Source: Agromyces laixinhei
GTDB taxonomy: Bacteria > Actinomycetota > Actinomycetes > Actinomycetales > Microbacteriaceae
Reading direction: 5' to 3'
DNA length: 64,000 nt
Assembly: GCF_006337065.1 (NCBI RefSeq)
Contig: NZ_CP040872.1
Location: 3,373,204-3,437,203 of the forward strand
Shown here: piece by piece, positions 1-64,000 of the stretch
Numbering within the stretch: position 1 is the first letter of the stretch
Layout of the letters: the number at the start of each line of letters is the position of its first letter
Made by a program: the position numbers and the translations under genes
Notes under the pieces: model-generated
What the model saw: only the letters and a program-made list of their open reading frames with translations
Database searches by the model: none
Told to the model about the DNA's origin: nothing

Positions 1-1
1 C

Positions 2-3000
2 CAGAGCGCCCAGTGGCGGGTGCTGCCGGCCGGAGCTCTCAACCCGATCGCCGGCTGGACCGGCGCCGCGCCGAACACCACCCTGGCGACCGATCGCGCG
101 ATCGATCCATCCGCCCAGCATGAATACCTGCTTGCGGTGACCTACACGATCGCCGACGGCACCTCGTTCGCACCGGGCGGCCCGCTCGACTGCGACGCGA
201 CCTCCGCGAACCGGGCGTTCCTGAACAAGGCCACGCTGAACAGCGAGACCGACAGGTACGCCTGTGCCGAACCTGCGAAGCCGACCTTCTCGAAGGTGGC
301 CGACGGGGCGACCCCGGTCGTCGGCAACGACGGGCAATGGGATGTCTCGTACCAGCTGACGGTGAGCAACCCGTCGAGTTCGCAGCTCTACTACGACCTG
401 AACGATACGCCGGTCATGCCGCCGAACGTCACGCTCGTCTCGGGCCCGACGATCACCGCGTGGTCAACGCCGCCGGGCGAGACGGCGCTGCCGATCGAAA
501 ACATGGCGATCGCCCCGAACTCCGCACATGAGTTCACCGTGACGGTGCGCGTCGAGGTCTCTCCGGCCGCGACATCCGGCGACCTCACCTGTGACGGCGA
601 ACCCGGATCGGGCATCGTCAACGGCGCCGTCGTGACCTCGAGTGGTCAGACGATCCCCGATGAGGACTGCGTGAGCATTCCCCTGCCGAACATCAAGCAC
701 ACCAAGACCGTGTCGAGTGTGAGCCAGAACCCCGACGGCACCTGGAACATCGAGTACACGATCACGGTGAATGACCCGGGCACCGTGCCCGGTCTGTACA
801 CGCTTCGTGACGCGACCGCGTTCGGCCCCGGCATCACCTACGACCCGGCCGACGCGAGCGTGACCGGCCCGGGCGACGTGAATGCGAACTGGAACGGCAC
901 GACCGACACACTCATCGTCGAGAACAACCCCATGGAACCGCCCTTGACGCACTACTTCACCGTGACGATCGAGAACATCTCGGTCGCCGAGGGCGTCATC
1001 GGCACGTCGCCTGCCGGCACCTGCCCGGCACCGGGCAGTGACGACGACCGCGCGTTCAACAACGTGGCGGGCCTGCTCGCGGGTGGCGTGACGACGAACG
1101 CCACGGCGTGCGAGTTCCCGACCATCCCGACACCCACGAAGTCGGGAGCGACCTCGCAGCAGCAGCCCGACAGCACGTGGAACGTGAGCTACACGATCAC
1201 GGTCGACAACAGCGACGGCAAGGCGGGCTACTACGCGCTGACCGACGCGCCGCTGTGGGATGACGCGACGGTCACGATCAACTCCTGGACGGTGACGAGC
1301 GACCAGCTCGATCCCGACATCAGCGGGCCGTTCACCGACGGCGTGATCGTGCCGACGAGTGCCCAGATGCCGATCGCTGCGGGCGCGACGCACACTTACG
1401 CGGTCGTGTTCAACGTGAGCCTGCCCGGTGTGGTGCCACCCTCGGTGAAGGAGTGCGCGACCGACTTCGCACCCGGCAAGGGCTTCGTCAACGAGGTGCA
1501 GCTCTTCAGCGGCAACGACACGCGCGACGACCGCGACTGCGTTCCGATGACGGATGCCGGTGTGCCGACCGTCGTGAAGGGCGATCCCGAGACCACCCAG
1601 GGCGCCGACGGAGTCTGGACCATGAAGTACACCGTCACGGTCACGGGCAACCCGACGTACGTGACGAAGTACTCGCTCAGCGACGACCTGCAGTTCGGCG
1701 GCGCGATCGACATTCAGACGGCCGCATGGAAGCGCACGGCACCGCCGGGAGCATCGGGATCGTGGACCGACGGACAGTTCGGCACCCCGCAGACGCTCGC
1801 CACCGATCGCACGATCGACGCCGGAGCGGTGGAGACGTACGTCGTCACCGTGACGGCGCTCGTCGACCCCGCCGCGTTCGACGACCCGTCGACGAACACG
1901 TGCCAGCCGAGCGACCAGACGCCGAACGTCGGCTTCCTGAACGCGGCGACGCTGACCTCGAGCGGCATGCCGCAGACCGACACGGGCTGTGCCACTCCGG
2001 CCGAGCCGGACTTCACCAAGGTCGCGAACCAGGCGCTCACGAAGGTGGGCGACAACTGGAAGGTCACGTACACGCTGACCGCCGAGAACACGCACCCGAC
2101 CCAGTCGCTCGTGTACGACCTGACCGACACGCCCGCCTTCTCGAGCGGCGTCACCGTCGTCAGCCGCACGGTGACGAGCGCGGATGCCCCGGTGAACCCC
2201 GCCTGGAACACGCTGCCGCCGACGACCCCCGTCGTGGCGAGCGACGTGGTGCTGCCGGGCGGCGACACTGACGTGTTCACGGTCGAGGTGGTCTTCTCGG
2301 TGAACGTCACCGAGGACACGAGCACCTTCAACTGCTCGGCCGAAGGAGGCGGTGATGGCCTCTTCAACACGGCCACGCTGATCTCCGGCGGCGACTACCC
2401 CGGCGACGACTGCGTCGACATCCCCGTCAAGGTCATCGTCGACAAGTACTGGGTGATCAACGGCGGTGAGCCGATCCCCGAGGGTCAGCAGCCGGAAGGC
2501 CTCGTGGCCGAACTCGAACTCACCCCGTTGCCCGACGGCAGCGCGCCCGAATGGGGCGAGGCCGAAGACGGGTATGAGGCCGGCGGCCACGTCGACATCG
2601 GCGAATCGCTGCAGGTGACCATCGACGGTTGCGAGTTCGCGCGCTCTGCCGGCCTCGGCGAGCACGCGCTGCCCGCATCGGTCAATGAGTTCGACGTGAC
2701 CAACTACGTCGACTGCGCCCAGACGCTGAACCTCGAGAAGGTCGTGCACAACAACCACGGCGGCAACGGTGAAGCAGTCGACTGGACCCTCACCGCGACC
2801 GCGGAGGGTGCCGACGACCCGACCGTCAGCGGTGAAGGCACGGCGACGGGTGACGTGGACCTCGATGTGACGTACACCCTCGACGAGACCAGCACCGTCT
2901 GGAACAGCGACCAGTACAAGGTCGCCGCGACGTGGAGCTGCACCAGCCCGCAGGGCGAGGATGCGTTCACGCTCAACGCGCCGGGGGGCAAGACCGCCGA

Positions 3001-4393
3001 GCTCACGATCGACGAGCTCGGTGCGACCGTGGACTGCGAGATCGTGAACGAGGACATCGCGCCGACGCTCACGCTCGAGAAGTTCGTGGAGCCCGAGAAC
3101 GTGCTGGCCGATCCCGAGGATTGGAACCTCTTCGCGACCGATCCCGAAGCCGAGCGCGTCGTCGAGGGCCTCGGCGGTGCGACCGGTGAGATCGAGGCCG
3201 GTGTCGTCTACACCCTCGGCGAGGAGGCAGCACCCGACTTCCCCTACGCCGAGCTGTTCTCGACGATCGGGTGGTACTGCTCCGTCGATGACGGGCCGAG
3301 CGAGGCGTCGAGCTTCGTGAACGCCGGACCGGGCGACGACGTCTACTGCTCCATCACGAACACGGCGATCCCCGTCGACCCGCTGGTCACGAAGACGCTC
3401 ACGTCGATCGAGCAGGCGCCCGACGGCACATGGGATCTGGAGTACCGCGTGACGGTGCAGAACCCGAGCGAGGTTCTCCCGATCGAGTACGACCTCGACG
3501 ACACGCTGTACTTCGGTGAAGGCATCGTCGTCAACGATGCCGCAGCGTCCGGCCCCGGAAACGACGACGACGCCTGGAACGGCGAGACCGAAACCGACCT
3601 CGCCATCGACCAGGTGGTCGTGCCCGAGAGCACCGACGTCTACACGATCGCCGTCAACGCGACGGTGACGGCGACGGCGTGGTCGGAAGACGGCGTCTCG
3701 TGCGACGAGAACTGGTTCACCGACGGCGGCTTCCGCAACACGGCGACGCTCTCGTGGGGCAGCGACGGCGACGTCACGGTGCTGGCCGACGGAAGCGGTT
3801 CCACCTCGGCGAGCGTCTGTGCCGAGCCGGGTCGTGCCGACGTCGTCAAGACGAGCCTCGGCACGGCGACGAAGAACAGTGACGGCACGTACACCGTGTC
3901 GTACGAGATCGTCGTCAGCAACCCGAGCGAGCACGATCTGTACTACGACCTGCGCGACGACCCGTGGTTCGCGCCGGGCACCTCGATCGTGAACCAGTCG
4001 GCGACGTTCAACGGAACGCCGATCGGCGGTTGGACGTCGGCCCAGCCGCTCGCCGAAGATCGTGTGATCGACGCGGCCGACGGGTCGCCCACGCAGCATG
4101 TCTACGTGGTGACCTTCAGGGTCGACGTCAGGAACGCGACGAACGGCATGCTCGCGAAGTGCGCGCACCCCGGCACGGGGCTGTACAACACGGCGGTGCT
4201 CGTGAACGGCACGCTCGACTCCACCTCGAGCGCGTGCGAGCCGTTCACGCCGATCGTGAAGCCGACGCCGCCGGCGCCCTCGAGCATCGCCTCGACCGGC
4301 TTCGGCAACGGTTCGCTCATCTGGATCGTCGCCGGGCTCCTCGGCATCGGGGCGCTCCTGCTGCTCCTGGCCCGGCGCCGCAGGGCCAGGTAG
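2..4393 (+). CDS. Giant repeat-built surface protein, sortase-anchored (5' end outside window)
   Basis: The frame is open from base 2, so the true start lies upstream; 1464 codons are present. The protein is a string of about 150-residue beta-rich units resembling DUF11/isopeptide adhesin repeats, each starting near a K-x-(10)-DGTW-x-(V/I)-x-Y-x-(I/V)-T-V block and ending with a conserved Cys pair around an N-x-A-x-L motif. Residues about 800-1115 (counted from the Met codon at base 20) differ and look like SpaA/CNA-B-type spacer domains. The C terminus has a Pro-rich linker, the sequence IASTG, a hydrophobic helix and RRRRAR, a cell-wall sorting signal of the LAXTG type recognised by class E sortases in actinobacteria. 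It is likely an exported stalk or adhesin. There are no catalytic motifs and the ligand is unknown. A hairpin terminator follows. Confidence 0.85.
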   Translation, partial: QSAQWRVLPAGALNPIAGWTGAAPNTTLATDRAIDPSAQHEYLLAVTYTIADGTSFAPGGPLDCDATSANRAFLNKATLNSETDRYACAEPAKPTFSKVADGATPVVGNDGQWDVSYQLTVSNPSSSQLYYDLNDTPVMPPNVTLVSGPTITAWSTPPGETALPIENMAIAPNSAHEFTVTVRVEVSPAATSGDLTCDGEPGSGIVNGAVVTSSGQTIPDEDCVSIPLPNIKHTKTVSSVSQNPDGTWNIEYTITVNDPGTVPGLYTLRDATAFGPGITYDPADASVTGPGDVNANWNGTTDTLIVENNPMEPPLTHYFTVTIENISVAEGVIGTSPAGTCPAPGSDDDRAFNNVAGLLAGGVTTNATACEFPTIPTPTKSGATSQQQPDSTWNVSYTITVDNSDGKAGYYALTDAPLWDDATVTINSWTVTSDQLDPDISGPFTDGVIVPTSAQMPIAAGATHTYAVVFNVSLPGVVPPSVKECATDFAPGKGFVNEVQLFSGNDTRDDRDCVPMTDAGVPTVVKGDPETTQGADGVWTMKYTVTVTGNPTYVTKYSLSDDLQFGGAIDIQTAAWKRTAPPGASGSWTDGQFGTPQTLATDRTIDAGAVETYVVTVTALVDPAAFDDPSTNTCQPSDQTPNVGFLNAATLTSSGMPQTDTGCATPAEPDFTKVANQALTKVGDNWKVTYTLTAENTHPTQSLVYDLTDTPAFSSGVTVVSRTVTSADAPVNPAWNTLPPTTPVVASDVVLPGGDTDVFTVEVVFSVNVTEDTSTFNCSAEGGGDGLFNTATLISGGDYPGDDCVDIPVKVIVDKYWVINGGEPIPEGQQPEGLVAELELTPLPDGSAPEWGEAEDGYEAGGHVDIGESLQVTIDGCEFARSAGLGEHALPASVNEFDVTNYVDCAQTLNLEKVVHNNHGGNGEAVDWTLTATAEGADDPTVSGEGTATGDVDLDVTYTLDETSTVWNSDQYKVAATWSCTSPQGEDAFTLNAPGGKTAELTIDELGATVDCEIVNEDIAPTLTLEKFVEPENVLADPEDWNLFATDPEAERVVEGLGGATGEIEAGVVYTLGEEAAPDFPYAELFSTIGWYCSVDDGPSEASSFVNAGPGDDVYCSITNTAIPVDPLVTKTLTSIEQAPDGTWDLEYRVTVQNPSEVLPIEYDLDDTLYFGEGIVVNDAAASGPGNDDDAWNGETETDLAIDQVVVPESTDVYTIAVNATVTATAWSEDGVSCDENWFTDGGFRNTATLSWGSDGDVTVLADGSGSTSASVCAEPGRADVVKTSLGTATKNSDGTYTVSYEIVVSNPSEHDLYYDLRDDPWFAPGTSIVNQSATFNGTPIGGWTSAQPLAEDRVIDAADGSPTQHVYVVTFRVDVRNATNGMLAKCAHPGTGLYNTAVLVNGTLDSTSSACEPFTPIVKPTPPAPSSIASTGFGNGSLIWIVAGLLGIGALLLLLARRRRAR

Positions 4394-4406
4394 GGGGCGC
4401 GGCCCA

Positions 4407-4465
4407 CACGACGAAGCTCCCCTCCGCGACATCCGAAAGATGCCTCGGCGGGGAGCTTCGTCGTG
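4407..4465. terminator. Bidirectional hairpin terminator
   Basis: Perfect 16-bp inverted repeat: CACGACGAAGCTCCCC at 4407-4422 and its complement at 4450-4465, with a 27-base loop. It lies between the convergent surface-protein gene and the ABC permease gene, whose stop is at 4470, so it can serve both strands. Confidence 0.75.
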
Positions 4466-4469
4466 GGGC

Positions 4470-5234
4470 TCAGCTGACCTTGCGGCGGTAGATGACGATC
4501 GCCCAGGCGTAGGCCACCCCGAGGATTCCGACGAGCCAGGCGAGGGCGATCCAGATGTCGCTGCCGACCGGTTCGCCGGCGAACAGCGCGCGCATGCTGT
4601 TCACGATCGAGGTCGCAGGCTGGTTCTCGGCGAACCAGGCGACCGGCGCCGGCATCGTGTCGGTCGGCACGAACGCCGAGCTGATGAACGGCAGGAAGAT
4701 CAGCGGGTAGCTGAACGCGCTCGCGCCGTCGACCGTCTTCGCCGAGAGCCCGGCGATCACGGCGAGCCAGGTCAGCGCGAGGGTGAACAGCGTCAGGATG
4801 CCGGCGACGGCGAGCCAGGCGCCGACGGATGCCCCGGTGCGGAACCCCATGATCAGTGCGACGCCGATCACGATGGCGATCGAGACCAGGTTCGAGACGA
4901 GGGAGGTGAGCACGTGTGCCCAGAGCACGCTCGACCTCGCGACCGGCATCGACTGGAATCGCTCGAAGATGCCGCCCTGCAGGTCGAGGAAGAGCCGGTA
5001 GGCGGTGTAGGCCACACCCGATGCGATCGTGATGAGCAGGATGCCGGGGAGCATGTAGTCGATGTACGACTCGCTGGATCCGGTGTTGATCGCGCCGCCC
5101 AGCACGTAGGTGAACAGCAGCATCATCGCGATCGGCATGACCGCGGTGGTGATGATCGTGTCGGGGCTGCGCAGGATGTGGGTCAGAGATCGGCCGGTGA
5201 GCGCTCGGGTGTCGGCCAGAACGTGGGTGGTCAT
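4470..5234 (-). CDS. ABC-2 type exporter permease (DrrB-like)
   Basis: A 254-residue integral membrane protein with about six hydrophobic segments and the ABC-2 permease layout seen in daunorubicin-resistance DrrB-type exporters. Near residues 130-150 it has the cytoplasmic-loop and membrane pattern typical of the family. Its start overlaps the stop of the ATPase gene by 4 bp (ATGA at 5231-5234), so the two are translationally coupled and should form one transporter. The substrate (drug, lipid or peptide) cannot be read from the sequence. It is the last gene of a four-gene operon that begins with a ribbon-helix-helix regulator. Confidence 0.88.
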   Translation of the reverse strand: MTTHVLADTRALTGRSLTHILRSPDTIITTAVMPIAMMLLFTYVLGGAINTGSSESYIDYMLPGILLITIASGVAYTAYRLFLDLQGGIFERFQSMPVARSSVLWAHVLTSLVSNLVSIAIVIGVALIMGFRTGASVGAWLAVAGILTLFTLALTWLAVIAGLSAKTVDGASAFSYPLIFLPFISSAFVPTDTMPAPVAWFAENQPATSIVNSMRALFAGEPVGSDIWIALAWLVGILGVAYAWAIVIYRRKVS

Positions 5235-6037
5235 GATGCCTCTTTCAGTTCGTCGCCGGTCTGCCCGACGACGGCGAGGAAGACCTCTTCGAGCGTCGGC
5301 TGCTTCTCGACGTATTCGACCGTCGCGGCCGGAAGGAGTTGCTTGAGTTCGGCGAGGGTGCCGTTCTGGATGATGGTGCCCTCGTGCAGGATCGCGATGC
5401 GATCGGCGAGCTGTTCGGCCTCGTCGAGGTACTGGGTGGTGAGCAGCACGGTCGTGCCGAGGTCAGCGAGCCTCCTGATGGTCTGCCACACCTCGATGCG
5501 CGCCTGCGGGTCGAGGCCGGTCGTCGGCTCGTCGAGGAAGATGACCGGCGGCTTGCCGATCAGGCTCATCGCGATGTCGAGCCGGCGGCGCATGCCGCCC
5601 GAGTAGGTCGCCGCCTTGCGGCCCCCGGCCTCGGTGAGCGAGAAGCCCGCGAGCAGCTCGTCGGCGATGCCGCCCGGGTTCTTCAGGTGGCGCAGCTTCG
5701 CGATGAGCACGAGGTTCTCGCGCCCGGTGAGCACTTCATCGACGGCGGCGAACTGGCCGGTCAGGCTGATCGACTCCCGCACCTCGCCGGGTTCGGCGGC
5801 GACGTCGAGGCCGGCGACCGTCGCCGTGCCCGCGTCGGCCTTCGCGAGCGTCGAGAGGATGCGGACGAGCGTCGTCTTGCCCGCGCCGTTCGAGCCGAGC
5901 AGGGCGAAGATGCTGCCCGGCGCGACCTCGAAGTCGACGCCCCGGAGCACATGCAGGTCGTCGAACGACTTCTCGATGCCCTGCACGCGGATCGCCGGCT
6001 CGCGGCTATGGGTGGATGTTGCTGTCGTGGAGTTCAT
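5231..6037 (-). CDS. ABC exporter ATP-binding protein (DrrA-like)
   Basis: 268 residues. Walker A is GSNGAGKTT, the signature is YSGGMRRR, Walker B is VIFLDEPTTGLDP, and a switch histidine is replaced by Gln in LLTTQYLDEAE, as in many DrrA-type exporters. The C-terminal extension (QPTLEEVFLAVVG) is the DrrA-type tail involved in contact with the permease. The frame stays open upstream to 7195, but the start at 6037 is chosen because GAAGGGA precedes it and because the upstream extension is opposite the DUF4097 gene and lacks family similarity. It is coupled to the permease by ATGA. Confidence 0.9.
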   Translation of the reverse strand: MNSTTATSTHSREPAIRVQGIEKSFDDLHVLRGVDFEVAPGSIFALLGSNGAGKTTLVRILSTLAKADAGTATVAGLDVAAEPGEVRESISLTGQFAAVDEVLTGRENLVLIAKLRHLKNPGGIADELLAGFSLTEAGGRKAATYSGGMRRRLDIAMSLIGKPPVIFLDEPTTGLDPQARIEVWQTIRRLADLGTTVLLTTQYLDEAEQLADRIAILHEGTIIQNGTLAELKQLLPAATVEYVEKQPTLEEVFLAVVGQTGDELKEAS

Positions 6038-6072
6038 TGGTGTCGATCCCTTCGTATTCGTGGTGCCCGAGC

Positions 6073-6924
6073 TCAGCGGGCACGCGTGATGTCGATGTCG
6101 CCCGACCGGGTGCGGGCGCGCACGGCCACGTTCCGGCCGTTCGCGTCGGGAGCGGCGTCGCCGTCGAGCTCGTTGTGTACGCGCCCGTCTTTCGAGGCCA
6201 GGTCGAGCCAGGCTGGCACGCCCGGCCGGATACCGACGTCGATCTGGCCGAAGCCGCTCTCGACCTCGATCGAGCCGCTCGAGACCTCGCGGAGTCTGAT
6301 GGCGCCGTATGCGGTCTTGGCCGCCACGGAGCCCTGCGCCGTCGTGATCTCGAGGTCGCCGTAGGAGAGCCTGGCGTCGAGGTCGCCCGCGGACTCCCCG
6401 ACCGTGACGGCGCCGTACGACGCCTTGAGCGTCGCGTCTCCGCCGACCGACCCGATGCGGATCTGTCCGTGGTCGGTCGTGACCTCGACGTCGCCCTCGG
6501 CCGCGCCGAGGTTCACGCTGCCGTGGCCGGCCCGCACCCACAGGTCGCCCGTGGTCTCGAGGTCGACCGCACCGGTCGATGACTTGATGCGGGTGGCCCC
6601 GAGGCGGCCGACCGCGTGCACCGCGCCGACGGCGATCTCGGCGGTGAGGCGCGACTCGGCCGGCAGTTCGACCAGCACGTCGACCGAGTCGGTCGGGCCG
6701 GGTCCGATCCAGCTGAGCCTCGGTCGCGGGCCGATGACGGTGACTCGCTTGCCGTCGAAGTCGACCTTCGTCTCGTCGACACCGCGGTGGTCGATCGCAC
6801 TCGCCCGGTTGCTCGGCGAGACGGTCACGACGGTGTCGGCGCGGTCGCCGGCGACGACGTCGATGCGGCCGACCTGCAGATTGATCGCGAGGTCGATCGG
6901 GTTCGGGGTGGAGTAGGTGGGCAT
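6073..6924 (-). CDS. DUF4097 family beta-helix-like protein
   Basis: 283 residues made of short repeating strands with motifs such as G-x-V-x-(A/L)-x-(T/S)-x-x-G-x-(I/V), typical of the DUF4097 adhesin-like family, a right-handed beta-solenoid. No signal peptide or membrane segment is visible, so it is probably cytoplasmic. The start at 6924 has GGGAGG eight bases upstream. DUF4097 genes are often next to ABC-2 exporters or anti-sigma/PspC-type stress genes, and here the gene sits between the regulator and the ABC ATPase, 35 bp from the latter. A sensor or adaptor role for the exporter is an inference; the molecular function of the family is unknown. Confidence 0.82.
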   Translation of the reverse strand: MPTYSTPNPIDLAINLQVGRIDVVAGDRADTVVTVSPSNRASAIDHRGVDETKVDFDGKRVTVIGPRPRLSWIGPGPTDSVDVLVELPAESRLTAEIAVGAVHAVGRLGATRIKSSTGAVDLETTGDLWVRAGHGSVNLGAAEGDVEVTTDHGQIRIGSVGGDATLKASYGAVTVGESAGDLDARLSYGDLEITTAQGSVAAKTAYGAIRLREVSSGSIEVESGFGQIDVGIRPGVPAWLDLASKDGRVHNELDGDAAPDANGRNVAVRARTRSGDIDITRAR

Positions 6925-6995
6925 GCTGGCGCCTCCCTTTCTGGGTGGGGTTCTGATCGGTCTGGTTGCTGCGCGGTGGTCTGGTGTGTTGCCGG

Positions 6996-7484
6996 CTATC
7001 GCGCCCAGCCGGCGAAGTCGTTGCCGGTGCGCAGCGAGCGCTGCGCGGATCGTCGTTGCTTGGGTTGGAGGGCCGCCGCGACGGCGCGGACGAGCCAGGT
7101 GTTGACCGACAGCCCGTCGGCCGCCGCCGCCTCGTCGACCCTCGCCTTGAGGGCATCCGGCAGGCGGAGTGTGGTGCGTGACGTGCTCGCGTCATCGAAG
7201 TCGGCCGGAGCGGCCGGCCGCTCGTCGGTGTCGGACTCCGATGCCGACTGGGTCACGACGAACTCGACCTCTCGGCCGCGAAGCCGCAGGTCGACCGAGC
7301 CGGGGGCGAGCTCACGCGTGATCTCACCTGCGGCGGCCGACAGTGCGTCGAGCAGCACGAGCCGGGTCGCAGCGTCGAGTCCGCCGGCGATGCGCTCGGC
7401 CACGGCGCGGGCTTCGTCGGTGCTGTTCTCTGCTGCGTCGACGAGCTGCCGCTGCAGTTCGGTCACGTACTGTCCGAGTTCCAT
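6996..7484 (-). CDS. Ribbon-helix-helix (HicB/CopG-like) transcriptional regulator
   Basis: 162 residues. The C-terminal third (about 115-150) has the RHH pattern TTLRLPDALKARVDEAA followed by DGLSVNTWLVRAV, as in HicB/Arc-type DNA-binding domains. The N-terminal part is helical (LQRQLVDAAENS, LDALSAAAGEI) and may mediate oligomerisation. The frame continues 25 codons upstream, but the ATG at 7484 is preferred: the extension is low-complexity and lies over a set of repeated operator-like half-sites. No HicA toxin gene is adjacent, so it is more likely a stand-alone operon repressor than an antitoxin. It is the first gene of the RHH-DUF4097-ABC operon and probably regulates it. Confidence 0.75.
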   Translation of the reverse strand: MELGQYVTELQRQLVDAAENSTDEARAVAERIAGGLDAATRLVLLDALSAAAGEITRELAPGSVDLRLRGREVEFVVTQSASESDTDERPAAPADFDDASTSRTTLRLPDALKARVDEAAAADGLSVNTWLVRAVAAALQPKQRRSAQRSLRTGNDFAGWAR

Positions 7485-7543
7485 GACACCATGGTGACAC
7501 CACTGTGACGTCGTGTCAAGCGATCTGACACCATTTTGGTGTC
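7484..7543. promoter_or_regulatory. Operator cluster overlapping the RHH gene start
   Basis: TGACACCA occurs three times in the same orientation (7484-7491, 7495-7502, 7526-7533). The first two enclose the perfect palindrome CACCATGGTG (7487-7496). The third forms a perfect inverted repeat GACACCA-TTT-TGGTGTC (7527-7543). RHH proteins typically bind arrays of short half-sites. Because the array starts at the ATG, binding would cover the promoter and start of the operon, which predicts autorepression. Confidence 0.65.
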
Positions 7544-7636
7544 GTGGCGGGCGGTCCATTCCAGCGACTCTGGCGTTGATGCTGCTGACGCATCAGCATG
7601 CGAGTCATGGGCGGGGGCTGAGGTGCCGCGCTCCAG

Positions 7637-7732
7637 TCACAGCAGACGACGCGCGTTCGCCCATACCGTGAGCTCGTGCCGGCTCGAGAGCTGGAGCTTG
7701 CGAAGCGAGAGCGCGAGAAAGCGCGTTGCGGG
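7637..7732 (-). pseudogene. Possible remnant of a LuxR-type regulator C terminus
   Basis: About 31 codons before a stop at 7637 read like the last helices of a LuxR-family HTH domain (SLRKLQLSSRHELTVWANAR; compare the usual RKL-x-(L/V)-x-S-R-x-x-L pattern). No helix-turn-helix core or start precedes it in this frame: upstream it runs into the antisense of murB. It lies in the 303-base gap between the RHH start and the murB stop, which otherwise shows only the operator above. It could be chance similarity. Confidence 0.35.
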
Positions 7733-7787
7733 CACGGATGCCGCGGCGCGCCGGATCACTTCGGCGGCGGGCACGGCAGAGCCGGTG

Positions 7788-8990
7788 CTACAACTCGACA
7801 CCCACGAGCACGGGCTCGGGCCGCAGCACGATGCCGAACTCGGCCTGCACCCGGCTCTGCACGTACCTCGCGAGCGACGCGATCTCGTCGGCCGTCGCGC
7901 CGCCGCGGTTCGTGAGCGCGAGCGTGTGCTTCGACGAGATCGCCGCACGCGAGCCCGGCAGTGCGAACCCGCGACGGATGCCCGAGCGCTCGATGAGCCA
8001 CGCGGCCGAGAGCTTCACGAGCGGCTCGGCGTCGACGTCTCCGAGCACTGAGACGTCATCGCCGAACGCCTCGACTTCGGCCTGATGCGCGAGGAACGCA
8101 TCGAGCGGCGACTCCGACGCGAGCGAGGCGAGCGGCGTCACCTCGTCGGGCGCCTCCGGCGCGACGTACCAGCGGGGCGCCGCGGCGGGCAGCGAGCGGG
8201 CGACGTGCTCGCCCACGATCGGGTTCGTGAAGAACGATCCGGCGCTCACCGAGTCGGCGTCGTCCGGGTCGAGCACCATTCCCTTCGAGGCACGCAGCGC
8301 GAGCACGCTCTCGCGTACCGCGGCGATGGCGACTCGGTCGCCCTGCTGCACCTCGAGCGCGTCGGCGAGCTGCCCATACGCGATCGGCTGACCGAGCGAC
8401 TCGCCGAGCACCGCGCGTTCGGCCGCGGTGTCGTGCAGCTCGAGTTCGACCGTCACGACGATGCCGGCGAGGCCCTGCTTCAGCACCGAGGTGCGGTAGC
8501 CGAGCTCGAGCTCGTCGGCGGTCATGCGGCGCGGCGCTTCGGCGCCCTCGTCGAGGAACTCGATCGCGACGAGGGTCGTCGAAAGTTCCTGCCCGTAGGC
8601 GCCGATGTTCTGCACGGGCGCGGCCCCTACAGATCCCGGGATGCCCGAGAGCGCCTCGATGCCCGAATATCCGTGTTCGACGGTCCACTCGACGAGGTCG
8701 TCCCACGTCTCGCCGGCCTGCACGCGCAGTCGAACGGATGCGCCGGCGTCCGCCTGCGCGGGCAACACCTCGATGCCGCGGGTGGCGACCCGGATCACGG
8801 TGCCCGCGAAGCCCTCGTCGCCCACGAGCAGGTTCGAGCCGCCGCCGAGGGCGAGCCACGCGTCATCCGTCGCCCAGGTCTCGGTTGCGAGGTCGACGAG
8901 GTCGCGCTGAGTCGTCGCGGTGACGAGCCGGCCGATCGGGCCGCCGACCTGCAGCGTCGTGAGATCGGCGAAACGGATGTCGCTGCTCAT
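7788..8990 (-). CDS. murB: UDP-N-acetylmuramate dehydrogenase
   Basis: 400 residues. It catalyses NADPH-dependent reduction of UDP-GlcNAc-enolpyruvate to UDP-MurNAc in the cytoplasm, a committed step of peptidoglycan synthesis. The FAD-binding half shows LQVGGP, LGGGSNLLV and the GIPGSVGAAPVQNIGAYGQE block. The active-site Ser is in SAGSFFTNP, and the C-terminal RPEPVLVG carries the catalytic Glu. The length is long compared with about 300-350 in many bacteria but usual for actinobacterial type I MurB. It starts 1 bp after the hadB stop, so it is co-transcribed with the two dehydratase-like genes, an arrangement conserved in actinobacteria. Confidence 0.95.
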   Translation of the reverse strand: MSSDIRFADLTTLQVGGPIGRLVTATTQRDLVDLATETWATDDAWLALGGGSNLLVGDEGFAGTVIRVATRGIEVLPAQADAGASVRLRVQAGETWDDLVEWTVEHGYSGIEALSGIPGSVGAAPVQNIGAYGQELSTTLVAIEFLDEGAEAPRRMTADELELGYRTSVLKQGLAGIVVTVELELHDTAAERAVLGESLGQPIAYGQLADALEVQQGDRVAIAAVRESVLALRASKGMVLDPDDADSVSAGSFFTNPIVGEHVARSLPAAAPRWYVAPEAPDEVTPLASLASESPLDAFLAHQAEVEAFGDDVSVLGDVDAEPLVKLSAAWLIERSGIRRGFALPGSRAAISSKHTLALTNRGGATADEIASLARYVQSRVQAEFGIVLRPEPVLVGVEL

Positions 8991-8991
8991 G

Positions 8992-9420
8992 TCAGCCGAG
9001 CGCGACGCGCACTTGCGCCTTGCCGAGCACCGTGTCGTCGCCGACCTTGACCGTGAGGTCGATGCGGGCGACGGATGCGGCCTCGTCGAGCTGGCCGACC
9101 TTGGCGACGACCGTGACGAGCGCGCCGCCCTGCGGGTCGACGATCACGGGGCGCGTGAAGCGCACCTGGTAGTCGGCGACGCGGCCGGGGTCGCCGGCCC
9201 AGTCGACGACGGGCTGCACGGCGAGGCCCATGGTGAGCATGCCGTGCGCGAGCACGCCGGGCAGGCCGACCTCTGCTGCGACATCGTCACGGTAGTGGAT
9301 GGGGTTGAAGTCACCCGAGGCGCCCGCGTACCGCACGAGCGAGTCGCGGGTGAGCGGGAACGAGCGCTCGGCGACGAGGTCGCCGACGGCGAGGGCGGAG
9401 AAGTCGGGGGCGGGCATCAT
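8992..9420 (-). CDS. hadB: MaoC-like (R)-hydratase subunit, HadB type
   Basis: 142 residues with a single hot-dog fold. The hydratase-2 motif is present: YAGASGDFNPIHYRDDVA, whose Asp and His form the dyad that hydrates or dehydrates acyl thioesters, followed by the overhang LPGVLAHGMLTMG. In mycobacteria HadB supplies the catalytic residues of the HadAB heterodimer of fatty-acid elongation. In Microbacteriaceae the substrate is not established. Its start overlaps the hadA-like stop by 4 bp (9417-9420), and murB follows 1 bp after its stop. Confidence 0.85.
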   Translation of the reverse strand: MMPAPDFSALAVGDLVAERSFPLTRDSLVRYAGASGDFNPIHYRDDVAAEVGLPGVLAHGMLTMGLAVQPVVDWAGDPGRVADYQVRFTRPVIVDPQGGALVTVVAKVGQLDEAASVARIDLTVKVGDDTVLGKAQVRVALG

Positions 9421-9863
9421 TCGTCACCTCGCACGACGAGGGTGGAGACCGCCGTGACGACGTGGGCGCCGTCGGCACCCGTGATGGCCGACTCTGCCGT
9501 GACCATCGAATGCGCGCCGAGGCTCTTCACGCTCGCGACCGTGAGGGTCGCGGTGAGGAGGTCGCCGGCCACGATCGGCCGGGTCGAGGTGAAGCGCTGA
9601 TCGCCGTGCACGACACGCGAGAAGTCGATGCCGGCGTCGGGATCGGCCAGCAGCTGGGCGAGCGTCTGCTCTTGCACGACCACCGCGAACGTCGGCGGCG
9701 CAACGACATCGGCGTAGCCGGCGGCACGCGCGGCACCCGGGTCGAGGTTGATCGGATTCGTCGCGAACACGGCGCGGGCGAACTCCCGCACCTTCTCACG
9801 ACCGACGAGATAAGGCTCGGTAGGCGGGAAGGTCCGCCCCTGAAGCTCGGGGTTCACTGGCAC
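9417..9863 (-). CDS. hadA: MaoC-like dehydratase N-terminal subunit, HadA/UPF0336 type
   Basis: 148 residues. The N-terminal region (PELQGRTFPPTEPYLVGREKV, read to about residue 25) and NPINLDPGAARAAGYADVVAPPTF match the UPF0336/FAS1-dehydratase N-terminal family. The catalytic Asp-His motif of the hydratases is absent, as in HadA, which binds the acyl chain while HadB does chemistry. It is the first gene of the hadA-hadB-murB unit, overlapping hadB by 4 bp. Its promoter must lie in the next 300 bases to the right, where a large hairpin is found. Confidence 0.82.
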   Translation of the reverse strand: MPVNPELQGRTFPPTEPYLVGREKVREFARAVFATNPINLDPGAARAAGYADVVAPPTFAVVVQEQTLAQLLADPDAGIDFSRVVHGDQRFTSTRPIVAGDLLTATLTVASVKSLGAHSMVTAESAITGADGAHVVTAVSTLVVRGDE

Positions 9864-9961
9864 CCCGCCAGTCTATGCGGGGTGCATTCCCGCCCGTCGA
9901 AGCAGGACCACGCAGCAGACTCGGGCGAGCGGCGGCATCATCGTCACGAACCAACCGAAAC

Positions 9962-10028
9962 GACATATGCCAGTTCCCCCTCATCGGTGATGACTTCACA
10001 CTCATCAATGAGGCGGAACTGGCATGTC
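9962..10028. repeat. Large imperfect hairpin (REP-like or terminator)
   Basis: Left arm 9967-9984 (ATGCCAGTTCCCCCTCAT) pairs with 10008-10025, 17 of 18 bases. An inner stem TGATGA/TCATCA (9988-9993, 10002-10007) extends it, and GACAT/ATGTC at the outside extends it further past a 2-base bulge. It is the only clear structure in the 300-base gap 9864-10163, which holds no convincing gene. It lies downstream of the amine oxidase stop, so it may end that operon. Its length and neat pairing also fit a repeated extragenic palindrome; no second copy was noticed in the window. Confidence 0.7.
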
Positions 10029-10163
10029 ACCAGGCGGCGTCGCCGAGGCGAAGGCGGTGCGCGCTGGCCCCGCCGCCGAGGCCGTGGTTCAGCAAGAGCG
10101 CGGAATCAGCGCTTGCATGATGAAGAAGGCGTTTCGCACCGAACGCAACCAGACCGAGCGGAA

Positions 10164-11528
10164 TCAGCTCGCGCCGAGGATCTCGGCGGCGACCTCGCGG
10201 CCGACGCGGATCGCGCCGTCGACGTGCTGGTAGCCCTTGCCGGCCATGTCGGAGCACGAGAAGTGGATCGGCCCGACGGGGGTGCGGAGGTCTGCGCCGT
10301 AGCGCGCGAGGCCGCCCATGTCGAAGCTCGCCGCGTATGCGCCGCGGGTCCACTCCTCGGAGCCCCAGTCGCTCTCGTAGTAGACGACCGGGTTCAGCGC
10401 TTCGGGTCCGTAGTAGTGCGACAACGACTCGAGGATCTTCGCCGTGCGCTCCTCGGCCGGGATGGTGAAGACGCCGTCGGCCTCCTCGTCGGAGACGAAG
10501 CCGACGAGCGTGCCGCGCGAGTCGCCGTGGTTCGTATTGTCGTACGCCTCGTGCACGAGTTCATAGGGGCTGAACGCAGTGCCGCTGAGGCCGGCGTCGC
10601 GCCAGAACGGCGTCTCGTAGACCGCGTGCACCTTGATCACGAAGCCCATCGAGAGGTGCTGGTGCATCTGGTGCTGGCGCCGCGGCAGCGGCGGGTCGTA
10701 TGAGATGCGGCTGATGAGCACGGGCGGCAACGCCAGCACGAGGTGCTTCGCGTGCACCTCGAGCGAGTCGGTCACGGCGACGACGCCCGCGCCAGGGGCA
10801 TCCGGGGTCCAGCGGATGGTGCGCACCGGCTGACCGGTGCGCACCGCGTCGCCCAGGCGCTCGGCGAGCCGCAGCGGCACCTGCTGGAGACCGCCGACGA
10901 CGCGCTCGTCGAGGATGAAGTCGGCGTCGACGAGGTTCGAGAACGAACCGGCGGATGCCGCCATGAGCAGCGCCTGCAGCGCCGAGAACGCATGCGCGGG
11001 CTTCGTGAGCATGGCCCCGGCGATGAACATGCCGATGTTCAGCCGCGCCTCTTCGTCGTCGGTCTGCGTCTCGAGCCAGTGCGCGAACGAGATCTCGTCG
11101 AGGTCCTTCGCCCGTGGGTGCGCCCAGGGCGCCTCGGGGTCGATCTCGGCGACGAGGGCGTCGAGCTTCTCGATCAGCCCGACGATCTCGTTCTCGGTCT
11201 TCGCCGGCACCGGGAAGATGTCGCCCTCGAAGAGCCGCCGCTCGCCGTTCGCATCGATGTAGACGTTCTCGCCGTCGCGGTAGCGGGAGTACGTCTCGAG
11301 GCCGAGGTCGCCCAGGGTCTCGATGAGGGCGTCCTGGTCGGGCGAGACCCACTGGCCGCCGATCTCGAGCATCGCGCCGTCGACGTCATCGGTCCAGAGA
11401 CGACCCCCGACGCGGTCGCGTGCCTCGAGCACGACGACGGACCTGCCGGCATCCTTGAGCCTGGTGGCGGCGGTGAGACCGGATGCCCCGGCGCCGACGA
11501 TGACGACGTCGCAGTCGATGCGTTCCAT
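10164..11528 (-). CDS. Flavin monoamine oxidase, putrescine oxidase-like
   Basis: 454 residues. The N terminus carries the FAD dinucleotide fold VIVGAGASGLTAATRL and the flavoprotein motif RDRVGGRLWT. GGQWVSPDQ and the C-terminal SDMAGKGYQHVDGA close the FAD site. It oxidises primary amines to aldehydes with release of ammonia and hydrogen peroxide. The best family fit is actinobacterial putrescine oxidase, but other amines are possible. Two in-frame ATGs lie at 11534 and 11528; the second has AAGGA at 6-base spacing and is preferred. The operon neighbours (aldehyde dehydrogenase, GABA aminotransferase) support a diamine-to-GABA role. Confidence 0.85.
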   Translation of the reverse strand: MERIDCDVVIVGAGASGLTAATRLKDAGRSVVVLEARDRVGGRLWTDDVDGAMLEIGGQWVSPDQDALIETLGDLGLETYSRYRDGENVYIDANGERRLFEGDIFPVPAKTENEIVGLIEKLDALVAEIDPEAPWAHPRAKDLDEISFAHWLETQTDDEEARLNIGMFIAGAMLTKPAHAFSALQALLMAASAGSFSNLVDADFILDERVVGGLQQVPLRLAERLGDAVRTGQPVRTIRWTPDAPGAGVVAVTDSLEVHAKHLVLALPPVLISRISYDPPLPRRQHQMHQHLSMGFVIKVHAVYETPFWRDAGLSGTAFSPYELVHEAYDNTNHGDSRGTLVGFVSDEEADGVFTIPAEERTAKILESLSHYYGPEALNPVVYYESDWGSEEWTRGAYAASFDMGGLARYGADLRTPVGPIHFSCSDMAGKGYQHVDGAIRVGREVAAEILGAS

Positions 11529-11541
11529 ATCCATTCCTTCA

Positions 11542-11601
11542 CTCTTCTCAGGAGTTTTCCGGTGTTTCCTGGCGAATCAGGTCGATTCCTCCTGAGAAGA
11601 G
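11542..11601. repeat. 13-bp inverted repeat upstream of the amine oxidase gene
   Basis: Perfect arms CTCTTCTCAGGAG (11542-11554) and its complement (11589-11601), 34 bases apart. It lies in the 123-base gap between the amine oxidase start and the aldehyde dehydrogenase stop. The left arm overlaps the purine-rich ribosome-binding region of the amine oxidase mRNA (AGAAGAG), so folding could hide that site. It might instead be an intra-operon attenuator or a processing hairpin. Confidence 0.55.
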
Positions 11602-11651
11602 GCCTAGTTGAGACCGACGTTCCTGAAAACGGGTGCGGGTGGGGGTGGGGG

Positions 11652-13121
11652 TCAGGCCACGGGGATGAGGGTGTACTTCGTGTCGAGGTACTCGTGGATG
11701 CCCTCGAGTCCGCCCTCACGGCCGATGCCCGACTGCTTGACACCGCCGAACGGCGCCGCGGCGTTGGAGACGAGGCCCGTGTTCAGGCCCATCATGCCCG
11801 TGGCGAGGCGGTCGATCATGCGGTGGCCGCGTGCCAGGTCTTGCGTGAAGACGTACGAGACGAGGCCGTATTCGGTGTTGTTGGCGAGACGCACCGCCTC
11901 GTCTTCGGTCGAGAACGTCGTGATGCCGAGCACCGGGCCGAAGATCTCCTCCTTCAGCATGCGGCTGCCCGCCGCGACGCCCGCGAGCACGGTCGGCGCG
12001 TAGAACGTGCCGTCGCCGTCGATGCGCGTTCCGCCAGTGAGGAGGGTTGCGCCGAGGCTCACGGCATCCTGCACGAGTTCGTCGGTGGAGTCGACCGCCT
12101 TCTGGTCGATGAGCGGGCCGATGGCGATGCCGTCTTCGGTGCCGCGGCCGACGCGCATCGACTGCACGCGCTCGGCGACGCGCTTCGCGAACTCATCGGC
12201 GACCGACTCGTGCACGATGAAGCGGTTGGCCGCCGTGCACGCCTGACCGATGTTGCGGAACTTCGCGGTCATCGCGCCATCGACCGCCGCGTCGAGGTCC
12301 GCGTCGTCGAAGATGACGAACGGCGCGTTGCCGCCGAGCTCCATCGAGGTGCGGAGAATGCCCTGTGCGGCCTCCTTCATGAGGCTGCGGCCGACGTCGG
12401 TCGAACCCGTGAACGAGAGCTTGCGCAGGCGCGGGTCGGCGATGATCGGGCCCGACACCTTCGACGACGTCGACGTGGCGATGACGTTCACGACGCCGGC
12501 CGGCAGACCCGCCTCTTCGAGGAGCGCCGCGAAGGCGAGGGTCGTGAGCGGCGTGAGCGCCGGGGGCTTGATCACGACCGTGCACCCCGCGGCGAGCGCG
12601 GGAGCGATCTTGCGCGTCGCCATCGCGAGCGGAAAGTTCCACGGCGTGATGAAGAACGACGGGCCGACCGGGCGCTGCGACACGACCATGCGCCCCGTGC
12701 CCTCGGGGTTCAGCCCGTACCGGCCCGAGATGCGCACGGCCTCTTCGCTGAACCAGCGCAGGAACTCGCCGCCGTAGGCGACCTCGCCCCGGGACTCGGC
12801 GAGCGGCTTGCCCATCTCGAGGGTCATGAGCAGGGCGAAGTCCTCCTTGCGCTCCTGCAGCAGATCGAAGGCGCGGCGCAACAGCTCGGCGCGAGCGCGA
12901 GGAGCGGTCGCCGCCCACGACTCCTGCGCGGCGACGGCGGCGTCGAGCGCGCGAATGCCATCGGCGACGGATGCATCGGCGATCTCCTTGATCGTCGCAC
13001 CGGTCGCGGGGTCGATCACGGCGAGCGTCCTGCCGCCCTCGGCGTCGACCCACTCGCCGCCGATGAAGAGCCCGCCGTTGATCTGGTCGAGCACGGTCGC
13101 TTCCTGTGTTGCCGTCGTCAT
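11652..13121 (-). CDS. gabD: NAD(P)-dependent succinate-semialdehyde / aminoaldehyde dehydrogenase
   Basis: 489 residues, full length for the family. Catalytic Cys295 is in GQACTAANR and the general-base Glu261 in MELGGNAPF; the cofactor loop is FTGSTDVGR, and TPWNFPLAM and KPPALTP are family motifs. The sequence is closest to GabD-type succinate-semialdehyde dehydrogenase. In this operon it could oxidise 4-aminobutanal to GABA, succinate semialdehyde to succinate, or both, because only one aldehyde dehydrogenase is present. It starts 55 bp after the glutamate dehydrogenase stop and precedes the amine oxidase. Confidence 0.85.
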   Translation of the reverse strand: MTTATQEATVLDQINGGLFIGGEWVDAEGGRTLAVIDPATGATIKEIADASVADGIRALDAAVAAQESWAATAPRARAELLRRAFDLLQERKEDFALLMTLEMGKPLAESRGEVAYGGEFLRWFSEEAVRISGRYGLNPEGTGRMVVSQRPVGPSFFITPWNFPLAMATRKIAPALAAGCTVVIKPPALTPLTTLAFAALLEEAGLPAGVVNVIATSTSSKVSGPIIADPRLRKLSFTGSTDVGRSLMKEAAQGILRTSMELGGNAPFVIFDDADLDAAVDGAMTAKFRNIGQACTAANRFIVHESVADEFAKRVAERVQSMRVGRGTEDGIAIGPLIDQKAVDSTDELVQDAVSLGATLLTGGTRIDGDGTFYAPTVLAGVAAGSRMLKEEIFGPVLGITTFSTEDEAVRLANNTEYGLVSYVFTQDLARGHRMIDRLATGMMGLNTGLVSNAAAPFGGVKQSGIGREGGLEGIHEYLDTKYTLIPVA

Positions 13122-13176
13122 GCGGATGATCTCCGTTCGATAATTCGTGGTGTCGTGAGCGGTTCGGATGGCGCGA

Positions 13177-14498
<1,322 letters not shown>

Positions 14499-14502
<4 letters not shown>

Positions 14503-15857
14503 GCGTGCTTCAGTCCTTCCGCGACGACGGAGAGGCCGTCGATGAGCAGTTCGTCGGAGATGGTGAGCGGCGGCAGGAAGCGGATGACGTTGCCGTAGGT
14601 GCCGCAGGTGAGCACGACGACGCCGTTGGCGTGGGCGTAGGCGGCGACCGCGCTCGTGAGCGCGGCGTCGGGAGCGCCGGAGGCGGGGTCGACGAGCTCC
14701 ATCGCGACCATTGCGCCGCGCCCGCGGACGTCGCCGACGCGGGGGTCGGCGGTGCGCAGCGCGTTGAGCCGGCCGATGAGCACGGCGCCGATCTCGCGGG
14801 CGCGATCGATGAGTCCGTCTTCCTCATAGGTCTCGATGGTGGCGAGTGCGGCCGCGCAGGCGAGCGGGTTGCCGCCGTAGGTGCCGCCGAGGCCGCCTGC
14901 CATCGCGGAGTCCATGATCTCGGCGCGGCCGGTGACCGCCGAGAGCGGAAGGCCGCCGGCGATGCCCTTCGCCGTGACGACGAGGTCGGGCACGATGCCC
15001 TCGTGCTCGCTCGCGAACCAGGCGCCCGTGCGGGCGAAGCCGGTCTGCACCTCGTCGGCGATGAAGACGACGTCGTTGGCACGGCACCACTCGACGATCG
15101 CCGGCAGGAACCCGGCGGCGGGAACGATGAAGCCGCCCTCGCCCTGGATCGGCTCGATGATGATCGCGGCGAGGTTCTCGGCGCCGACCTGCTTCTCGAT
15201 GACGGAGATGGCGCGGCCCGCGGCCTCGGCGCCCGAGAGGCCGCCGTCGCGGAACGGGTAGCTGAGCGGTGCGCGGTACACCTCGGAGGCGAACGGCCCG
15301 AAGCCGCTCTTGTACGGGATGTTCTTCGCCGTCAGCCCCATCGTGAGGTTCGTGCGACCGTGGTAGGCGTGGTCGAACGCGACGACGGCCTGCTTCTTCG
15401 TGAAGTGCCGGGCGATCTTGACCGCGTTCTCGACGGCCTCGGCGCCCGAGTTGAAGAGCGCCGAGCGCTTGACGTGGGCGCCTGGGGTGAGCTCGTTGAG
15501 CTTCTCGGCGACGGCGACGTAGCCCTCGTACGGCGAGACGGTGAAGCACGTGTGGGTGAATGAGTGCAGCTGCGCGGTGACGGCCTCCACGACGCGGGGC
15601 GCCGAGTTGCCGACGCCGGTGACGGCGATGCCCGAGCCGAGGTCGATGAGCGAGTTGCCGTCGGCGTCGACGATGACGCCTCCGCCCGCTGCGACGACCG
15701 AGATCGGCAGGGTGTGGCCGACGCCCGAGGCGACGGCCTCGGCCTTGCGGGCGAGGAGCTCCTGCGAGCGCGGGCCTGGGATGGCGGTGACGAGGCGGCG
15801 CTCCTGGGTGAGCGAGGGGCCGCCGGCCGTGATGACCGGGGTGTCGACGAGAGTCAT
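14499..15857 (-). CDS. gabT: 4-aminobutyrate--2-oxoglutarate transaminase
   Basis: 452 residues, class III PLP aminotransferase. Motifs: FNSGAEAVENAVKIAR (substrate/cofactor), IIIEPIQGEGG, FIADEVQTGFARTG, and Lys297 in VVTAKGIAGGLP as the Schiff-base lysine. It converts GABA and 2-oxoglutarate to succinate semialdehyde and glutamate. The open frame runs further upstream to 16382, but the start at 15857 has GGAG six bases before it and gives the standard GabT N terminus. It is the first gene of the gabT-gdh-gabD-oxidase operon and is transcribed divergently from a PucR regulator across 130 bp that must hold both promoters. Confidence 0.92.
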
Positions 15858-15987
15858 GGCTGCTCCGATGCGGGGTGACGGCGGTGGCTGATGCGGCAAT
15901 GCTAGGTCGGGTCGAGCGGATGCCTCAGCGCCCGCCTGTACACTCAGGTGGCACTTCTTCGCCGCTACGTACACCCGGGAGTTCACC

Positions 15988-17532
15988 GTGCAGCCCACCG
16001 TGCAGACCATGCTCGACCGCCCGGAACTCGCGCTCGGGCTGCTCACCCCGGCCGCCGGACTGCCCGGGGGCGCACTCGCGACGCCGGTCGTGTGGGCGCA
16101 CAGCTCTGACCTCGCCGATCCCACCCCGTTCCTCGACGCGGGCCACGTGCTCCTGACGACCGGCACGCAGTTCGGTGACGACGCCGACACCGGCTTCGCC
16201 GACGCGTACGTCGAGCGGCTCCGACAGACCGGCGTCGCCGCCCTCGGCTTCGGCACCGCGGTCATCCGCGAGGGCACGCCCGACTCGCTCGTCGAGGCCT
16301 GCATCGCACAGGGCCTGCCGCTCTTCGAGGTGCCGTACCGGGTACCCTTCATCGCGATCGCCCGCACGGTCGGCGACCTCATCGCCGAAGACGCCTACGC
16401 GCGGCAGGCCTGGGCGCTGAGCGCGCAGCGCGCGATCTCGCTCGCGGCCCTTCGGCCCGACGGACTCTCGGCCACCCTCGCCGAACTCTCCCGCCGACTC
16501 GGGGCCTGGGTGGGACTCATCGACGCGACGGGCTCCCTCGACCGCGAGGCGCCCGTCGACGGACTCGGCCAGCCGCTCCTCGGTGAGGTCGTCGGCGAGG
16601 CACGCTCGATGCTGCGCCGCGGCACGCGCGCGAGCCGCACCGTGCTCGCCGGCGAGTCGGCCGGCGCACCGCAGCGGATGACGCTGCAGACGCTCGGCGG
16701 CGGCGGCGCGCTTCGCGGGGTGCTCGCGATCGGCGACTCCCCCGAACTCGATCAGGCCGGCCGCGAGGTCGTCACCTCGGTGATCGCCCTCGCGGGCCTC
16801 GCGCTCGAGCAGAACCGCAACCTGAACCGAGCGCGCGGTCACCTCCGGTCGGGGCTGCTCCGCGGCATCCTCGCGGGTGATCTGACCCTCGCCGAGCGGG
16901 TCGCGACCGAGATGTGGGGGCCGCTTCCTTCGGCGCCCGTTCGCATCGCGGTCATGGATGCCCCGCTCGCCGGCGTCGACCGCCTGACCGAGCTGCTCGA
17001 ACTGCGAGTCGACGAACGCGGCGGCCGGCTCTTCTTCGGCCGCCACGACGAGCAGTTCGTGCTGTTGCTCGAGTACACCGACGCCGGGCTCGCCGAAGAG
17101 CTCGCGACCGAGTTCGAACTGCCCGTCGGGCTCTCCGATCCGGTCGCCGCGGATGGCATCGCGCTCGCCCACGAGCAGGCGCTGCGTGCCGTCGAGCGCG
17201 CCCGCGAGACGGGGTCGGGCGTCGTGCTGTTCGACGAGATCAGCCGTCAGGGAGTGCTCGCGTTCCTCGCCCGCACCGATGCCCGCGCCGTGGCGCTCGC
17301 GATGCTCGCCCCGCTCACCGAGCACGACGCAGCAAGCGGCACCTCACTGCTCACGACGACCCGCACGTGGCTCGAGCACGGCGGCCAGTTCGACGCCACC
17401 GCTCAGGCGCTCGGGGTGCACCGGCACACGGTGCGCAGCCGCATCGCCGTCGCGGAGCGACTGCTCGGCCGCGACCTCTCGGGCTTCCACGCCCGGGCCG
17501 ATCTCTGGGCGGCGCTGCTCGCCGTCGGCTGA
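15988..17532 (+). CDS. PucR family transcriptional regulator of the GABA/amine operon
   Basis: 514 residues with a GTG start. The N-terminal half fits the PucR purine-catabolism-type sensor domain (HSSDLADPTPFLDAGHVLLT, GLPLFEVPYRVPF), followed by a GGDEF-like linker. The C-terminal helix-turn-helix of the PucR/CdaR class is QALGVHRHTVRSRIAVAERL. Such proteins usually activate the divergent operon in response to its substrate or an intermediate. Its position back-to-back with gabT makes control of GABA or polyamine catabolism likely; the inducer is not visible. Confidence 0.87.
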   Translation: MQPTVQTMLDRPELALGLLTPAAGLPGGALATPVVWAHSSDLADPTPFLDAGHVLLTTGTQFGDDADTGFADAYVERLRQTGVAALGFGTAVIREGTPDSLVEACIAQGLPLFEVPYRVPFIAIARTVGDLIAEDAYARQAWALSAQRAISLAALRPDGLSATLAELSRRLGAWVGLIDATGSLDREAPVDGLGQPLLGEVVGEARSMLRRGTRASRTVLAGESAGAPQRMTLQTLGGGGALRGVLAIGDSPELDQAGREVVTSVIALAGLALEQNRNLNRARGHLRSGLLRGILAGDLTLAERVATEMWGPLPSAPVRIAVMDAPLAGVDRLTELLELRVDERGGRLFFGRHDEQFVLLLEYTDAGLAEELATEFELPVGLSDPVAADGIALAHEQALRAVERARETGSGVVLFDEISRQGVLAFLARTDARAVALAMLAPLTEHDAASGTSLLTTTRTWLEHGGQFDATAQALGVHRHTVRSRIAVAERLLGRDLSGFHARADLWAALLAVG

Positions 17533-17594
17533 GCGGCGCGGCGAAGCACCCGGCCCAGCCCCGCGCGCTCAGCCCCGCGCTCAGCCCCGCCCGC

Positions 17595-18989
17595 TCAGCC
17601 GCGCGCGCTCGCGATGCGGTCGCGGTACCAGGCGTACGAGTCCTTCGGCGTGCGCTCGCCGGTCTCGAAGTCGACGTGCACGAGACCGAACCGCTGGGTG
17701 TAGCCCTCGGCCCACTCGAAGTTGTCGGTGAGCGACCAGAGGTAGTAACCCTGCACGTCGGCGCCCTGCTCGATCGCCGCTCGCACGGCGGCGATGTGGG
17801 CGTCGAGGTAGCCGATGCGCCGTTCGTCGTGCACGGCGCCGGTGACCGCGCCGCCGACGACCTCGTCGGGGAACGATGCTCCGTTCTCGGTGATGACGAT
17901 GGGCGGCAGGCGGTCGCCGTAGTCACGCGCGAACGAGACGAGCAGCTCGGTGAACGTCTCGGGCATGATCGGCCAGCCGAAGCCCGTCGTCGGCACGTTC
18001 TCGAACTCGACGGGTTCGAAGGGCAGGCCCGCCGCGGCGAGCTCTGAGCCCTCGGCCGGCTCGGCCACCCGCGTCGGGTTGTAGAAGTTGATGCCGTAGA
18101 AGTCGATCGGCGCGCCGATCAGCTCGAGGTCGCCGGGCTCGAGACCGGGCATCGCCTCGAGGCCGAAGCCCGAGAGGTCGGGGTAGGCGCCCCTGAGCAC
18201 CGGGTCGGCGAAGATGCGGTTGTAGATGAGGTCGAAGGCGCCGGCCGCGAACTGGTCGGCGGGGGCATCCGATGCGGGCACCATCAGGGTGTGGTTGTTC
18301 GTGATGCCGACCTCGGCGTCGCCCCGCTCGCGGATCGCCGCGACGGCGAGCCCGTGTGCGAGCAACTGGTGGTGCGCGGTGGGCAGTGCCCCCATCATGA
18401 GCGTGTGCCCCGGCGCCTGGCTGCCGAGCGCGTAACCCTGCAGGGTCGTCATCGCAGGCTCGTTGAGCGTGATCCAGCGCTGCACGCGATCGCCGAGACG
18501 ATCGACCACGAGCCCCGCGTAGTCGGCGAGCCGGTAGGCGGTGTCGCGATTCAGCCAGCCGCCGGCCGCCTCGAGCTCTTGCGGGAGGTCCCAGTGGTAG
18601 AGCGTCGGCACCGGGGCGATGCCGGCGGCGAGCAGTTCGTCGACGAGCCGGTCGTAGTAGGCGAGCCCCGCCTCGTTCGCCGGGCCCGTGCCGCCGGGCT
18701 GCACCCGCGGCCACGAGATCGAGAAGCGGTAGTCGTCGGCGCCGAGACCCGAGAGCAGCGCGACGTCGTCGCGATAGCGACGGTAGCTGTCGGCCGCGAG
18801 TTCGGCATTCGAGCCGTCGATGACCAGACCCGGCGTGCGGGTGAACACATCCCAGATCGACTCGCCGCGGCCGCCCTCGCTCGTCGACCCCTCGATCTGG
18901 AAGGCCGCCGTGGCCGCGCCCCAACGGAATCCCCGCGGGAACGTCGTCGTCTCGGGCGAGCGGTCGGGGGTGGTGGGCGCATCGGCCAT
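17595..18989 (-). CDS. bglB: GH1 family beta-glucosidase
   Basis: 464 residues, a complete (beta/alpha)8 GH1 enzyme. The acid/base Glu177 is in TLNEPAM and the nucleophile Glu368 in VITENGAS. FRWGAATAAFQIEG at the N terminus is the GH1 signature, and YLWSLTDNFEWAEGY the usual aglycone-side block. There is no signal peptide, so it acts in the cytoplasm on imported beta-glucosides or galactosides. It is a single-gene unit with no transporter or LacI gene nearby. Upstream lie a 24-bp palindrome and a second inverted repeat. The 62 bp after its stop are GC-rich tandem CGCTCAGCCCC-like repeats shared with the end of the PucR gene. Confidence 0.93.
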   Translation of the reverse strand: MADAPTTPDRSPETTTFPRGFRWGAATAAFQIEGSTSEGGRGESIWDVFTRTPGLVIDGSNAELAADSYRRYRDDVALLSGLGADDYRFSISWPRVQPGGTGPANEAGLAYYDRLVDELLAAGIAPVPTLYHWDLPQELEAAGGWLNRDTAYRLADYAGLVVDRLGDRVQRWITLNEPAMTTLQGYALGSQAPGHTLMMGALPTAHHQLLAHGLAVAAIRERGDAEVGITNNHTLMVPASDAPADQFAAGAFDLIYNRIFADPVLRGAYPDLSGFGLEAMPGLEPGDLELIGAPIDFYGINFYNPTRVAEPAEGSELAAAGLPFEPVEFENVPTTGFGWPIMPETFTELLVSFARDYGDRLPPIVITENGASFPDEVVGGAVTGAVHDERRIGYLDAHIAAVRAAIEQGADVQGYYLWSLTDNFEWAEGYTQRFGLVHVDFETGERTPKDSYAWYRDRIASARG

Positions 18990-19022
18990 GGGGAACCTCG
19001 CTGTTCATCGGCAAGTGGTGAT

Positions 19023-19072
19023 GAGCGGATGCCGCGGCATCCGCTCGCTCGAAGTGGGACGTTTGACCCACT
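19023..19072. promoter_or_regulatory. 24-bp perfect palindrome and second inverted repeat upstream of the GH1 gene
   Basis: 19023-19046 is a gapless palindrome whose half is GAGCGGATGCCG. A second repeat AGTGGG-(8)-CCCACT spans 19053-19072. Both lie 34-83 bp upstream of the GH1 start, where operators would be expected. The first is built from two head-to-head copies of a heptamer common all over this DNA, so it may not be promoter-specific. The GTGGG/CCCAC repeat is the better operator candidate. Confidence 0.5.
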
Positions 19073-19121
19073 CTTGCCAGCTTAGGCGCGCGAGCCCGAT
19101 CAGGGAAGGCCGACTCGCGAA

Positions 19122-19757
19122 TCAGCGGTCGAGCGGCGGCGGCAGATCTGCATGGCCTGGCCACGCCAGCCCACCTGACTCGAGTTCGCCGAGCAGGCTG
19201 TTCACCCAGTCGCGCTCAGCCGCCAGCCTCGCCAACTCGAACTCGGCTTCGACGAGCAGGATGCGCGGCACACCCTCGGCTTCGGCGAGGTCGCCGGCGA
19301 TCCGTGCGAGCTTCAACTCGATCGCGGCCACGCGTGCGCGCAGCGCTGCGACCGCCTCGTCGCGGCCGAGCGCACCCATGAACGAGAGCGCGGCGTAGGC
19401 CAGGGTGGCGTCCGGCTCGGGCGTGGCGAGCAGCAGCGAAACCCTCCGGCGGAGCTCGGCGCGGCCCGCGTCGGTGATGGCATAGCGCACCCGCTCCGGC
19501 CGGCCGGCGGATTGCTCCGTGCCGGCCTCCGCGACGAGACCCGCCTTCTCGAGCTTGCCGACGGCGTGGTAGAGACTGCGCGGCAACCCTCCGACGAAGT
19601 CCTTCCGGGTGTCGACCATGAATCGATGCATGTCGTAGGTGTGCCGCGGGCCCTGACTCAGCAGTGCCAGCACGGCGAGGGCCGGCAGATCACGATCGGC
19701 TCGCTGCAGTTGATCTCGTGCCGTCACGCCGTCCAGCCTATCCGGCAGTGGCGACAT
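19122..19757 (-). CDS. PadR family transcriptional regulator
   Basis: 211 residues. The N-terminal winged helix shows LAVLALLSQGPRHTYDMHRFM and SLYHAVGKLEKAGLV, the PadR hallmark, followed by GRPERVRYAITDAGRAEL. The C-terminal helical region (about 110-200) is the PadR dimerisation domain. The ATG at 19757 directly abuts a 9-bp inverted repeat, so translation from it would be leaderless or nearly so; a GTG at 19727 is an alternative. It is divergent from an SgcJ-type gene and probably represses both from the shared repeat. Confidence 0.85.
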   Translation of the reverse strand: MSPLPDRLDGVTARDQLQRADRDLPALAVLALLSQGPRHTYDMHRFMVDTRKDFVGGLPRSLYHAVGKLEKAGLVAEAGTEQSAGRPERVRYAITDAGRAELRRRVSLLLATPEPDATLAYAALSFMGALGRDEAVAALRARVAAIELKLARIAGDLAEAEGVPRILLVEAEFELARLAAERDWVNSLLGELESGGLAWPGHADLPPPLDR

Positions 19758-19758
19758 T

Positions 19759-19781
19759 CATTAGTGCATCTTGCACTAATG
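19759..19781. promoter_or_regulatory. Probable PadR operator
   Basis: Perfect inverted repeat CATTAGTGC (19759-19767), 5-base spacer, GCACTAATG (19773-19781). It is AT-rich for this genome and sits exactly between the divergent PadR and SgcJ-like starts (19757 and 19807), the expected place for an autoregulatory operator controlling both. Confidence 0.65.
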
Positions 19782-19806
19782 CGAACTGCATGCCATGCTT
19801 GACGGC

Positions 19807-20274
19807 ATGACCGAGCCCACGATGTCCGCCCCGAGCGATACCGAAGCCGACCACATCGGCATTCTCGCCGCGCTCGACCGAATCTGCGCCGCATGGAACG
19901 CGGGTGACGCGAGTGCCTACTCATCCGAGTTCACCGACGACGCGAGCTACGTGATCTTCGCCGGCATGCATGACCTCGGCCGTGACGCCATCCGTCGCAC
20001 GCACATCCCCGTGTTCGAGAAGTGGCAGCGAGGCAGCCGCATGTCCATGCGGGTGCTCGACCTTCGCCTCGTGGCACCCGGCGTCGCGATCGTGCTCACC
20101 GACGGCGGCATCGGCAAGGGCGGGCGCATCCGGCACGACAAGGTGCAGACCTTCGTGATGGTGCGAGACGGCGCGACCTGGCGGTGCGCGGCCTTCCAGA
20201 ACACGAAGAAGCACCGCCTCTTCATCGCGATGAACCGGCTTGCCGATCGGCGCCCCGCCGATGTCCGGCGCTGA
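19807..20274 (+). CDS. SgcJ/EcaC-type NTF2-like protein
   Basis: 155 residues from the ATG at 19807 (an in-frame ATG at 19795 is also possible). The pattern ILAALDRICAAWNAGDASAY, FTDDASYVIFAGM, RDAIRRTHIPVF and FVMVRDGATWRCAAFQNTK is that of the SnoaL/DUF4440 NTF2-like fold in the SgcJ/EcaC family, small cytoplasmic proteins of unclear activity often called oxidoreductases without proof. The gene is controlled with the divergent PadR regulator. Its last codons and stop fall in a 16-bp tandem repeat, so the C terminus may vary between strains. Confidence 0.78.
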   Translation: MTEPTMSAPSDTEADHIGILAALDRICAAWNAGDASAYSSEFTDDASYVIFAGMHDLGRDAIRRTHIPVFEKWQRGSRMSMRVLDLRLVAPGVAIVLTDGGIGKGGRIRHDKVQTFVMVRDGATWRCAAFQNTKKHRLFIAMNRLADRRPADVRR

Positions 20275-20308
20275 TCCTGTCCGGCGCTGATCCTGTCCGG
20301 CGCTGACC
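20262..20308. repeat. 16-bp tandem repeat across a gene end
   Basis: Unit TGTCCGGCGCTGATCC occurs at 20262-20277 and 20278-20293, with a 15-base near copy at 20294-20308. It is followed by two GCCGCCCTACCGC copies. The first unit contains the SgcJ-like stop codon. Probably a slippage-derived tract with no evident function. Confidence 0.7.
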
Positions 20309-20384
20309 CGCCGCCCTACCGCGCCGCCCTACCGCGCTCCTCGCCTCCGGCGTACGCTGGAGGCACCTCGAGGAGGAGGACACG

Positions 20385-20579
20385 ATGCATGCAACCGTCG
20401 GAGAACGCCTCATCATCCACGGCAAACAGGTCGGTCAGGCCGCACGCCGCGGTGAGATCCTCGAGGTGCGCGGCGACGAGGGCGGGCCGCCCTATCTCGT
20501 GCGCTTCGACGACGGCCACGAGACCCTGCTGTACCCGGGTGCCGACTGCGAGATGGAGGGCGAGCAGCCCGCGGGCTGA
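20385..20579 (+). CDS. DUF1918 domain protein
   Basis: 64 residues, the usual size. MHATVGERLIIHGKQVGQAA, RRGEILEVRG and PPYLVRFDDGHETLLYPGAD are characteristic of actinobacterial DUF1918 proteins, small beta-barrel (SH3-like) cytoplasmic proteins of unknown function. A strong AGGAGGAGG lies 5-6 bases before the ATG, suggesting high expression. It stands alone between the SgcJ-like gene and the SGNH hydrolase. Confidence 0.88.
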   Translation: MHATVGERLIIHGKQVGQAARRGEILEVRGDEGGPPYLVRFDDGHETLLYPGADCEMEGEQPAG

Positions 20580-20608
20580 GGTATCGATCTCCGCGATAGC
20601 GTGGAGGC

Positions 20609-21376
20609 ATGTTCCACTCCTACGCGGCGATCGGTGACAGCTTCACCGAGGGCGTCGGCGACGAGTTGCCCGACGGCTCGGTGCGCGGGTGGGCCGACTT
20701 CGTGGCGATCGGCCTCGCCGAAGCGGCTCGCGAACCCATCGGGTACGCGAACCTCGCGATCCGCGGCCGCAAGCTCGGCCCGATCATCGACGAACAGCTC
20801 GACCCGGCGATCGCGCTGCGCCCAGAGCTCCTGAGCTTCAACGGCGGCGGCAACGACATGCTGCGCCCTCGCATGGACGAGCAGGCGACGGCCCTGCGCT
20901 TCCGCGACGCGATCGAGCGCATCCGCGCCGCGGGCATCCACGTGCTCATGCTGAGCGGTGCGAATCCGACCGATCACCTGCCGCTCGGAAAGGTGTTCGA
21001 CGCCCGCGGCGCCCGCCTGACCGCCGCCCTCGTCGACCTCGGAGAGACGGCCGGGGTCACCTTCGTCGACAATTTCAACGATCGCCGGCTCCGCGACATC
21101 CGCTATTGGTCGCCCGACAAGCTGCACCTGAACGCCCTCGGCCATGCGCGCGTCGCGAGCAATGTGCTGACGGGGCTCGGCCTCCCGGTTCCTGCCGAGT
21201 GGGGCGTCGAGGAGGTCGCCGCAGCACCCGAGGGCCCGAAGAGCCGCAACACCGCGGCGTACTACCGGGAGTTCGTGCTGCCATGGATCGGACGGCGACT
21301 CACCGGCCGGTCGTCGGGAGACGGGCGCACGGCGAAGCGGCCGACGCTCGAGCCGGTTCCGGATGCCGGGGCCTGA
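20609..21376 (+). CDS. SGNH/GDSL family hydrolase
   Basis: 255 residues. Block I GDSFTEG carries the nucleophile Ser. The oxyanion residues are Gly in ANLAIRGRKLG and Asn in FNGGGNDM; block V is SPDKLHLNALGH with the catalytic Asp and His. This is the layout of cytoplasmic SGNH esterases or lipases acting on acyl or acetyl esters. There is no signal peptide. The last 45 residues (YYREFVLPWIGRRLTG onward) are an extension common in actinobacterial members. The natural substrate is unknown. Confidence 0.88.
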   Translation: MFHSYAAIGDSFTEGVGDELPDGSVRGWADFVAIGLAEAAREPIGYANLAIRGRKLGPIIDEQLDPAIALRPELLSFNGGGNDMLRPRMDEQATALRFRDAIERIRAAGIHVLMLSGANPTDHLPLGKVFDARGARLTAALVDLGETAGVTFVDNFNDRRLRDIRYWSPDKLHLNALGHARVASNVLTGLGLPVPAEWGVEEVAAAPEGPKSRNTAAYYREFVLPWIGRRLTGRSSGDGRTAKRPTLEPVPDAGA

Positions 21377-21410
21377 CGCCTGATCGACACGGGCCTGCCT
21401 CGCGGCCGGC

Positions 21411-21908
21411 TCAGGCGACGCCGAGCACGTCGGCGACGAACGCCCTCGTGCGGCGCGCGAGCCCGTCGATGCGCTCGAGTTCGTGGGCGCTCGGCTGCAC
21501 CTCCGACGGTGCGGGCGGGCGTCCGAGGCGCACGGTCTCCTGGCAGGCGAGGTCGGCGCAGATGTAGGTGCCGATGCTGTCGCCTCGTTCGCCGGCCGCG
21601 CCCGCGCGTCGCGCGGTGAACAGCTCGACCTGGTCGGCCGGCTGCTGCGTGTGGCAGAGGTTGCAGAGGGCCGCGCGATGCCGTGAACCGGTGCGATCGG
21701 CGGCGCGAAGCACGATGCCGACCGGCCGGCCCTCGAGTTCGGTGACGAGGTATCCGCGCGACGGGGTGCGCGGGTCGCGCCAGCCGAAGGCGTCGAGCGG
21801 TGCCCACTCGGTGACGAAGAACCGCACCGGGAGCGAGAGCGCTTCGAGTTCGGCCGAGTTCGCGTTGCCGAACAGCGCGCGCACGTCGTGTTCGCCGAGC
21901 GCCTGCAT
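21411..21908 (-). CDS. FBP-domain (FusB-like) zinc-finger protein
   Basis: 165 residues. It matches the elongation-factor-G-binding protein C-terminal treble-clef family: CNLCHTQQ gives the first Cys pair, and TYICADLACQETVRLGRP holds the remaining Cys ligands. VTEWAPLDAFGWRDPRTP precedes the finger. Family members in Gram-positive cocci (FusB/FusC) bind EF-G and rescue it from fusidic acid; actinobacterial homologues are uncharacterised. The N-terminal helical bundle of FusB is shortened here, so resistance cannot be assumed. It is a single gene downstream of the symporter. Confidence 0.78.
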   Translation of the reverse strand: MQALGEHDVRALFGNANSAELEALSLPVRFFVTEWAPLDAFGWRDPRTPSRGYLVTELEGRPVGIVLRAADRTGSRHRAALCNLCHTQQPADQVELFTARRAGAAGERGDSIGTYICADLACQETVRLGRPPAPSEVQPSAHELERIDGLARRTRAFVADVLGVA

Positions 21909-21955
21909 GCGTCCCCCTTCGTGCGTGATCCGCCCAGTCTACGAATCGACCGCGC

Positions 21956-22018
21956 GGGCACGCACGCACCGGTGCACACCGGGCACGCACGCACCGGTGC
22001 ACACCGGGCGCGCACGCA
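21956..22018. repeat. 25-bp tandem repeat with internal palindromes
   Basis: Unit of 25 bases, starting GGGCACGCACGCACCGGTGC, occurs at 21956-21980 and 21981-22005; a 13-base partial copy follows to 22018. Each full unit contains the palindrome GCACCGGTGC. It fills the gap between the FBP-domain gene start (21908) and the symporter stop (22023). It may terminate the symporter mRNA or act as an operator for the FBP gene. It is too short and spacer-free for CRISPR. Confidence 0.7.
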
Positions 22019-22022
22019 AAGG

Positions 22023-22949
22023 TCAGCTCGCGGGCTCCCCGGCCTCGGCCTTCGATGCGGGAGTTGCGGCAGTCGCGGCATCCGCTCGCTTCGGCCCACC
22101 GCCGCGCCCGCGGATCAGGAAGCCGAACGCGAGGGCCACGAAGAACATCAGCACGCCGTAGACCGCGGCGGGCAGGCTCATCTCGACGCTGCCGATGACG
22201 GTCTGCGCGATCACGATCGCGAGGGTCGAGTTGTGGATGCCGATCTCGAACGAACTCGCGATCGACTGGGGCCGCCCGACCCGGAGCATGCGCGGCACGA
22301 GGTAGCCGACGCTCAGGCTCAGCACGCAGAAGAGCACCGTGATGGCCGCGAGGGTGCCGAAGTTCTCGAGCAGCAGATCGAGGTTCGAGACGATCGCGCC
22401 CGCGATGACGATGACGAGGATCACGACGGAGGCGATGCGCACGGGCTTGTCCATGCGGTCGGCGAAGGCCGGGCGCCACCAGCGCACGAGCATGCCCGCC
22501 ACGACCGGCAGCAGCACGATCGCGAACACCTCGACGGTCTTCGCCAGCTGCAGGCCGAGGGTGTCGTCACCCGGCAGGAAATACGCGATCGCGAGGTTCG
22601 TGATGAGCGGCAGCGTGAAGACGGCGAGTACCGAGTTGATGGCCGTGAGCGAGATGTTCAGGGCGACGTCGCCGCGGAACAGGTGGCTGTAGAGGTTCGC
22701 CGTCGTGCCGCCGGGCGACGCGGCGAGCAGCATCATGCCGACGGCGAGCACGGGAGGCAGTTGGAACACGAGCACGAGGCCGAGGCAGAGCGCCGGCAGC
22801 ACGAGCAGCTGGCAGACGAGGGCGACGAGCACCGCCTTCGGCTGCTTCGCCACCCGCGCGAAATCGCCCGGGGTGAGTGAGAGGCCGAGCCCGAACATGA
22901 TGATGCCGAGGGCGACCGGGAGTCCGATGGTGGTCAACGCTGATCCCAT
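22023..22949 (-). CDS. Bile acid:sodium symporter family (BASS) transporter
   Basis: 308 residues with about nine hydrophobic segments. Family motifs: GLGLSLTPGDFARV, the unwound-helix region ASPGGTTANLYSHL, and SFEIGIHNSTLAIVIAQ in the second repeat, which contribute the sodium and substrate site. BASS proteins import organic anions with sodium; in bacteria the substrates range from bile acids to pantoate and keto acids, and none can be chosen here. The C terminus is a cytoplasmic Ala-rich tail. It is a single gene with AATGGGAT before the start. Confidence 0.88.
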   Translation of the reverse strand: MGSALTTIGLPVALGIIMFGLGLSLTPGDFARVAKQPKAVLVALVCQLLVLPALCLGLVLVFQLPPVLAVGMMLLAASPGGTTANLYSHLFRGDVALNISLTAINSVLAVFTLPLITNLAIAYFLPGDDTLGLQLAKTVEVFAIVLLPVVAGMLVRWWRPAFADRMDKPVRIASVVILVIVIAGAIVSNLDLLLENFGTLAAITVLFCVLSLSVGYLVPRMLRVGRPQSIASSFEIGIHNSTLAIVIAQTVIGSVEMSLPAAVYGVLMFFVALAFGFLIRGRGGGPKRADAATAATPASKAEAGEPAS

Positions 22950-23064
22950 TCGCCAAGTGTGGCCTACCGCGGCCGGTCGTTGAGTATCGATTCGGTGACG
23001 GATGCCGCGAGCTCACGATTCGATGGCGGGCAGGCGCCGTACGAATTCGGCGGGCACGTGTCAT

Positions 23065-24114
23065 TCACTCCGTACCCGGTCGGAGAACGAGGTGCACGGG
23101 GTTCGCACCCTCTGGAGTGAACAACAATTCATCATCGGAACCATCGGCCGAGAGGAGCCGAGCTTCGCATACGGCTGCCTCGGGTTCCGGGCAGCGGCTG
23201 TACATGATGCCGGTGCGATCGGGCGTGTACTCCGGGTAGACGTCGATTCGAGTGCCTTCAGGGTGAGTCAGCTGCTCCAACCCCGACCCGTCGGCGCGCG
23301 CGCGGTGCACACTGATCACGTCTTGAGTCTCGGCGCTCGCCTCGGCGCTCATGAACGTGATCCATTCCCCGTCTGGAGACCAGTCGGGGCGTGCTCCCAG
23401 ACCCCACTCCGTGATCCTGGTGAGCTCCTCACCCTCCGCCGTCATGGTGAAGATCGACGTTCGGCCGTTCGCGTCGCGGCCCTCGACAGCGATCATCTGC
23501 CCGTCAGGGCTGAAGTCCATGAACAGGAGTTCCGCGAGCAGCCCGTCGTCGCCTCCGCCGGCGCACCCCGGGATCTCAGCGATCCGTTCGACTGATCCCG
23601 TGTCGACCTCGACCGTCCCGATCCAGCAGACCCCGTCGGGAAACGTGTCGGTCGGGCCCTCCGCCGAATCGAATCCGACCTTGGTTCCGTCCGGCGCCCA
23701 CGTGGCGCCTCCCATCCCTCTGCAGGCGCCGGTACAACTGGTCAGCGCTCGGTCTTCGGATCCATCGACCCCGGTCATCCAGACGTCGGTGACCTCGTCA
23801 TGAACGTGGTCGTACGCGATCCACTCGCCATCCGGTGACCAGTCAGGGTGCCAGCGATTCCCCGGGCCACCTGAGATCCTCCGGAATTCGCTGCCGTCGG
23901 GGCGGACAAGGGCAAGATCGATCTCATCCCAGAACGCCTGGTAGAGGACCCACGCCTCGCCGGCGGCGATGGGTGGGGATGCGACGGCGATGGGATCGGG
24001 CGATGCCGGTGGAGTCGCGGTCTCGTTCATCGCGCACCCCGCAAGCAGGACCGCGAGTACCGCGGAGAAGGCGATCCGCGAGGCTGTCGTGCCCCCGACG
24101 CTGTGCTCATACAT
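23065..24114 (-). CDS. TolB-like beta-propeller lipoprotein
   Basis: 349 residues. The N-terminal signal ends in the lipobox VLLAGC, so it is a membrane-anchored lipoprotein. The mature part contains WD40-like/TolB repeats: HPDWSPDGEWIAYD, GATWAPDGTKVGFD, MDFSPDGQMIAVEG, RPDWSPDGEWITFM, YPEYTPDRTGIMYS. Five to six blades are visible. The long open frame continues upstream, but the start at 24114 has GGGGG nearby and gives the proper signal peptide. Its first 8 bp overlap the end of the SRPBCC gene, so the two are coupled. It probably binds a ligand or partner on the outer face of the membrane. Confidence 0.82.
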   Translation of the reverse strand: MYEHSVGGTTASRIAFSAVLAVLLAGCAMNETATPPASPDPIAVASPPIAAGEAWVLYQAFWDEIDLALVRPDGSEFRRISGGPGNRWHPDWSPDGEWIAYDHVHDEVTDVWMTGVDGSEDRALTSCTGACRGMGGATWAPDGTKVGFDSAEGPTDTFPDGVCWIGTVEVDTGSVERIAEIPGCAGGGDDGLLAELLFMDFSPDGQMIAVEGRDANGRTSIFTMTAEGEELTRITEWGLGARPDWSPDGEWITFMSAEASAETQDVISVHRARADGSGLEQLTHPEGTRIDVYPEYTPDRTGIMYSRCPEPEAAVCEARLLSADGSDDELLFTPEGANPVHLVLRPGTE

Positions 24115-24661
24115 CACTGCCCCCTTTGTCGGCGTCTGACTGTGCACGAGTGACGAGATCCGCAGGGGCCGATGGATCAGCGGCCGGTGGCCGCCCGGTG
24201 CCTGATCGGGCCGCTGATGCCGTTCGTTCAATGACCTTCGCTTGCGAGGCGGTGAGCCTGTCTCCTCGTCGAGGAGTGCCGAGCCGGAGGAGCGGGGTGA
24301 GGAGGCGGACCCAGCCGCGAGGCTGCATGGTGACGCGGGTGGTGATATCGCACGAGGTTGCAGTGACAGGAAGAATTGAGGTCTCGAGCGCGAATCCGAG
24401 AGAAGAGCCGGGGTGATCGAACGCAATCCGCGTCGGCGGTGAGAACTCGGTGACCGAATACTCCGTCTCGCTGACACGCCCCCGCTCGGAACGGACCATG
24501 ACCGCTCGACTGCCGACGCCGACGGGGCCGTCGTCCAGCCTGCGGATCTCGAGGACTTCCGGTTCCCATTTGGGATGATTGTCGAAGACGTGTGTGCCGA
24601 TGACGTCGAACGCGGCTTCAGCGCTGCGCTCGATGCGTCGGGTCTTCGTATATGTGATCAT
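24107..24661 (-). CDS. SRPBCC family (polyketide cyclase/START-like) protein
   Basis: 184 residues. ITYTKTRRIERSAEAAFDVI at the start and the pattern HPKWEPEVLEIRRL, GVGSRAVMVRSERGR, SVTEFSPPTRIAFDHPGS fit the SRPBCC hydrophobic-ligand-binding fold (polyketide_cyc2). No catalytic residues can be assigned. It lies 30 bp after the TetR stop, so the order is TetR, SRPBCC, lipoprotein in one transcript, probably induced by a hydrophobic compound that releases the TetR protein. Confidence 0.8.
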   Translation of the reverse strand: MITYTKTRRIERSAEAAFDVIGTHVFDNHPKWEPEVLEIRRLDDGPVGVGSRAVMVRSERGRVSETEYSVTEFSPPTRIAFDHPGSSLGFALETSILPVTATSCDITTRVTMQPRGWVRLLTPLLRLGTPRRGDRLTASQAKVIERTASAARSGTGRPPAADPSAPADLVTRAQSDADKGGSDV

Positions 24662-24691
24662 CGCGGGCCCTCCTTGATACTCGGCGGCGGC

Positions 24692-25396
24692 CTATCCGTC
24701 GCGTTCTATGAGCTCCTCGAATGTGAGACCGGCTGCGGCGTCGACATTCGCGGCGGCCGTCGCTGCGGTCGTTGGCAGTGGCATCAGCTGCTGGGTCAGT
24801 ACCGTGAAGCTCCACGCCTTGAACTCGGCGACCTGCCAACCGCGGGTGACGACGAACGCGTTGAAGGTCGGCGCACTCTGAACGACGTCGATGATGTCCA
24901 CGGCGCGCTCCACAGGGATAGCCACCGGCGTATGTTCGCTTGCCGCAGTGACGATCTTGGTGAATGCGCCGCGCCGTCGGGTGCTGATCTCGGCGATCGC
25001 GGCCGCCGCGGCAGGCTCGCTGATCGCGGCCACGCTCATGGTCTCTCCCAGGGGAGCCAAACGCTGCAGGATGTCGGTACCGTGCTCGACGACGAGTGCG
25101 ATCATCCGTCGCGGGTCGGGCTCCTCGAGCACCGACATGAACCACGGCCGCTGCTCCACCGTCTCCGGCTCCGCCCGTGCTGCGCCAGCATGCGCCAGCA
25201 CCTGCTGCAGCAGTTCTGCCTTGTTGTGGAACGTGAAGTAGATCGTCGGCTCAGCGACACCGCCACGCCGCGCGATCGCCGCCATCGAGGCCCCGTGATA
25301 GCCCGACTCCGCAAAGGTCGCGAACGCCGCCTCCAGCATCCGGCTCCGCGTCTGTGCAGCCTTCTGAGCCTTGGACAGCTTTCGCTCGATCGTCAT
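24692..25396 (-). CDS. TetR family regulator
   Basis: 234 residues. The N-terminal HTH reads MLEAAFATFAESGYHGASMA, AIARRGGVAEPTIYFTFHNK, the standard TetR pattern. The C-terminal ligand domain is Ala-rich and unassigned. The gene heads a TetR-SRPBCC-lipoprotein unit. Directly upstream are three copies of CTATAGT, two as an inverted repeat 13 bp before the ATG, with TATAGT also resembling a -10 box, so autorepression is likely. The AT content of this promoter stands out from the surrounding DNA. Confidence 0.88.
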   Translation of the reverse strand: MTIERKLSKAQKAAQTRSRMLEAAFATFAESGYHGASMAAIARRGGVAEPTIYFTFHNKAELLQQVLAHAGAARAEPETVEQRPWFMSVLEEPDPRRMIALVVEHGTDILQRLAPLGETMSVAAISEPAAAAAIAEISTRRRGAFTKIVTAASEHTPVAIPVERAVDIIDVVQSAPTFNAFVVTRGWQVAEFKAWSFTVLTQQLMPLPTTAATAAANVDAAAGLTFEELIERDG

Positions 25397-25408
25397 GGCT
25401 ACGGTTTA

Positions 25409-25439
25409 CTATAGTGAGACTATAGAGTCAAGCTATAGT
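25409..25439. promoter_or_regulatory. TetR operator / promoter with three CTATAGT copies
   Basis: CTATAGT (25409-25415), GAG, ACTATAG (25419-25425) is a perfect inverted repeat; a third CTATAGT lies at 25433-25439. On the minus strand TTGACT (25427-25432) and TATAGT hexamers resemble promoter boxes, although their spacing is not ideal. The position 13-43 bp before the TetR ATG suits an autoregulatory operator. Confidence 0.65.
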
Positions 25440-25503
25440 GACCAATCGACCCACCTGCATACACGTACGCCTCAACGGTGTACAGATGCCGCGAGAGCAG
25501 AGC

Positions 25504-26931
25504 TCAGGCGAGTGCGAAGTCCGGGCGGGGGCGGTCGTCGACGCGCGGACACCAGCCCTCTGGCGAGCGGTCGTAGGCGTGCGCCGGGCCGTCGGCGATG
25601 AGCCGGGCGAGCGCGTCGAGGAAGCGATCGACGTCGTCGGCCGAGCTGCCGGCGCCGAGGCTCGCGCGAAGACCGTTCGAGCGGGTCGCCGCGCGCTCGA
25701 AGAAGGGGTGCGCACAGAACCGGCCCGCACGCACCGAGATGCCGTGCTCGGCGCCGAGCGCCGCGGCGAGGAGACCGACGGAGCCTCGCTCGAGCTCGAT
25801 CGTCGCGATGCCGAGGCGGTCGCCGAGTGCGTCGCCGGCCGTTCCGTCGAGCCCGCCGTCGTAGCCGCGGTCGAGCCCATCGCCCCGACCGCTGTCGAAT
25901 CCGCTCAGCACCCGCACTCCGCGCTGCACCGCGAGCCCGTCGTGCAGCCGGCGAGTGAGGGCGTGCTCGTGGTCGCGGCGTGCGTCGTCGCCGATGCGCT
26001 CGAGTTCGGCGAGCGCGCGCGCCAGTGCCACGGCGCCCACGACGTTGGGGGTGCCGGCCTCGTGCCGTTCGACGCCGCGCTTCCAGTCGACGCCGTCGAT
26101 TCGCACCGCGTCGACCGCCCCGCCGCCCGCGAGGTAGGCGGGCGCGGCGTCGAGCCAGTCGCCCCGGCCGACGAGCGCGCCGGCGCCGAACGGCGCATAC
26201 GCCTTGTGGCCGGAGAACGCGAGGTAGTCGATGCCCGTCGCCACGAGATCGACCCGTCGGTGCGGCAGCAGTTGCGCGGCGTCGACCGCGATGCGTGCCC
26301 CGCGGGCGTGCGCGATCTCGGCGAGCCGGGCGATCGGCAGCACCTCGCCGGTGACGTTCGACGCACCGGTCACCGACAGCAGCGCCGCCGGCCTGCTGGC
26401 GAGCTCGGCGTCGAGCGCGTCGAGCGTCGCAGCGACCGTCGGCCGGCCTTCGACGACGCGGCGCGAGCGCCACGGCAGCAGGTTGGCGTGGTGTTCGAGG
26501 TCGAGCACCACGGTGTCGCCCGGCACGGCGCCGGCGAGCAGGTTCAGTGCGTCGGTCGTGTTGCGGGTGAAGACGACGAGATCGTCGTCGCGTGCACCGA
26601 CATGCCGCGCGATCGCGAGCCGGGCGTCTTCGACGAGCGAGGTCGACAGTTGCGACGGATACCCCGAGCCGCGGTGCACGCTCGCGTAGTACGGCAGCAC
26701 GCGCGTCACCTGCTGCGCCACGACCTCGAACGCCGGGGCCGACGCTGCGACGTCGAGGTTCACGTGCCGCACGACACCGCCGCCGAGCACGGGCACCTCG
26801 AGTCCCGCGTCGGCCAGCAGCGCGAGCGGGCCGGGGCCGGCCGGGCGCGGGCGAGCCGCGGCATCCGCCACCTCGGCAGCCGGCGCGCGGCGCACGGCCT
26901 CGCGCGTCGCGAACTGCTCGGTGACCGTCAC
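25504..26931 (-). CDS. Class V aminotransferase / cysteine desulfurase-like PLP enzyme
   Basis: 475 residues, fold type I. NLDVAASAPAFEVV is the SufS/Csd-like N terminus, FTRNTTDALNLLA binds PLP phosphate, and the Schiff-base Lys is in AFSGHKAYAPFGAGAL. A Cys in RAGRFCAHPFF sits where the desulfurase catalytic Cys or loop lies, so sulfur transfer is possible. A Gly/Asp-rich insert (SGFDSGRGDGLDRGYDGGLD, about 360-380) is unusual. It is 116 bp downstream of a flavin monooxygenase gene; in this family of actinobacteria such pairs may serve organosulfur use, which is inference. Confidence 0.78.
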   Translation of the reverse strand: MTVTEQFATREAVRRAPAAEVADAAARPRPAGPGPLALLADAGLEVPVLGGGVVRHVNLDVAASAPAFEVVAQQVTRVLPYYASVHRGSGYPSQLSTSLVEDARLAIARHVGARDDDLVVFTRNTTDALNLLAGAVPGDTVVLDLEHHANLLPWRSRRVVEGRPTVAATLDALDAELASRPAALLSVTGASNVTGEVLPIARLAEIAHARGARIAVDAAQLLPHRRVDLVATGIDYLAFSGHKAYAPFGAGALVGRGDWLDAAPAYLAGGGAVDAVRIDGVDWKRGVERHEAGTPNVVGAVALARALAELERIGDDARRDHEHALTRRLHDGLAVQRGVRVLSGFDSGRGDGLDRGYDGGLDGTAGDALGDRLGIATIELERGSVGLLAAALGAEHGISVRAGRFCAHPFFERAATRSNGLRASLGAGSSADDVDRFLDALARLIADGPAHAYDRSPEGWCPRVDDRPRPDFALA

Positions 26932-27047
26932 GGATGCTCCTCGATTGCGGGTGTGGCGACGACGCTACGGATCGCCGGAATCGTGCTCAACCATCGCCGC
27001 AGCACAGGGTCACAGCGCGACACATTGCGACACACAGCGGTCCCGCG

Positions 27048-28484
27048 TCAGTATCCAGCGGTCGACGGCACGACGGATGCCACGTGCTCGCCGACCGCCG
27101 CTTGGGCACCGTCCGCCGCGTGCACGCTCACCGGCTGAGCGAGCCCGAGATGTTCGCGCAGTGTCTCGCCCTCGTACTCGGTCCGCATGATTCCCCGGCG
27201 CGCCAGCTCGGGCACGACCCGGAATGCGAACTCCTCGAACTGCTGGGGCTGCACCGCGGACAGCACGTTGAATCCGTCGACCGCCCCTGCGTCGCCCCAC
27301 GCTTCGAACTCGGCGGCGATGTCGTCGGGTGTGCCGACGATCATCGAGGCGTTGACGGAGGCGGCGACGACGAGGTGGCGCAGCGTCGGCGGTCGTTCGC
27401 CGGAGGGGTTTCGCCCGGTGCGTTCGGCCACGATCTCGACGAGCTCCTGCCCGGCGGCGCTGAACTCGGCGACGAGCGGCGGCGACACGGCCCGGTCGGG
27501 CGAGAGCCCCGCGAGATCGAGGCCCACGAGTTGCGAGAGCTGCGCGAGCGAACGGTGCGGGGGAAAGCCGGCGGGCGCGCCGTCCGGCCAGTCCTCGGCG
27601 ATCTGCACGAGTTCGCTGAGCTCATCGGCGATCGACTGGGCGTGCTCGCGGGTCTCCCCCACGATCGGCAGCACGGGCGCGATGACCTTGAGCGTGCGGT
27701 CGTCGCGGCCCGACTCGAAGGCGAGCGAACGCAGCTCCTCGCGGATCGCGATCGCCTGCTGACGGTCGCCGACGGCGACGAGCGCGAGGTCGGCGCTCTG
27801 CGCGGCGAACAACCGCGACCGGGGCGAGATACCGGCGTGCACGATCGGCAGGTGCCCCTGCACGGGGCGGGGCACGTTGAGCGGGCCGGCCACGCTGAGG
27901 TGCTCGCCGTGGAAGTCGGTCGGGTGCAGCTTCTGCGGGTCGAGGTACACGCCGCGCGCGGCATCCGCGACGATCGCGTCGTCGTCGAACGAGTCCCAGA
28001 GGCGGCGCAGCACGATCTCGAACTCGACCGCGCGGTCGTGCCGTGACCGGTTCAGGGCGTGGAAGTCGGCGCCGTGGTTCGCCGCGGCGCGCGGCTCGCC
28101 GCCCGTCACGAGGTTGAGCCCGGCGCGGCCCCCCGAGAGCAGGTCGGCCGAGGCCGTTGCGCGGGCGAGCGTGTACGGGTCGGAGTAGCTCGTGTTCGCG
28201 GTCGCGATGAGGCCGATGCGGCTCGTCACGCCCGCGAGGTAGGTGATCGCCGCGATCGGGTCGACGCGGGCGACGAGGTAGGGGTCCTGGAATTCGAGGT
28301 CGGGCCCCGTCGCGAGCCAGTCTCCGAAGAAGAGGTAGTCGAGGCGCGCCCCCTCCGCGACCTCGGCGGCACGCCTCAGCACGGCCGCGTCACCGCGCGG
28401 GTCGCGGTGGGCACCCGGGTAGCGCCAGCCCGAAGGGTACGCCCCGATGGCCCTGACCATCGCGCCGATGATGAGTCGTGTCAT
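27048..28484 (-). CDS. LLM-class flavin-dependent monooxygenase (NtaA/SnaA/DszA type)
   Basis: 478 residues. LDYLFFGDWLATG, SADLLSGGRAGLNLVTG (family signature) and NHGADF match the FMNH2-dependent NtaA/SnaA/DszA group of the bacterial-luciferase superfamily. These two-component enzymes need a separate flavin reductase, absent from this window. The substrate (chelator, sulfone, alkane sulfonate or other) is not readable. The C terminus beyond about 440 is a low-complexity Ala/Val tail. A TCACACGTGTCA-like site (core 28542-28549) lies upstream. The neighbouring class V PLP enzyme may act on its product. Confidence 0.85.
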   Translation of the reverse strand: MTRLIIGAMVRAIGAYPSGWRYPGAHRDPRGDAAVLRRAAEVAEGARLDYLFFGDWLATGPDLEFQDPYLVARVDPIAAITYLAGVTSRIGLIATANTSYSDPYTLARATASADLLSGGRAGLNLVTGGEPRAAANHGADFHALNRSRHDRAVEFEIVLRRLWDSFDDDAIVADAARGVYLDPQKLHPTDFHGEHLSVAGPLNVPRPVQGHLPIVHAGISPRSRLFAAQSADLALVAVGDRQQAIAIREELRSLAFESGRDDRTLKVIAPVLPIVGETREHAQSIADELSELVQIAEDWPDGAPAGFPPHRSLAQLSQLVGLDLAGLSPDRAVSPPLVAEFSAAGQELVEIVAERTGRNPSGERPPTLRHLVVAASVNASMIVGTPDDIAAEFEAWGDAGAVDGFNVLSAVQPQQFEEFAFRVVPELARRGIMRTEYEGETLREHLGLAQPVSVHAADGAQAAVGEHVASVVPSTAGY

Positions 28485-28612
28485 GTCGACCTCCTGACCC
28501 GACGGTAGAGAGCGCGAGCGGATGCCGCGAGGCCCGCCGTCACACGTGTCAACGCGAGGTCACGCGGCGTCACCGAAGGGGCGGCGCTCGAGCAGACTTG
28601 CATCATCGCAAT

Positions 28613-28642
28613 GACACAACTTGTGCTACCTTGACGACACAA
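28613..28642. promoter_or_regulatory. Candidate GntR operator before the membrane protein gene
   Basis: CACAA-C-TTGTG (28615-28625) is a small inverted repeat, and GACACAA recurs at about 28613-28619 and 28635-28641. It lies 20-50 bp before the membrane-protein start. YtrA-type GntR regulators, such as the one encoded by the next gene, usually bind just upstream of their own operon. Confidence 0.45.
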
Positions 28643-28660
28643 AGCGAATGGAGCGCCGAC

Positions 28661-29710
28661 ATGCCACAGGTCACGATCCGACCGATCCCACCGGAAGCAC
28701 TCCTCGAGGTGCTGCTGCACCTCCCCCTCTTCTCCCTCGTCATCGCTGCGGTGATCGCCGCGATCGTGCTCGTGCTGCGACGCGCGCGTCCAGCGGATTC
28801 CGGCGGGCGCAACGCGCTCGGCCCGCGGGCGAACGATCCCACCAGGTCGTCGCGCTACCGACCCGAACACCTCGCGCTCGCACTCGGGGCGATCGTCGTC
28901 ATCGTTGCGTACGGCGCCGAGAACATCGTGCGCGGCTACCTCGTTCAGCTCGTCAACGTCGTCGAATGGTGGCAATACGCGACGCCGGTCTTCGCCGCGA
29001 TGCTCGTGATCGCCGCGGTACTCGCGCTCGTCATCCTTCGCAAGCAGGTGCCCGAACAGCCGGCGCCCTCCAACGTACGTCGCACCTGGACGACGTTCGG
29101 GCCTCGCGGGGGCATCGTCGGCGCGCTCCTCGCATCGGTCGCGCTCGTCGGGACGACCGTCGCGGCGGGACTCGCCTCATCGCCCGACGCCGATGGCCGA
29201 TGGATCCACCTCGTGCTCACCGCGCCGAACGCCTCCGTCGACGCGGTGCGGCCGTGGTTCTACGGCTGGGCGTTCGGGGTGCCCGTGCTCGTCTGCACCG
29301 CTGCACTGGCGGTCGTCGTGTGGCTCACCCTTCGCAGCAACGCCGCGCGGCCGTTCCTCCGACCTGACACGATCACCGGGGAGACGATCGCCCGCGCCGA
29401 GGTCGCGAGCGGCACTGTCTCGATCGGCACAGCCGGCATGCTGCTCGCACTCGGCGGAGCGTGGCGATTCATCGCACGGTCGGGTTCGCTCGCCAATCTC
29501 GAGATCGAGGGGGTGCCGGGAACCTTCGACATCACGTGGCGATACGCCGAATTCGCCGTGGCAGGGGGCTGGCTCGCGCCCGTGGCCGAAGTCGTCGCCT
29601 TCGTGCTCCTGCTCCTCGTCGCGAGCCGTTTGCGACGGCGCCCCCGCCCTGCTTCACCTGCCTCGCCGAACCCGGCCACCCTCGCACGCGAATCGGCATC
29701 GGCCCGATGA
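28661..29710 (+). CDS. Polytopic membrane protein of unknown function
   Basis: 349 residues with about seven hydrophobic segments, for example LFSLVIAAVIAAIVLVLR (25-42), LALALGAIVVIVAYG, FAAMLVIAAVLALVIL, GALLASVALVGTTVAAGL, VLVCTAALAVVVWLTL and VVAFVLLLLVA near the end. No transporter or enzyme motif is recognised. The ATG at 28661 is chosen from a longer frame because GGAG lies upstream and the extension has no membrane character. The stop overlaps the GntR start (ATGA), so the pair is co-expressed and the GntR protein probably controls this gene. Confidence 0.75.
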   Translation: MPQVTIRPIPPEALLEVLLHLPLFSLVIAAVIAAIVLVLRRARPADSGGRNALGPRANDPTRSSRYRPEHLALALGAIVVIVAYGAENIVRGYLVQLVNVVEWWQYATPVFAAMLVIAAVLALVILRKQVPEQPAPSNVRRTWTTFGPRGGIVGALLASVALVGTTVAAGLASSPDADGRWIHLVLTAPNASVDAVRPWFYGWAFGVPVLVCTAALAVVVWLTLRSNAARPFLRPDTITGETIARAEVASGTVSIGTAGMLLALGGAWRFIARSGSLANLEIEGVPGTFDITWRYAEFAVAGGWLAPVAEVVAFVLLLLVASRLRRRPRPASPASPNPATLARESASAR

Positions 29711-30093
29711 ACGGCCTGACGAACGGCCTGACAAGCTCCCCGGCGCCCCGGCCTCCGGCTGCTGAGGGCGGTCCGGCGATGGACATCTACCACCAGTTCC
29801 GCGGAATGATCGTGTCGGGGCAGCTCGGCGCCGGCGAACGACTGCCCACGGTTCGGCAGACCGCCGCCGATCTCGGGGTCGCCCCTGGCACCGCCGCGAA
29901 GGCGTACAAGTTGCTCGAACTCGGGGGGTTCGTCGTCACCCGCACGGCGGCGGGCACTCGGGTCGCCGAGTCGGCGGCGGTGCTTCCCGGCACGGTCGTC
30001 CGGCGGCTCCGCGATCTCGCCGCCGAGGCCGAAGCGTCCGGCAGCAGCCTCGACGATGTCGTGAACGCGCTCCGGGCAGTCTGGCGCTCCTGA
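29707..30093 (+). CDS. YtrA-type short GntR family regulator
   Basis: 128 residues. The GntR winged helix is IYHQFRGMIVSGQLGAGERL, PTVRQTAADLGVAPGTAAKA, YKLLELGGFVVTRTAAGTRV, followed by only about 45 residues, the compact YtrA layout without a large effector domain. The ATG at 29707 overlaps the membrane-protein stop by 4 bp, which supports it over the later Met at 29779; the first 24 residues are an unstructured extension. It probably regulates its own two-gene operon. Confidence 0.85.
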   Translation: MNGLTNGLTSSPAPRPPAAEGGPAMDIYHQFRGMIVSGQLGAGERLPTVRQTAADLGVAPGTAAKAYKLLELGGFVVTRTAAGTRVAESAAVLPGTVVRRLRDLAAEAEASGSSLDDVVNALRAVWRS

Positions 30094-30119
30094 CCCGGCT
30101 CGACGGCTCGCCGCGATTT

Positions 30120-30185
30120 CGAGGAGATCGGCGATTCCGAGGATGGTCGGGCCCCGATCCGTCCTCGGAATCGCCGATCTCCTCG
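30120..30185. terminator. Perfect 24-bp inverted repeat, probable terminator
   Basis: Arms 30120-30143 (beginning CGAGGAGATCGGCGATTCCG) and 30162-30185 are exact complements, with an 18-base loop that contains TCGGGCCCCGA and can fold again. It starts 27 bp after the GntR stop and lies upstream of the Stealth gene. There is no U-tract, as is common in high-GC actinobacteria. Its length and perfection also fit a mobile or repeated palindrome. Confidence 0.7.
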
Positions 30186-30248
30186 CGACGTACAATCAGA
30201 TCACCGCGCAATCCGCGCCCCCGCCCACCCCCTGGAGGCCACTGCTTC

Positions 30249-31925
30249 GTGACGAGACCCGACCGCGATCGAACCCCTGACCGGCAGCACGACGGAAACG
30301 CATTCGCGAAGAGGGAGACGACGCCCGCCCCGCCGATGCGTCTCTCCGATGCGTCAGAACTCGTGCTCGTGGCATCCGCCGGTCGGCCGCCCCGTTTCGA
30401 TCGCGACGATCTCGTGCTGCGCAAGGGCCAGTACGCGCTGCGCAACGGCCACATGACCCCGCAGGAGTCGATGGCCGAAGACCTGCTCGAGCTCGGCGCA
30501 GCGCTCGACGCCGCCGACATCCCGTTCCTGCTCGTGCGGGGCAACGACGACCGCCCGATCATCGCGGTCGACCGAGCCGAGCGCAAGACCGTGGCCCGCA
30601 TCTTCGCCGAGGCCTTCGCCGACGAGCCGTTCTACGCATCGACCCTCGCCCCGAAGCGCGCTGCGCAGACCCACGCAGTGCTGCTCGCCGACGGGCGGCT
30701 CTCGGCCGGGCGCAAGCCCACCGTGCTGCGGGTCTACCGCCCGCGCGTCGAGCCGATCGGTCGCCTGCGCTACGGCAGCGAGACGGGCGTGCAGCTCGAG
30801 TTCTGGCGCTTCGGCGACGAGACCATCGAGGCGCCGGCCGAGAACGTGCTGATGCGCCGCACCCTCCAGCGTTCGGAGACGACCGAAGCCGTCGTGCACC
30901 TGCACGGACGCGACTGGCCGACCCTCGAGCACATGTGGGAACCCCTCGCGAGCGACGTCGACTTCGAGATCGACATGGTGTTCTCGTGGGTCGACGGATC
31001 GAACGCCGACTTCGTCCGTGAGCGCGCGAAGCGCATGGCCGACCACGTCGTCGGCGAGGGCGACGACTCCGCGGCCCGATACCGGCAGATCGACGAGCTG
31101 AAGTACGCGCTGCGCTCGGTGCACCTCTTCGCGCCGTGGGTGCGCCGCATCTTCATCGCCACCGACTCCCCCGCACCCGCCTGGCTCGCCAAGCACCCGA
31201 AGGTCACGATCGTGCGCAGCGAAGAGATGTTCGCCGACCCCTCGGTGCTGCCGACGCACAACTCGCACGCGGTCGAGAGCCAGTTGCATCACATCGACGG
31301 TCTCGCCGAGCACTTCCTCTACTCGAACGACGACATGTTCTTCGGCCGGGCTCTCAGCCCCTCGCTGTTCTTCTCTCCCGGCGGCATCACGAAATTCGTC
31401 GAGGCCGGCACTCGCATCGGACTCGGCCGGGCCCACTCGGGCCGCAGCGGCTTCGAGAACGCAGCCCGCGTGAACCGGGCCCTTCTGCGCGAACGCTTCG
31501 GCAAGGTCACGACGCGCCACCTCGAGCATTGCGCGGCGCCCCTGCGCAAGAGCGTCATGGCCGAGCTCGAGGCCGCGTTCCCCGAGGAGTTCCGCCGCAC
31601 GGCCGCGAGCCGCTTCCGCTCGGCGACCGACATCTCGGTGACGAACTCGCTCTACCACTACTACGCGCTGCTCGCCGGGCATGCCGTCGCGCAGACCGAT
31701 GCGCGGGTCAAGTACGTCGAGACGACGCTGCGCCAGGCGCTGCCCGCGATGGACGAACTCGTGAAGCACCGCGACCACGACATGTTCTGCTTGAACGACG
31801 GCAGCTTCCCCGAGATCTCCGACGACGAGCGCATCGCGGCCGTCACCGACTTCCTCGAGCGCTACTTCCCGTTCCCTGCACCGTGGGAGAAGGCGTCGAC
31901 GGATGCCTCGGAGCTCATCGCCTGA
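30249..31925 (+). CDS. Stealth family sugar-phosphotransferase
   Basis: 558 residues, GTG start with GGAGG upstream. It shows the Stealth conserved regions: CR1 IDMVFSWVDGSNADF (241-255), CR2 RYRQIDELKYALRSVHLFAP with FIATDSP and FLYSNDDMFFGR, CR3 around NSLYHYYAL, and a short CR4 near MFCLNDGSFPEI. These enzymes transfer hexose-1-phosphate or GlcNAc-1-phosphate to build phosphodiester-linked capsules or wall polymers, and are related to human GlcNAc-1-phosphotransferase. The N-terminal 230 residues are an extra module of nucleotidyltransferase-like look. Its 3' end overlaps the convergent dedA-type gene by 64 bp. A TagE-like transferase lies 6 kb away. Confidence 0.88.
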   Translation: MTRPDRDRTPDRQHDGNAFAKRETTPAPPMRLSDASELVLVASAGRPPRFDRDDLVLRKGQYALRNGHMTPQESMAEDLLELGAALDAADIPFLLVRGNDDRPIIAVDRAERKTVARIFAEAFADEPFYASTLAPKRAAQTHAVLLADGRLSAGRKPTVLRVYRPRVEPIGRLRYGSETGVQLEFWRFGDETIEAPAENVLMRRTLQRSETTEAVVHLHGRDWPTLEHMWEPLASDVDFEIDMVFSWVDGSNADFVRERAKRMADHVVGEGDDSAARYRQIDELKYALRSVHLFAPWVRRIFIATDSPAPAWLAKHPKVTIVRSEEMFADPSVLPTHNSHAVESQLHHIDGLAEHFLYSNDDMFFGRALSPSLFFSPGGITKFVEAGTRIGLGRAHSGRSGFENAARVNRALLRERFGKVTTRHLEHCAAPLRKSVMAELEAAFPEEFRRTAASRFRSATDISVTNSLYHYYALLAGHAVAQTDARVKYVETTLRQALPAMDELVKHRDHDMFCLNDGSFPEISDDERIAAVTDFLERYFPFPAPWEKASTDASELIA

Positions 31926-32590
31926 GCGCTGACGAGGTCATCGGCGTCACCGCCCGGATCCACCGCGACATCCGCCCGTCTCTGCCCGCCTCGCCCTCTC
32001 AGCCACCGGATCACGAGGTCGACGGCCGCGCCGACGACCGCCGCGAAGACGATCGCGACGACCACGGCGAGGAGCGGCTGGTCGTGCATCCAGTGTCCGG
32101 CGACGAGTCCGATCACCGTCGAGTAGGCCGCCCAGGTCAGCCCCGCGACGGCCGACAACGGAATGAAGCGCCGCCGCGGATACCGGGTCGCCCCGGCCGT
32201 CATGTTGACTGCGATGCGCCCCACCGGAATGTAGCGTGCCGTGAAGATCAGGAGCGCGCCGCGGCGGTCGAGCCCTCGGCTCGCCCACTCGACCGTGCGC
32301 ACGACCCTGGCTCTGCGCATCCATCGAAAGCGAGTGAGGCCGATGCGTCGACCTGCCTCGAACGCGATGTTGTCGCCGGCCATCGCGCCGAGAGCGGCAG
32401 CCGCGACGAGCAGGAGCATGTGCGGAGATCCGGTCGATGCCGAGACCGCTGCGGCCGCGACCACGACCGTTTCACTCGGAATCGGCGGAAAGAACCCGTC
32501 GATCAGGCAGACGAGCACGACCACGAAGTAGACCCACGGCGATCCCGCGAGCGTCGCGACGGTGTCGTTCAGCACCTGGATGAGGTCCAT
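31862..32590 (-). CDS. DedA family membrane protein
   Basis: 242 residues. IDGFFPPIPSETVVVAA is the DedA G-x-x-x-P-x-P-S-E motif, and FTARYIPVGRIAVNMTAGATR is the second conserved block with its essential Arg and Pro. About five membrane segments are present. DedA/VTT proteins act as lipid scramblases or undecaprenyl-phosphate flippases and affect envelope charge and pH tolerance. The start at 32590 is chosen over an upstream frame extension for the family-like MDLIQVLNDTV N terminus. The last 20 codons are antisense to the end of the Stealth gene. Confidence 0.88.
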   Translation of the reverse strand: MDLIQVLNDTVATLAGSPWVYFVVVLVCLIDGFFPPIPSETVVVAAAAVSASTGSPHMLLLVAAAALGAMAGDNIAFEAGRRIGLTRFRWMRRARVVRTVEWASRGLDRRGALLIFTARYIPVGRIAVNMTAGATRYPRRRFIPLSAVAGLTWAAYSTVIGLVAGHWMHDQPLLAVVVAIVFAAVVGAAVDLVIRWLRGRGGQRRADVAVDPGGDADDLVSAQAMSSEASVDAFSHGAGNGK

Positions 32591-32730
32591 GTTCCTGCTT
32601 TCTCTCGAGATCTCCGGAGCCGGCGATCGATGCAGCGGATGCCACGGCCGCACCCCTCACGGCCGACGACCATGCATGACGCTATGAAGCATCCGACCGC
32701 TTGTGCGCCCGACGAACGTCGCCGATCACC

Positions 32731-32887
32731 CCTGACGTTCGTCAGGGACATGCTCGGGGCCGGCAGGTCGTGGCACGTCCCAAGCCTCGCGTCGGCGGCG
32801 GCCGCGCCCCATCCGGCGGGCGACCGGATCGCCCCGGGGGAATACCCCCGGGTTCTCCGGTCACCGATGCTCCTGACGTTCGTCAGG
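32731..32887. promoter_or_regulatory. Twin palindromes CCTGACGTTCGTCAGG and a central hairpin
   Basis: The 16-bp palindrome CCTGACGTTCGTCAGG occurs identically at 32731-32746 and 32872-32887, 141 bp apart. Between them CCCGGGGG-AATA-CCCCCGGG (32833-32852) forms a hairpin. All lie in the 331-base gap between the divergent dedA-type gene (start 32590) and the sensor kinase (start 32922), which holds no other gene. The second site is 34 bp before the kinase start. Best guess: binding sites for the adjacent NarL-type response regulator. Confidence 0.65.
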
Positions 32888-32921
32888 TGTACGCGCACGT
32901 GCCGCTGCCTACGATGAATGG

Positions 32922-34346
32922 ATGCCCGAGCACATTCCCGGCGACGATCGCACCACTCTGCGGAGTGAACTCCCGGGCGCTGCCGCGCTCGTTCTCGCGA
33001 CCGCGTCGATGCTGCCGGTCGCACGATGGGGCGACTCGACGGTGCTGCTCTTGATCGTGCCGGCCGCCGCCGCGTCGTACTGGGCCGGCCGGAGGATGCA
33101 CTCGCTCGCCCTGGCGCTGTCGGCGCTGGGCTTCGGCATGCTCGTGGCCCTGCCCGCTTCGTACACCCTGCCGGGAGGCGCTCCGCTCGGCGACTGGCTG
33201 GTCTGCCTCGGGCTCGTGTTCGCGTGTGTCACGCTGCCGTGGTGGATCGGCCGATACCGCCTGCTTCGAGCCGAGCAACGGCGGCGCGACAGCGCCATCA
33301 TCGCCGAGCGCGCGCAGTCCGACGAGCGTGCACGCATCGCCGACGACCTGCACGACACCCTCGGCCACGAACTCGCGCTGATCGCGGTACAGGCGGGAGC
33401 GCTCGAGCTCGATTCCGACGTCGAAGCCGGGCACCGCGATCGGTTCGGCGAGCTCCGGGAAGCAGCCGTGCGAGCGAGCGAGCGCCTCCGCGAGGTCGTG
33501 GCACTCACCCGGAGCCCGGATGAAACGCCGTCGCTCGATCCCGTCGGCCACGGCATCGACGCGCTCGTCGCACGGGCGCGAACCGCGGGCATGGATGTGC
33601 GGTTCACGCACGACGGGGGTGCCCCGCAGAACGGAGAGAGCGGCAGGAGGGTCGCGCCCATCATCCACGAGACGATGCTGCGGATCGTGCGAGAGGGCCT
33701 GACGAACGCGGCACGACATGCACCCGGCGCCATCGTCGACGTCTCGGTCGTGTACGGCGCCGAGACGGTCGAGCTCGGGGTCGTCAACGACGCGTCACCG
33801 GCCAGCGTGACGGCCGACAGCCCCGGTGGCGGCCACGGCGTGCCGAGTCTTCGCGAACGCGCCCGCCTCGTCGGCGGCACGTTGCGAGCCGAGGCGCGGC
33901 CGTCCGGCGGATTCGAGCTCAGCGCGATGCTCCCCCGAACCTGGACCGCGCCGGCGCTGGAGGCCGGCACCGAACCGGAGTTCGTCTCGAGTGCACGGTT
34001 CGCCCGCAGGCGCCTGCTGCAGACGGCGATCGTGCCCGCGGCGATCGCGGTCGCCATCCTGGTCGCGCTCATCGCCGTGCAGATGGTCACCTACGCCCAG
34101 ACCGCCCTCTCGCCCGAGACCTTCGAGTCGCTGCATGTCGGTCAGCCCTCTGACGAGATCGCGCCGCTCCTCCCGCCCGGCGTACCGTCGCCGCCCCCGA
34201 TCGTCGACGAGGCGCCGGCACCCGACGGGGCAGACTGCGCGTACTTCTCGGCGAAGCAAGGCTGGCTGCACTTCACGGATGCCACCTACCGCCTCTGCTT
34301 CGCCGACGGGGCGCTGGTCGCGAAAGACCTGCTGGAGGTCGAATGA
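32922..34346 (+). CDS. Sensor histidine kinase with extra C-terminal membrane and extracytoplasmic domain
   Basis: 474 residues. Four N-terminal membrane segments (about 20-110) lead to a HisKA_3 domain with phospho-acceptor His144 in RARIADDLHDTLGHELAL, then a HATPase with N-box REGLTNAARHAPGA and GGGHGVPSLRERARLVGGTL. Uniquely, the kinase does not end there: a membrane helix (about 367-389) and an 85-residue outside domain with two Cys (DCAYF, YRLCF) follow. The domain FESLHVGQPSDEIAPLLPP resembles SmpA/BamE-like small folds. The stop overlaps the response-regulator start (ATGA), so they form one system. The signal is unknown; envelope stress is likely from context. Confidence 0.88.
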   Translation: MPEHIPGDDRTTLRSELPGAAALVLATASMLPVARWGDSTVLLLIVPAAAASYWAGRRMHSLALALSALGFGMLVALPASYTLPGGAPLGDWLVCLGLVFACVTLPWWIGRYRLLRAEQRRRDSAIIAERAQSDERARIADDLHDTLGHELALIAVQAGALELDSDVEAGHRDRFGELREAAVRASERLREVVALTRSPDETPSLDPVGHGIDALVARARTAGMDVRFTHDGGAPQNGESGRRVAPIIHETMLRIVREGLTNAARHAPGAIVDVSVVYGAETVELGVVNDASPASVTADSPGGGHGVPSLRERARLVGGTLRAEARPSGGFELSAMLPRTWTAPALEAGTEPEFVSSARFARRRLLQTAIVPAAIAVAILVALIAVQMVTYAQTALSPETFESLHVGQPSDEIAPLLPPGVPSPPPIVDEAPAPDGADCAYFSAKQGWLHFTDATYRLCFADGALVAKDLLEVE

Positions 34347-35008
34347 TCCGCGTGGTTCTCGCCGACGACGAGGTCATGATTCGCAGCGGCATCCGCTCGA
34401 TCCTCGAGTCGGATCCGCGCATCGAGGTCGTCGCCGAGGCCGGCGACGGCCGCGAGGCGGTCGAGCTCGTGCTGCGACACCGGCCCGACGTCGTCGTTCT
34501 CGACATCCGGATGCCGCTGCTCGACGGCCTCGCAGCGGCCGAAGAACTCGCAGGCGTCGCACCGTCGGCACGGGTCGTCATGCTCACCACATTCGGTGAA
34601 CAGGCGTACGTCGAACGCGCACTCGGCGACGGCGCCCTCGGCTTTCTGCTGAAGGCCGCCGACCCACGAGAATTGATCAACGGGGTCTGTGCGGTCGCGG
34701 GCGGCGCCGCCTACCTGTCACCCGAGATCACTCGCCGCGTGATCGCCTCCTACCGCGACCCCGATCGTGCGCGCGAGGCGCGAGCACGCGGCGCGGTGGC
34801 GGCCCTCAGCGAGCGGGAGCGCGACGTGCTCGCCCTGCTCGGCGCGGGCACGACCAACGCGGAGATCGGCTCGAGCCTCCACCTCGTCGAGGGCACGGTC
34901 AAGGGGCATGTGAGCTCGCTCATGCTGAAGCTCGGAGTCCGAAACCGGGTCGAAGCTGCGATCATCGCGCATCACGCGGGCATCGTCGCCGACGGAAGAG
35001 GTGAGTGA
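34343..35008 (+). CDS. NarL/FixJ family response regulator
   Basis: 221 residues. The receiver domain has the acidic pair in VLADDEVMIR, phospho-acceptor Asp54 in VVVLDIRMPLLDG, and conserved Thr and Lys in VVMLTTFGEQAYV and GFLLKAADP. The LuxR-type HTH (about 150-215) reads LSERERDVLALLGAGTTNAE, HLVEGTVKGHVSSLMLKLGV. It is coupled to the kinase by ATGA and should be phosphorylated by it. The two identical palindromes before the kinase gene are its probable binding sites. It ends 5 bp before the convergent cardiolipin synthase stop. Confidence 0.92.
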   Translation: MIRVVLADDEVMIRSGIRSILESDPRIEVVAEAGDGREAVELVLRHRPDVVVLDIRMPLLDGLAAAEELAGVAPSARVVMLTTFGEQAYVERALGDGALGFLLKAADPRELINGVCAVAGGAAYLSPEITRRVIASYRDPDRAREARARGAVAALSERERDVLALLGAGTTNAEIGSSLHLVEGTVKGHVSSLMLKLGVRNRVEAAIIAHHAGIVADGRGE

Positions 35009-35013
35009 GCGCG

Positions 35014-36486
35014 CTACTGCAGCGCCGAGGTGAGGCGCGCGACGCCGTCGAGGAACGTCGCAGAACCCGGCTCGCGTTCCCATTCCTCGAGGGTCAGCTG
35101 GCGGCCCGCATCGCGATAGCCCTGCTCGACGGCGCGCATCTGCCGGACGAACGAGCGGCCGCGCACGAGCAGCGAGACCTCGGAGTTCAGGCTGAACGAG
35201 CGGATGTCCATGTTGCTCGACCCGATCACGGCGACGTCGTCGTCGATCGAGAGGTGCTTCGAGTGCAGGATGTACGGGCCGGGGTAGAGCCAGATCTTCA
35301 CGCCCGCCTGCAGCAGCGCGCGGTAGTACGAGCGCTGTGCATGCCAGACGGAGCCCTGGTCGCCGATCTCCGAGACGAAGAGCTGCACGTCGAGTCCGCG
35401 GTAGCAGGCCGAGGTGATCGCGTAGAGCATCGCCTCGTCGGGCACGAAGTACGGGCTCGTGATGATCGCCTGCCGCTGCGCCGAGTTGATGAGCGTGAGG
35501 AAGAGGCGCAGGCCGTTCTCGGCGTCGTAGCCGGGGCCGCTCGGCACGACCTGGCAGACGAGCGAGTCGGGTGAGGCGTCGGCGGGCACGGCCGCGGCCG
35601 GCACGTTCTCCTCCTCACCGAGCAGCTCGTCGGTCTCGAGGTACCAGTCGGAGAGGAACACGGTGTTGACGGCGGTCACGACCGGGCCCGTGACGCGGGT
35701 CACGAGCTCTTGCCACATGAGCCCGCGCTTGATGTTCTTCGGCGAGTTGTAGCTGCGGGCGATGAGGTTCTGCGACCCCATGAAGCCGACGTTCCCGTCG
35801 ACGACGACGAGCTTGCGGTGGTTGCGGAGGTCGGGCCGCTGGTACTGCCCCTTGAGCGGGCGCACCGGCAGCATCGAACTCCACTTCGCGCCGATGCGGT
35901 CGAGCTCTGCGTAGGTCGCATCGTGGCCGGCTGTGCGGTTCGTGGCGACGGCGTCGAGCAGCACGCGCACGGTGACGCCGCGCGCGGCGGCACGCTCCAT
36001 CGCCGCGAAGAAGCCCCTCGTGGTGTCGTCGAACGAGACGATGTAGAACTCGACGTGCACGAAACGGGTGGCGGTGTCGATCTCGGCCGCCATGGCGTCG
36101 ATCGAGGTCTGATAGTCGCCGATGAGCTCGGCCGTGTTGCCGCCGACGGCGGGCAGTGCGCCGAGGGTGCGGTTCTGCTCGGTGAGCGTGGCGAACCACT
36201 CGGGCCACGTCGCGCGGTCGGGGGCGAGGTCGACGCCCTCGGCACGTGCGGCGATCATGGCGTTGATCTCGTGCTGCTTCTCACGCCGCTTCTTCGGCAG
36301 CTTCACGCTGCCGATGAGGAGGAAGAAGAGGATGCCGACGAAGGGGATCAGGAAGATCGCGAGCAGCCACGCCATCGCGGCGGTGGGCTTGCGCCCCCGG
36401 GGCACGATGATCAGCGCAGCGATGCGGATGGCGAGGTCTGCCAGTATCAGCACGCCTCCGATGATCGCGGCGAGCTCCGTGCTCAT
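35014..36486 (-). CDS. cls: Cardiolipin synthase
   Basis: 490 residues. Two N-terminal membrane segments (about 8-30 and 36-62) precede two phospholipase-D domains, each with an HKD motif: HRKLVVVDGNVGFMGSQN and HSKHLSIDDDVAVIGSSNMD. This is the bacterial ClsA layout, which joins two phosphatidylglycerol molecules into cardiolipin and glycerol at the membrane. The length matches the family. It is convergent with the response-regulator gene (5 bp apart) and stands as a single gene. Confidence 0.93.
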   Translation of the reverse strand: MSTELAAIIGGVLILADLAIRIAALIIVPRGRKPTAAMAWLLAIFLIPFVGILFFLLIGSVKLPKKRREKQHEINAMIAARAEGVDLAPDRATWPEWFATLTEQNRTLGALPAVGGNTAELIGDYQTSIDAMAAEIDTATRFVHVEFYIVSFDDTTRGFFAAMERAAARGVTVRVLLDAVATNRTAGHDATYAELDRIGAKWSSMLPVRPLKGQYQRPDLRNHRKLVVVDGNVGFMGSQNLIARSYNSPKNIKRGLMWQELVTRVTGPVVTAVNTVFLSDWYLETDELLGEEENVPAAAVPADASPDSLVCQVVPSGPGYDAENGLRLFLTLINSAQRQAIITSPYFVPDEAMLYAITSACYRGLDVQLFVSEIGDQGSVWHAQRSYYRALLQAGVKIWLYPGPYILHSKHLSIDDDVAVIGSSNMDIRSFSLNSEVSLLVRGRSFVRQMRAVEQGYRDAGRQLTLEEWEREPGSATFLDGVARLTSALQ

Positions 36487-36569
36487 TCGCCACCTCCCCG
36501 GGTCGTCTTGCTCGCCTCTCGCAGGTGCAGAACTGCAGCGGTCGGGAGAAGTGGTCTGAGTATGCCACC

Positions 36570-36585
36570 CCGCCCGGCCGGGCGG
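36570..36585. terminator. GC-rich 16-bp palindrome
   Basis: CCGCCCGGCCGGGCGG is a gapless palindrome 49 bp beyond the phosphodiesterase stop and 84 bp upstream of the cls start, both on the minus strand. It could be a terminator for the phosphodiesterase mRNA. Confidence 0.4.
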
Positions 36586-36633
36586 AAGAGGGCGCAGACA
36601 CCGTGCCGCGCCGTCGGAGCGAGCTCGCGACGC

Positions 36634-37587
36634 TCAGCCGGCGAGCATCGGAGCGGGCACGGTGAACGGCGGCTCATTCGGCACCGGCGGGCTCGCGGCA
36701 TCCCCGATGCCGATGCCGGAAGCGGCGAGGCGCCGCGCGCTCTCTTCGGCGTCGACCCAGTCGAGCGCGGCGTACGCGCCGAGGGGCACGACCGAGTGCA
36801 GCACGGTCGTCGGGTACACGTGCACCAGGTTGAAGGCGCGGGCGCCGTCGCGGCCCCTGGTGCCGCCGACGGGCACGTTGAGGTCTTGCGTGTAGCAACT
36901 GGCCGAGGCGACCGAGACCGGCACACCCGCGAAGGTCGCGGTCGAGGAGTAGTGCAGATGGCCGGCGATGATCGAGCGGATGTCGCTGCCCTCGACGACC
37001 TCGGCGAGCGCGCCCTGATCGCGCAGCTCGACGGCGACCGCGAGGTCGAGCACGCTCGGCATCGGCGGGTGGTGCATGGCGAGGACCGTGCCGTGCGGCG
37101 CCGGAATCGAGAGCTCCTCGGCGAGCCAGTCGAGCTGCTCGGGAGCGATCGCCCCGTGGTGATGACCCGGCACCGTGGAGTCGAGCGTGATGACGCGCAA
37201 CCCGTTGACGTCGTCGACCCGGTCGACCGGTCGCGCGTCGCCGCGCTCGCCCAGCAGCCCGCTCCGGAACGCCGCACGGTCGTCGTGGTTGCCCATGACC
37301 CAGATGACCCGGGCGCCCAGCCGTTCGGCGACGGGGTCGACGATGCGCCGGATGCGGTCGTATGCATCTGGCTCGCCCTTGTCGGCGAGGTCGCCCGTGA
37401 AGACGATCGCCTCGGGGCGGCCGCCCGATGCCTCGAACTCCTCGAACAGAGCCTCGAGGTGCCGCTCGCTCGAGACCCGGTCGTAGAGCATGCCGCCGCC
37501 GGCGAGCATGTGGGTGTCGCTGATATGGAGGAGGAAGTGGTCCGGCCGGGGGTACTCGGCCGTACGGGTGATCACGATTCGTCCCAT
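36634..37587 (-). CDS. CpdA-like calcineurin-type phosphodiesterase
   Basis: 317 residues. The metallophosphoesterase motifs are complete: [12 protein letters not shown] (D-x-H), [10 protein letters not shown] (GD), VMGNHDDR (GNHD), AMHHPPMP (H) and AGHLHYSS (GHxH). The order and spacing match class III cyclic nucleotide phosphodiesterases such as CpdA, so it may hydrolyse cAMP, but other phosphodiesters are possible. The start at 37587 is chosen because the upstream extension has no similarity; no clear Shine-Dalgarno is present. The C-terminal tail ([16 protein letters not shown]) is Pro-rich. Confidence 0.83.
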
Positions 37588-37760
37588 CGATCGGAGGTCG
37601 ACGCGCAACCTCGGGCGTCTGGCATGCACACTAGCCGACCACGCGATTCTGAACGGCGCATGAACGCGGCATGTGCCGGAGTCTCGAATCCAGCTTCGGA
37701 GCACGGCGCGGGTTAGGCTCGGATCGTGTCCGTCAGAACCACGCACCACCGGCGGCCTGC

Positions 37761-39329
37761 ATGAGCCGGCACCACCTGCCCGACGGCCGGCACTTCGCCG
37801 TCACGTGGTCGATCCCCGACGACTTCGGCGGAATGACCGACGCGCTGCTGCGCCGATCAGCGGCCTTCGACCGCGTCGACGGCGTCGAGGTCGAGGTGCT
37901 CACCTTCGATGCTCGGCCCGACACCCCCGATGTCGAACACGCCCTTCGCGAGCGCGGGGCGCTGACGCCCGGGGTGCGGGTCTCGAACCTCTACGACTGG
38001 CTTCGGACGCATCCGCTGCCCGGCGGGTCGCTTCGCCTCGACCGCGACGTGTTCACCCCGCTCACCCCTGACGAGCCGGCGGATGCCGCGCGGCGCGGTG
38101 ACCTCGTGACGAGTCGTTCGCGGCTCGGGGCCGACGGCAGCCCGCTGCAGACCGACCACTACCGCGACGACGGCACGCTGCTATTGAGCGACCGCAGAGA
38201 CGCCAGGGAACGCGGCGTGCCCGGCGGCCGATCCGTGGTGCTGTGCGACCGCGAGGGCCGGCCGGTGCGCTCATGGCGTCAGGTGTGGCCGCTCTACCGC
38301 GCCTGGCTCGACGCACTGACCGCGGGCGAGCAGAGCTTCATGATCATCGACAGCAAGACCGTTGCTCCGTTCATGCTCGACTACCGTCGCCCGCACGTGA
38401 TCAACGCGCATGTCGTGCATGCCTCGCACCATTCGCCAGAGGGCGACGACCACCCGATCCGCCGGTCGCGGCGCGAAGCGCTCGAGCGCATCGACGACTT
38501 CGACCTCGTGGCGGTGCTCTCGCACCGGCAACGCGCCGATCTCGAACAGCTCGTGGGCCGACACGAGCAGCTCGTGGTGATCCCGAATCCACGGCCGGCG
38601 CCGCCGATGATGCAGCCGCAGGTGGCGCCGCCCTCCTCGCGGCCCCGCGACCCGGCCCGCGGCATCGTGCTCGCGGCGCTCACCCGGCGCAAGCGGGTCT
38701 CGCACGCGGTCGACGCGATCCAGGCGGCCGGTCCACTGGCCGGCGCGAGCGTGCGCCTCGACGTCTACGGCGACGGCGAGAGCCGTGCGGCCCTCGAGCG
38801 TCGCATCGTCGACCGGGCGGTGGTCTCGCTCCACGGCTACGATCCCGACGCGCGCCGGCACCTCTCGAGCGCGTCGTTCCTCCTGCTGACCTCGCACTCC
38901 GAGGGGTTCCCGCTCGTGCTCGTCGAGGCCATGGCCGCCGGGTGCCTGCCGATCGCCTACGACATCCCCTACGGCCCGGCCGACCTCATCCGCGACGGAC
39001 GAAACGGCTTCCTCGTGCCCGCCGGCGATGTCGACGCCCTCACCGATGCGATCGTTCGACTGCAACGGATGTCGCCGCGACGGGTCGCCCGCATGCGGGC
39101 CGCCGCGGTGCGGAGCGCCCGCCGGTTCGACGAAGAGCGGGTGACCCGTATCTGGGCACGTGAACTCCGCCGGGCCGTGGCTCGGCGCGAGTCTCGGCAC
39201 GGGAGACTGTTCCGCGGCGCTCGCAACCTGGCCGCGAAGGTGCCGATGCCCCGGCGGGTGCGCTCGCTCGGCGCCCGCGGCGTCGCCGGGATCGACCGGG
39301 TCGCGCGGTCGATCAGGCGCTCGCGCTGA
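37761..39329 (+). CDS. GT4-type glycosyltransferase, TagE-like
   Basis: 522 residues from the ATG at 37761. The GT-B C-terminal half shows [56 protein letters not shown] and [20 protein letters not shown]. The E-x7-E motif and the DIPYGP stretch are typical of TagE, the enzyme that glucosylates poly(glycerol-phosphate) teichoic acid. The basic C-terminal tail (from about 455) may bind the membrane. Together with the Stealth gene it suggests a phosphate-linked wall polymer, though no assembly operon is seen here. The alternative starts upstream lack a ribosome-binding site. Confidence 0.82.
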
Positions 39330-39362
39330 AGCGGTCGGTCGATGGCGCGGCCCCCGCCGGTT

Positions 39363-39776
39363 TCAGGAATCCGACCGCCGTCGGAACAGCAGCCGCTGCG
39401 CCGCGAACGCGAGCAACGCGCCGACCGCGTAGGCGAGCAGGTCGATCGGGTCGAACGAACTGCCGAAGACGAGGCGGGCCGGTGGGAACACCTCGACGAG
39501 CCGCTGCGGCAACCCGGTGAGCTGGAGGAGTTCGATCGTCGCCGCAACGGCGAACGCCGCTGCCGCGCTCGTCGCGTCGCCCAGTCGCGGCCAGACTGCA
39601 CGGAGCAGGAACGCGATGAGCCCCACGTAGAGCACGCTGCCGAGGAGATCGACGACCACCGTGCGTGGCACGAACTGCAGGCCCGCGCCGATCGCGAGGC
39701 AGGCGACCGCGGCCACGAGCGCTCGCACACGGAGGCACGCAGCACCGATCGACGCCGGCGCCTGCTGCGCGCTCAC
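39363..39776 (-). CDS. DUF2809/VanZ-like membrane protein
   Basis: 137 residues with four hydrophobic segments. IELLQLTGLPQRLVEVFPPA and FGSSFDPIDLLAYAVGALLA form the conserved end of DUF2809, a small VanZ-related family of unknown function. The start overlaps the helicase stop by 4 bp (39773-39776), so it is translated from the helicase mRNA. It is convergent with the TagE-like gene, 33 bp away. Confidence 0.8.
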   Translation of the reverse strand: MSAQQAPASIGAACLRVRALVAAVACLAIGAGLQFVPRTVVVDLLGSVLYVGLIAFLLRAVWPRLGDATSAAAAFAVAATIELLQLTGLPQRLVEVFPPARLVFGSSFDPIDLLAYAVGALLAFAAQRLLFRRRSDS

Positions 39777-41596
39777 CCCTTGTGACGGGGCTTGCGGAAC
39801 GGCTTGCCGCCGTCGCCGTGGCGATCGCCGCCGCGATCGCGATCATTCGAGCGCCGCGCCGGGCCGCCGCGATCGGGCCGCAGCTCGATGAGCCGCCCCG
39901 AGATGCGGGTGGCGTCGAGTCGCTCGAGCGTCTCTCGCGGCAGGTCGGCCGGCAACTCGACGAGTGAGAACTCGGGGCGGATCTGGATCGCGCCGAAATC
40001 CTCGCGACTGAGACCGCCTTCGTTCGCGAGTGCGCCGACGATCTGGCGCGGTTCGACCTTGTGGCGCTTGCCGACGGCGATGCGGTAGGTCGCCATCGGG
40101 CCGCTGCTCGGCCGCTGGCGGCGCTCGGGGCGGCTGCCGCGATCGAAGCGGTCGCCGCGATCGAAGCGGTCGGGTCGGTCGCCGCGGGGCGGGCGCTCGG
40201 TCCACTCACGCTCGGCACGCTTCGGGCGCTCGGGCTCGGGCTCCAGCAGGAGGGGCGATTCGCCCTGCGCCACGACGGCGAGTGCGGCCGCGACATCCGC
40301 TTCGGGCACATCGTGATTACGTACGTAGTGGGCGATGATGTCGCGGAACCCGTTGATGCGCTCGTTCTGGTCGAGCGCCGCGGTGATGCGGTCGTCGAAG
40401 CGGGCGAGGCGCGTGACGTTGACGTCGTCAACGCTCGGCAGCTGCATCTGCACGATCGGCTGACGCGTGGCCTTCTCGATGCGGGCGAGGAGGCCCCGCT
40501 CGCGCGGGGTGACGAAGCTGATCGCGTCGCCCGTGCGGCCGGCACGCCCCGTGCGGCCGATGCGGTGCACGTAGGGCTCGCTGTCGGGCGGGATGTCGAA
40601 GTTCACCACGTGGCTGATGCGCTCGACGTCGAGGCCGCGCGCCGCGACATCCGTGGCGACCAGGATGTCGAGCTTGCCCGACTTCAACTGGTTCACCGTG
40701 CGCTCACGCTGCACCTGTGCGATGTCGCCGTTGATCGCGGCGGCCGAGTACCCGCGGGCACGGAGCTTCTCGGCGAGCTCTTCGGTGACGCTCTTCGTGC
40801 GCACGAAGACGATCATGCCCTCGAAGTTCTCGACCTCGAGGATGCGGGTGAGGGCGTCGACCTTCTGCTGGTACGACACGATGAGGTAGCGCTGGCTGAT
40901 GTTCGCCGACGTCTGCGTCTTCGTCTTGACGGTGATCTCTTGGGGATCGTTCAGGTACTGCTTCGACATGCGACGGATCGCGGCGGGCATGGTCGCGGAG
41001 AACAGCGCGACCTGCTTGGTGTCGGGGGTGTCGGCGAGGATCGTCTCGACATCTTCGGCGAAGCCCATCTTCAGCATCTCGTCGGCCTCGTCGAGCACGA
41101 GGTAGGTGAGTTCCGAGAGGTCGAGGGTGCCCTTGTCGAGGTGGTCCATGATGCGGCCCGGGGTGCCGACGACGATGTGCACTCCGCGGCGCAGCGCCGA
41201 GAGCTGCACCCCGTAGCCCTGACCGCCGTAGACGGGCAGGATGTGCACGCCCTTGAGGTGCGCGGCGTACTTCTCGAACGCCTCGCAGACCTGGAGTGCG
41301 AGCTCGCGCGTGGGGGCCAGCACGAGGGCCTGCGGCGTCTTCTGGGAGAGGTCGAGGCGCGCCAGGATGGGCAGCGCGAACGCGGCCGTCTTGCCGGTGC
41401 CGGTCTGCGCGAGGCCGACCACGTCGCGCCCCTCGAGCAGGGTCGGGATCGTTGCGGCCTGGATCGCGGAGGGCGTCTCGTAACCGACGTCGGCGAGCGC
41501 CTTGAGCACCGCGCCATCGAGGCCGAGGTCGGAGAATGTCGTCGCGGCGGGCTCTTCAGGGGCCACTGCCGGGGCGGAAAGGTCTTCGGAAGTCAC
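39773..41596 (-). CDS. deaD: DEAD-box RNA helicase with DbpA-type RNA-binding domain (DeaD/CsdA group)
   Basis: 607 residues. Q motif FSDLGLDGAVLKALADVGYE, motif I AQTGTGKT, Ia PTRELALQV, II VLDEADEM, III FSATMP, VI HRIGRTGRAGR. After an Arg/Asp-rich linker (RPDRFDRGDRFDRG) comes the DbpA/CsdA C-terminal domain (YRIAVGKRHKVEPRQIVGAL) and an Arg/Gly tail. It remodels RNA duplexes in ribosome assembly, mRNA decay or cold adaptation. It is the first gene of a two-gene unit with the DUF2809 gene. Confidence 0.93.
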   Translation of the reverse strand: MTSEDLSAPAVAPEEPAATTFSDLGLDGAVLKALADVGYETPSAIQAATIPTLLEGRDVVGLAQTGTGKTAAFALPILARLDLSQKTPQALVLAPTRELALQVCEAFEKYAAHLKGVHILPVYGGQGYGVQLSALRRGVHIVVGTPGRIMDHLDKGTLDLSELTYLVLDEADEMLKMGFAEDVETILADTPDTKQVALFSATMPAAIRRMSKQYLNDPQEITVKTKTQTSANISQRYLIVSYQQKVDALTRILEVENFEGMIVFVRTKSVTEELAEKLRARGYSAAAINGDIAQVQRERTVNQLKSGKLDILVATDVAARGLDVERISHVVNFDIPPDSEPYVHRIGRTGRAGRTGDAISFVTPRERGLLARIEKATRQPIVQMQLPSVDDVNVTRLARFDDRITAALDQNERINGFRDIIAHYVRNHDVPEADVAAALAVVAQGESPLLLEPEPERPKRAEREWTERPPRGDRPDRFDRGDRFDRGSRPERRQRPSSGPMATYRIAVGKRHKVEPRQIVGALANEGGLSREDFGAIQIRPEFSLVELPADLPRETLERLDATRISGRLIELRPDRGGPARRSNDRDRGGDRHGDGGKPFRKPRHKG

Positions 41597-41670
41597 CCTT
41601 CAGAGTAGACCGCCGGGCTGGGAAGCCGCACGGAGCGCGACTGAAGCGGTCGCTTCCGATGTTTCCCGGC

Positions 41671-41710
41671 GGCTCGCGGCGGCTCGCGGCGGCTCGCGGC
41701 GGCTCGCGGC
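41671..41710. repeat. Four 10-bp tandem repeats
   Basis: GGCTCGCGGC is repeated four times without change, 75 bp upstream of the helicase start, between divergent genes. Repeat number may vary among strains and could alter promoter spacing for the helicase or the HesB-like gene. Confidence 0.75.
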
Positions 41711-41815
41711 CCGAGGTCGCACAGTATGCGGCCTCCACGCGCCGAACGCAAGGGGTGGCGAAATGCCCGCGAATAGGGAATCGTGGCCGGTTCGTGATCG
41801 CAGAGGAGGATCAGC

Positions 41816-42103
41816 ATGCTGACAATGACCGATACCGCAAGCACGGTCGTCAAGGAGATCGTCTCCCGGAACGGCGGCCCCGACAGCGCCGGACTGCGCA
41901 TCGAGGCCGAGGACGGCGGCGGCACGGAGTTCGCCGTGGCGATCGTCCCGACTCCAGAGGAGAGCGACGTCGTCGTCGAGCAGGATGGCGCGCGCGTCTT
42001 CCTCGGAACGGTGGCCACGAAGTCGCTCGACGACAAGACGCTCGACGCTCGGGTCGCCGACGACGGCCGCGTCGCGTTCGACATCATGCCGCAGCAACCC
42101 TGA
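41816..42103 (+). CDS. HesB/IscA-fold protein lacking cysteines
   Basis: 95 residues. VVKEIVSRNGGPDSAGLRIE, VVVEQDGARVFLG and LDDKTLDARVADDGRVAFDI follow the HesB/IscA A-type carrier fold, but none of the three cluster-binding Cys is present; the protein has no Cys at all. It cannot bind Fe-S in the usual way. Similar proteins are annotated as HesB-like in actinobacteria. GAGGAGGA lies 5 bases before the ATG, suggesting strong translation. A strong terminator follows at 42120-42149. Confidence 0.75.
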   Translation: MLTMTDTASTVVKEIVSRNGGPDSAGLRIEAEDGGGTEFAVAIVPTPEESDVVVEQDGARVFLGTVATKSLDDKTLDARVADDGRVAFDIMPQQP

Positions 42104-42119
42104 CCGGATGCCGCGCCGG

Positions 42120-42149
42120 CGCCCCCGCGATCCTCGGATCGCGGGGGCG
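42120..42149 (+). terminator. Strong hairpin terminator after the HesB-like gene
   Basis: CGCCCCCGCGATCC (42120-42133), 2-base loop, GGATCGCGGGGGCG (42136-42149), then TTCGTCTG. It starts 17 bp after the stop. Confidence 0.85.
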
Positions 42150-42267
42150 TTCGTCTGTACGCCCGAGCGCGCGCCTCGACCTCCGATATCGTATGGTCAG
42201 CGGCGCCGCGGACGCCGCGTGCCGTTCAGGTGTCGCGGTGTCGCCACCAGTCAGGGGGTGCAGCGGA

Positions 42268-42936
42268 ATGCTGCAGGCAATCGGGCACATCCTTCCGATC
42301 GCGCTCGCCGTCGCGATCAGTTCCGTGCCGATCATGGCGACGATCGTCATCCTGCTCTCGCCGCGGCGCGGAGCGTCCGCCGCTCCCTTCCTCATCGGGT
42401 GGGTGCTCGGCATGGTCATGCTGGTCGTCATCACCACCCTCTCGGCGCAGGCAGTGCCGACGCCACGTTCCGATCGGCAGCCGGCCACGGCGGTCGGCAT
42501 CGCCGAGATCGCCGTCGGCGCGGCTCTCATCGTCATCGCGATCGTCTCGTGGCGACGCGCCCGACGGAATCCGGTCGACGGCATGCCCGCCTGGCTCGGC
42601 AAGCTGACCTCCATCGGACCGTGGAGCGCGTTCGGCCTGGGAGCGGCCCTGAACATCCGCCCCAAAGAGATCCTGCTCGCGATCGCGGCCGGTCTCGCCG
42701 TGCGCGGTGCCGGTCTCACCGTCACCGAGTCGGTGATCGCGATCGTCGTCTACACGGTCATCGGGGCATCCACCGTGGCGGTGCCGGTCATCGCGACGCT
42801 CGTCGATGCGAAGGGCATGCAGCCCAGACTGCTGTCGATGCAGGAGTGGCTCGGCCGCAACAACAGGGTCGTGACGTCGCTCATCCTGCTGCTCGTCGGC
42901 GTGTTCATCATCGGGTCGGGGATCGCCCGGCTGTGA
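42268..42936 (+). CDS. GAP (Sap) family lipid-addressing membrane protein
   Basis: 222 residues with six hydrophobic segments, starting LPIALAVAISSVPIMATIVI, LLSPRRGASAAPFLIGWVLG, which is the GAP/Sap (sulfolipid-1-addressing protein) family pattern. Mycobacterial members help move glycolipids across the membrane; here the cargo is unknown. The ATG at 42268 follows AGGGGGTG. The stop lies 33 bp from the convergent serine hydrolase. The Lys/Arg-rich cytoplasmic loop (WRRARRNPVDGMPAW) lies in the middle. Confidence 0.82.
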   Translation: MLQAIGHILPIALAVAISSVPIMATIVILLSPRRGASAAPFLIGWVLGMVMLVVITTLSAQAVPTPRSDRQPATAVGIAEIAVGAALIVIAIVSWRRARRNPVDGMPAWLGKLTSIGPWSAFGLGAALNIRPKEILLAIAAGLAVRGAGLTVTESVIAIVVYTVIGASTVAVPVIATLVDAKGMQPRLLSMQEWLGRNNRVVTSLILLLVGVFIIGSGIARL

Positions 42937-42969
42937 CGGCACCCCCGGCCGGGTGAGTCGCCTCGGTCA

Positions 42970-44340
42970 TCATGCACGCCGCATGAATCGGAGTCCGAAC
43001 TGCACGCCGAGCCCTGCGGCATCCGGAACCAGCGTGCGCCAGAACGACTCGCCATCGCGTTGCCACACGAATCCGGCACCGGATGCTGCGGGAACGACGG
43101 CCGACCCGATGGCGGGATTCTCTCCCGCCTCGAGGAGCTCCGCTGCGGCACGCCGGCCGTCGACGTCGATGACGAGGTCGCTGTCGCCATTGCGGTACCT
43201 CCCCGCAGCGCCGGAGGGGAACAGGCCCGAGGTGCCGTCGGCCGCGGCGACGTCGGCGGGGGCGGGTGCGACCGGACCGTTCAGGCCGGCAACCTCGCGC
43301 GCGAGCATCGGCATCAGCTCGTCGAAGAAGGGACGCGCACGCCCGCCGTTCGTCAGGAGCACGAACGCGCAACCCGCGGATGGCACGGCGCGCGCGAAGG
43401 CGAACTGCCCGTTCGTGCCGCCGTCGTGCCCGAACACCTTCGCGTCATCCCAGCGTTCGATCATCCAGCCGAGACCCCAAGCGTCGATGCCGGGCACGGC
43501 GGTGCGGATGGCGGGCGAGCACATCGCCGCGACCGTCGCCGCGGACAGCACCCGCTGCCCGTCGCCGGTCGTGCCGCCGCGCATCGTCATCGCCAGGAGA
43601 TCGAGCACGCTCGCGGCATCCGTCGTGAGAATGCCGGCCGGTGCCATGCCGGGCGGAATCGACCACGGCTCCGCCCGGGTGAGCCGACCGTCCGCCCGGA
43701 AGACATGGCCGATGGCCGGAGCCTCGACATCTTCGGCGCGGGTCGGGGCGGCAACCCGCTCGAGGCCGAGCGGGCGGTCGATCAGCTCGTGCACGACCCG
43801 ACGCCATGGCATGCCGGCGGCGACCTCGATCGCTCGCCCCGCGATGACGTAGCCGGCGTTGCCGTACGAGAACCGTTCGCGGAGCGGGTGCACCTGCTCG
43901 GCATCGCCGAGGTCGTCGACGTATCGGGCGATGGCGAGGTCGTCGTCGCCGGTCTCGCGGAATCGGTCGCCCACGATGCCGCTGCGATGGGCGAGCAGGT
44001 CGGCGAGCGTCACTTCTTCGGCGACCGCGGGATCGGCGAGGGCGAGCGACGGCAGCACCGCACGCACCGGTGCCGCGACCGAGAGAACGCCCAGTTCGTC
44101 CAGCCGCAAAGCGGCGGCGGCCGTCCACGCCTTCGTGATCGACCCGATCTGGAACGAGGAGTCGCGACGCACCGGGTCGCCCGTGGCGATGTCGAGCACT
44201 CCGCTCTCGACGAGCGTTCGGTCGTGTTCGTCACCGCCGCGGCCGAGCCGGAGGATGCCGAGTTGCGCACCCGGTACGTCATGACGCTGCCGGAGCCGAT
44301 CGAGTTCGTTCCGCCATCCGTCGGCGTCGCCCGCCGTCAT
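42970..44340 (-). CDS. Class C beta-lactamase-fold serine hydrolase
   Basis: 456 residues. SITK (Ser67, Lys70) is the S-x-x-K nucleophile motif and YGN in FSYGNAGYVIAG the second motif; a lipocalin-like C-terminal domain follows about residue 340. There is no signal peptide, so it is cytoplasmic. Family members include DD-peptidases, D-aminopeptidases, esterases and beta-lactamases. It lies 16 bp after the dppF-like gene at the end of the dipeptide transporter operon, where a D-peptidase acting on imported peptides fits best. The start at 44340 is chosen because the upstream extension overlaps dppF antisense-free coding and looks unrelated. Confidence 0.82.
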   Translation of the reverse strand: MTAGDADGWRNELDRLRQRHDVPGAQLGILRLGRGGDEHDRTLVESGVLDIATGDPVRRDSSFQIGSITKAWTAAAALRLDELGVLSVAAPVRAVLPSLALADPAVAEEVTLADLLAHRSGIVGDRFRETGDDDLAIARYVDDLGDAEQVHPLRERFSYGNAGYVIAGRAIEVAAGMPWRRVVHELIDRPLGLERVAAPTRAEDVEAPAIGHVFRADGRLTRAEPWSIPPGMAPAGILTTDAASVLDLLAMTMRGGTTGDGQRVLSAATVAAMCSPAIRTAVPGIDAWGLGWMIERWDDAKVFGHDGGTNGQFAFARAVPSAGCAFVLLTNGGRARPFFDELMPMLAREVAGLNGPVAPAPADVAAADGTSGLFPSGAAGRYRNGDSDLVIDVDGRRAAAELLEAGENPAIGSAVVPAASGAGFVWQRDGESFWRTLVPDAAGLGVQFGLRFMRRA

Positions 44341-44356
44341 CGCGCGCTGCTCGCGG

Positions 44357-45148
44357 TCATAGGAGCGGCACGCCGATCTGCGGAACGGCCGAGATGAGCT
44401 GCCGGGTGTACTCCTCGCGCGGACGCTCGAGCACGGAGAGCACGTCACCCTCCTCGACGAGCTCGCCACGCAGCATCACTGCGACGCGGTCGCAGACGTG
44501 CCGCACGACGGCGAGATTGTGGCTCACGAACAGCACGGTGAGACCGAGTTCACGCTGCAGGTCGACGAGGAGGTTCAGCACCGATCCCTGCACCGAGACG
44601 TCGAGCGCCGAGGTGATCTCGTCGGCGAGGATCACCTCGGGTCCGGCGGCGAGCGCACGCGCGATGGCGATCCGCTGGCGCTGACCACCCGAGAGCTCGT
44701 TCGGGAGTCGCGTCGAAAAGGTGGCCGGCAGCCGAACCGCTTCCAGCAATCGGGCGGTCTCGCGTCGTCGGTCGCCGCCTCTCGGCGTTCGCTCTCGCTG
44801 GCGCCTCGCCCGGGCGACGATCGCTTCGCCGAGGGTGTCGCCGACGCTCCGGCGAGGGTCGAGGCACGAGTTCGGGTCCTGGAAGATCATCTGGATGCGC
44901 CGCCGGACCAGGGCTGCGTCTCCGCGGGCGTTCGCGATCTCGACGCCGTCGAGCGTGATGCTGCCGGTCGTGGGTTCGTGCAGTCCGACCGCTGCGCGCG
45001 CGAGGGTCGACTTGCCCGAGCCTGATTCGCCGACGAGCCCGGTGATCGACCCCGACGCAACCTCGAGGGAGACGTTCCGCACCGCATGGACGGCGGCGTG
45101 CCCGTGACCGAATACGACGGTCACGTCGCGGAAGGCGAGCGTGCTCAT
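44357..45148 (-). CDS. dppF: Dipeptide/oligopeptide ABC transporter ATP-binding protein (DppF-like)
   Basis: 263 residues. Walker A GESGSGKST, Q-loop in MIFQDPNSCLDPRRSV, signature LSGGQRQRIAIARAL, Walker B VILADEITSALD, H-loop FVSHNLAVV. The C-terminal oligopeptide-transporter extension is only partly present. It pairs with the ATPase half of the preceding fusion protein to drive import. Its start overlaps the fusion stop by 4 bp (45145-45148). Confidence 0.92.
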   Translation of the reverse strand: MSTLAFRDVTVVFGHGHAAVHAVRNVSLEVASGSITGLVGESGSGKSTLARAAVGLHEPTTGSITLDGVEIANARGDAALVRRRIQMIFQDPNSCLDPRRSVGDTLGEAIVARARRQRERTPRGGDRRRETARLLEAVRLPATFSTRLPNELSGGQRQRIAIARALAAGPEVILADEITSALDVSVQGSVLNLLVDLQRELGLTVLFVSHNLAVVRHVCDRVAVMLRGELVEEGDVLSVLERPREEYTRQLISAVPQIGVPLL

Positions 45149-46983
45149 CCGACCACCTCCACGGGTCGATCGGCATCGGCATCGGAATCGGAATCGGCGT
45201 CGATGTCGATGTCGATGTCGAACACTCGATCCTCCGGGATGGTCGCCAGCCGCTCCGAACGGTCGCCGTCCATCGTGGGCACCGAATCGAGGAGCGCCCT
45301 GGTGTACGGATGCCGCGCCCGACCGCCCACCAGATCGTCGACGGAGACCGCCTCGACGATGCGTCCGCGGTACATCACGAGCACACGAGTGCAGACGGCG
45401 GTGATGACGGCGATGTCGTGGGAGATGAGCACGATCGCCGTGTCATCGGTGCGGTTGATCTCGGTGAGGAGGCCGAGGACGCCCTTCTGCACCGTCACGT
45501 CGAGGGCCGTGGTCGGCTCGTCGGCGATGATCAGCTTCGGCGTGCCCATCAATCCCATCGCGATCATCGCCCGCTGGCGCATGCCGCCAGAGAACTCGTG
45601 CGGGTACTGCTGCGCACTCTGCTCAGGACGGGGGATGTGCACGGCGCGGAGTCGATCGATCGCCCGCTGCAGCGCAGTGCGTCGTTTCGCGCCCTCATGG
45701 AGTTGCGCGATCTCCGCCACTTGCGGGCCGACCTTGAGCGCCGGATTCAGCGACGACATCGGGTCCTGGAAGACCATCGCGAGTCGGGTTCCGAGCAGCC
45801 GCGCGTGGCGCCGGTTGACGGCATCCGCCGAGATCTCCCCCGGCCCGGCGAGCGTGACGCCGTCGAACTCGAGCCGGCCGGCGGATGCGCGGAGCGGAAG
45901 GTCGGTGAGGCCCGCGATCGACATCATGCTGAGACTCTTGCCAGAACCGGACTCGCCGACGATCCCGAGGATCTCGCCGCGGGCGACGTCGAAGGAGATA
46001 CTCTGAACCGGGTGGGTCCAACCTGCCTCCGCCGGAGCCGACACGACGAGGTCGCGCACGCTGAGCACCCGCTCGGTGTCTTCCGGCAGCGCGCCGTCGG
46101 TGTTGTGATCGGCGTGGGGTTGCGGCGGTCGCCTGGCGCCGCGCGGTGTGCGCACCGAACCGGTGCCGGGGAGGTTCTTGGCGAGGAACTCGCCGAAGAG
46201 CGTGAAGACGAGCCCGGCGATCACGATCGCGGCACCGGGCACGAGCGCCGACGCCGGGCTCACGAAGATGCGGGTCTGACCCTCGCCGAGGAGGCGCCCC
46301 CAGTCGTAGTCGGGCGCCTGCACGCCGAGGCCGAGAAAGGAGAGGCTCGCGAACGCCACGAGGCTGGCGCCCGCGCTGATCGTGGCGCGCACGATCAGCG
46401 GGTCGCGGATGTTGGGCAGCACATGCCGGAACATGATCGTCCACCGCGGCACGCCGAGCACATGCGCTGCGGCGACGTAGTCGCGGCCGAGCACCGAGGC
46501 ACTCAGCGTGTACGTCAACCTGGCGTAGTCGGGCGTCATCGCCGCCCCGATCGCGATGACCGCGCTCAGCGCGCTCTGCCCGAGCACCACGGCCAGCCCG
46601 ATCGCGAGCAGCAGGGCCGGGAAGGCGACGGCGATGTTGATCGACGAGACGACGAGTCGCGACGTGCGTGTGCCGAGCATGGCCGGAACCAGGCCGAAGA
46701 AGATGCCGAAGCAGACGCCGATCGCCGTTGCGCACAGCGCCATGGCGACCGAGAGCTGCGTGGCGACGAGCGTGCGCAGCAGCACGTCGCGCCCGCCGGC
46801 ATCCGTGCCGAACGGATGCTCGGGTGAGGGCGGCTGAGAGATCTGACCGGGGTCGGAGATGCTCGCCTGCTCGCCCCAGATCATCGGTGCGACCACGGCC
46901 ACGGCGAGCACGCCGAGCACCCCGATCGTCGTCGCGATGCCGAGCGGTGAGGCGATCGCGGAGCGCAGGCGGCGGGTGGACAT
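45145..46983 (-). CDS. Fused dipeptide ABC permease-ATPase (DppC-DppD)
   Basis: 612 residues. Residues 1-275 are a DppC-type permease with the EAA-like loop AAAHVLGVPRWTIMFRHVLP. Residues about 310-590 are a DppD-type ATPase: Walker A GESGSGKSL, signature FSGGMRQRAMIA, Walker B LIIADEPTTALD, H-loop LISHDIAVI. Such fusions are known in actinobacteria and some other bacteria. The C terminus ends in an acidic Asp/Ser repeat (DIDIDIDADSDSDADAD) encoded by near-hexamer DNA repeats at 45169-45222, a likely slippage site. It begins 1 bp after the dppB stop. Confidence 0.9.
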   Translation of the reverse strand: MSTRRLRSAIASPLGIATTIGVLGVLAVAVVAPMIWGEQASISDPGQISQPPSPEHPFGTDAGGRDVLLRTLVATQLSVAMALCATAIGVCFGIFFGLVPAMLGTRTSRLVVSSINIAVAFPALLLAIGLAVVLGQSALSAVIAIGAAMTPDYARLTYTLSASVLGRDYVAAAHVLGVPRWTIMFRHVLPNIRDPLIVRATISAGASLVAFASLSFLGLGVQAPDYDWGRLLGEGQTRIFVSPASALVPGAAIVIAGLVFTLFGEFLAKNLPGTGSVRTPRGARRPPQPHADHNTDGALPEDTERVLSVRDLVVSAPAEAGWTHPVQSISFDVARGEILGIVGESGSGKSLSMMSIAGLTDLPLRASAGRLEFDGVTLAGPGEISADAVNRRHARLLGTRLAMVFQDPMSSLNPALKVGPQVAEIAQLHEGAKRRTALQRAIDRLRAVHIPRPEQSAQQYPHEFSGGMRQRAMIAMGLMGTPKLIIADEPTTALDVTVQKGVLGLLTEINRTDDTAIVLISHDIAVITAVCTRVLVMYRGRIVEAVSVDDLVGGRARHPYTRALLDSVPTMDGDRSERLATIPEDRVFDIDIDIDADSDSDADADRPVEVVG

Positions 46984-46984
46984 G

Positions 46985-47995
46985 TCAGCCGTCCTTCAGC
47001 GCAGTGCGCGGGTCGATGGCGATGAGTACGAGGTCGACGACCAGGTTGATGACGAGGATCACCGCGCCGTAGAAGACGACGATCGCCTGGATGAGCGGGT
47101 AGTCCTTCTGCTGGATCGATTGCACGATCGTCGTGCCGAGGCCCGGCCAGGCGAAGATGTTCTCCACGAGCACCGTGCCGGCGATCATGCCGCCCAGGAG
47201 CAGGCCCGAGATCGTCAGCGTCGACGTCAGGATGTTGGGCAGCACGTGGCGAAGGTAGAGCCGCGGCGCCGGCATCCGCTTGGCGCGGGCGGTGCGCACG
47301 TACTCCTGCTCGAGCACGACGAGCGTCTCAGCGCGCACGATGCGCGAGATGGCCGCGATTCCGCCGATCGCCAGCGCAGCGACAGGGAGGATGTACGAAC
47401 TCGCCCCGCTGCGACCGGCGACCGGAAGCACCTGCGCCGACACCGCGAAGAGGTAGACGAGCCCCACGCCGAGGAGGAACTCGGGTATGACCGAGAACAC
47501 GGTCGCGAAGGAGGTGTACGTCACCTCCAGCGGGCGCCGGCGTCCGCGACGCGTCAAGGCGCCCGCCGCGAGTCCGAGCGGGATGCCCACGAGCAGCACG
47601 ATGGCCACCGCGATGGCCGCCAGTTCCAGCGTGGCCGGCAGCCGAGATGCCATCACCTCGGCGACCGGCACCCGAAGCGTGATCGACTCGCCCATCGAGC
47701 CCGAGAACAGTCCGCTCCAGAGGCGAAGGTACTGCAGCCAGAGCGGGAGGTCGAGGCCCAGCTCGACGCGCCGCTGTTCGACGAGCTCGGGCGTCGCATT
47801 CGGGCCGGCCGACGTCTGTGCCGGATCTCCCGGGATGAGCTGCACCATCAGGAAGGCCGCGGTGACGAGCACGATGACCGACACGACGAAGTGACCCAGG
47901 CGGCGGAATCCGTAGCGGATCCAGACCCGGCGGCCGGCCCGTGCGCGGGGAGGCGCCGCGGGAGCGGCCGCCGGGGCCGTCGTCGTGTCGGTCAT
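46985..47995 (-). CDS. dppB: Dipeptide ABC transporter permease (DppB-like)
   Basis: 336 residues, six hydrophobic segments. The DppB family layout is clear: FVVSVIVLVTAAFLMVQLIP GD at the N terminus, the EAA-type loop YVRTARAKRMPAPRLYLRHV, and ENIFAWPGLGTTIVQSIQQK D near the end. An Ala/Pro-rich cytoplasmic N-terminal extension of about 25 residues is typical of actinobacteria. It lies 9 bp after the binding-protein gene and 1 bp before the fusion gene. Confidence 0.93.
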   Translation of the reverse strand: MTDTTTAPAAAPAAPPRARAGRRVWIRYGFRRLGHFVVSVIVLVTAAFLMVQLIPGDPAQTSAGPNATPELVEQRRVELGLDLPLWLQYLRLWSGLFSGSMGESITLRVPVAEVMASRLPATLELAAIAVAIVLLVGIPLGLAAGALTRRGRRRPLEVTYTSFATVFSVIPEFLLGVGLVYLFAVSAQVLPVAGRSGASSYILPVAALAIGGIAAISRIVRAETLVVLEQEYVRTARAKRMPAPRLYLRHVLPNILTSTLTISGLLLGGMIAGTVLVENIFAWPGLGTTIVQSIQQKDYPLIQAIVVFYGAVILVINLVVDLVLIAIDPRTALKDG

Positions 47996-48004
47996 CGAGG
48001 GTGC

Positions 48005-49591
48005 TCAGCCCTTCATCTGGATCGAGGGGCCGATCAGGGTGTTCGGCAACGCGAGTTCAGCACCGTTGAGGTAGGTCACCTCGTCTTGCGCAGCGAACGG
48101 GATCGTGTCGGCCGCTTCGTAGAGCGCCTGCTCGGCTTCCTTCCAGAGGTCGCACGATTCGACACCCGCGAGCTCTCCGGCCGCAGCGATCTTCTCGTTG
48201 TAGACCGGGTTGTCGATACCCGCTGAGTTGCGGCCGCCCGGAGGCAGCGCACCCGTGTTCCACGGCACCATGATGCTCGGCAGCCAGGCGTTGATGGCCG
48301 CGTCGGCGATGTCGAAGCTGCCCAGGTTGCCCTCGTCGTAGAGCTTGGAGAGCTTGAAGTTCACGTCGCCGCCGTCGAGTTGCAGGTCGACGCCGACCTT
48401 GGCGTACTCCTGCTGGGCCAGCTCCATGGCCGCAGACATCGTCTCGGAAACGGTGAAGAGCATGCTGAGCGTGAGGGGCTGGCCGTCCTTGGCGCGCATG
48501 CCGTCGGCGCCCTTCACCCAGCCGGCCTCATCGAGCAGCTTCTCGGCCGCGGCGACGTCGTAGTCGGGCACGGCACCGTCGGTTGCGTCGTAGGGGCACT
48601 GGTTGGGAGCCATCATGGCGAGGCGTTCCGCGCGGTAGCCCTTCCCATCGGTGATGACCTGCGTGAGCGCTTCGAAATCGATGGCCTTGGCGAGCGCGAG
48701 CCGCACGTTCGGATCGGCCGTCGGCTTGCCCTCGAGCTGCGAGAAGTACCACTGACCCTGGATGAGCGAGACTCGGCGCCCGACCTCGGCGGATGCCGCG
48801 ACACGATCTTCGTCGGGGCCGGTGACCGTGGCGGCGTTGAGCTCGCCTGCGAGCAGCAGGTTCGCCGCCGTGCTGACGTTCTCGATGACGCGGATGGTCA
48901 CCTCGTCGGGCGCGGCCTCCGTCTCGGAGGTGTTGCCGCCCTCGGGTCCCCACGTGTAGCCGTCACGCTTCGTGAGCGTGTAGTGATCGCCGGTCACCGC
49001 TTCGGTGAGCTGGTACAGGCCGGTGCCGACGGACGCGGCGGACGCGGCATCCGGGTCGTCGAGTGCCGGCTGGCACATGATCTCGAGCGCGCCAGTCTGG
49101 GTGAGCAGGAACGAAGACGGCGCCGTGACGCTCACCGTGACGGTTCCGGCATCGTTGTCGAACTCGGCGGTCGCGTCGGCGGGCACGAGCACCCCGTTGA
49201 TGGCCGATTCGTTCTCGACGTCGGTGACCCAGTTGAAGTTGGCCGCGACCACCTCCGGCGTGAGCTCGCTGCCGTCTTCGCAGGTCACCCCTTCCTTGAG
49301 GTGATACGTCACTTCGGTGGACGACTCCTCCCACGACTCCGCGAGCCACGGGCTTGCCTCACCGGTCTCGGGATCGAAGAACACGAGGTTGTCGTACATG
49401 AACCCCGTGACTTCGCGGGCGGCGTTCGCGGTGGTCATGAATGGATTGAGGTTGCCCGGATCGTCGGTGAGGCCGAAGACGAACGTGCCATTCGAAGATC
49501 CGTCATCACCTCCTCCAGCGGAGCAGCCGGCGAGGAGCAGCACGCCGGCTGAGGTCGCCGCGGCCACCTTCAGGAATCGGGTCTTGTTCAT
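48005..49591 (-). CDS. Peptide ABC transporter substrate-binding lipoprotein (DppA/OppA type, SBP_bac_5)
   Basis: 528 residues. A lipoprotein signal ends in VLLLAGC. The mature protein has the SBP_bac_5 pattern: NLNPFMTTANAAREVTGFMY at the N terminus, SPWLAESWEESSTEVTYHLK, VRLALAKAIDFEALTQVI, and DYDVAAAEKLLDEAGW. It captures peptides outside the membrane for the DppB/CD/F complex. The ATG at 49591 has AGGAG seven bases upstream. It is first in its operon; 168 bp upstream of it contain a motif shared with the divergent M20 operon. The specificity cannot be read directly, but neighbours point to D-amino-acid peptides. Confidence 0.92.
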   Translation of the reverse strand: MNKTRFLKVAAATSAGVLLLAGCSAGGGDDGSSNGTFVFGLTDDPGNLNPFMTTANAAREVTGFMYDNLVFFDPETGEASPWLAESWEESSTEVTYHLKEGVTCEDGSELTPEVVAANFNWVTDVENESAINGVLVPADATAEFDNDAGTVTVSVTAPSSFLLTQTGALEIMCQPALDDPDAASAASVGTGLYQLTEAVTGDHYTLTKRDGYTWGPEGGNTSETEAAPDEVTIRVIENVSTAANLLLAGELNAATVTGPDEDRVAASAEVGRRVSLIQGQWYFSQLEGKPTADPNVRLALAKAIDFEALTQVITDGKGYRAERLAMMAPNQCPYDATDGAVPDYDVAAAEKLLDEAGWVKGADGMRAKDGQPLTLSMLFTVSETMSAAMELAQQEYAKVGVDLQLDGGDVNFKLSKLYDEGNLGSFDIADAAINAWLPSIMVPWNTGALPPGGRNSAGIDNPVYNEKIAAAGELAGVESCDLWKEAEQALYEAADTIPFAAQDEVTYLNGAELALPNTLIGPSIQMKG

Positions 49592-49707
49592 GAGATCTCC
49601 TGCTGTTCGGATGTTGCTGTCGGGATGTGATCGTCGGACCCGGTCGGGCTCGGCCGAGTTCGTACCAGCATCACACCCGGCAAACCGGCGGCTGTTGTCG
49701 CGCCCGA

Positions 49708-49740
49708 CCAAACTGCGAGAAAGTGGTTGGCGGATCCGAC
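49708..49740 (-). promoter_or_regulatory. Shared motif upstream of the binding-protein gene
   Basis: On the minus strand GTCGGATCCGCCAAC (49740-49726), then 11 bases, then AGTTTGG (49714-49708), pointing towards the substrate-binding-protein gene 117 bp away. The same order, GTCGGATCCGACAAC then AGTTTTTGG, occurs before the M20 gene at 53841. The first block matches in 14 of 15 bases. Likely a binding site for the PucR-type regulator encoded between the two operons. Confidence 0.6.
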
Positions 49741-49759
49741 AGTGGGACGACCGGGCAGA

Positions 49760-50692
49760 TCAGACGCGTGAACGAAGCTCATCCACGACGGCCCGACCGA
49801 TGAGGCCGATGGAACGGTCGGCGTCGATGTTGCGGGGCTCCTCGAGGGTTTCGCGCACGAACACGGCGACCGCGTACCGGCCGCCGTCGGGGTATTCGAT
49901 CATCCCCGCCTCGTTGCGCAGATACGGGAGCGTGCCGGTCTTGCCGCTGATGCGGATCCGCGAGTCGGGGAATCCGGCCTTCAATCGGTGCGGCCACACC
50001 TGGAGGGAGAGGATGCGCCGCGCCTCCGCCGTCGCTGCCGGAGCGAGCACTCCGCCCTCATCCCAGAGCAGTGCGAGGCTCGCGGTCACCTCACGCGGGG
50101 TGGTTCGATTCGTCGCGCTCGCGTCGAGCACGCGCATGCCGGCGAGCCGCTCGCGCAACGAATCATCCGGATGCTGCCAGGCCGGATCGTCGACATCGAC
50201 GCCGGCGTCCTCCACCATCGTGCGGAACAGGCCTGCGCAGTCTTCGACGAGCACGGTCTGTTCGAGACCGAGCCGGCGCGAGCGCTCGTTGATGGCGTCG
50301 AGGCCGAGGAGGTCGATGAGGATGTCGGTCGCGCGGTTGTCGCTCACCGACATCATGCTCACCGCCAGATCCCGAACCGAGAGCGTGACGTCGTCGAGGA
50401 ACACCGAGAGCGTGACGTCGTCGAGGAACACCGAGAGCCCGGTGTCTCCCGGCGTTCGGAACGCCTCGCGAGCGATGAACATGCCCTGTGCCGGGTCGAT
50501 CGAGCCGTCGGCGAAGCGGCAGCAGAGCTCGGTGAGAACGGGCACCTTGAAGATCGAGGCCGGCACCACCAGATCGTCGGCCGCAACGCCGAACTCCTCA
50601 CCGGTGTCGACGTCGATCGCATGCATCGTCGCCGTGACGCCGAGTTCGGCCTCGATGCTGCCGATCCGCTCACGCAGCGCCTGTTCCGTCAT
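49760..50692 (-). CDS. Class A beta-lactamase-fold serine hydrolase
   Basis: 310 residues. S-x-x-K is ASIFK (Ser46, Lys49), the SDN triad VSDNRA (117-119) and the KTG box SGKTGTL. No signal peptide is visible, so it should be cytoplasmic, unlike secreted beta-lactamases; family relatives are DD-peptidases or esterases. It holds a perfect 9-residue tandem duplication (VFLDDVTLS at 88-96 and 97-105). Without it the Ser-to-SDN distance would be 62, close to the family norm of 60. The start overlaps the hydantoinase-like stop by ATGA. An activity on D-amino-acid peptides fits the context; antibiotic resistance is not implied. Confidence 0.82.
   Translation of the reverse strand: MTEQALRERIGSIEAELGVTATMHAIDVDTGEEFGVAADDLVVPASIFKVPVLTELCCRFADGSIDPAQGMFIAREAFRTPGDTGLSVFLDDVTLSVFLDDVTLSVRDLAVSMMSVSDNRATDILIDLLGLDAINERSRRLGLEQTVLVEDCAGLFRTMVEDAGVDVDDPAWQHPDDSLRERLAGMRVLDASATNRTTPREVTASLALLWDEGGVLAPAATAEARRILSLQVWPHRLKAGFPDSRIRISGKTGTLPYLRNEAGMIEYPDGGRYAVAVFVRETLEEPRNIDADRSIGLIGRAVVDELRSRV
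50381..50434. repeat. 27-bp in-frame tandem duplication
   Basis: Two perfect 27-base copies at 50381-50407 and 50408-50434 (unit starts GAGCGTGACGTCGTCGAGGA). They give the 9-residue duplication in the class A-type hydrolase. The lack of any difference between copies suggests a recent event. Confidence 0.9.
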
Positions 50693-52080
50693 CGTTCTCC
50701 TTCCGCGCCGCCGGCGGCGGTGCCGTTCGCTCGGAATTGCTCCACTCCGCGGCCGGGCCGGGCGAGGACCTCCCGATCGGCGAGCACGAGCTCGCCGCGG
50801 CTGACCACCCATCGCGGCCATCCGTTCGCCTCACGCCCCTCATACGGCGAGTGGCCGGCACGCGAGATCAGCTCCCGATCGTCGATCACCCGGCGGTCGG
50901 CCGGGTCGATGGCGACGAGGTCGGCGTCGGCGCCTTCTCGGATCACGCCCTTGCGGGGGTGGAGGCCGAACAGTCGGGCCGGATTCCCGGCCGTCAGCCG
51001 CACCAGGGCGGTGAGGTCGATCCTGCCGCCGAGCACGCCCTCGGTGAAGAGCAGCGGCAGGAAGGTCTCGAGCTCCGCCATGCCTTTCGGCACCGTCGCG
51101 AAGCTGTGTGCCGGATCCATCTTCTGGGCGAGGGTCCACGGTGCGTGGTCGCTGCCGATCGTGTCGATCGAGCCGTCGGCGAGCCCGCGCCAGAGTGCCT
51201 GCACATCGTCGCGCGAGCGCAGCGGCGGCATTCCCACGTATCTCGCGGCATCTGGCCGGGCATAGCGCGACTCGTCGAGATAGAGGTAGACCGGGCGGGC
51301 CTCCACGTGCACGTCGACGCCGCGCCGGCGTGCTGCGGTCGCCACCTCGAGCGCCGCCGCGGATGAGCAGTGCACGACATCGATCGTCGCGCCGGTGAAC
51401 TCGGCGATCGCCACGGCGCGCTCGACCGCGGCGCGCTCGGAGAGCACCGGTCGAGACGCCGGGTAGTGCTCGATGCCGGTCATCCCGGCGCGCTCGAGCT
51501 GCTCGCCCGCCGCGCGGACGATGGCCTCGTCCTCGCAGTGGATCATGACGACCATGCCCGCCTCGGCGGCACGCCGGATCGACTCGATGATCCGGCTCCC
51601 GTCCCAGTCGAACGCAGGCATCACCATCTTGTACGCGGAGTGCCCCGCAGCGCCGAGTTCGGCCAGTTCGTCGAGCGAGGCCTCGTCGACGGTGACGAGG
51701 CTCGGATGCAGGAGGAAGTCGGTCGTGGCCTGCTCCGCGAACGCGGCCCGGTCTCGCGCGACGGCCGCACCGACGGTCTCGCCGTCGAGCGGAAAGCTCA
51801 TCTGCCCCACTGTGCCGACGCCGCCGGCGATCGCCGCGAGGGTGCCGGTGCGCATGTCGTCGGCGAAGGTCGGCTCGGCGCCTGCCAGCATGGCGGGAGT
51901 GCTGAGGTGCACGTGCGGATCGATCGCGGCGGGCACCACGAAGGTGCCGCGGCCGTCGAGTTCGGCTCTGCCGCGCATGCTCCCGCCGATCTGCGCGACT
52001 CGTTCGCCGACGATTCCGAGGTCCTCTTCGACGAGGCCACGCTCCGTCACGAGCGTGCCGCCGCGCACGACGGTGTCCAT
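50689..52080 (-). CDS. Dihydropyrimidinase/hydantoinase-like cyclic amidohydrolase
   Basis: 463 residues. The binuclear metal site of the amidohydrolase superfamily is complete: DPHVHL (His56, His58), the carboxylated Lys151 in AYKMVMPAF, His181 in MIHCEDE, His in VHCSSAAA, and Asp in GSDHAPW. It opens cyclic amides such as hydantoins, dihydropyrimidines or dihydroorotate. The start at 52080 gives the usual N terminus MDTVVRGGTLV. It leads the divergent operon with the class A-type hydrolase. In this cluster it may act on 5-substituted hydantoins or cyclised N-carbamoyl amino acids, which is inference. Confidence 0.88.
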   Translation of the reverse strand: MDTVVRGGTLVTERGLVEEDLGIVGERVAQIGGSMRGRAELDGRGTFVVPAAIDPHVHLSTPAMLAGAEPTFADDMRTGTLAAIAGGVGTVGQMSFPLDGETVGAAVARDRAAFAEQATTDFLLHPSLVTVDEASLDELAELGAAGHSAYKMVMPAFDWDGSRIIESIRRAAEAGMVVMIHCEDEAIVRAAGEQLERAGMTGIEHYPASRPVLSERAAVERAVAIAEFTGATIDVVHCSSAAALEVATAARRRGVDVHVEARPVYLYLDESRYARPDAARYVGMPPLRSRDDVQALWRGLADGSIDTIGSDHAPWTLAQKMDPAHSFATVPKGMAELETFLPLLFTEGVLGGRIDLTALVRLTAGNPARLFGLHPRKGVIREGADADLVAIDPADRRVIDDRELISRAGHSPYEGREANGWPRWVVSRGELVLADREVLARPGRGVEQFRANGTAAGGAEGER

Positions 52081-52130
52081 CACGTCGGCCAACGCACCTC
52101 CTCGATCGTTGCGACCACCCTTCCAGCGTC

Positions 52131-52140
52131 GTCGGATCGG
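52131..52140. promoter_or_regulatory. Third copy of GTCGGATC between divergent genes
   Basis: GTCGGATCGG lies between the hydantoinase-like start (52080) and the PucR start (52209). It matches 9 of 10 bases of GTCGGATCCG found before the other two promoters of the cluster. It is short and could be chance alone. Confidence 0.4.
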
Positions 52141-52208
52141 AGGCCGGATTCTTGTCGGCTCGGCCAATGACCCGGCATGGTAGTTGTTGGACTGAACAGG
52201 GAGGTTCT

Positions 52209-53828
52209 GTGGCCGCACCCGAACTCACGCTCTCGAGGTTGCTCGACCGGTATCGCTTCGCTCAGCTCGAGCCGGTGATCCCGTTCGAGACCGATCGCAG
52301 CATCACCGGCGTCGTGACCGATGACGAACTGTGGGATGCCGAGGGCGCCCTCGTGCTCGGCATCGGGCTCACGGGCCGAGAAGCCGTCGACCGTGCCGCC
52401 GGTCGTTGGGCCGGCGCCGCCGCACTCGTCATTCGTTCCGACGCACTCCCGGTGGACGCGGCGGAAGACGTCGCCCGGGCCGTCGCGCCGACCGCGCTGC
52501 TCAGTCTCGGCCCTGCCATGTCGTGGCTGCGTTTCTCCGGCCTCGTCTCCGCCGAGCTCGAGGGCGCTGGCGAGATGGGGGCGACGATGTCGGAGTCTCG
52601 CGGCGACTCGGAGCTCCACGATTTCGCAGACTCGATCGCGGCGCTCGTCGGCGGCCCGGTGACCATCGAGGACATGTCGTCGGCGATCCTCGCGTTCTCC
52701 TCCGACCAGGACCGCGCCGACGAACCCCGCAAGCGAAGCATCCTCGAGCGGCGGGTCTCCCGGGTGCACAACGAGATCCTCGCGCGGGCCGGCGTCTTCG
52801 ACCAGCTGTACTCCAGCACGCAGCCGGTGTTCGTCACGCCCACCATCGAGGGTGCCCGGCCCCGCGCCGCCATCCGCATCAAGGCAGGCGAGGAACTGCT
52901 CGGCTCGATCTGGGCCGTCGTCGACGGGCCCCTCTCCGTCGTGCAGTCTCGCGGCATGCTCGAGGCGTCCAACGTCGTCGGACTCTCGATGCTCAGGCGT
53001 CGGCTCTCGGACGAGGCGCACGGCGAATCGCGGCTCTCGCTGGTCACTCGCCTCGTCGAAGGCGGCTCGGCGGCCGCGGAGGCGGCGCGGGAGCTCGGCA
53101 TCGGCGACGCGCCCGCCTTCGTCATGGCCATCCGGCGAACCGGATCGACCGGCGATGATCTCGAAGGCGGGCTCGCGCTGCGCAGCCTCTCTCGGGTGTT
53201 CGCGAGCTTCATCGCGTCGGTCAACCGCCGTGCGGCCGTCGCCGAGGTGGGAAGCACGATCTACGCGGTGATCCCCGTGCACGGAGCCGGCGACCCCGCA
53301 TCTGCCGATGAAGCACACGTGGCAGGCGCCCGGCGGTTCGCCGAGGATCTGTTACGGCGAGTGCCGCGCGCCGACGTCACCATCGGCTACGGCGAGCTCG
53401 TCACCGACATCACGCAACTCGCGAGATCACGCCGGCAGGCGGACGCGGCCGTGCGGGTCAGCCGCCTGACCCGAGCGGAGGGCCAGGTCGCGTACTGGCG
53501 AGACGTGCAGGTGGACTCGCTGATGCTGGAGATCGTCGACACCATGATCAGCCGGCACGAAACGCTGGCGCACCCGCTCGACCGCCTGGCGGCTGAAGAG
53601 GAACGCAGCGGGATCGAGCTCGTGCCGACGCTCTCGGCGTATCTCGAGCACTTCGGTGACGTGACCGCGGCGGCGGCCTCGCTCTACGTGCACCCGAACA
53701 CCTTCCGTTATCGGCTTCGGAAGATCGGCGCCGCAGCCGGCATCGAACTCGACGACGCCCGCACCCGATTCGAACTGCTGTTCCAGCTTCGCCTCGAGCG
53801 GTACCGCGGGCTCCTGCGCGGCGACTGA
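52209..53828 (+). CDS. PucR/CdaR-type regulator of the D-amino-acid peptide cluster
   Basis: 539 residues from a GTG with GGGAGG upstream. The N terminus is PucR-like but shortened (LGIGLTGREAVDRAAGRWAG). A GAF-like middle (DFADSIAALVGGPVTIEDMS) follows, and the C-terminal helix-turn-helix is VTAAAASLYVHPNTFRYRLR. PucR/CdaR proteins usually activate catabolic operons on sensing their substrate. It lies in the middle of the cluster, divergent from the hydantoinase operon and 135 bp before the M20 operon, so it probably controls both arms. Confidence 0.87.
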   Translation: MAAPELTLSRLLDRYRFAQLEPVIPFETDRSITGVVTDDELWDAEGALVLGIGLTGREAVDRAAGRWAGAAALVIRSDALPVDAAEDVARAVAPTALLSLGPAMSWLRFSGLVSAELEGAGEMGATMSESRGDSELHDFADSIAALVGGPVTIEDMSSAILAFSSDQDRADEPRKRSILERRVSRVHNEILARAGVFDQLYSSTQPVFVTPTIEGARPRAAIRIKAGEELLGSIWAVVDGPLSVVQSRGMLEASNVVGLSMLRRRLSDEAHGESRLSLVTRLVEGGSAAAEAARELGIGDAPAFVMAIRRTGSTGDDLEGGLALRSLSRVFASFIASVNRRAAVAEVGSTIYAVIPVHGAGDPASADEAHVAGARRFAEDLLRRVPRADVTIGYGELVTDITQLARSRRQADAAVRVSRLTRAEGQVAYWRDVQVDSLMLEIVDTMISRHETLAHPLDRLAAEEERSGIELVPTLSAYLEHFGDVTAAAASLYVHPNTFRYRLRKIGAAAGIELDDARTRFELLFQLRLERYRGLLRGD

Positions 53829-53840
53829 GCCATGACGCCC

Positions 53841-53873
53841 GTCGGATCCGACAACACGAGCCAGAGTTTTTGG
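53841..53873 (+). promoter_or_regulatory. Shared motif upstream of the M20 operon
   Basis: GTCGGATCCGACAAC (53841-53855) contains the perfect palindrome GTCGGATCCGAC (53841-53852). After nine bases comes AGTTTTTGG (53865-53873). It is 90 bp before the M20 start and copies the arrangement before the substrate-binding-protein gene on the other strand. Confidence 0.6.
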
Positions 53874-53962
53874 GACGGACCGACGAAGAGCGTCAGGCGC
53901 GCGTCAGCGAACCTTGACTGGAAGCCGCGTCATGCGGGCCGACGAGGCGAAGGAATCCCAGC

Positions 53963-55111
53963 GTGTCGAACGTGAGCATGAGCGTCATCCCGGCTGACAT
54001 CGCCCTCGGCCGCCTGCTCGACGACATCCGACGACTCGTCGTCATCGAATCTCCCTCCTCCGACCTGGCTGCGGTCGAACGGAGTGCACGGGCGGTCGGC
54101 GCACTGATCGCCGAGCGCCTCGGCGCGGAGGCGGAGACCCTCGTTATCGACGGAGTCACCCATCTGCGGGTTCGCTTCGGCGATGGACCGAGTCGAGTGC
54201 TGATCCTGACCCACCACGACACCGTCTGGCCGATCGGCACCCTCGAACGCATCCCGTTCGAGGTCGAAGGCGACATCCTCACCGGCCCCGGGTCGTTCGA
54301 CATGAAGGCCGGACTCGTCTCGGGAATCCACGCGATCGCCGCGGTACTCGAACACACCCCGGCGCTCGACGGGGTGACGCTCCTCGTCACCGGCGATGAG
54401 GAACTCGGCTCCCCGACCTCACGGGAGCTCATCGAGGCCGAGGCGGCAGGTTGCGCCGGTGTGCTCGTGCTCGAGGCTGCCGCAGACGGCGGCGCCCTGA
54501 AGATCGCGCGCAAGGGCGTGTCGACCTACCGCGTCGTCATCACCGGGCGTGCCTCGCATGCCGGACTCGAACCCGAACTCGGGGTCAACGCGGTCGTCGA
54601 ACTCGCACACCAGATCGTGCGAATCGCCGCGCTCGGGGCGGCAGAGCACGGCACGACCGTGACGCCGACCGTGGTCGACGGCGGCACCGCACAGAACACC
54701 GTGCCCGCGACGGCCTCGGTGCGCGTCGACGTGCGCGCGGCGACGCGAGCGGAACAGGATCGGGTCGATTCGGCCATCCGCAGTCTGTCTCCCGTGCTCG
54801 AGCGGGCATCGATCACGGTCGAGGGTGGTCCCAATCGGCCCCCCATGGAGCCCGAGGCATCCGCCGCGCTCTTCGAGCGAACACGACGAGTCGCCGCCGA
54901 GATCGGCATCGAGCATCTGGCCGGCGTCAGCGTCGGCGGCGGTTCAGACGGGAACTTCACCGCCGGAATCGGCGTGCCGACACTCGACGGTCTCGGTGCC
55001 GTCGGCGCCGGGGCGCACGCTGACCACGAGCACGTACGCGTGCACCACCTGCCCGAGCGCACCGCCCTCGTCGCGGCCCTCATCGAAGACCTCGCGGGGG
55101 CCGCACGATGA
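53963..55111 (+). CDS. M20 family metallodeacylase/carboxypeptidase (glutamate carboxypeptidase-like)
   Basis: 382 residues, GTG start with AAGGA eight bases upstream. Zinc ligands and catalytic residues are visible: THHDTVWP, Asp113 in GPGSFDMKAG, Glu146/147 in VTGDEELGS, and a dimerisation domain with GRASHAGLEPELGVNA. It resembles carboxypeptidase G2 and N-acyl-amino-acid deacylases. Beside an acyltransferase and an N-acylamino-acid racemase it most likely removes the acyl group from N-acyl-L-amino acids. It overlaps the acyltransferase gene by 4 bp. Confidence 0.88.
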   Translation: MSNVSMSVIPADIALGRLLDDIRRLVVIESPSSDLAAVERSARAVGALIAERLGAEAETLVIDGVTHLRVRFGDGPSRVLILTHHDTVWPIGTLERIPFEVEGDILTGPGSFDMKAGLVSGIHAIAAVLEHTPALDGVTLLVTGDEELGSPTSRELIEAEAAGCAGVLVLEAAADGGALKIARKGVSTYRVVITGRASHAGLEPELGVNAVVELAHQIVRIAALGAAEHGTTVTPTVVDGGTAQNTVPATASVRVDVRAATRAEQDRVDSAIRSLSPVLERASITVEGGPNRPPMEPEASAALFERTRRVAAEIGIEHLAGVSVGGGSDGNFTAGIGVPTLDGLGAVGAGAHADHEHVRVHHLPERTALVAALIEDLAGAAR

Positions 55112-55926
55112 GCGGAGTTCGCCAGGCGCCCGCATCGGCTCCATCGCTGACCGCCGTGCCCGTGCAGTCGGATCACGACGCGATGCGGCTCATCTCAGTG
55201 CTCGATCGCGTCTGGGGCGGTTCGGTCGGATCCAGCCACCTCGACCAGGGGATGGTCATCGCCCTCGCGCACGCGGGTGACTATGCGGTGCTCTTCGAGC
55301 ACGATGGTGAGGCCGTCGGGGCCGGAGTCGGGTTCTTCGGGCCGCCGCTCGACGCGGTGCTGCACTCGCACATCGTCGGAGTGGTGCCCGAAGTGCTCGG
55401 GCGCGGCGTGGGGCTCGCGATCAAGCAGCATCAGCGCGAGTGGTGCCTCGAGCGCGGCGTCCGCACGATGACGTGGACCTTCGACCCGCTCGTGGGTCGG
55501 AATGCGGCGTTCAACCTGCGCAAGCTCGGCGCACGCGCAGAGCGATACCTCGAGAACTTCTACGGCGAGATGGTCGACGGCATCAACTCCGGCCAGGCGA
55601 CCGACCGGGTGCTGCTGCGCTGGCGGCTCGACCGACCGAGCCCGGTTGCCGGGCCGATGGCGGATGCGCCGGGCGTGCCGGTGGTTCCCTGGCTCGTCGA
55701 GGACGCAGACGGCGAACCTCGCCGATTGACGCCTGGGCCCGATGCCGCCCGCGTGAGTGTGCACGTGCCACGCGACATCGAGGCGATGCGGCGAAGCGAT
55801 GCCGCCCTCGCCCGGCGCTGGCGTACGGCGGTGCGCGAGACCCTCGGTGCGGCGATGGTCGGCGGCGGCTCGGTCGTCGAGTTCAGCGCCACCGGGGACT
55901 ACGTCGTCGAAAGGATCGCAGGATGA
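55108..55926 (+). CDS. COG3375-type GNAT acyltransferase, probable D-amino-acid N-succinyltransferase
   Basis: 272 residues. The GNAT core reads LHSHIVGVVPEVLGRGVGLA, IKQHQREWCLERGVRTMTWT, followed by the COG3375 signature FDPLVGRNAAFNLRKLGAR and YLENFYGEMVDGINSG. Members of this group occur next to N-succinylamino-acid racemases, and in Geobacillus kaustophilus one is reported to succinylate D-amino acids. Both ends overlap neighbouring genes by ATGA, which makes the enzyme trio an obligate unit. The C-terminal 60 residues are less conserved. Confidence 0.85.
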   Translation: MSGVRQAPASAPSLTAVPVQSDHDAMRLISVLDRVWGGSVGSSHLDQGMVIALAHAGDYAVLFEHDGEAVGAGVGFFGPPLDAVLHSHIVGVVPEVLGRGVGLAIKQHQREWCLERGVRTMTWTFDPLVGRNAAFNLRKLGARAERYLENFYGEMVDGINSGQATDRVLLRWRLDRPSPVAGPMADAPGVPVVPWLVEDADGEPRRLTPGPDAARVSVHVPRDIEAMRRSDAALARRWRTAVRETLGAAMVGGGSVVEFSATGDYVVERIAG

Positions 55927-57044
55927 AGTTGCTCGGTATCCGGCTGCACCGACTCGAGATGCCGCTCGTGGCACCGTTCACCACGTCGTTCTCCACGCAG
56001 ACCGTGCGTCATCCGATGGTGATCGAACTCAGTGCCGCGTTCGGCGACGACGTGGTCACCGGGTGGGGCGAGTGCGTTGCGCTCGATGCGCCGGTCTATT
56101 CCGCGGAGTACGCGGACGGCGCGGCCGAGGTGATCCGCCGCTGGATCGCGCCGAGGCTCTTCGATGCCGGTGCGTTCACGGCCGAGACCGTCGCAGAGCA
56201 TCTGCGGCCCATCGTCGGCAACCGGATGGCGAAGGCCGCGGTCGAGATGGCGGCGCTCGATGCGCAACTGCGGCACCGCGGTGAGTCGTTCGCCGACTAC
56301 CTCGGCGTCACTCGAGACAGCGTGCCATCGGGCGTGTCGGTCGGCATACAGCCCTCCATCGCGGCGCTGATCGACACGGTCGGCGGATACCTCGACGAGG
56401 GCTATGCGCGCATCAAGCTCAAGATCAAGCCAGGGCACGACATCGACGAGGTTCGGGCCGTTCGCGAACATTTCGGCGATGAGACGCTGCTGCAGGTCGA
56501 CGCGAACACGGCATACACACTCGCGGATGCCGCGCACCTCCGGCGCCTCGACGAGTTCCGATTGCTGCTCATCGAGCAGCCGCTCGGCGAGGAGGATCTG
56601 CGCCAGCACGCAGAACTCGCGCGCCGGATGGCGACGCCGATGTGCCTGGACGAATCGATCGTGTCGACCGAGGTCGCGGCCGACGCGATCGCGCTCGGCG
56701 CGGCATCGATCATCAACATCAAACCCGGTCGGGTCGGCGGCTTCCTCGAGGCCCGTCGCATTCACGACCTTGCACGCGCCAACGGGCTCGCCGTCTGGTG
56801 CGGCGGCATGCTCGAGACCGGCATCGGGCGAGCGGCCAATATCGCACTCGCCGCTCTTCCCGGTTTCACGCTGCCCGGTGACATCTCGGGGTCGGGCCGG
56901 TTCTACGCACGCGACGTGACCACGGAGCCCGTCGTGATGCACGACGGCGTCGTCGACGTGCCGACCGGCTCGGGATTCGGTGTCGAAGTCGACGCCGGAG
57001 CGCTCGCAGACTTCACCCTCGACACGACGGAGATCACGCGATGA
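55923..57044 (+). CDS. N-acylamino-acid racemase / o-succinylbenzoate synthase family
   Basis: 373 residues, enolase superfamily, MLE subgroup. The active-site set is complete: KxK in RIKLKIKPG with Lys167, metal ligands Asp193 (VDANTAYT), Glu218 (IEQPL) and Asp243 (CLDES), and Lys267 in INIKPGRVGG. All five lie exactly four positions after those of the Amycolatopsis N-acylamino-acid racemase (163, 189, 214, 239, 263). No other men gene is near and the neighbours are an acyltransferase and deacylase, so racemisation of N-acyl amino acids is more likely than menaquinone synthesis. The start overlaps the previous stop (ATGA). Confidence 0.88.
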   Translation: MKLLGIRLHRLEMPLVAPFTTSFSTQTVRHPMVIELSAAFGDDVVTGWGECVALDAPVYSAEYADGAAEVIRRWIAPRLFDAGAFTAETVAEHLRPIVGNRMAKAAVEMAALDAQLRHRGESFADYLGVTRDSVPSGVSVGIQPSIAALIDTVGGYLDEGYARIKLKIKPGHDIDEVRAVREHFGDETLLQVDANTAYTLADAAHLRRLDEFRLLLIEQPLGEEDLRQHAELARRMATPMCLDESIVSTEVAADAIALGAASIINIKPGRVGGFLEARRIHDLARANGLAVWCGGMLETGIGRAANIALAALPGFTLPGDISGSGRFYARDVTTEPVVMHDGVVDVPTGSGFGVEVDAGALADFTLDTTEITR

Positions 57045-57886
57045 AGGTCTACATCTCGATCGACATGGAAGGCGTCGCGGGCATCGCCACCCGTGACCAG
57101 ATCAGCCGCGGCGGGCATGGCTACCCGTCGGCGCAGGAACTCATGACCGCGGAGGCGAACGCCGCCGTCGCGGGGGCATTCGCGGGCGGGGCCACGGCCG
57201 TGACGATCAACGACAGCCACGGCACCATGGACAACCTCATTCCCTCCGACCTCGACCCGAGAGCAAGGCTGGTGCTGGGCAAGCCGAAGCTGCAGTGCAT
57301 GGCCGCCGGCGTCAGCCCCGACGACGACGTCGCCCTCTTCATCGGCTACCACGCCCCGGCCGGCGGCCCGGGCGTGCTCGCCCACACGTTCTCGGCGTAC
57401 TTCACCGAGGTGCGGCTGAACGGCATTGCGGCCTCCGAAGCCGACGTGAACCTCATGCAACTCTCGGCGGCCGGCGTGCCGCTCGGTCTCGTCACCGGTG
57501 ATGACGTCACCTGTGCGCTCGTCGGCGACCGCATGCCGGGTGTTCGCACCGTCGAGGTCAAGCGGGCGCTCGGCTGGAGCGCGGCGGATTCGATGTCGCC
57601 GTCAGTGGCCTGTGCGGCGATTCGTGCTGCCTCGGAGGCCACGGTATCGGCGGCCGCGGGGCTCCGCGTTCCGGCCGTGCCCGAGGTGCTCGACCTGGAG
57701 ATCGACCTGCCCACGCTCGCCGCCGCCGACATTGCGCAGTTCATTCCCGGAGTGCGCCGCACGGGGCCGTTCACGGTGGCTGCCACCCTTCCGAACCCGG
57801 ACGCGGTCGTCGGGTGCATCGTCGTCGTCTACCAGCTGACGGCGAATTCGATGACCGAGCACCTCGCGCTCGTCAACCGTCGGTGA
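57041..57886 (+). CDS. dppA: D-aminopeptidase, M55 family
   Basis: 281 residues, the family length. Zinc ligands Asp8 and Glu10 are in ISIDMEGVAG; TINDSHGTMDNL and LFIGYHAPAG carry further His ligands. M55 enzymes form cytoplasmic decamers that cut D-Ala-D-Ala, D-Ala-Gly-Gly and similar D-peptides. The gene overlaps the racemase stop by ATGA and closes the M20-GNAT-racemase-dppA operon. It would deliver free D-amino acids to the acyltransferase. Confidence 0.9.
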   Translation: MKVYISIDMEGVAGIATRDQISRGGHGYPSAQELMTAEANAAVAGAFAGGATAVTINDSHGTMDNLIPSDLDPRARLVLGKPKLQCMAAGVSPDDDVALFIGYHAPAGGPGVLAHTFSAYFTEVRLNGIAASEADVNLMQLSAAGVPLGLVTGDDVTCALVGDRMPGVRTVEVKRALGWSAADSMSPSVACAAIRAASEATVSAAAGLRVPAVPEVLDLEIDLPTLAAADIAQFIPGVRRTGPFTVAATLPNPDAVVGCIVVVYQLTANSMTEHLALVNRR

Positions 57887-57916
57887 GCGGGCCCGGCGGC
57901 TAGCTGATGGGCCTCG

Positions 57917-58588
57917 TCAGATGCCACTGAGGCGGGTGGCGTGATCCACGGCGTCCGCGAGCTCCGTCGCATAGCGGTGCGGGTCGATCTCCGGGCGGTT
58001 GGCGAGAAGCTGGGGAAGCGCCTCGATGGGCCGTTGGATCATTGCGGCGATCACGAGGGGGTCGAGGTCGCGAAACTCGCGCTGTTCGATTCCTCGACGC
58101 AAGATCGCCTCGAGATGGCGCATCGGGCCGCCTTCCGGATCGGCTTGCAGGGCTCCAGGATCGTAGGAGGCAGCGTGGCTTGCGGCGAAGATCGACTGCA
58201 ATGCACGCATGTCCTCCCGATGAGTGTCGATGTAGAGCGCCGCGCCGACGATGTAGGCGCGAAGTTCGTCGCTCGCTGACGACGTGCCCGACGGTGGCGC
58301 GATCGTGCCGATCGGCTGGATAGGCCGGCTCGCCGGGTCGTCTGACACCCGAGCAGCGAGGAACTCGTCGATCGACCGGTAGACATGCGCGACGGTCGCC
58401 TCCATCAGCGCCGTCTTGCTGTCGAAATGGTAGGAGATGAGCCGCGTGCTGCTCAGCCCCCCGCGCGTGGCGATCCGCGCGAACGTGGTCTGCGCCATCC
58501 CCACCTCAGCGACGGTTCGGATCGTCGCCTCGATGATCTGCGAGCGCCTCGACGCAGTCGCTTCTGCATTGCTCGTCCTCGTCGTCAC
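57917..58588 (-). CDS. TetR family regulator
   Basis: 223 residues. HTH region IIEATIRTVAEVGMAQTTFA, RIATRGGLSSTRLISYHFDS. The C-terminal domain carries ELRAYIVGAALYIDTHREDM, typical of AcrR-like ligand domains. It is divergent from a membrane-protein gene, 124 bp apart, with a long inverted repeat between them, and convergent with dppA. It probably represses the membrane protein and itself. Confidence 0.88.
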   Translation of the reverse strand: MTTRTSNAEATASRRSQIIEATIRTVAEVGMAQTTFARIATRGGLSSTRLISYHFDSKTALMEATVAHVYRSIDEFLAARVSDDPASRPIQPIGTIAPPSGTSSASDELRAYIVGAALYIDTHREDMRALQSIFAASHAASYDPGALQADPEGGPMRHLEAILRRGIEQREFRDLDPLVIAAMIQRPIEALPQLLANRPEIDPHRYATELADAVDHATRLSGI

Positions 58589-58664
58589 TCCGGAGTACCT
58601 CGCATCGGCTTTGGTTCGTCATCGGCCGGCAGGGGTTGTGCTGACCTCTGCAGAGAAGCATACT

Positions 58665-58694
58665 GGGTTCTTACTCAATCAAGTAACAAAACCC
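58665..58694. promoter_or_regulatory. Probable TetR operator
   Basis: GGGTTcTTACT-(6)-AGTAAcaAAACCC: TTACT at 58671-58675 and AGTAA at 58682-58686 form the core, and GGGTT/AACCC the outer arms. It lies just before the ribosome-binding site (GAGGAGGA at 58697) of the membrane-protein gene, so binding would block transcription there. Confidence 0.6.
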
Positions 58695-58712
58695 GCGAGG
58701 AGGAACCACGGA

Positions 58713-59768
58713 GTGACGACGACAATGCCAGAACCCGCAAGGAGGGCGCGCACGGGCCTCCCGATCCTCGTGCTCGTGCTCATCACGCCACTGCTCGCCG
58801 AACTCGCTTGGGGCTCCACTCCCCTGCAGTATCTCTACGCCTTCCCGATCTTCGTGCTCATGTACGGCACCGGGACCCTCCTCGTGCGTGAACTGGTGCG
58901 CCGCACCGGTCGCGGCTGGCCGAGCATTCTGCTGCTCGGACTCGCCTACGGGATCATCGAGGAGGGCGTCGTGCTGCAGTCGTTCTTCAGCCCGCAGATC
59001 TACGAGGCCCCCGACTGGGGCGCCCGATTCTTCGGCGTCAACCTCGTCTACGCGATCACGATCAGCATCTACCACATGATCTTCAGCGTGGCACTGCCGA
59101 TCCAGCTCACCGAACTGTTCTTCCCGGCGACACGCCACGTGCCCTACCTTCGCACTCGCGGTCTCATCCTGACGATCGCCGGCTTCGTGCTCGGCCTGGC
59201 GGCGGTGCGATTCACGGTGCCGCCGTCCATCGATCCCGGCTTCAACGCTTCGCCGACCGCGCTGGCCGGCTGTGCAATCGTGATCGCCGGGCTGGCGCTC
59301 CTCGCGCTCCGGATCCTGCCGCCTCGCGCCGATTCAACCGTGCCGGGCGCCCGCACGCCGGCGCCGTTCAGCGTGGCGCTGATCGCGGCCGCACTCACCG
59401 TTCCCGCGATCTTCCTGCCTGCGACCGCGATGGGCATCCTGCTCGACCCGATTCGATCCACGAGCGATGCCGTGTTCGTGGCGACCGCCCTCGTCGTACC
59501 CACCGCGACGGTGATCGTGGCCCTCGCCCTGATCCGACGCTGGACCCGGTCTCGCGACTGGTCGGATCTGCACCGCACGGCGCTCGTGACCGGCGCGTTC
59601 GTCGCGCACACCCTCGTCGGGATGACCTACTTCGTGAAGGGCGATCCGGTCGCACTCGTCTTCCTCTCGATCTGCGCGGTCGCGGAGCTCACGCTCGGCA
59701 TCGTGCTCTACCGCGTCGTCGCGCGTCGGGCGACGATTCCCGAGGACGCCCGGCACGTGAAGGCGTGA
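58713..59768 (+). CDS. Polytopic membrane protein with an EE motif, TetR-controlled
   Basis: 351 residues, GTG start with GAGGAGGA eight bases upstream (the next ATG at 58725 is too far). About ten hydrophobic segments, e.g. GLPILVLVLITPLLAELAWG, IFVLMYGTGTLLVRELV and FVATALVVPTATVIVALALI. LLGLAYGIIEEGVVLQSFF has the EE pair of CPBP-type membrane proteases, and HTLVG near the end could give a His, but the family cannot be assigned with confidence. A strong terminator follows. Probably involved in export or defence, controlled by the divergent TetR. Confidence 0.72.
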   Translation: MTTTMPEPARRARTGLPILVLVLITPLLAELAWGSTPLQYLYAFPIFVLMYGTGTLLVRELVRRTGRGWPSILLLGLAYGIIEEGVVLQSFFSPQIYEAPDWGARFFGVNLVYAITISIYHMIFSVALPIQLTELFFPATRHVPYLRTRGLILTIAGFVLGLAAVRFTVPPSIDPGFNASPTALAGCAIVIAGLALLALRILPPRADSTVPGARTPAPFSVALIAAALTVPAIFLPATAMGILLDPIRSTSDAVFVATALVVPTATVIVALALIRRWTRSRDWSDLHRTALVTGAFVAHTLVGMTYFVKGDPVALVFLSICAVAELTLGIVLYRVVARRATIPEDARHVKA

Positions 59769-59804
59769 CTCGCGATCGCGCCCGTCGGCCGCATCTCGTG
59801 AAGC

Positions 59805-59840
59805 GGCCCGCCCTCCCCGGATTTCCGGGGAGGGCGGGCC
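59805..59840. terminator. Bidirectional terminator
   Basis: GGCCCGCCCTCCCCGG (59805-59820), loop ATTT, and the exact complement (59825-59840). It lies between the convergent membrane-protein and subtilisin genes. Confidence 0.9.
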
Positions 59841-59858
59841 GTCGACAACCGAACCCGG

Positions 59859-61616
59859 TCAGCGTCCGCCGACGGCGCGATACGCGTTCACGATGCCCTT
59901 GCCGTAGAAGCCGTTCGACCAACGCGAGCCTTCGCACGTGTGCGTCGCGGTGACGACGGTGCCGTTCGGCAGGTTCCGCGTGTAGACGAAGTCGGCCGGC
60001 ACCGGGCAGGCGGTGCGGTCGGCGCTCACCTTCATCAGTGCCTCCACCGCCGCGGGCGGGAAGAACTTGCCGCCCTGGCGCCAGTCGGGCAGGCCGAGAC
60101 GGCTCACGATGAGGGCAGCGACGCCCACGGCGTGCGGCGAGGCCATCGAGGTGCCCTGCAGGTACTGGTAATACGCGCAGGTCTCGCCCGACTCATCGCA
60201 GCTCTTCACGACATAGTCGACCGTGGGGTCTCCGTTCTCGTCGATCTCGCCGTTGGCCTCGGCAAGCGACTGCGGGTATGCGGCGAGGATGCCCTTGGAC
60301 ACGTCGCGCGTGCCCTCAGGCGTGTCGTAGACGTCGCCACCCGGAGCTGCGACATCCACATAGCCGTTGCCGTAGTCCGAGTAGTACGCCTTGCGCTCCG
60401 AGACGCCGGTGCTCGACACCGAGATCACGCCCTTGCCCTCCGACGGCATCGACGTGCAGCTCTCGGGGTCGAGCATGTCGCGCAGGTACGCGATCTCACC
60501 GGGCTCGCTCGCGAAGTCGGGGCTGCCCGCGTCGCTGATGACCTTGGTGTAGTCGGTCGCGCCATTGCCCGCCGCCGCGACGAGGGTCACGTTGTGCCCG
60601 CGTGCGTAATCGAGCGCGCGCTGCATCGCGGCGATGACGGTCTGCTGCTCCGCCTGGTCTTCGGGGCTGTCGGCCGGGTGGTCGACGCAGTTGAAGAGCC
60701 ACGGGTCGACGTAGTAGCTCATGTTCACCACGTCGATGCCGTTGTCACCGGCGTAGGTCAGCGCGTCGACGGATGCCTGCAGGAAGAAGTACCCGGAATC
60801 CTGACCGGCGCGGAGGTTGACCAGGCTCACCTGCGGCGCGACACCGGCGATGCCGATGCCGTTGATCGGTGACCCGATCGTCGAGGCGACGTGCGTGCCG
60901 TGCCCGTTCTCATCGACATCGGCCGGATCTTCGCACGACTGGTCGGCTTCCTCTTCACACGGCCCGTCGACCGGGTCGCCGTTCGCGTCGACCGGGATGT
61001 CGACGGTGAAATTGCGGCTGAGCTCGGCGTCGAAGTTCGGCGCGATGTCTGGGTGAGTTCCATCGACACCGGTGTCGATGATCCCGACGCGCACCTTGTG
61101 CGAACCTTGCTCCTTGCTGTACGAGCCGTCTGCGGTCGCGCCGATCTGCTGCATGTCCCACTGCAGTTCGGCCAGCGGCTCGGCGGTGACATCCGTTCCG
61201 CCCCCGCGTCGCTCCGCACTCTCTGCGGGCGCCTCCGCACCCTCCTTGACGTCGAGCTCGGCGTTATCGGCCTTGCGTGCCTCACCGACCGCAGCGCGAT
61301 CGTCGGGCACGTCGCCGATGACGCGGTTGCGGGCGGTGCCCTCGATCACGGCTTGCGTGTCGGCGGCCGTTGCGAAGTCGGCGCCGGCGATGACGGTGGC
61401 CACGCCCACCGCGGTGTTCTCGCTGACGATCGAACCTCCGGCGGCTTCGATGGCCGCGTGGGCCTCGCTGCTCGTGGCATCTTCGGTGAAGAGTACGACG
61501 TACTCGTGTTCGGCGGCGGTATCGCCGTCAGGGGCGGCGCCGGCCGGCGCCGCCGCGAACGCGGTGAGGGCGATCGCGAGGATCGAGATCGCCGCAATGG
61601 GTCGCATGTGTGGCAT
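59859..61616 (-). CDS. Secreted S8 family subtilisin-like protease
   Basis: 585 residues. A signal peptide ends near AAPAGAAP; the inhibitor I9-like propeptide (EYVVLFTEDATSSEAHAAIE) follows. Catalytic triad: Asp181 in VGIIDTGVDGTHPD, His239 in GHGTHVAS, Ser490 in LQGTSMASPHAVG. A Cys-containing insertion (DGPCEEEADQSCEDPADVDE) lies between Asp and His, and another (CDESGETCAYY) just before Ser. There is no C-terminal anchor, so the enzyme is released. AAGGA lies eight bases before the ATG at 61616. Upstream are two C5/G5 palindromes. Confidence 0.93.
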   Translation of the reverse strand: MPHMRPIAAISILAIALTAFAAAPAGAAPDGDTAAEHEYVVLFTEDATSSEAHAAIEAAGGSIVSENTAVGVATVIAGADFATAADTQAVIEGTARNRVIGDVPDDRAAVGEARKADNAELDVKEGAEAPAESAERRGGGTDVTAEPLAELQWDMQQIGATADGSYSKEQGSHKVRVGIIDTGVDGTHPDIAPNFDAELSRNFTVDIPVDANGDPVDGPCEEEADQSCEDPADVDENGHGTHVASTIGSPINGIGIAGVAPQVSLVNLRAGQDSGYFFLQASVDALTYAGDNGIDVVNMSYYVDPWLFNCVDHPADSPEDQAEQQTVIAAMQRALDYARGHNVTLVAAAGNGATDYTKVISDAGSPDFASEPGEIAYLRDMLDPESCTSMPSEGKGVISVSSTGVSERKAYYSDYGNGYVDVAAPGGDVYDTPEGTRDVSKGILAAYPQSLAEANGEIDENGDPTVDYVVKSCDESGETCAYYQYLQGTSMASPHAVGVAALIVSRLGLPDWRQGGKFFPPAAVEALMKVSADRTACPVPADFVYTRNLPNGTVVTATHTCEGSRWSNGFYGKGIVNAYRAVGGR

Positions 61617-61659
61617 GGAGCATCCTTCCTTCGTTGGTGGAGCTGCCTGCCATATTGGC

Positions 61660-61697
61660 ATACCCCCGAATGGGGGGTATTACCCCCGTTCGGGGGT
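61660..61697. promoter_or_regulatory. Twin C5/G5 palindromes, metal-repressor-like operator
   Basis: ATACCCCC-(5)-GGGGGTAT (61660-61680) and ACCCCCG-TT-CGGGGGT (61682-61697) are adjacent perfect inverted repeats, 44-81 bp before the subtilisin start. They resemble the sites of CsoR/RcnR-type repressors, which bind T-A-C-rich/G-rich palindromes. No such repressor gene is in the window. They could also be hairpins of a leader RNA. Confidence 0.55.
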
Positions 61698-61709
61698 CAT
61701 GTCTGCACC

Positions 61710-62063
61710 ATGCTGCACGCGGGCGCACGCGTGACGGACCGGTTCGATCCAGCCACCAGCGACGTCGACGTCGACTTCCTCGTCGACTTCCAGCCCGACG
61801 CGCCGAGGTGCGTCACTCCGTTCCTCAGCCTCAAAGAAGAGCTGGAGCGCATCATGGGCCGTGACGTCGGCCTTATCGAGGCGGCCGCAGTACGCAACCC
61901 CTCCGTCGCGCGTTCGGTGAGGCCGTTGACGAGTATGCATCCTGAGTCTGCGGCACTGCTCTGGGACGGGCGGGAACACGAGTTCAAGAACGTCGGTGAA
62001 GCCCAGGGCAGGATCGTCGACGAGCGCGTCTACGACACCGCGGCCGAGGATGAGCGGGCATGA
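61710..62063 (+). pseudogene. Decayed MntA-HepT toxin-antitoxin fusion remnant
   Basis: 117 residues are open, but the reading is broken. Residues 1-65 fit the MNT nucleotidyltransferase (MntA antitoxin) from its second metal-binding Asp on: SDVDVDFLVDFQPDAPRC, LKEELERIMGRDVGLIEA. The N-terminal G-S-x(9)-D part is missing. From MHPESAALLWDGREH it reads like a HepT start, then jumps to FKNVGEAQGRIVDERVYD, a HepT-like middle. In intact systems MntA AMPylates the HepT RNase. This copy cannot be functional as a nucleotidyltransferase. The break may reflect deletion at both ends. Confidence 0.6.
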
Positions 62064-62119
62064 TCATCGCCTGCGTGACGGATGGAAACCGGGGATGATC
62101 GGCGAGGCGTTCATGCGGC

Positions 62120-64000
62120 TCACGCCGCGACCGTCACGCGCGCACGCACGACGTTCTCGACTCGGGCATGCGGGGATGCCGCGTCGCCTTCGGCCTGTGC
62201 CGTCACGCGGGCAGACAGAAAGTAGGTGCCCTCATCTGCGAAGACCTGCTCGTCGTGCAGAGAGACGGTCGAGCCTGGCGCGATGACCGCCGGCTCCCCG
62301 AGCAGCCCCGTCGCGGCGAAGTCCGGCCGCACTTCCACGATGACGCCGGGGCGGGGAGCTTCCGCCGAAAGCTCCACGGTCACCGGTTCGCCCGCTCGCA
62401 CCGACGTCGACGGTGCACCGTTGACGGTGAGCGAGGCCACCGGCTGGACGCCTCCGCGCGCGGCAGCGCCCTCGGGGATCACGACCTGCCCGTCGACGAC
62501 CTCGTAAGACGATGACGGAACTGGCTCGACCCCGTCCTCCACCCAAGTCGCCAGCTGGCGCAACGCGGCTTCGAGCGCACCCACGTATGCCACGGTACGG
62601 TCGGGGAACTCCTGCGGACCATCGTCGCCGTGGAGCGCGTTGTCGACGTACCAGATCCGGAATCGGTCGTCGATCTCGTCGCCGAGATGCTCGGTGACCC
62701 GCGAGCGATACCAGTCGGCCTGCCAGGGGAACGCCTCCCGGTCGAGTAGGCAGGCGACCACGATCATCTTTCCGCTGGTCTTCCCGGTCGGGAGAGTGCC
62801 CGCGGCGCTCTGGGTGAACGACGGCCCGAGCAGGAAGGGCCGTTGCGGAGGCACGGGGGAGCCATCCGTGGCCCGGAACTGATCCCAGACCGTGTACTCG
62901 GACGAGGGAACCTGATGGCGATGGTAGGTCTGCGCTGCCAGAAAACTCGAATTGTCGACCGTCACCTCGTCGCCGATGGCCAATGCGGTGACCTGCTCGT
63001 CCTGCCCGGGCTCGATGCGACCGAGATCGCCGTCCACACTCGAGAGTCTGATGACGGCACCGGCGGCGGTGCCCGACCGCACGATCAGCTGCGCGCCGAG
63101 AATCCATCCTTCGGGAGCCTCGGCCAGGCGCACCGCCGAGGGTACGTTCGCTCGGCCGTTCGCATTCAGGAACGACTCGTCGACTCCCCCCGCGTTGAGT
63201 TGCGGGCCCTCGGTTCCGGCGTCGGTGATGAGCTCGACGATGGATGTCTGCAGGCGCACCCGATCGCGATGGACCGAGGAGACGGCATCGGCCCCGAGGT
63301 ACCCGTCGGCGGTCCAGAAGTCCTCGGCGTAGGTGGGATCGGCCGCCATCACTCCCGGATACAGCACGCTGAACGCGTGCATGCCCATCGTCTTCCAGCC
63401 GAACCACGACCGCGGCGGAAAACCCATGCGAGTCACTTCGTCGAGCGCGGCGCGCTCTTCGTCGGTGAGCTGGAGGCTCTCGGGATCACCTCCGACGTCG
63501 TATGCGTCGACGATCCGCGGGAACGCGTCGCGTAGCACTCGCTGCGCGTGCATGCGCACGCTGAACACGTTCGGAATCGACATCGGGCTGCCCGGCACGT
63601 ACGGAGCGAACCCGTCCCACACGCCCTCGGTGCTCTCGGATGAACCGATCGTGCGGTAGGCGCCGCCCGACCCGCCGTACAGGTAGCCGTAGGGGCGGTG
63701 CTCGCGCCCGTAGATCTGCTGCGCGACCGCGCGCGAGAAGCGGGCGGCTGCCGCCGAAGCTCGATAGGCGCCGATCGACGGATCATTGCCCGACATCGGA
63801 TTCGCCGCATCCGGGCCGCCTCCGTTCGTCTCGACGAAGTACGCACCGCTGCCGACCGAGAACGAGATCTTGTTGTACCCGCTCGTATCGGTCGGGGCGA
63901 GGTTCTCGCTCTGCGGGACCGGCGTCACATGCTGGAAGAAGCGCCCCTCGTAGCGATCCGACTCCGGAAAGTAATAGGAGAAGCGCGTCTCCGTTCCCGT
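62120..64000 (-). CDS. Secreted alpha/beta hydrolase with C-terminal Ig-like domain (5' end outside window)
   Basis: The frame is open to base 64000, so the start lies beyond; 626 codons are present. YYFPESDRYEGRFFQHV and YLYGGSGGAYRTIGSSEST indicate an alpha/beta hydrolase with the nucleophile Ser in a GGSGG elbow, as in tannase or feruloyl-esterase-like and polyester-hydrolase relatives. GKMIVVACLLDREAFPWQAD with a following D-N-A-L-H-G-D-D may hold the acid and His. From about 515 codons on, a beta-rich Ig-like module (VASLTVNGAPSTSVRAGEPV, PDFAATGLLG) ends the protein. Substrate unknown; extracellular action is inferred from the domain mix. Confidence 0.72.
   Translation of the reverse strand, partial: TGTETRFSYYFPESDRYEGRFFQHVTPVPQSENLAPTDTSGYNKISFSVGSGAYFVETNGGGPDAANPMSGNDPSIGAYRASAAAARFSRAVAQQIYGREHRPYGYLYGGSGGAYRTIGSSESTEGVWDGFAPYVPGSPMSIPNVFSVRMHAQRVLRDAFPRIVDAYDVGGDPESLQLTDEERAALDEVTRMGFPPRSWFGWKTMGMHAFSVLYPGVMAADPTYAEDFWTADGYLGADAVSSVHRDRVRLQTSIVELITDAGTEGPQLNAGGVDESFLNANGRANVPSAVRLAEAPEGWILGAQLIVRSGTAAGAVIRLSSVDGDLGRIEPGQDEQVTALAIGDEVTVDNSSFLAAQTYHRHQVPSSEYTVWDQFRATDGSPVPPQRPFLLGPSFTQSAAGTLPTGKTSGKMIVVACLLDREAFPWQADWYRSRVTEHLGDEIDDRFRIWYVDNALHGDDGPQEFPDRTVAYVGALEAALRQLATWVEDGVEPVPSSSYEVVDGQVVIPEGAAARGGVQPVASLTVNGAPSTSVRAGEPVTVELSAEAPRPGVIVEVRPDFAATGLLGEPAVIAPGSTVSLHDEQVFADEGTYFLSARVTAQAEGDAASPHARVENVVRARVTVAA

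Follow-up and report, generated by a model that had tools for sequence, protein, structure and literature searches.

The cluster lies at positions 42970..57886 of the 64,000-nucleotide window (the whole stretch of Agromyces laixinhei DNA that was analysed) and is composed of 12 genes, all in open frames, which form two arms with a PucR-type regulator (52209..53828, plus strand, GTG start at 52209) between them. The minus-strand arm contains, from left to right, serC, a class-C-fold (S12-type) serine hydrolase of 456 residues (42970..44340; PF00144, 156 bits); a Dpp/Opp F-type ABC transporter ATPase (44357..45148; PF00005, 114 bits; PRK11308, 242 bits, below the cut-off of 408); a 612-residue Dpp/Opp-type permease–ATPase fusion (45145..46983) with PF00528 and PF00005 in a single frame; a Dpp/Opp B-type permease (46985..47995; PF00528, 127 bits, and PF19300); a family-5 substrate-binding lipoprotein (48005..49591, ATG at 49591; PF00496, 176 bits); serA, a class-A-fold serine hydrolase (49760..50692; PF13354, 164 bits); and a hydantoinase-like amidohydrolase of 463 residues (50689..52080). 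On the plus strand, the regulator is followed by an M20 peptidase-family deacylase (53963..55111, starting at GTG 53963 or ATG 53978; PF01546, 84 bits), a 272-residue N-acyltransferase recognised by its GNAT fold (55108..55926), a 373-residue N-acyl/N-succinylamino-acid racemase of the NSAR/OSBS family (55923..57044) and a DppA-like M55 D-aminopeptidase (57041..57886; PF04951, 278 bits). Every gene named in the earlier note is there, but its count of eleven has to be raised to 12.

The plus-strand genes are tightly coupled: the claimed ATGA overlaps are seen at all three junctions, M20/GNAT, GNAT/racemase and racemase/DppA. The minus strand has the same overlap between the hydantoinase-like gene and serA and between the permease–ATPase fusion and the ATPase, while a gap of 168 bp separates serA from the transporter part and 128 bp lie between the hydantoinase-like frame and the start of pucR. 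Base composition shows no break at the cluster (GC 69.3%, vs 69.9% in the left flank and 67.3% in the right); a search for sigma-70-type promoters at the cluster found none, and terminator-like sites number one, vs a shuffled mean of 3.5.

The two serine hydrolases have, by eye, no visible signal peptide, as had been said of them. The best PDB matches of serC are IS11 (7spn, 145 bits) and 6ksu (88 bits), with weaker matches to an alkaline D-peptidase, a DD-carboxypeptidase and a D-amino acid amidase. We rejected serC as a canonical class C β-lactamase, as it belongs to the fold family PF00144 but reaches only 46.8 bits in NCBIfam, vs a cut-off of 415. In serA, the SxxK, SDN and KTG motifs (S46xxK49, S117DN, K251TG) are invariant over 19 aligned sequences. 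Class A β-lactamases have a conserved omega-loop glutamate, E166; among the invariant and 90% columns of the same 19 sequences, no conserved glutamate is found between SDN and KTG. With 73.5 bits for NF033103 (cut-off 200), serA was likewise rejected as a canonical class A enzyme. BlaB of Streptomyces cacaoi (2wuq), one of the closest known proteins, is labelled a β-lactamase regulatory protein in the PDB; serC and serA both lie under the NCBIfam β-lactamase cut-offs. Release of D-amino acids by serA and serC, as the earlier note proposed, is a tentative reading of their folds and relatives.

In the hydantoinase-like enzyme H56, H58, K151, H181, H237 and D311, the residues of the dinuclear metal site including its lysine, are invariant in 16 aligned sequences, and the score against the D-hydantoinase equivalog TIGR02033 is 338 bits, below the cut-off of 393. 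Residue-by-residue alignment places D8, E10, H60, H104, H115 and E133 of DppA in register with the active-site residues of 1hi9; the protein belongs to the Pfam M55 family and scores 160 bits against the NCBIfam DppA equivalog NF058634 (cut-off 430). The dipeptide transporter proteins also lie below their NCBIfam equivalog cut-offs. In the tree, the cluster DppA groups with DppAs from serA clusters, away from five others (100/100). Another family member carries a DppA at 49% identity, with none of the remaining cluster genes in the 13 kb examined around it.

For the racemase, the supported assignment from sequence comparison is to the N-acyl/N-succinylamino-acid branch. It falls within the NSAR/OSBS family (TIGR01928, 296 bits; cut-off 200.65), its closest solved relative is the N-acylamino acid racemase 1sja (463 bits), and it adjoins the M20 and GNAT genes. 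The title of TIGR01928 is “o-succinylbenzoate synthase”, and the plasmid relative of the racemase carries a menC label in public annotation; however, that the gene serves as an OSBS for menaquinone is, we believe, highly improbable, given these neighbours and that solved relative. Moreover, the genome has a separate MenC (G000:C1:51004-51978, PRK02901-type, 471 bits; cut-off 288), and the racemase is therefore not its only OSBS, so the reading survives the refutation that the earlier note had proposed, a racemase acting only as an o-succinylbenzoate synthase. In the racemase tree it groups with two cluster-linked racemases (100/99), where “linked” is defined by a threshold and Rhodococcus L086, its transporter cut by the locus end, counts as unlinked; since this label requires three changes, the linked racemases are clustered but do not form a single clade. 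The labels in the racemase and DppA trees assign the Rhodococcus IEGM rows to the wrong family. The M20 protein has carboxypeptidase G2 as its best PDB match, and for the GNAT protein the fold search supports the fold alone, not the acyl donor, with residues beyond 178 barely covered.

What is new here is a palindrome, TTGTCGGATCCGACAA, which is common to both arms and recurs in relatives. One candidate operator, TTGGCGGATCCGACAG (49727..49742), lies upstream of the transporter/serC unit and the other, CCGTCGGATCCGACAA (53839..53854), upstream of the M20–GNAT–racemase–DppA unit; weaker copies are found by sequence match at 49695..49710 (TTGTCGCGCCCGACCA) and in the divergent gap between the hydantoinase-like gene and pucR at 52152..52167 (TTGTCGGCTCGGCCAA). 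The palindrome is a G+C-rich dyad. With at most one mismatch it occurs three times in 3.44 Mb, and the upstream gaps of the arms account for two of these copies. The third, an exact copy at 414337, is read as chance; by eye, its surroundings hold ssb-like, dnaB-like and transposition-type genes, and no cluster protein matches that stretch.

Among 29 selected relatives, counted with related and non-independent loci (5 from Jiangella, 5 from Rhodococcus), 12 have the palindrome upstream of cluster genes, against a control mean of 0.74, and none of 500 control palindromes reached that number; the other 17 show no copy with four or fewer mismatches upstream of a cluster gene. Seven of 17 held-out loci score at least 12 (control mean 0.28; 0 of 300 controls as high). 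A strict motif (14 bases, at most 2 mismatches) is found in 6/29 relatives, with the copies in L059 and L106 lying inside frames. The regulator has both the C-terminal HTH_30 domain (PF13556, 74 bits) and the GGDEF-like GGDEF_2 domain (PF17853, 45 bits), and binding of this PucR-type protein to the palindrome is predicted.

The linkage of the two arms was counted in 80 GTDB loci anchored on serA (80 of 423 kept), with the transporter called the same when both permease genes have at least 50% identity. The other refutation proposed in the earlier note, arms unlinked elsewhere, was not borne out, as the arms are linked beyond this genome: 17/80 loci, including Jiangella, Microcella, Sediminivirga, Leucobacter, Streptomyces and Amycolatopsis, combine the transporter with the M20/GNAT/racemase module (12, each with at least two of the three genes) or with DppA (5). 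These are the stricter figures, looser counts of 20/80 and 15/80 having taken in loci with a transporter only some 30–40% alike or truncated at the edge of the locus. In the Rhodococcus loci L069, L078 and L081 the nearby transporter is only 26–36% alike and is therefore a different one. Both permease genes are held at this identity by 19/80 loci, of which 18 have serC, 16 M20, 12 GNAT, 11 the racemase, 10 PucR and 5 dppA, vs 2, 5, 5, 5, 8 and 4, respectively, in the other 61. None of the 11 partners occurs in 51/80 loci, which makes serA a poor marker of the cluster. Most of the gene set stands in a single run on the Streptomyces plasmid NZ_CP108492, and two GNAT-centred loci from other family members, found without serA (L136 and L138), join transporter, serC, M20, GNAT and racemase.

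Content is clearly variable, with the racemase in 16, dppA in 9 and the hydantoinase in 1 of the 80 loci; the last must be regarded as optional, not as part of a conserved unit as had been proposed. The cluster is rare in the sampled genomes of the organism's own family, and its distribution is a patchy one across actinobacteria, not conservation within one family. Of 23 GNAT regions in the family sample, 20 have the racemase and 2 have all three of transporter, serC and M20. This frequent occurrence of GNAT and racemase without the transporter, and the varying gene content of relatives, would suit two adjacent but functionally separate arms, one for peptide transport, its hydrolases being side activities, and the other a D-to-L amino acid unit. 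We think this improbable, as 12/80 loci hold the conversion module along with the same transporter, membership persists although gene order differs among relatives, and both arms share the palindrome.

The cluster is probably a single regulon by which D-residue peptides are imported and hydrolysed in the cytoplasm and their D-amino acids converted to the L form. The Dpp/Opp-type transporter, judged by its family, would import short peptides; serC, serA, the M55 DppA and the hydantoinase-like cyclic amidase, whose folds are ones known for D-residue substrates, may then release, inside the cell, either the free D-amino acids or their N-acyl forms. Free D-amino acids would be acylated by the GNAT protein, N-acyl-D and N-acyl-L forms interconverted by the NSAR-type racemase, and the N-acyl-L form hydrolysed by the M20 enzyme, which would draw the flow from D to L. 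Both arms would be governed by the PucR-type protein through TTGTCGGATCCGACAA, a site whose conservation is observed.

The earlier note proposed scavenging of muropeptide stem peptides, and class-C-fold relatives of serC do include DD-carboxypeptidases; in Bacillus subtilis, moreover, DppA-type enzymes and dipeptide transporters are linked to D-Ala peptides. Peptidoglycan as the specific substrate seems doubtful to us, however, as the Pfam matches of the 12 genes point to neither an LD-carboxypeptidase nor an NlpC/P60 endopeptidase nor an amino-sugar function, and an acyl route is needless for D-Ala and D-Glu, for which ordinary racemases exist; peptidoglycan is just one possible peptide source. 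D-residue non-ribosomal peptides or peptide antibiotics, both eaten and detoxified, are an alternative we hold only tentatively. Among the PDB matches of serC are 6ksu, titled “alpha/beta hydrolase”, and Ulm16, titled “PBP cyclase”, presumably non-ribosomal peptide cyclisation enzymes acting at D-residues, and the cluster is found in Streptomyces, Amycolatopsis and on a Streptomyces plasmid, but the 12 genes include no known resistance or non-ribosomal synthesis gene. More speculative still, and in our judgement improbable, is a mobile, modular actinobacterial regulon that consumes microbial D-residue peptides including peptide antibiotics, in which the hydantoinase, recruited here, would open cyclic N-carbamoyl or imide ends of D-residues to N-acyl-D-amino acids that pass directly to the racemase and M20, a natural counterpart of the engineered hydantoinase/racemase/deacylase cascade.

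D-amino acids occur in cell walls and in many peptide natural products, and to our knowledge the use of D-residue peptides by actinobacteria is poorly mapped. As its genes are defined and both a regulator and an operator can be named as candidates, the proposed regulon is directly testable, and if it is correct, genes labelled menC, class A or class C β-lactamase in such clusters would take on another meaning. The joined unit may be undescribed, as none of the papers listed in the literature searched, which lacks most subscription papers, reports it.

Besides BlaB, three known systems come close. The NSAR pathway of Geobacillus kaustophilus reportedly comprises an N-succinyltransferase, NSAR and an L-desuccinylase, with flow from D to L; here, too, GNAT, NSAR-type racemase and M20 stand in one overlapping run, but they are joined to a peptide transporter, to serA, serC and DppA, and to a PucR-type regulator and the palindrome common to both arms. 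Bacillus subtilis dppA-dppBCDE-ykf combines an M55 D-aminopeptidase, a dipeptide ABC transporter and a dipeptide epimerase, with an LD-carboxypeptidase and a γ-D-Glu endopeptidase as partners. The Agromyces cluster shares the first two and a chirality-changing enolase-superfamily enzyme, but its 12 genes include neither partner by Pfam, acylation, racemisation and deacylation stand in place of the epimerase route, and its DppA is far below the NCBIfam equivalog cut-off (160 vs 430). L-carbamoylases, for their part, are M20-like. In the man-made “hydantoinase process” (PMC7431475), a D-hydantoinase, NSAR and an L-carbamoylase form a cascade; the Agromyces cluster likewise sets its hydantoinase-like gene beside those for the NSAR-type racemase and the M20-family hydrolase, although our M20 protein is nearest to carboxypeptidase G2 and few relatives have the hydantoinase.

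The cluster occupies 42970–57886 of the window and comprises 12 genes in two arms. The minus arm begins innermost with a hydantoinase-like amidohydrolase gene (50689–52080, minus strand), followed outwards by serA, encoding a class-A-fold serine hydrolase (49760–50692, minus strand), a 168-bp gap, and the genes of a family-5 binding lipoprotein, a permease, a permease–ATPase fusion (45145–46983, minus strand; a single protein of 612 aa), an ATPase and, outermost on the same strand, serC, a class-C-fold serine hydrolase. On the plus strand, the PucR-type regulator (52209–53828) is separated by a 134-bp gap from the genes of the M20 deacylase, the GNAT-fold N-acyltransferase, the NSAR/OSBS-family racemase and the D-aminopeptidase-like DppA, in that order, and the ATGA overlaps described in the earlier note are indeed found at all three junctions (M20/GNAT, GNAT/racemase and racemase/DppA). 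Judging from the gaps, the transcription units are likely to be hydantoinase–serA, binding protein to serC, pucR, and M20 to dppA. Long matches spanning both parts of the fusion protein are found again in relatives. In serA, an exact 27-bp tandem duplication (50376–50438) adds nine residues, which are absent from all 18 relatives in the alignment, even from a twin at 97% identity; the region corresponds to residues 83–93 of the predicted structure, with pLDDT below 50, and the duplication may impair this copy.

The two arms are linked in other genomes. A scan of GTDB contigs with a serA alignment gave 423 relatives; the top 80 were retained together with flanks of up to 10 kb (shorter where a contig ends), and partner presence was scored by tblastn (E ≤ 1e-20). 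Among these best 80 of 423 loci, the transporter fusion gene was present in 26, permB in 24, the binding protein in 21, serC in 20, M20 in 21, PucR in 18, GNAT in 17, the racemase in 16, dppA in 9 and the hydantoinase in 1. Because 51 of the 80 have none of the 11 partners, serA alone is no marker of the system. Both permease genes occur at ≥50% identity in 19 loci, and these contain serC in 18, M20 in 16, GNAT in 12, the racemase in 11, PucR in 10 and dppA in 5; the corresponding counts in the remaining 61 are 2, 5, 5, 5, 8 and 4. The same transporter is accompanied by two or more of the M20, GNAT and racemase genes in 12/80 loci (Jiangella, Microcella, Sediminivirga, Solihabitans, Streptomyces and Amycolatopsis) and by dppA in five further ones (Arthrobacter and Leucobacter), so the possibility raised in the earlier note, that the arms are not linked elsewhere, does not hold. 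This strict count is 17/80 and a looser one 20/80; the case is unaltered by the stricter figure. Rhodococcus loci have serA, PucR, M20, GNAT, racemase and dppA together, and in three of them the nearby transporter is only 26–36% alike to that of the window. By eye, an FAD-type hydroxylase gene adjoins all four Leucobacter clusters (L067, L077, L079 and L132), and a Leu/Phe/Val-type dehydrogenase gene is also adjacent in L067, L077 and L132.

The arms also share a palindrome, present in the gap that precedes the binding-protein gene and in the one that precedes M20, and conserved among relatives. With ≤1 mismatch, TGTCGGATCCGACA occurs at three places genome-wide, two being those gaps, and with ≤2 mismatches at 18 (reversed pattern, 1). 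Within the window, three copies of the 16-base form with ≤3 mismatches are found, all in cluster gaps (0.31 expected); one of 100 shuffled windows reached three. Across 29 loci picked as cluster-bearing (27 of the 80 serA loci plus L136 and L138, two GNAT-centred regions), a copy with ≤4 mismatches lies upstream of a cluster gene in 12, and none of 500 control palindromes with permuted half-sites reached 12 (mean 0.74 loci, maximum 9); the same count made upstream of the remaining genes in these loci gave 2. Allowing no more than 3 mismatches leaves 7/29 loci with a copy (control mean 0.07, maximum 3; upstream of the remaining genes, 0). The 12 site-bearing loci are related rather than independent: five Jiangella, two Amycolatopsis and single loci from Phytoactinopolyspora, Microcella, Sediminivirga, Solihabitans and an actinobacterial genome bin. 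The 17 loci lacking a site were then scored with a matrix derived from the found sites together with those of the window; seven reached ≥12 (control mean 0.28, maximum 4, 0/300 as high), again non-independent: five Rhodococcus, four with an identical site, one Phytoactinopolyspora and one Leucobacter. The four cluster sites are the highest-scoring matrix matches in the 64-kb window, but all of them belonged to the training set.

Conserved co-occurrence within Microbacteriaceae, suggested as a check, was not borne out: the cluster is rare among 150 family genomes (this genome included), with GNAT in 30 (E ≤ 1e-10), serA in 5 and DppA in 9 (both E ≤ 1e-15), and outside this genome serA and DppA reach at most 29% and 38% identity, respectively. 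Among 396 genomes of the order, again counting our own, close relatives of the hydantoinase occur in 3 (E ≤ 1e-85) and of DppA in 2 (E ≤ 1e-70), the second DppA having no other cluster gene within the 13 kb around it. In 23 GNAT-centred regions of 20 kb, out of 34 GNAT places in family genomes, the racemase is present in 20, and transporter, serC and M20 are also present in two (L136 and L138), both without serA. Five DppA-centred regions, from the eight other family genomes with DppA, have a less similar transporter and no further cluster part, and their DppAs form a separate tree group (100/100). The window's racemase groups with the Sediminivirga and Microcella racemases of linked loci (support 100/99), the genome's second copy falling outside this group. 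That copy, of another racemase clade, is paired with a second GNAT near 1.40 Mb (9702–11722 of region L150); upstream of the pair lie a hydantoinase-like match (32%) and what looks by eye like a dehydrogenase gene.

Two families missing from the window's cluster recur at the serA loci: an amidohydrolase in 17/80 (E ≤ 1e-20), of which 4/4 proteins tested pass PRK09061, which we take to be a D-glutamate deacylase model, and an S9 peptidase in 16/80, typed from one protein. The window's hydantoinase may, as a guess, stand in for the relatives' amidohydrolase. At one other GTDB locus (L056) it has serA, PucR and a binding protein as neighbours, and five serA/hydantoinase match pairs, among the 120 matches listed per protein search, come from contigs of equal length, which suggests that they may be neighbours. 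Two further genomes of the order each have a hydantoinase relative (47–48% identity) close to a peptide-type transporter other than the cluster's.

The plasmid search found serA in 11 records. In the one examined, a mobilizable linear plasmid of Streptomyces sp. NBC_01243 (L174, NZ_CP108492.1 183010–209894), cluster-type genes form a single run: a helix-turn-helix protein, which we read as PucR-like, MFS, serA, amidohydrolase, M20, GNAT and a menC-labelled racemase, then a second helix-turn-helix protein, serC, a second serA, binding protein, permease and permease–ATPase. Both hydrolases are annotated "serine hydrolase" and were told apart by length and order; a transposase gene lies upstream, and the annotated run has no dppA or hydantoinase label. 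The plasmid racemase is publicly annotated as menC with a menaquinone term, despite its peptide-cluster setting.

We infer that D-residue peptides, the putative substrate, would be imported and hydrolysed in the cytoplasm by D-tolerant hydrolases, and that the freed D-amino acids would be converted to L by acylation, racemisation and L-specific deacylation, with one PucR-type regulator, presumably binding the candidate palindromic site, over all steps and the genes co-expressed. Cell walls, peptide antibiotics or other material may supply such peptides. That the racemase acts only as OSBS, an alternative named earlier, is disfavoured by a separate MenC in the genome.

Racemases (PMC8142540) and cascades with NSAR and hydantoinase (PMC7431475) have been reviewed. 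The titles and abstract openings of the top-ranked literature, a search with most subscription journals outside its scope, held no description of the joined unit. Bacillus dpp-ykf includes an LD-carboxypeptidase and a stem-peptide endopeptidase; neither is among the cluster's 12 genes, which speaks against a plain copy of that system. We file the cluster, within the literature searched, as a variant combination joining modules known separately: the conversion module from Geobacillus and, from Bacillus, a D-aminopeptidase paired with a dipeptide transporter.
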